Part shown: positions 1 to 14,383 of the stretch, piece by piece
Numbering within the stretch: the first letter of the stretch is position 1
How the letters are laid out: every line of letters begins with the position of its first letter
From: an uncultured Lachnospiraceae bacterium
GTDB taxonomy: Bacteria; Bacillota_A; Clostridia; Lachnospirales; Lachnospiraceae
Length of the DNA: 14,383 nt
Assembly: GCA_947564305.1 (NCBI GenBank)
Contig: CANOBT010000139.1
Coordinates: 1-14,383 of the forward strand
Direction of reading: 5' to 3'
The notes under the pieces: model-generated
Seen by the model: only the letters and a program-made list of their open reading frames with translations
Told to the model about the DNA's origin: nothing
Database searches by the model: none
Made by a program: the position numbers and the translations under genes

Positions 1-957
1 TGCATCTGAACAGTTGTTGCTTCTTACCATCATCGATGCCTCCGCCGAGCCAAACTCAAGGCACCTTCTTATATCCCAGCCCTGAAACAGTCCATATAAG
101 AATCCTGCCCCATACCCGTCTCCACCGCCAAACCCTTTTCTGGCAGTTACCGGAAATGGCTTAACAGTATACTCCTGTCTATCATTTGTATATGCTGACG
201 AGCCTTCCATTCCATGCTTGATTACAACAATTTTTGCCTGATATCCCTGCCATAATGCTGCACTTTCCCTGTCTGATGCCCCAGGTAATATCAATTTTTC
301 CATCAGGTCAAATTCCTCCCTGGATCCCATAATAATATCCGCCTCTTTTGCGATAATCGAAGTATATATTGCTATCTCGTCTTCATTTTTCCAATTATAG
401 TTTCGGTAATCAATGTCAAAAATAATTCTGGTTCCGTTTTTTCTTGCAAGCATAGCCGCCTTTATCGCCGCTTCACGAGACGGGCTTTCTGAAAGTGCCG
501 TGCCAGAAATCAAAAGTGCTTTTGCATTTTTGACATATTCTTCGTCAATTTCTTCTGTCTGAAGCTTAAGGTCTGCAGCACAATTCCTGTACATTAAAAT
601 CCGGCTTTCTTTTTCTGACAGCATTTCCGTAAAAGTAAGTCCCAGTTTTTCACCTTTCTTACATCTTCTAATCTGCGAGGTATCTATACCCTGTTCCTTA
701 AAATACTCTAACACAAAATCTCCGAACTGATCATCTGAAACCTTTCCTAAAAACCCTGCTTTCATTCCGTGGCGGCTTATTCCTACTGCAATATTTGCCG
801 GTGAGCCTCCAACAAACTTTTCAAACATATGTACTTCCTTTAGAGGTTTAAATTCTTCTTTTATCTGTTTATTGTACGCCGGATTAAAATCAATCGTCAC
901 ACGCCCTAATAAAATCAAATCAAATTTCCTTGACACATCAAAATCAATATATTTCAT
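1..957 (-). CDS. iolC: IolC-like PfkB-family sugar kinase (5-dehydro-2-deoxygluconokinase), 3' end cut by window
   Basis: The frame reads 319 codons without a stop from ATG at 957 to base 1, so the C-terminus (perhaps 15-20 residues) lies outside. The translation begins MKYIDFDVSRKFDLILLGRV and carries the PfkB substrate motif VGGSPAN at residues 49-55 and the catalytic FGGGD (Asp280) near the end. Stretches such as TFTEMLSEKESRILMYRN, SGTALSESPSREA and DYRNYNW line up closely with IolC as I recall it from Bacillus subtilis. IolC phosphorylates 2-deoxy-5-keto-D-gluconate in myo-inositol breakdown, in the cytoplasm. The start is supported by AGGAGG just upstream of the ATG. The gene follows the ManA homologue after 15 bases, in the same operon. 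The subfamily call is fairly firm; the exact substrate is inferred, since other sugar or sugar-acid kinases share the fold. Confidence 0.85.
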   Translation of the reverse strand, partial: MKYIDFDVSRKFDLILLGRVTIDFNPAYNKQIKEEFKPLKEVHMFEKFVGGSPANIAVGISRHGMKAGFLGKVSDDQFGDFVLEYFKEQGIDTSQIRRCKKGEKLGLTFTEMLSEKESRILMYRNCAADLKLQTEEIDEEYVKNAKALLISGTALSESPSREAAIKAAMLARKNGTRIIFDIDYRNYNWKNEDEIAIYTSIIAKEADIIMGSREEFDLMEKLILPGASDRESAALWQGYQAKIVVIKHGMEGSSAYTNDRQEYTVKPFPVTARKGFGGGDGYGAGFLYGLFQGWDIRRCLEFGSAEASMMVRSNNCSDA

Positions 958-972
958 ATCTCCTCCTGCCGT

Positions 973-1908
973 CTAAACTGTAGATACAATAATCTGCATC
1001 GCCCCGCACATTTTTACCCTTCCAAATCCCCAGGGAAGTATAAAATGCCGCCCTTTGCGGATAAAAACTCCATTCAGGAATCCCCTTCCGCTGACTACCG
1101 TCATAATTAGAAACGGAACATTTCTGGTAAAAGTAAACTCCCCGGAAACCTTTACCTCCCACACCTGGTAATGTTCTGTTGAAATCATCTGGTTCAGCCT
1201 GTTTTCCGGAAAATCCTGTGTATGGACAATGCTCCCTTCAATTGGAGTTTCCGGTACATTCATAACTTCAAGACCTTTTTCAATATGGAGCTTTCTGGCT
1301 TTTCCTCTGCCTTTTCTGCCATAATCATATATCCTGTATGTAAGATTACTGCTTTGCTGTGTTTCCAGAAGCATCACGTGAGCCGTTATAGCATGCATCG
1401 TTCCCGCGTTAATCTGGATAAAATCTCCCCTTTTTATGGGCACCCTTCGAATCAATTTTTCCCATTCTCCAGCTTCAATTAAACACTTTAACTGCTCTTT
1501 AGACCTTGCCTGATGCCCAATCACCAAAGCTGCCTCCTGGGGGCAGTCAAGTATATACCAGCATTCCTCTTTCCCCTTTGCACCATTCTCATTTTCCCGG
1601 GCATAGTCATTTCCTGGGTGCACCTGTATACTCAGTTTGTCCTGTGCATCAATAATTTTTACGAGAATCGGAAATTCTTCCATATCTAGATTTCCAAACA
1701 GCTGTCTTTCTTCTCTCCAAAGTTCAGAAAGCTTTTTCCCTCTGAATGTTCCTGACTGGATCCTGCAGTCTCCGTCCGGATGTGCGCTGACCCCCCAGCA
1801 TTCACCTGTGTTTTCTCCGGGAAGCTCATAAGCAAAGTCTTTTCTCATTCTATTTCCGCCCCAGACCGTCTGCTTAAAAACCGGCTTTAAAAATAAGAGT
1901 TCAGCCAC
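973..1908 (-). CDS. manA: Class I mannose-6-phosphate isomerase family cupin (ManA-like)
   Basis: This is a 311-residue protein of the short Firmicute ManA type, normally a cytoplasmic zinc enzyme interconverting mannose-6-phosphate and fructose-6-phosphate. Visible family features are the N-terminal VWGG, the metal-binding QVHP (Gln95, His97), Glu115 in the KEECWYI segment, His172 in AGTMHAI, and Arg192 in LTYRIYDYGR. All expected metal ligands and the active-site Arg are present, so it should be functional. The start codon is GTG at 1908, preceded by AGGAGG with seven bases spacing. This start lies inside the end of the upstream isomerase gene (22-base overlap), suggesting translational coupling. 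A stand-alone mannose role is possible, but its place between IolB- and IolC-like genes suggests it may isomerise a pathway-specific aldose or aldose phosphate. That specific role is inference. Confidence 0.85.
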   Translation of the reverse strand: MAELLFLKPVFKQTVWGGNRMRKDFAYELPGENTGECWGVSAHPDGDCRIQSGTFRGKKLSELWREERQLFGNLDMEEFPILVKIIDAQDKLSIQVHPGNDYARENENGAKGKEECWYILDCPQEAALVIGHQARSKEQLKCLIEAGEWEKLIRRVPIKRGDFIQINAGTMHAITAHVMLLETQQSSNLTYRIYDYGRKGRGKARKLHIEKGLEVMNVPETPIEGSIVHTQDFPENRLNQMISTEHYQVWEVKVSGEFTFTRNVPFLIMTVVSGRGFLNGVFIRKGRHFILPWGFGRVKMCGAMQIIVSTV

Positions 1909-2654
1909 TTATGTTCCTCCTCATCAATTCTTGTTTTTTTCCATGGTTCCCCCTCCAGATGACGTATTCCCCATAAATAGCACATTGTATACCCAGGCGC
2001 AGATACCTGTGAATGAAATCCCCTGTCAATAGCCAGCAGCCCGTTATGGTGCGACACTTCGATGCCTCCGTTTCCAAAAGCCGCCCCAAATCCCTGCGGC
2101 CGGTCAAACCGGTAAAAATACACCTCTGGCTGCGGGTGGCGGTGGGGCGGATATGAAGACCATTTCCCCGGATAGTTCAGGACTTCCCCTAATACCATAT
2201 TCGAATATGGCGCATTATCATAATCAAAAAATGTTTTAATATCCCGTCTCACACATCCGTCCAGCTCCTGGTTTCTGCCTGTTTCTTGTATCTGTATATC
2301 ATATGGTGAAAGTATTAACGGGTCATACATTCTTTTATTTACTGTTTTTTGAATGTAACATTCACAGTGGCTGCCGGCGGATACTGAAACCTCGTATCCA
2401 TTTGGAAAAAGCATACACCATGCTTCTTCATGAAACATATCTCTTCTGGATATAGAGAACCGCTTTTTTCCATATGTAACATCTGCCCTGCCCTCCAGTA
2501 AAACGATTGCCATCTCCTTATCCATATTCTTTTCTCTATGCACTTCACCCTCATCCATAATCAAAAGACCCACATCCATCATAGTTCCGTAATCATTTTC
2601 TTCTGCGTTGATATAGGAATTATATCCATTCTTTACTTTCTTTTCTAAATACAT
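1887..2654 (-). CDS. iolB: IolB/KduI-family isomerase (5-deoxy-glucuronate isomerase-like)
   Basis: The protein has 255 residues from ATG at 2654. It is a bicupin of the KduI/IolB family. Diagnostic is the stretch GEVLNYPGKWSSYPPHRHP (residues 156-174) followed by EVYFYRF: His171, His173 and Glu177 look like the metal ligands, with His214 in GFHSQVSAPGY as the likely fourth. IolB converts 5-deoxy-D-glucuronate to 2-deoxy-5-keto-D-gluconate, the substrate of IolC, which lies two genes downstream; this pairing strengthens the call. The frame could begin at TTG 2687, but that codon has no ribosome binding site and touches the aldehyde dehydrogenase end. ATG 2654 has a weak AAGAGA upstream and leaves a 25-base gap. 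Compared with B. subtilis IolB as I remember it, the loop between the HRH and the Glu is shorter by roughly 15 residues, so substrate identity is less certain than family. Confidence 0.8.
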   Translation of the reverse strand: MYLEKKVKNGYNSYINAEENDYGTMMDVGLLIMDEGEVHREKNMDKEMAIVLLEGRADVTYGKKRFSISRRDMFHEEAWCMLFPNGYEVSVSAGSHCECYIQKTVNKRMYDPLILSPYDIQIQETGRNQELDGCVRRDIKTFFDYDNAPYSNMVLGEVLNYPGKWSSYPPHRHPQPEVYFYRFDRPQGFGAAFGNGGIEVSHHNGLLAIDRGFHSQVSAPGYTMCYLWGIRHLEGEPWKKTRIDEEEHKWLNSYF

Positions 2655-2679
2655 GGCAGTCTCTTCTTTCAATTTGTTG

Positions 2680-4122
2680 TTATGCAAATATTTTTTTCAA
2701 TGCTATCGTCTTCGTATTTGACATTTCTGCAAGCGTATATGCAACTCCCTCATGCCCGAACCCGGACTTCTTGTGTCCGCCAAAAGCCTGATGGTTATGG
2801 CGGTAATTAGAGCTTCCATTAATAATACAGCTTCCCGCCTCCATTTTCCTGGCGATGTGCAGCGCTTTCTTGATATCTTCCGTCATAACCGCGCTCTGCA
2901 GTCCATAGGGGATATCATTAGCAATGGAGACAGCCTCTTCTATTGTGTCAAAACCAATGATCGGAAAGACCGGGCCAAATATTTCCATCTCATGCGCCAC
3001 ATTCATCTCACCTGTGACATCATCAAGAATTGTCGGCTCAATAAATGCATGGTTAAAGCGATGCCCTCCATATACCAGCTTTGCTCCCTGGGCAATCGTA
3101 TGGTTTATCTGTCTTTCTACTTCAATGGCCGCCTTTTCGCTAATAACTGGTCCCATCTCTGTCTCGTAGTCATGCAGGTCACCAATCTTTACTTTTCCTA
3201 GTGCATCTTTAAGCTTTGTGACAAACTGCTGTCTGATGCTGTTCTGTACAATATACCGTTTACTTGCGCAGCAGGTCTGCCCTGCATTACCAATTCTTCC
3301 TGACACAGTTTCTTTCACCGCTTTATCTAAATCACAGTCCTCAAAGATGATCATCGGGTCATTTCCACCAAGCTCCATGTGACATTGATGAAGATTTCCG
3401 GCACAGCGCTCCATAATACTTTTTCCCGTCTCGCAGCTGCCTGTTACACTTACAAAATCAATGCCCGGATGGCTCACCAGCAAATCACCCATATCCCCCC
3501 GCCCGGTCAGAATCTGCAGGGCATTTGCAGGAACACCTGCTTCCAAAAGGAGATCTGTAATGAAAACATTCGCAAGAGGCGTATCTGAAGCCGGTTTTAC
3601 AATTACGGAATTCCCCATAAGGAGTGCAGGAATCGTCTTAAAGCAGTACAAATTTGTCGGATAATTAAAGGGAACAATGTTAACAACAATTCCTATCGGC
3701 TCTCTAACGGTCAGAATCAGGTCGTCTTTTGTCCCCGGCTCTGCATCTGCCGGAATCATATCTCCGGTAAAATTTCTCGCTTTTTCCGCAAATGCCCTGC
3801 ATATATAAGCGCTGCAGTGAATATCCTCTTCTCCCATGGAAACAGGTTTTCCATTCTCCGTAATCTCATACTCCACAAGCTTTTTAAAATTTTCTTCTTT
3901 CTCCAATAAATCAGCAAAACGATAAACACAGTTAATTCTTTCGTAAAGAGGGGTTTGGGACCATTCCTTTAATCCTTTTCCTGCATTTGCCACTGCCCTG
4001 TCAATGTCCTCCTGCCCTGCGGCTGGCACTGTATCGATGATCTCCTGTGTTGCCGGATTGATTACCTCTATCGTCTTTCGTCCCTCTCCGCTTATATGTT
4101 CTCCTCCAATAATCATATACAT
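2680..4122 (-). CDS. NAD(P)-dependent aldehyde dehydrogenase (SSADH/lactaldehyde dehydrogenase-like)
   Basis: This is a complete 480-residue ALDH-superfamily enzyme oxidising an aldehyde to its acid. The oxyanion Asn153 is in PFNYP, the cofactor Lys176 in VIVKPAS, the nucleotide-binding turn in VTGSCETGKSI (residues 226-236), the general base Glu250 in MELGGNDP, and the catalytic Cys284 in GNAGQTCCAS. The adjacent second cysteine (Cys285) is seen in some family members. It resembles succinate-semialdehyde/lactaldehyde-type enzymes and lacks the features I associate with IolA (CoA-acylating methylmalonate-semialdehyde dehydrogenase). It should therefore not be assumed to be IolA in spite of the iol-like neighbours. 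The ribosome binding site AAGGAGGG overlaps the stop codon of the glycyl radical enzyme gene 16 bases upstream, pointing to coupled translation. The likely role is to oxidise an aldehyde made by the glycyl radical enzyme or transketolase; the substrate is unknown. Confidence 0.88.
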   Translation of the reverse strand: MYMIIGGEHISGEGRKTIEVINPATQEIIDTVPAAGQEDIDRAVANAGKGLKEWSQTPLYERINCVYRFADLLEKEENFKKLVEYEITENGKPVSMGEEDIHCSAYICRAFAEKARNFTGDMIPADAEPGTKDDLILTVREPIGIVVNIVPFNYPTNLYCFKTIPALLMGNSVIVKPASDTPLANVFITDLLLEAGVPANALQILTGRGDMGDLLVSHPGIDFVSVTGSCETGKSIMERCAGNLHQCHMELGGNDPMIIFEDCDLDKAVKETVSGRIGNAGQTCCASKRYIVQNSIRQQFVTKLKDALGKVKIGDLHDYETEMGPVISEKAAIEVERQINHTIAQGAKLVYGGHRFNHAFIEPTILDDVTGEMNVAHEMEIFGPVFPIIGFDTIEEAVSIANDIPYGLQSAVMTEDIKKALHIARKMEAGSCIINGSSNYRHNHQAFGGHKKSGFGHEGVAYTLAEMSNTKTIALKKIFA

Positions 4123-4138
4123 CTTTCACTTTCCCTCC

Positions 4139-6436
4139 TTAAATACCATGCTTTACCCTGTTTATTAACGAATCCTGATGCTCCTTTGCCAGAGCAATGA
4201 AGTACGCCGACAGCCCTCCCATACGGACGCGCAGGTTCTTATGCTCCATTGGGTGAAGCTGCGCGTCAAGAAGCTCCTCTTCCCTCACTCCCGTAATTGT
4301 CAGAATCAGTCCTCCCAGCTCCAGAAATGACTTAATCAATGCAGACACCCTTTCAAGACCGGCCTCTCCTTTCGCCTCATTTGCGTTAATCTGGATATCT
4401 AATGGACAGCCTGTATTATAACGAGTCAAATCTGGCTTTGTGATGGACTTTATTACTGCCGTTGGGCCATTTAAATCAACGCCCACTGACGGTGAATAAT
4501 TACTTGATACTGGCGCGCTTTTAAGCCGTCCGTCACAGGAAGCCCCTATATTGTGTCCAATCGACATATAAGTTTCAAATGTGGCAATCCCAAGAGGAAT
4601 ATACAGATCCTCTGAATCAATTTCAGATAATGTCTCATCCAGAAGTCTTTCCATATCCTTTAAAAGACTAGCGGAGAAATCATCTGCGTAGGAATTATCG
4701 TTGCCAAATTTAGGCACACGGTTTATAACCATCTGCCGTAATACTTCATCATTCTCAAAATTCTTTTCTGTTGCTTCAATCAATCGCTCCATTGTTACTT
4801 TCTTTTCTTCAAACACCAGCTTTTTGATAACAAGCAGGGAATCAACCGCATTGGAATATCCTGTCAGCATAAAAGGATAAATATTGTATTTTGCCCCTCC
4901 GTTTGATAGATCTAGTCCTGTTTCAATACAGTCGTCCATCACGGTAGAAAGAAGAGGTGAGGGCGCGATTTTATAACGGTCAAACCGATATTTCAATTTG
5001 CTTCTTAATATGAATCCCATTCTCTCCTTAATGAGAGGCAGATAATATTTCTGATAGAATTCCTCAAAGGAAGCACATTCAGCAGCATCTCCAACATCCC
5101 TTGCCTCCTTCCTGCCTCTCACAAGGCTTCTCCCACGATGCATAGCATATTCCAGTATCTGAAGAAGATTCACATACTCAAATCCAAAGTTCGTTTTTCC
5201 AGGTATCAAAACCTCCCAGCACCCGTCATTGGAATAATCTCTTGCGTCTTCAATCGGAATTCCCATATCCGTAAGGCCTTTAATAATGTATTCATCATTA
5301 TAAATTGCCGGCTCCCCGGCCCCTTTTCTCAAAATATCGGCCACCAGATCGTACAATTTGCGGGGACTTCCTTTATGAAATCTCACAGAGGCAACAGGCT
5401 GTACCAGCTCAAGATAGTTCCACATCTCTATGAACAGGTAAGTCAGCTCATTCGCAGCATCTTTTCCGTCCCTGGTCTGTCCTCCTACAATCAAATTCAT
5501 AAGAGATTGATTGGCGCTGGTTCCTTTGTTATAATCCTGATCATTTTCCAGATAAAAGGAACCGGCAAAATCCTCCGGAGAACCTCCGTCCGACTGATCC
5601 ATCGGGATCTCATGGCCTTCTTCAAAGAATTCAGGAAGAATCTGAACACGTTCACTGAACTTTGCAAGCCAGCTTGCTATCAGTTCTCTTACGTCCTGTT
5701 CTTCTACAATTCCTTCATCAATATCATGTCTGTAATAGGGATAAAAATATTGATCAACACGCTGTAAGGGCACCAATTCCAGCGTACTTTGCAGCGCCGC
5801 CATAAAAAAATAAATACTCTGCAGCGCTTCATGCAGGGTTTCCGCCGGGTTCTCCGGAACCTTATTACAGATTTCCGCAATTTTGATAAGCTCTGCTTTT
5901 CTGGAAGGGTTCTTTTCTTTTGCCGCATAATCCACGGCAAGCTGTGCATAGCGAAACGCCAGCTCCTGCACTGAATTCAGGCTTATAATCATGGCCCGGT
6001 ACAGATTAATCTTTTCACAGTCAGCTGCCTCCTTTTTTGTTTCCTCCCAGAGCTTTCCATAGATTTCCCTTCTGATTCCTCTAAGCCCCAGCTTCAATAC
6101 CTTAGCATAATCCCCGGGATGATGCCCCCAGACTGATTTATAAGTATAACAAGATTTTAATGCCTCCTCCTTCTCCTCTGGCAGAGCATAATCCGGGAAT
6201 TCATATCCAAGTCCTGTCGATGCCATTGTACAGATTCCGACAATTAATTCATCTGGTTTTATCTCCACCGGCATATGACGCATCACATGTTCTATCCCCA
6301 GAGCCTTGCGCACAACCAGGGGCTCCTTTTTTATTTCTTCATTGACCAAAATCGTTTCGTCCATTCCCCACCATTCTTTTTTAGTTACAAATTCCTTGTT
6401 CCACAGCCGGTCTTTTATTCTTTCAATCCTTCCCAT
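4139..6436 (-). CDS. Glycyl radical enzyme of the pyruvate formate-lyase superfamily, probable dehydratase/eliminase type
   Basis: The protein has 765 residues from ATG 6436. Near the middle SNDGCWEVLIPGK holds the thiyl-radical cysteine Cys406 followed two residues later by Glu408. A Cys-x-Glu pair is typical of diol dehydratases, choline lyase, sulfonate lyases and arylacetate decarboxylases; pyruvate formate-lyase has Cys-Cys instead. The C-terminal glycyl radical loop reads LRVRMGGLSAYF, with the radical glycine expected at Gly741 and Leu where most members have Tyr. It acts in the cytoplasm anaerobically after activation by the radical SAM protein encoded immediately upstream, with which it overlaps by 14 bases. 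An in-frame ATG at 6463 has GGAGG only two bases upstream, whereas 6436 has AGGAGG at seven bases, so 6436 is chosen. Length is close to PFL and glycerol dehydratase. The substrate is not recognisable; the trp in GCWE (usually Val) argues against the well-known GCVE enzymes such as CutC. Confidence 0.92.
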   Translation of the reverse strand: MGRIERIKDRLWNKEFVTKKEWWGMDETILVNEEIKKEPLVVRKALGIEHVMRHMPVEIKPDELIVGICTMASTGLGYEFPDYALPEEKEEALKSCYTYKSVWGHHPGDYAKVLKLGLRGIRREIYGKLWEETKKEAADCEKINLYRAMIISLNSVQELAFRYAQLAVDYAAKEKNPSRKAELIKIAEICNKVPENPAETLHEALQSIYFFMAALQSTLELVPLQRVDQYFYPYYRHDIDEGIVEEQDVRELIASWLAKFSERVQILPEFFEEGHEIPMDQSDGGSPEDFAGSFYLENDQDYNKGTSANQSLMNLIVGGQTRDGKDAANELTYLFIEMWNYLELVQPVASVRFHKGSPRKLYDLVADILRKGAGEPAIYNDEYIIKGLTDMGIPIEDARDYSNDGCWEVLIPGKTNFGFEYVNLLQILEYAMHRGRSLVRGRKEARDVGDAAECASFEEFYQKYYLPLIKERMGFILRSKLKYRFDRYKIAPSPLLSTVMDDCIETGLDLSNGGAKYNIYPFMLTGYSNAVDSLLVIKKLVFEEKKVTMERLIEATEKNFENDEVLRQMVINRVPKFGNDNSYADDFSASLLKDMERLLDETLSEIDSEDLYIPLGIATFETYMSIGHNIGASCDGRLKSAPVSSNYSPSVGVDLNGPTAVIKSITKPDLTRYNTGCPLDIQINANEAKGEAGLERVSALIKSFLELGGLILTITGVREEELLDAQLHPMEHKNLRVRMGGLSAYFIALAKEHQDSLINRVKHGI

Positions 6437-7331
6437 CCGTACTCCTCCTTTGCCCTTCTCCATAACCTCCGATATTTACCCGAAGACCATATTCCTTCAA
6501 TATCGCCGCTCCTTTATGCAAAGCCTCTTCTGTGGGCGGCAGATAATCGTAACATTTATACTCTAAGCTCAATTCTTTCCATTTTGACTCTCCGAACTGA
6601 TGAAACGGAAGCAGATGAATCTCTCTGATCCTGCACTCTGCCGCAATCTGTGCCATTTTTCTCAGATTCCATGCCATATCATTTACACCTGGTATAAATG
6701 GCATCCGGATAATGACATTCGCCCCTGCCTTCGTTATTTTCTTTAGGTTATATAAAATCCGTCCATTCCCATGCCCTGTATATTTTTTATGAAGCTTTGT
6801 ATCTGTGTGCTTGATATCGTAAAGAAACAGATCACACCATGGCAGCAGCAGTTCAAAGTTGTCATATGTACAGTAACCGCTGGTCTCTATTGCTGTAGAA
6901 ATACCGGCTGTTTTACATTTTTCAAAAAGCTCACGGCAGAATTTTGCCTGCAGCATGGGTTCCCCGCCGCTTGCTGTTACTCCGCCTTTGCTGTTTTTAT
7001 AGAACACTTCATCCTCTCTTACCTTTTCAAAAACCTGATCGGCAGTAAAAATACTCCCTGCAATCCTGCGTGCTTTCGCATAACATTCATCTACACAAAG
7101 TCCGCAGCTTTTACAGTTCATCCATTCTCCATAAGCTGCTCCACTGGGGCACACCTTCTTACAGCTTCCGCACCCTATACACAGCTGTGGATTTAGCATA
7201 AGCTGAAAAGAGGTTTTTCTTGTCTCTGGATTCTGGCACCACAGACAGCCAAGAGGACATCCTTTAAAAAACACGACGGTCCGGATACCCGGTCCATCGT
7301 GTATAGAAAATTTCTGGATATCCGTAATCAT
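6423..7331 (-). CDS. Glycyl-radical enzyme activating protein (radical SAM, three [4Fe-4S] clusters)
   Basis: The protein has 302 residues from ATG 7331. It uses S-adenosylmethionine to abstract a hydrogen from the glycine of the partner enzyme encoded next. The start IQKFSIHDGPGIRTVVFFKG is the classic activase beginning, leading into the radical SAM cysteines Cys25, Cys29 and Cys32 (CPLGCLWC). A ferredoxin-like insert follows with CIGCGSCKKVC (Cys51, 54, 57, 61) and CKSCGLCVDEC (Cys73, 76, 79, 83), then the SAM-binding SGGEP at 121-125. This insert is present in activases of dehydratase-type enzymes and absent from PflA, in agreement with the partner's Cys-x-Glu site. The open frame extends into the transketolase gene. 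ATG 7331 is chosen because GGAGAG lies seven bases upstream; ATG 7346, two bases after the transketolase stop, is an alternative that would add five residues. Confidence 0.93.
   Translation of the reverse strand: MITDIQKFSIHDGPGIRTVVFFKGCPLGCLWCQNPETRKTSFQLMLNPQLCIGCGSCKKVCPSGAAYGEWMNCKSCGLCVDECYAKARRIAGSIFTADQVFEKVREDEVFYKNSKGGVTASGGEPMLQAKFCRELFEKCKTAGISTAIETSGYCTYDNFELLLPWCDLFLYDIKHTDTKLHKKYTGHGNGRILYNLKKITKAGANVIIRMPFIPGVNDMAWNLRKMAQIAAECRIREIHLLPFHQFGESKWKELSLEYKCYDYLPPTEEALHKGAAILKEYGLRVNIGGYGEGQRRSTDGKD
6444..6449 (-). promoter_or_regulatory. Ribosome binding site deciding the glycyl radical enzyme start
   Basis: AGGAGG lies seven bases before ATG 6436, inside the end of the activase gene. 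The in-frame ATG 6463 has GGAGG only two bases away, too close for normal initiation. Confidence 0.8.
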
Positions 7332-7338
7332 TGCTTTT

Positions 7339-7344
7339 CTCTCC
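7339..7344 (-). promoter_or_regulatory. Ribosome binding site deciding the activase start
   Basis: GGAGAG lies seven bases before ATG 7331. The alternative ATG 7346 has only a GGTGA at a similar distance. Confidence 0.6.
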
Positions 7345-7348
7345 ATCT

Positions 7349-8314
7349 TTATTTCACCGCAATGCTTTTTTCCTTCCGGGAAACTACTCTTATTGCCTTT
7401 TCTGCAATATGCTCTGCTGTCAGTCCATATGCCTGCATGACTTCCCATGCCTCCCCGGAATGACCGAATTTGTCCTGGACACCGACATATTCTAAAGGAA
7501 CCAGACATTCCTCACAAATCACTTCTGCAACTGCCGAGCCAAGTCCGCCAATAATATTATGCTCTTCCGCTGTTACGATTGCTTTTGTTTCCCGTGCTGC
7601 CCGTATGATAATCTCCCTGTCAATTGGTTTAATTGTATGTATGTTTATCACCCTCGCGTAAATTTCCTTTTCCTTTAGCAAGTCAGATGCCTTCAGCGCC
7701 TCCTGAACCATCAGCCCTGTAGCAATAATTGTTACGTCATTACCCTCCGCCAGTGTGATTCCCTTTCCAATTTCAAAATGATAATCCTGAATCCGGTTTG
7801 TTACTGTTTCCACAGCCGGCCGTCCCGTGCGCATAAAAACCGGCCCCTCATATTCCAGCATCGCCTTTACGGCCTGCTTAGTCTCATATCCGTCACATGG
7901 AGACAGCACTACCATATTAGGCACTACCCGCATAAGTGCCAGATCTTCGATACATTGATGTGTAGGGCCGTCTTCGCCAACAGTGAGTCCTACATTCGTC
8001 CCCACAATTTTTACATTGAGCTTCGGGTATGCCACAGAATTCCGGATCTGGTCATACGCACGTCCTGCCGTGAACAAACCAAACGCATGACAAACCGGAA
8101 TTTTTCCGTTTGCTGCAAATCCTGCGCCCATTGCAATCATGTTGGCCTCCGCAATTCCGATTTCAAAGAACCGCTCCGGGCACGCTTCTCCAAATACTCC
8201 TGACATTGTACATCCCGCCACATCTGCCTCCAGCGCATATACCCTCTCATTTGGAATACCATATTCCAGCAATGCTTCACCATAGGCTGCACGTGTAGAA
8301 ATTTTCTCCAGCAT
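7349..8314 (-). CDS. Transketolase, C-terminal subunit (pyrimidine-binding plus C-terminal domain)
   Basis: This 321-residue protein is the second half of a two-subunit transketolase. FFEIGIAEANMIAMGAG near residues 49-65 contains Glu56, expected to contact the aminopyrimidine of thiamine diphosphate. It is followed by GEDGPTHQCIEDLALMR (residues about 118-134) and the C-terminal transketolase domain from about residue 190. It needs the N-terminal subunit encoded two bases upstream to form the active site at the interface. GGAGG lies seven bases before the ATG. Split transketolases are common in archaea and Firmicutes, and dedicated copies occur in catabolic operons such as the apulose-4-phosphate transketolase AptA/AptB and the sulfoquinovose transketolase pathway. 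A pathway-specific substrate is therefore likely here rather than general pentose phosphate duty. Deoxyxylulose phosphate synthase is excluded by the split and the surroundings. Confidence 0.9.
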   Translation of the reverse strand: MLEKISTRAAYGEALLEYGIPNERVYALEADVAGCTMSGVFGEACPERFFEIGIAEANMIAMGAGFAANGKIPVCHAFGLFTAGRAYDQIRNSVAYPKLNVKIVGTNVGLTVGEDGPTHQCIEDLALMRVVPNMVVLSPCDGYETKQAVKAMLEYEGPVFMRTGRPAVETVTNRIQDYHFEIGKGITLAEGNDVTIIATGLMVQEALKASDLLKEKEIYARVINIHTIKPIDREIIIRAARETKAIVTAEEHNIIGGLGSAVAEVICEECLVPLEYVGVQDKFGHSGEAWEVMQAYGLTAEHIAEKAIRVVSRKEKSIAVK

Positions 8315-8316
8315 AT

Positions 8317-9159
8317 TTATCCCTCCAAATCCGTTATTGCTCTGTCTAATTCCTGAAATGCAATTTTATATTCCTCCTCTGTCGGGCGTCCCCCGTGGAA
8401 ACGTATCTGGTTCTCAAATACTGAAACACCTTTCCCCTTAACTGTATCCATGATGATTGCCGTTGGATGCCCATTTCTTTCGGATGCCTGGTCGATTGCA
8501 TCCGAAAGGCTCTGCATACTATGTCCGTCACAAAGAATTACATTCCAGTTGAATGCCTTAAATTTCTGATCCAGCGGATAAGGCGACATAATTTCTTCGC
8601 AGTTTCCATCCAGCTGCAGTTTATTATTATCTACAATACAGATTAGATTATCCAGAGCGTAGTTCCCTGCCGCCATCGCTGCTTCCCAGTTCTGCCCTTC
8701 CTGAGTCTCTCCATCACCCACTACCACAAACACCCGGTAATCCTTCTGATCACACTTTGCAGAGAGGGCCATACCGGCTCCGACACTAAGTCCCTGCCCC
8801 AGAGATCCTGTGGACATATCCACGCCCGGAATATGATTCATCTCCATATGCCCTGACAAATATCCTTTTAGCTTTCTAAATCCCCTCATATCCTCAAGAG
8901 GGAAAAAACCCCGATATGCCAATGTCGCATACACTGCCGGACAACAGTGTCCTTTTGAAAGAATAAAACGATCCCTGTTTTCCATATGCGGATTCCTCTC
9001 ATTGACATTCATCTTATCGAAATATAGTATTGTCAGCAATTCAACAATTGAAAAAGAACCTCCGATATGCCCCGAGTTAGCTGTCCGTATTGCTTCAAGT
9101 GTAACTTTTCTTGTTTTAGCTGCCTGTAATTTCAGCTCTCGTATTTTCTCTGCTTCCAT
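8317..9159 (-). CDS. Transketolase, N-terminal subunit (thiamine diphosphate-binding)
   Basis: This 280-residue protein binds the diphosphate and metal of thiamine diphosphate. The motif starts at Gly148-Asp-Gly (GDGETQEG) and ends at Asn178-Asn179 (IVDNNK), the usual spacing. Other signatures are SGHIGGSFS near residue 30, SKGHCCPA near residue 68, and STGSLGQGLSVGAGMA at about residues 116-131. Together with the following subunit it transfers or releases a ketol (two-carbon) unit in the cytoplasm. It starts 13 bases after the permease stop, with AGGAG upstream, and so joins the transporter genes to the catabolic genes. No defect is visible. The physiological substrate is not readable from sequence. 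Confidence 0.92.
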   Translation of the reverse strand: MEAEKIRELKLQAAKTRKVTLEAIRTANSGHIGGSFSIVELLTILYFDKMNVNERNPHMENRDRFILSKGHCCPAVYATLAYRGFFPLEDMRGFRKLKGYLSGHMEMNHIPGVDMSTGSLGQGLSVGAGMALSAKCDQKDYRVFVVVGDGETQEGQNWEAAMAAGNYALDNLICIVDNNKLQLDGNCEEIMSPYPLDQKFKAFNWNVILCDGHSMQSLSDAIDQASERNGHPTAIIMDTVKGKGVSVFENQIRFHGGRPTEEEYKIAFQELDRAITDLEG

Positions 9160-9172
9160 TCTTCCTATTCTC

Positions 9173-10318
9173 CTATTTTTTCTTTGCTTTGCTTGCGATA
9201 TCCAGCCACACTGCCAGAATCAGTACAACACCCTTGATCAGATACTGCCAGGTGGTTCCCATATTCATAAGAGCCATCCCATTGTCAAGACTTGCCATGA
9301 TTACTGTACCTAAGATTGCCCCGATTACCGTCCCGCTTCCGCCCAGTGTAGAGGTTCCGCCCAGAATACATCCTGTAATTGCACTAAATTCAAATCCCGT
9401 TCCTGTCGTTGCAGATGCCTGCCCTATCCTGCCAAGATAAATAACCGATGCAAGTGCTACCACAGCACCGTGAATCAAATATACGCAGAATGTTACTTTT
9501 TTCGTGTTAATGCCGGAAAGCTGCGCGGCATCCCTGTTGTTTCCAATCGCATAGATTCCCCTCCCATACGGAGTGTTAAGTCCGATAAATGTCATTACTG
9601 CTGCTAAAAATGACAGGATTACCACTGCAATTGGAATTCCTTTATATGAAGTCAGCAGGAATCCTACCAAAGCCACAATTAAAGAAATGCTTCCTGCTTT
9701 AAGAAAATCTATTCCTATCCCCGAAGTTTCAAAGCCATATGCTTTCTTTGATTTACGCTGGCTGAAAACAACGGCAAATACAATTGATACAAATATTATG
9801 ATATAAGCAGTTGATAATACCGGGGAAAGACATCCTTTTCCATATTTTGCAAAAGCTTCTTTTGCAGGTCCTACTGACATCCCCTTACCCACAAAAAGCG
9901 TCAGGCCTCTGAAAATATTCTGTCCGGCAAGCGTAGCTATAAAGGCCGGCATTCCCTGATATGCAACCCAGTAGCCGTAAAACGCGCCTATCATAATTCC
10001 TACGCCTACAGTAATAACAATTGTCAGAGATACATCAACATTTTTCTGCTGCAGGGTCGCTGCCAGTGTGCACAAAAAACCAAGCGTGGCGCCCGCGGAC
10101 AGGTCAATCCCTCCGATAATCATGACATACACCATGCTGCAACCAATAACAGCATAAGTACATGACTGCATAAACAAATTATTTATATTGGCATTTCTTA
10201 AGAACAATCCGCCTGAAACTGCCTGAAAAACAATGAAAATAATCACCATCTCTATAACAAGCGAAAAACGGAAGATGTTCTTTTTCCAAGAAATTCCTTT
10301 TTTACTAGTCTCTCTCAT
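9173..10318 (-). CDS. CUT2-family sugar ABC transporter permease (XylH-like)
   Basis: This 381-residue integral membrane protein has a run of about ten hydrophobic segments, the first at residues 18-36. IIGGIDLSAGATLGF (67-81) is the conserved CUT2 permease segment and YAIGNNRDAAQLSGI (256-270) is the cytoplasmic coupling loop that meets the ATPase. The C-terminal LDNGMALMNMGTTWQYLIKG (344-363) closely resembles XylH-type permeases. It forms a homodimeric channel with the ATPase encoded upstream. Its ATG overlaps the ATPase TGA by four bases (ATGA), a sign of tight coupling. CUT2 systems move xylose, ribose, galactose, multiple monosaccharides or inositol. The ligand here is not determined. 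Confidence 0.9.
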   Translation of the reverse strand: MRETSKKGISWKKNIFRFSLVIEMVIIFIVFQAVSGGLFLRNANINNLFMQSCTYAVIGCSMVYVMIIGGIDLSAGATLGFLCTLAATLQQKNVDVSLTIVITVGVGIMIGAFYGYWVAYQGMPAFIATLAGQNIFRGLTLFVGKGMSVGPAKEAFAKYGKGCLSPVLSTAYIIIFVSIVFAVVFSQRKSKKAYGFETSGIGIDFLKAGSISLIVALVGFLLTSYKGIPIAVVILSFLAAVMTFIGLNTPYGRGIYAIGNNRDAAQLSGINTKKVTFCVYLIHGAVVALASVIYLGRIGQASATTGTGFEFSAITGCILGGTSTLGGSGTVIGAILGTVIMASLDNGMALMNMGTTWQYLIKGVVLILAVWLDIASKAKKK

Positions 10319-11838
10319 TTTTGTCCCCCTTCAATGGCGGATGCCATAATATTCTCCTGTGTTGCCTCATGCCAGTCAATCTCTCCGCTCAAATGACCCT
10401 CACTCATGACATAAATGCGGTCGCTCATCCCGAGAATTTCGGGAAGCTCGGACGAAATCATAATAATGCACATTCCTTCGTCAACCAGATTATTCATTTC
10501 ATTATAGATTTCCTGCTTTGCCCCCACATCGATTCCCCTTGTAGGCTCATCTAGAATCAGTACCTTGGGCGCGGTCATCAGCCATTTCCCAATTACGACC
10601 TTCTGCTGATTTCCTCCGCTTAACGCTTTCACCTCCTGTTTCAGCGAAACAGCCTTCACCTTCATCAAATCCACATAATGCATTGTTCTCCTGATCTCTT
10701 CATTTGTCACAATCGCACCATGCCGGCAAAGCTTTTTCAGGCTGGCTAAGGACATATTTGTCTTTATATCAGACTCCAGAATCAGGCCGTAATGTTTTCT
10801 GTCTTCGGACACATAACCAATTCCTGCCTCAATTGCCTTCTTAGGGCTTGTAATCTTTACTCTTTTTCCGTCAAGATACATCCTGGATTCTGCAGCTGCA
10901 TGATAATATCCAAATATACTAAGCGCCAGTTCTGTCCTTCCTGCTCCCATCAGACCGGCAATACCAAGAATCTCACCCCTGCGGGCCGTCAGATTGACCT
11001 TGCTGCACATCTCATGTTCCGGATACTCCGGATCGAAAACCGTCCAGTTTCGAAGCTCTAAAACATCCTCCCCCGGAGTATGCTCCTTTCTCGGAAACCG
11101 TTCATTAAGCTGGCGGCCTACCATGTATGAAACAATCCTGGCTTCTGTGAGATTTTGAACCTCCTCTGTAATAATTGACCTTCCGTCCCGGATAATTGTT
11201 GCTGTATCTGCAATCTTAAAAATTTCATTTAGTTTATGGGATATATAGACACAGGTGGTTCCTTCAGCCTTCAATTCCCGGATAATCTGCATAAGATTTT
11301 CAACATCCATGTCTGACAGGGAGGAAGTCGGCTCATCCAGAATCAGCAGCTTCGGTTCTTTATTTAGCGCCTTTGCAATCTCGATCAGCTGCTGCTGGCC
11401 TGCTCCCAGCTCTCCTACCGTTGTTTTCGGATCCACCTTCAGATGCACACGCATAAGCAGCTCCTTTGTCCTCTTAATCTGTTCATTCCACTTGATCACG
11501 CCTCTGTATTTTATCTCGTCTCCTAAGAAAATATTTTCACAGATATTCATCGACTTAATCAGAGTCAGCTCCTGAAAAATAATTGCAATGCCTGCCTGTT
11601 CACTTTCCTTGATGTCTCTGTACTGCTGCTCTTGGCCATTAAGAAGAATCTGCCCTTCATAGGTTCCATACTGCCAAATTCCACTTAGTATCTTCATCAT
11701 CGTAGATTTTCCGGCTCCATTTTCACCGATCAAGGCATGAACATCGCCCCTTTTTACCTTAAATGTAACGTCATCAAGTGCTTTTACGCCGAAAAACTCT
11801 TTTGTGATATGTTCCATTTGCAGAATAAAATCATTCAC
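10315..11838 (-). CDS. CUT2-family sugar ABC transporter ATP-binding protein (two fused ATPase domains)
   Basis: The protein has 507 residues from GTG 11838, close to the MglA/XylG length. The first nucleotide-binding domain has Walker A GENGAGKST (38-46), a signature-like LGAGQQQLIEIAKAL and Walker B LLILDEPTSSLS. The second has the degenerate Walker A GLMGAGRTE, which lacks the Lys-Ser/Thr pair as is usual in CUT2 ATPases, then LSGGNQQKVVIGKWL and LILDEPTRGIDVGAKQEI. It energises sugar import at the inner face of the membrane. The open frame extends to a GTG at 11910, but that codon lies in the intercistronic hairpin. GTG 11838 has AGGGG six bases upstream and makes the N-terminus normal, so it is preferred. 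It overlaps the permease start by four bases. Confidence 0.9.
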   Translation of the reverse strand: MNDFILQMEHITKEFFGVKALDDVTFKVKRGDVHALIGENGAGKSTMMKILSGIWQYGTYEGQILLNGQEQQYRDIKESEQAGIAIIFQELTLIKSMNICENIFLGDEIKYRGVIKWNEQIKRTKELLMRVHLKVDPKTTVGELGAGQQQLIEIAKALNKEPKLLILDEPTSSLSDMDVENLMQIIRELKAEGTTCVYISHKLNEIFKIADTATIIRDGRSIITEEVQNLTEARIVSYMVGRQLNERFPRKEHTPGEDVLELRNWTVFDPEYPEHEMCSKVNLTARRGEILGIAGLMGAGRTELALSIFGYYHAAAESRMYLDGKRVKITSPKKAIEAGIGYVSEDRKHYGLILESDIKTNMSLASLKKLCRHGAIVTNEEIRRTMHYVDLMKVKAVSLKQEVKALSGGNQQKVVIGKWLMTAPKVLILDEPTRGIDVGAKQEIYNEMNNLVDEGMCIIMISSELPEILGMSDRIYVMSEGHLSGEIDWHEATQENIMASAIEGGQK

Positions 11839-11844
11839 AGGTTT

Positions 11845-11849
11845 CCCCT
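11845..11849 (-). promoter_or_regulatory. Ribosome binding site deciding the ABC ATPase GTG start
   Basis: AGGGG lies six bases before GTG 11838, in the 92-base gap after the binding-protein gene and past the hairpin. Confidence 0.65.
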
Positions 11850-11863
11850 TTCTTTCCATCCAC

Positions 11864-11910
11864 TTATTAAAATGCGCCTTCAGGAAAACTAACCTTTCCC
11901 GAAGACGCAC
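11864..11910 (-). terminator. Intercistronic hairpin with short U run between binding protein and ATPase genes
   Basis: On the minus-strand transcript, arms 11909-11895 and 11887-11873 pair over 15 bases (13 Watson-Crick, two G-U), with a further G-U possible and a loop of five to seven bases. The RNA then reads UUUUAAUAA. The stem starts 21 bases after the binding-protein stop and ends before the ATPase ribosome binding site. It probably acts as a partial terminator and/or 3' stabiliser giving more binding protein than ATPase and permease. It also rules against the longer ATPase start at 11910. Confidence 0.75.
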
Positions 11911-11930
11911 CCAACACTTCCTCTATAATG

Positions 11931-13022
11931 TTAGTTCCCATAAATTGCAGCTTTATCGCGCAGTCCTGTATCAATCAAAAGCTTGTTAATCTCCTCTTCA
12001 TTTGTTACCAGTGTAGCAGAACATGTAATAGACGGAACCTCCATCACACCATTATCGTATTTATCCGTAATTTCAAAGTTTGTAATCTCTCCATCGTTTT
12101 TAATTAAGTCCACGATAGTATCAACCGCAAGAACCGCCTGTTTCTCCGTATCCTGTGCCGTAGAGCATGCCTGAAGCCCTGCAATAATATTTTTACATGC
12201 CGTAACGTCTCCATCATTACCGGTCACTACAACAGAGCCATCATTTTTGCCTACACTATCCAGCGCCTGCATCGCACCGGATGCCACCCCATCATTTGCG
12301 CAGATAACCGCAGCAATATCGTTATCATTTGCAGCCAGTGCTTCTTCCATATTCTTCATGCCGGATTCTGCCGACCAGCTTTCACAGTACTGCTCCATAA
12401 CAATCTTAATATCTCCCTTATCAATTGCATCCTGAAGCACCCCGTACCAGCCTTTCGGATAATCCGTAACATCAGGTGTTGAGCCTACATCACCATTTAG
12501 TAAAACATAGTTTCCTTTTGGTGCCAGAGAGTAAGCATATTCAGCATTTAGTTTCCCTACTTCTGCATTGTCAAACATTGTAATCATGTCAATCTCACAG
12601 TTTTCCGGCAGACGGCAGTATGCTGCAACATAGATGCCTGCATCATGTGCATCCTGTAATGCCGTTCCGATAGAACTTGCATCTACCGGACAGCAGATAA
12701 TTCCGTCTACACCCTGACTTATAAGACTCTCAATCTGTGTCTGCTGTTTTGCCGAATCGTTATCTGCTACTTGAAGCATCAGCTCTATATCATCACGCTC
12801 TTCATTAATCGCTTCAAAATAGTTGTAATCATTCTGCCAGCGCTCCTCCTGCAAAGTCGGCATACAAACACCGATTTTCAGAACATCACTTCCGCTTTCC
12901 TCTTTATTCTCCGCAGTTTTATCTCCCTCTGTATCCTGCGTTCCTCCACATCCCGCAATCAGCACTACAGCCATAACCACAATTAAAAGTATTCCAGACA
13001 ACCTTTTTATGCTTTCTTTCAT
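11931..13022 (-). CDS. CUT2 sugar ABC transporter substrate-binding lipoprotein (XylF-like)
   Basis: This 363-residue protein is exported and lipid-anchored: basic MKESIKR, a hydrophobic stretch, then the lipobox LIAGC with Cys25. An acidic linker leads to a periplasmic-binding-protein fold beginning near VLKIGVCMPTLQEERWQNDY. The ERWQ element, MFDNAEVGKLNAEYA, PKGNYVLLNGD and VVVTGNDGDVTACKNIIAG correspond to segments of D-xylose-binding protein XylF and its relatives. Residues at ligand positions differ from XylF as I recall it (AAYCRLPE for the xylose protein's AYDR, GNDGD for GQDAD), so a ligand other than xylose is plausible. AGGAGG lies seven to eight bases before ATG 13022. A hairpin follows the stop codon, a usual arrangement for raising binding-protein levels above those of the membrane components. 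Confidence 0.91.
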   Translation of the reverse strand: MKESIKRLSGILLIVVMAVVLIAGCGGTQDTEGDKTAENKEESGSDVLKIGVCMPTLQEERWQNDYNYFEAINEERDDIELMLQVADNDSAKQQTQIESLISQGVDGIICCPVDASSIGTALQDAHDAGIYVAAYCRLPENCEIDMITMFDNAEVGKLNAEYAYSLAPKGNYVLLNGDVGSTPDVTDYPKGWYGVLQDAIDKGDIKIVMEQYCESWSAESGMKNMEEALAANDNDIAAVICANDGVASGAMQALDSVGKNDGSVVVTGNDGDVTACKNIIAGLQACSTAQDTEKQAVLAVDTIVDLIKNDGEITNFEITDKYDNGVMEVPSITCSATLVTNEEEINKLLIDTGLRDKAAIYGN

Positions 13023-13099
13023 TGTCTCTCCTCCTATTACTTTGCTAATTTTGTTGTTTTGTCTCCTTATCCTATAGCTTTGCCATCATTCAGTCTGTG

Positions 13100-13975
13100 C
13101 TATTCACCAATTGGACTCGTAAATTTCACCCACGCAGACATAAAATTGTCCCAGTCGGCGGATAGAATTCCAAGGTATAAAATATCTGTAATCACCATCT
13201 GTCCGATACAGGTAGCCATAGAAAAATTCATAAGGTCAGAATTTACCTTTGGAGTAAAGATTGCAAAATCTGATTTTTTCACTAACTGTGATTCTGGATT
13301 TCCTGTAACTGCCACTGTTTTTGCCCCTACTTCAGCGGCGTATCTGATTGCATCTATTGTTGTTATAGTTTCCCCTGAATAAGAAAACCCAATGGCAATA
13401 TCTTCCTTTGTAATCACAGGTTTTCCAATCTGTGCCCAGCTGTCCTCTCTGTATACCCGGCAGTCAAGGCCAAGCTTTACGAGACGGAACATGAACTCAT
13501 TCACCACATTTCCAGAATAGCCTACACCATATAAATCAATTCTCTTCGCATGAATCATATGCTGGACAATATCCCATATTTTGTCCAAATCCAGCATCTG
13601 TGTCACATTCTGCACCATTGTACTCATCTGATCCACCATAGTGTTTGCCATTTCAGGAAAAGATGCATCTTTTTTTACAAACGCCTCCTCCATATTCACA
13701 AAAGCATTTATTTCATCCTCAGCCAGCCTTTTCTGTTTTTTCTGAAAATCAAATTTCAGAACCTCACGTTTAAATTCTACAAAGCTGGTATATCCGATTT
13801 TTTTTACAAAACGCATTATGGAAGGTTCGCTTGTCTGACATCCATGCGCACACTGGGCCAATGTCTCATAAGGAATTCCCTGTTGATTACCCAAAATATA
13901 ATCTGCAATCCTTTTTTCAGTTTTTGAAAACTCCGCATACTTTCCATATATTACCTGTGCCAGATTTTTTTCCAT
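13100..13975 (-). CDS. RpiR/MurR/HexR-family transcriptional regulator
   Basis: This 291-residue protein has an N-terminal RpiR-type helix-turn-helix domain (about 1-77) with a recognition segment TSEPSIMRFVKKIGY at residues 48-62. A SIS sugar-phosphate-binding domain spans about 130-270, with DLYGVGYSG (147-155) and the phosphate-loop-like SYSGET (198-203). Such regulators bind palindromic operators and are released or tightened by a phosphorylated sugar; several inositol (IolR of Salmonella and rhizobia) and glycolytic (HexR) regulators belong here. It is the first gene of the operon, and AAAGGAGG precedes ATG 13975. The upstream region holds palindromes matching a HexR-type site, so autoregulation and control of the whole operon and the divergent gene are likely. 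The inducer is unknown, possibly a phosphate made by the IolC-like kinase. Confidence 0.93.
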   Translation of the reverse strand: MEKNLAQVIYGKYAEFSKTEKRIADYILGNQQGIPYETLAQCAHGCQTSEPSIMRFVKKIGYTSFVEFKREVLKFDFQKKQKRLAEDEINAFVNMEEAFVKKDASFPEMANTMVDQMSTMVQNVTQMLDLDKIWDIVQHMIHAKRIDLYGVGYSGNVVNEFMFRLVKLGLDCRVYREDSWAQIGKPVITKEDIAIGFSYSGETITTIDAIRYAAEVGAKTVAVTGNPESQLVKKSDFAIFTPKVNSDLMNFSMATCIGQMVITDILYLGILSADWDNFMSAWVKFTSPIGE

Positions 13976-14053
13976 AAATCTCTCCTCCTTTGTTATCTTT
14001 CATATTGTTTTCTTGGCACAGCTAATTTTCTTCACTGTCAAAATATGCTTTTA

Positions 14054-14068
14054 TGTAGTTTTGCAACT
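14054..14068. promoter_or_regulatory. Degenerate RpiR-type operator half-site
   Basis: The sequence TGTAGTTTTGCAACT keeps the left half TGTAGTTTT of the palindrome, but the right half has three changes. Its centre lies 33 bases from the perfect copy at 14087-14101. It may be a weak secondary site for the adjacent regulator. Confidence 0.5.
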
Positions 14069-14086
14069 TTACCATATCTTTGAAAA

Positions 14087-14101
14087 TGTAGTTTTACTAC
14101 A
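14087..14101. promoter_or_regulatory. Perfect RpiR/HexR-type operator, regulator-proximal copy
   Basis: TGTAGTTTTACTACA is a perfect palindrome with arms TGTAGT and ACTACA around a three-base centre. It is the exact reverse complement of the site at 14321-14335. It lies just downstream of the candidate leftward promoter, where bound protein would block transcription of the regulator and the operon. It fits the HexR consensus TGTARTWWWAYTACA as I recall it. Confidence 0.85.
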
Positions 14102-14114
14102 TCTTGTGACATTT

Positions 14115-14143
14115 ATATTAGCATCCTGTTTTCAAAAAAACAA
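14115..14143 (-). promoter_or_regulatory. Candidate promoter of the rpiR-led operon
   Basis: On the minus strand a -35-like TTGTTT (14143-14138) is separated by 17 bases from TAATAT (14120-14115), which is preceded by TGC, an extended -10 element. Transcription would begin near 14108, placing the perfect operator at about +7 to +21 and giving a leader of roughly 130 bases. Prediction by eye only. Confidence 0.5.
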
Positions 14144-14192
14144 TATGTAATTTTTCCTATTTTTACGCACATATTTTTGTTCATTTTGTATA

Positions 14193-14234
14193 TTTAATTA
14201 CAAATTTCACTATGCTATATTAAGTATATATAAA
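14193..14234 (+). promoter_or_regulatory. Candidate promoter(s) for the divergent plus-strand gene
   Basis: Two overlapping possibilities exist: an extended -10 TGCTATATT at 14213-14221 with a poor -35 (TTTAAT, 14193-14198), and TTCACT (14206-14211) with 17 bases to TATAAA (14229-14234). Another -10-like TATATT lies at 14314-14319 between the two distal operators. The AT-rich context makes a choice uncertain. Confidence 0.35.
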
Positions 14235-14236
14235 TA

Positions 14237-14250
14237 TGATTTTAAAATCA
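14237..14250. repeat. 14-bp perfect palindrome
   Basis: TGATTTTAAAATCA is a perfect palindrome just after the candidate -10 TATAAA. It differs from the TGTAGT operator and could be a site for another regulator or a chance AT-rich palindrome. Confidence 0.4.
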
Positions 14251-14268
14251 AGGGTTCTTACACCTTGA
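14248..14268. repeat. Short inverted repeat TCAAGG-N9-CCTTGA
   Basis: Six-base arms at 14248-14253 and 14263-14268 are separated by nine bases. It is one of the few GC-containing patches of the control region. It could be an operator or a small leader hairpin; no U run follows directly, so it is not a clear terminator. Confidence 0.4.
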
Positions 14269-14295
14269 GCAGAATCAATTCATTTTTTCTATATT

Positions 14296-14310
14296 TGTAT
14301 TTTTACTACA
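14296..14310. promoter_or_regulatory. RpiR-type operator with one mismatch, distal copy
   Basis: TGTATTTTTACTACA differs by a single base from the perfect palindrome at 14087-14101. Its centre is 25 bases from the perfect copy at 14321-14335. The two together sit before the plus-strand gene. Confidence 0.7.
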
Positions 14311-14320
14311 TTTTATATTT

Positions 14321-14335
14321 TGTAGTAAAACTACA
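14321..14335. promoter_or_regulatory. Perfect RpiR/HexR-type operator before the divergent gene
   Basis: TGTAGTAAAACTACA is a perfect palindrome, repeating in reverse complement the site at 14087-14101. It ends 13 bases before the ribosome binding site of the plus-strand gene, so it lies at or downstream of the transcription start and would repress that gene when occupied. Confidence 0.85.
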
Positions 14336-14348
14336 TTTTTATTCAAAA

Positions 14349-14354
14349 AGGAGG
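14349..14354 (+). promoter_or_regulatory. Ribosome binding site of the plus-strand gene
   Basis: AGGAGG lies eight bases before ATG 14363. It is the main evidence that the seven-codon fragment at the window edge is a real gene start. Confidence 0.85.
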
Positions 14355-14362
14355 ATACTAAT

Positions 14363-14383
14363 ATGAATGATCAAAACCTATTG
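14363..14383 (+). CDS. Start of an unidentified divergent gene, 5' fragment only
   Basis: Only seven codons (MNDQNLL) are inside the window. A strong AGGAGG at eight bases and RpiR-type operators upstream show a real, probably co-regulated gene reading away from the operon. Nothing can be said of its product; a further catabolic enzyme, a glycosidase or a transporter would be usual in this place. Confidence 0.75.

Follow-up and report, generated by a model that had tools for sequence, protein, structure and literature searches.

A glycyl radical enzyme and an altered split transketolase in one operon hint at an undescribed anaerobic breakdown of free sugars

The stretch of DNA analyzed here (the window) comprises 14,383 nucleotides of an uncultured Lachnospiraceae bacterium, and positions 1 to 13022 of its minus strand form an operon of eleven genes. 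These encode a sugar ABC importer, a split transketolase (TK), a glycyl radical enzyme (GRE) with its activase, an aldehyde dehydrogenase (ALDH), IolB-like and ManA-like enzymes, and IolC. The oxygen-sensitive radical enzyme and the TK, altered at its sugar-phosphate site, hint at an undescribed anaerobic breakdown of free sugars in which a hydroxyl group is removed first. The model that we tentatively favor is a free-hexose pathway via 5-deoxyhexuronate and 5-keto-2-deoxygluconate (DKG); we infer its substrate, its order, and every one of its reactions from gene content, motifs, a predicted fold, recurrence of the core genes, and loss of a histidine from the TK.

All eleven genes lie on the same strand, and from the binding-protein gene to that of IolC, the intergenic gaps range from -22 to +20 bases on the listed starts, which bears out the claim of a single operon made in an earlier note on this DNA. 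Every gene named in that note was confirmed; its range of 1 to 9159, however, omitted the CUT2-type transporter (9173 to 13022), with which the operon reaches 13022. The GRE probably starts at 6436 instead of the listed 6463, because AGGAGG precedes the ATG and 13 of 17 aligned rows begin at or after that Met; similarly, the activase probably starts at 7346 instead of 7508, because the activase of the nearest genome has 307 amino acids. Translation of IolB may begin at the ATG at 2654 and not at the TTG at 2687, in which case the gap before the gene would be +25. The RpiR/MurR-family regulator encoded upstream possibly governs the operon. The palindrome TGTAGTNNNACTACA has four matches in the window at up to two mismatches, compared to 0.26 expected, and four or more were reached in 1 of 200 shuffles; the fourth match, at 9374 (two mismatches), is within the permease gene. 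Promoter-like sites (36 versus 30.4 in shuffles; standard deviation [SD], 6.1) and terminator-like sites (11 versus 9.8; SD, 3.6) are about as frequent as in shuffled sequence. Searches of the window found no Rfam family at threshold and no tRNA.

Table 1. Genes of the operon and elements upstream of it, with the evidence for each assignment
Feature	Position	Strand	Evidence
Sugar-binding lipoprotein, CUT2-type ABC importer (XylF-like)	11931..13022	-	PF13407; TIGR02634 227 bits, cut-off 389.55
CUT2-type ABC ATPase	10315..11910	-	PF00005 x2; best NCBIfam XylG-type 693 bits, cut-off 699
CUT2-type ABC permease	9173..10318	-	PF02653; GguB 307 bits, cut-off 450
Transketolase N subunit (ThDP domain)	8317..9159	-	PF00456 189 bits; GDG..NN motif
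Transketolase C subunit, phosphate motif RSFHR changed to RCFNR	7349..8314	-	PF02779, PF02780; closest solved structure 6yaj (split TK), 52% identity
Radical SAM GRE activase, 307 aa	6423..7346	-	TIGR02494 330 bits, cut-off 174; CPLGCLWC and two ferredoxin-type motifs
Glycyl radical enzyme, 765 aa	4139..6436	-	C406-W407-E408, radical G741
NAD(P)-dependent aldehyde dehydrogenase	2680..4122	-	PF00171 511 bits; best NCBIfam lactaldehyde dehydrogenase 432 bits, cut-off 650
IolB/KduI-type cupin isomerase	1887..2687	-	PF04962 165 bits; TIGR04378 97 bits, cut-off 205
Class I mannose-6-phosphate-isomerase-like aldose/ketose isomerase (ManA-like)	973..1908	-	TIGR00218 187 bits, cut-off 116
IolC-type 5-dehydro-2-deoxygluconokinase (PfkB), cut by window end	1..957	-	TIGR04382 364 bits, cut-off 300
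RpiR/MurR-family regulator	13100..13975	-	PF01418, PF01380; 77 bases upstream of first operon gene
Three operator-like palindromes TGTAGTNNNACTACA	14087, 14296 (one mismatch), 14321; span 14087..14335	.	Upstream of regulator gene

The GRE belongs to the PFL-like enzymes, with a PFL-like domain (PF02901, 462 bits) and a C-terminal glycyl radical domain (PF01228, 54.5 bits). The active-site C406 with its neighboring Trp, E408, and the radical G741 are kept in 71/71 aligned sequences, so that the Cys-X-Glu of glycerol- and propanediol-type GRE dehydratases is present throughout; by analogy with those dehydratases, we take E408 to be the general base. The motifs of the activase (CX3CX2C and two ferredoxin-type motifs) are also intact. 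Matches to NCBIfam models of characterized GREs (CutC, HypD, HpsG/HpfG, decarboxylases, PFL, and others) were below cut-off in 11 of 11 cases, including CutC (368 of 1050), HypD (374 of 1100), and NF007437, presumably the PflD model (315 bits of 1109). Identities as a choline, hydroxyproline, sulfopropanediol, or decarboxylase GRE were rejected on these cut-offs. As judged from its sequence, the enzyme is a divergent, uncharacterized CWE branch with dehydratase-type residues.

The N and C subunits of the TK are separate and complete. The classical motif for phosphate ketoses, RSFHR, is found in the human and Carboxydothermus TKs and reads RCFNR in the window; in three GRE-linked relatives (loci L010, L011, and L012) it reads RSFDR, KCFDR, and RSFDR. 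The His is thus replaced by Asn or Asp in 4/4 GRE-linked TKs, and both Arg are kept. Most of the 120 relatives listed for the window subunit share its Cys in place of Ser (117/120), but few share its Asn in place of His: 115 have His and 5 have Asn, one of these being the window's own cluster. By overall identity, the window TK is closer to that of Carboxydothermus (52%) than to those of L010 to L012 (39 to 40%). The published sulfofructose TK SqwGH transfers the C2 unit of a sulfonate-ended ketose to glyceraldehyde-3-phosphate (G3P) and has the phosphate motif RAFDR (PMC11659671). The GRE-linked TKs resemble it in lacking the His of RSFHR; L010 to L012 have its Asp without its Ala, whereas the window Asn differs from that Asp. 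Given that both subunits are present and that the phosphate motif retains its two Arg but, like that of the sulfofructose TK, has lost its His, the sequence suggests that this enzyme would carry out C2 transfer from a non-phosphorylated ketose. The likeness to the sulfofructose TK also suits a different radical reaction, in which the GRE would act as a C-X lyase on a sugar bearing a substituent (sulfonate, amine, or ether) and not as a C-O dehydratase, and the TK would process the substituted ketose that is left, along the lines of the sulfo-TK pathway. GREs that cleave C-S and C-N bonds share the Cys and Glu, which counts in favor of such a lyase, but we consider it very unlikely.

Genome searches for relatives were cut at an E value of 1e-180 or 1e-150, and counts cover matches within those limits. 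In six loci found with the window GRE, the activase is present in 6/6, ALDH and split TK each in 4/6, and IolB and IolC in 1/6, which is the window operon. In L013, neither TK nor ALDH accompanies the GRE, L022 sits on a 7.7-kb contig on which absence of TK is uninformative, and one GRE locus carries an aldehyde ferredoxin oxidoreductase in place of the ALDH. Read by eye, neighbors include a DeoR regulator (L010), an Fe-ADH, GntR, and a small gene (L012), the first ROK protein of its locus (L013), and a symporter and Zn-ADH (L022). In L010, L011, and L012, GRE and TK occur without IolB and ManA, as would be expected if the window operon held two unrelated sugar modules, with GRE, ALDH, and TK for one compound and IolB, ManA, and IolC for another. 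ManA, which exceeds the mannose-6-phosphate isomerase cut-off, fits such a division, but the short gaps throughout the operon do not, and a step of the IolB type would follow naturally on a deoxyuronate; we therefore regard two modules as unlikely. Beyond these loci, the GRE gave seven loci with 25 to 32% matches in viral contigs and matches of 27.7 to 34.2% among the best 20 of 34 plasmid records. IolB had no match in the viral contigs and three plasmid records, the best of which (Klebsiella, 41.6%) is without an annotated iol gene nearby. A scan of genome contigs returned a near-identical relative as its sole match.

The motifs of IolB (PPHRHPQPE and GFH) and ManA (QVHP, KEECWY, and GTMHA) are intact. 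IolB is 55 to 62% identical to listed relatives outside its own cluster, and the named ones are called 5-deoxy-glucuronate isomerase. Its TIGR04378 score of 97 bits, below cut-off, says little, because the IolBs adjoining iolD/E/G in Ilyobacter and Mesomycoplasma, 30 to 33% identical to it, score only 71.7 and 71.4. The nearest genome (G001) is 98 to 99% identical over window positions 1 to 13191. There, IolC, truncated at base 1 in the window, is a whole gene of 342 amino acids scoring 377 bits on TIGR04382 (cut-off, 300). Beyond base 1 (locus L002), this genome has a HisA-like gene (PF00977) followed by genes unrelated by eye. The earlier note had pointed left of base 1 as the place where an iolGDEJ set might lie; this candidate was dropped, as no iolG, iolE, iolD, or iolJ was seen in the 2.8 kb from IolC to the contig end. 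IolD exceeded the TIGR04377 cut-off in 0/3 genomes searched, including G001 (95% complete), compared to 3/14 named genomes as a control, and G001 has one IolB at an E value of 1e-20, within this operon. With respect to iolJ, G001 has five class II aldolases over the Pfam cut-off. Given no iolG/E/D/J in those 2.8 kb, no IolD over the cut-off, and the sole IolB of the nearest genome in this operon, the gene content indicates that the operon is not the classical inositol route.

A modified cyclitol route has also been considered, in which the GRE would dehydrate inositol, deoxyinositol, or inosose, a TK-like ThDP enzyme would open the ring, and IolB and IolC would finish classically. The score of IolC over its cut-off and the distant IolBs beside iolD/E/G favor it, and CUT2 importers can carry inositol. 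Against it, IolB and IolC occur in 1/6 GRE loci, the TK subunits match transketolase models with IolD not among the listed matches, both phosphate-site Arg are kept, and the malate racemase and malic enzyme of L011 (below) are left unexplained; we know of no transketolase that opens a carbocycle. We give this route little credence. The earlier note, which offered as a possible reading that ThDP chemistry replaces inositol ring opening, is probably wrong on that point in view of the kept Arg pair, the changed His, the 1/6 loci, and the malate genes of a relative. IolD-type ring opening by the TK was dropped, both subunits being present with the phosphate-site Arg kept and the His changed as in the sulfofructose TK.

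In the favored free-hexose model, the importer would bring a free hexose in, and degradation would be anaerobic. The activated GRE would dehydrate the terminal diol of the unphosphorylated sugar (R-CHOH-CH2OH to R-CH2-CHO), ALDH would oxidize the new aldehyde to a 5-deoxyhexuronate, and IolB would convert this to DKG, with ManA perhaps taking the other C2 epimer. DKG is 5-deoxyfructuronate and would offer the 3S,4R ketose configuration used by transketolases. The split TK could then move its two-carbon ketol end to G3P, giving xylulose-5-phosphate and D-malate semialdehyde, the latter to be oxidized to D-malate. In a second branch, some of the DKG would be taken by IolC and an aldolase to malonate semialdehyde, which a methylmalonate-semialdehyde-dehydrogenase (MMSDH)-type enzyme would handle, and to DHAP, a possible source of the G3P acceptor. 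An MMSDH gene (559 bits) adjoins the operon in G001.

The joint recurrence of GRE, activase, ALDH, and split TK in diverged loci supports this model, as do the diol-dehydratase-like predicted fold and C-X-E of the GRE, the changed phosphate motif of the TK, and the IolD and IolB results for G001. An aldehyde needing oxidation would lead one to expect recurrence of ALDH, or an aldehyde ferredoxin oxidoreductase in its place; the window ALDH, with its Cys and ELGG motif intact, is 44 to 48% identical to three other GRE-linked ALDHs (44 to 52% pairwise among the four). The L010 operon encodes a PfkB kinase, a class II aldolase, and MMSDH (575 bits; cut-off, 448.5), which by sequence could take DKG to acetyl-CoA; the kinase reaches only 106 against the IolC cut-off of 300, and nothing ties the aldolase specifically to the iol pathway. 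Beside GRE, ALDH, and TK, the L011 operon encodes a LarAH6 malate racemase (572 bits; cut-off, 500), a malic-enzyme family protein (374 bits on a longer model with a cut-off of 1178), a type II GAPDH (400; cut-off, 185), and a PGK. By Fischer projection, TK acting on DKG would leave a D-malate skeleton, and a racemase ahead of malic enzyme would then make sense. The PGK of L011 is an additional copy (381 versus 548 bits) and carries Ser at a position that is Arg or Lys in the four aligned PGKs. Malate semialdehyde, for its part, is an isostere of G3P with a carboxylate in place of the phosphate. In a more specific form of the model, possible but doubtful, the GRE would remove the C5 oxygen of an unphosphorylated hexose and with it the distinction between L and D forms, oxidation to a 5-deoxyuronate would follow, a specialized TK would split DKG into xylulose-5-phosphate and D-malate semialdehyde, and the L011 GAPDH and PGK paralogues would yield ATP from the semialdehyde via malyl phosphate ahead of malate racemase and malic enzyme.

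Several findings weigh against the free-hexose model. G3P may simply be the substrate of the GAPDH-II and PGK in L011. The case for DKG combines genes of different operons, with IolB and IolC in 1/6 loci and malate genes in 1/6, and the window operon is without a dedicated malate enzyme or an aldolase. TK and IolC are explained together solely by supposing a branched route, and the role indicated by ManA exceeding its cut-off goes unused. In the window TK, Asn stands where the sulfofructose TK has Asp, and by identity this enzyme is nearer to its Carboxydothermus counterpart than to those of L010 to L012. The L013 GRE lacks both TK and ALDH. The altered phosphate site and the L011 malate genes would fit a reversed order equally well: the TK would act first on an unphosphorylated neutral ketohexose (e.g., L-sorbose) to give xylulose-5-phosphate and a tetrose, the GRE would convert the tetrose to a deoxydialdehyde, and ALDH would produce malate semialdehyde, with IolB, ManA, and IolC serving side substrates. 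This order gives IolB and IolC no role, even though IolC scores 364 bits against a cut-off of 300, and the closest published TK motif comes from an enzyme with an acidic-ended ketose (PMC11659671). We think a reversed order improbable.

The earlier note had called the pathway a candidate undescribed one, and on novelty it is probably right: no account of an operon combining a GRE with TK and iol-type genes was found in the open-licence literature, judged by titles and abstract starts, with most subscription papers outside that scope. Several papers naming both a glycyl radical enzyme and a transketolase concern sulfoquinovose. Of the wider interpretation in that note, the single operon and a possible deoxy-sugar-acid link through IolB- and IolC-type enzymes are supported, as is a recurrence of the GRE with a split TK; ring opening is not. 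If the free-hexose model is right, it would add free-sugar deoxygenation to the known uses of GREs, bring radical chemistry together with that of transketolase in a single catabolic pathway, offer a function for an uncharacterized GRE branch (at least 120 relatives at 46% identity or more), and make testable predictions (DKG and D-malate) for anaerobic bacteria.

Compared to known systems, the operon shares IolB- and IolC-type enzymes and a CUT2-type importer with classical inositol catabolism (iolGEDBCJA) but differs in having GRE, TK, and ALDH, with no IolG/E/D/J seen in 2.8 kb past it. With the diol dehydratases, the GRE shares its predicted fold and the catalytic C-X-E at 28 to 33% identity (B12-independent glycerol dehydratase, 1r8w; Roseburia propanediol dehydratase, 5i2g); unlike those two, its branch has Trp between Cys and Glu (71/71), and the His position of propanediol dehydratase is Glu in 64/71. 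Unlike known diol dehydratase systems, the loci read by eye had no recognized microcompartment genes. YbiW and PflD, whose structures contain 1,5-anhydroglucitol-6-phosphate and 1,5-anhydromannitol-6-phosphate according to their titles, are 24 to 29% identical to the GRE. Unlike in the SqwGH pathway, no sulfonate genes were recognized at the window operon. That sulfo-TK pathway (Faecalicatena and Clostridium sp. MSTE9) nevertheless shares with the operon a split TK with a changed phosphate motif; its TK uses G3P together with a ketose whose acidic end is not a phosphate, and its flow is branched (PMC11659671). As described there, it isomerizes SQ first, whereas dehydration would come first in the route proposed here.

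The window carries a single minus-strand operon of 11 genes that runs from a binding-protein gene (13022) to IolC, which is truncated at base 1. With starts as listed, the intergenic gaps range from −22 to +20 bases, and 77 bases separate the first operon gene from that of an RpiR-type regulator upstream. Domain searches bore out the gene list that an earlier note had drawn up; the motifs and the predicted fold are established, and, judged by motifs, the operon enzymes look active. Positions 1 to 13191 match a contig of the Lachnospiraceae MAG G001, the nearest sequenced genome, at 98 to 99% identity. On that contig, the end of IolC and then a HisA-like gene lie left of window base 1, and no iol genes beyond IolC were seen in the remaining 2.8 kb of the contig. 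The point where the match ends reflects either a rearrangement or a MAG assembly error. Palindromes on the far side of the regulator gene are possible operators for the regulator.

The core of the operon recurs around the glycyl radical enzyme (GRE) in relatives. We tallied six loci, counting the window and G001 as one; some gene names were assigned by eye (DeoR in L010, the first ROK protein in L013, and the symporter and Zn-alcohol dehydrogenase in L022). The activase is present in all six, an ABC importer in five, aldehyde dehydrogenase (ALDH) in four (with aldehyde ferredoxin oxidoreductase in a fifth), and a split transketolase (TK-N and TK-C) in four. IolB and IolC occur at one locus, and malate genes likewise at one. 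A methylmalonate-semialdehyde-dehydrogenase-type (MMSDH) gene occurs at two, L010 and, beside the operon, G001 (60.7% identical to each other). The L013 gene set suggests a route from a pentitol through 2-deoxyribose to acetaldehyde and glyceraldehyde-3-phosphate (G3P); the one ROK-type protein there that was scored against family models fell below the cut-offs. The L014 contig has apparent phage structural genes, judged by eye, and is either a chimera or phage-borne.

GRE neighborhoods in relatives, and coordinates of individual features
Locus	Genome	GRE identity	Positions	Genes or feature
L010	G016	63%		DeoR, PfkB, class II aldolase, ABC importer, activase, GRE, ALDH, TK-N, TK-C, MMSDH
L011	G341	53%		GFO/IDH oxidoreductase, ABC importer, activase, GRE, ALDH, type II GAPDH, PGK, LarAH6 malate racemase, malic enzyme, TK-N, TK-C
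L012	G085	42%		aldehyde ferredoxin oxidoreductase, ABC importer, activase, GRE, Zn-alcohol dehydrogenase, TK-C, TK-N
L013	G149	40%		DeoC, ABC importer, GRE, activase, two ROK proteins
L022 (7.7 kb contig)	G939	43%		Zn-alcohol dehydrogenase, activase, GRE, SSS symporter, ALDH
L011			5050-7375	archaeal-type GAPDH and divergent second PGK within apparent bacterial catabolic operon
L012			849-2753	aldehyde ferredoxin oxidoreductase (PF01314, PF02730) near GRE; ALDH absent from locus
L013		40%	4779-14445	GRE near deoxyribose-phosphate aldolase (272 bits, cut-off 117) and two ROK-type proteins
L014 (viral-collection contig)		32%	6374-8165	terminal GRE fragment and activase (41%)
Window			13191	G001 match breaks off, inside RpiR gene
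L004	G001		around 7254-9466	past breakpoint: fragment resembling sugar (FGGY) kinase by eye, then MMSDH gene
Window			14087-14335	palindromes TGTAGTNNNACTACA between regulator gene and plus-strand ATG near 14363

The transketolases linked to the GRE have an altered phosphate motif. In an alignment with both reference enzymes (human and Carboxydothermus), which read RSFHR, the window subunit reads RCFNR, those of L010 and L012 RSFDR, and that of L011 KCFDR. Among the 120 relatives of the window subunit listed, 111 have RCFHR, five RCFNR, two RVFHR, one RCFHC, and one RSFHR; the five with Asn are the window's own cluster (P0241), its three nearest neighbors (77 to 82%), and one at 65%. The window subunit is 52% identical to that of Carboxydothermus and 39 to 40% identical to those of L010 to L012, which are 46 to 50% identical to one another. 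By these identities the two groups look like separate lineages, in which case loss of the same His beside this GRE occurred more than once. We read the change as a shift to a donor that bears no terminal phosphate.

We infer the substrate and every reaction of the pathway, with 5-keto-2-deoxygluconate (DKG) as the proposed donor. IolC exceeds its family cut-off, and named members of the IolB branch are called 5-deoxy-glucuronate isomerase. In Ilyobacter and Mesomycoplasma, IolB relatives at 30 to 33% adjoin iolD/E/G. A Klebsiella plasmid carries a third relative (41.6%), around which no iol gene is annotated. G001 has a single IolB, within the GRE operon, and at E 1e-20 IolB was found in one of eight genomes searched. 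No IolD in G001 exceeded the cut-off; three weaker matches (262, 237, and 19 bits) probably represent ThDP enzymes of other kinds. If IolB acts on 5-deoxyglucuronate here, another route must supply it, and GRE plus ALDH acting at C5-C6 of an aldohexose would yield it. Against DKG, however, the L010 kinase scores just 106 with the IolC model, whose cut-off is 300, and ManA exceeds the mannose-6-phosphate isomerase cut-off, a role that the model leaves unused.

By our own Fischer analysis, DKG has the D-threo arrangement that transketolase requires, and its loss of C5-C6 leaves a skeleton oxidizing to D-malate. With the LarAH6 malate racemase model (cut-off 500), one L011 gene reaches 572 bits; another reaches 374 bits with a malic enzyme model of greater length (cut-off 1178). 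LarAH6 racemizes malate in vitro (PMC7583248). The L011 PGK is a second copy (381 bits versus 548 for the other) with Ser where four compared PGKs show Arg or Lys; the type II GAPDH keeps SCNTTG and has PSHQALD in place of the PSHHGPD of three compared enzymes. These two could handle malate semialdehyde, a carboxylate analogue of G3P, or may possibly have their ordinary roles.

The main weakness of the DKG model is that its clues are pooled from three operons, which may serve different sugars. The novelty proposed in the earlier note holds so far, in that we found no description of this superfamily combination in the literature, of which our coverage is incomplete. The gene set comprises known superfamilies in a new association as far as that search extends, and the ring opening suggested earlier appears less likely than a transketolase route through a deoxy-ketose acid.
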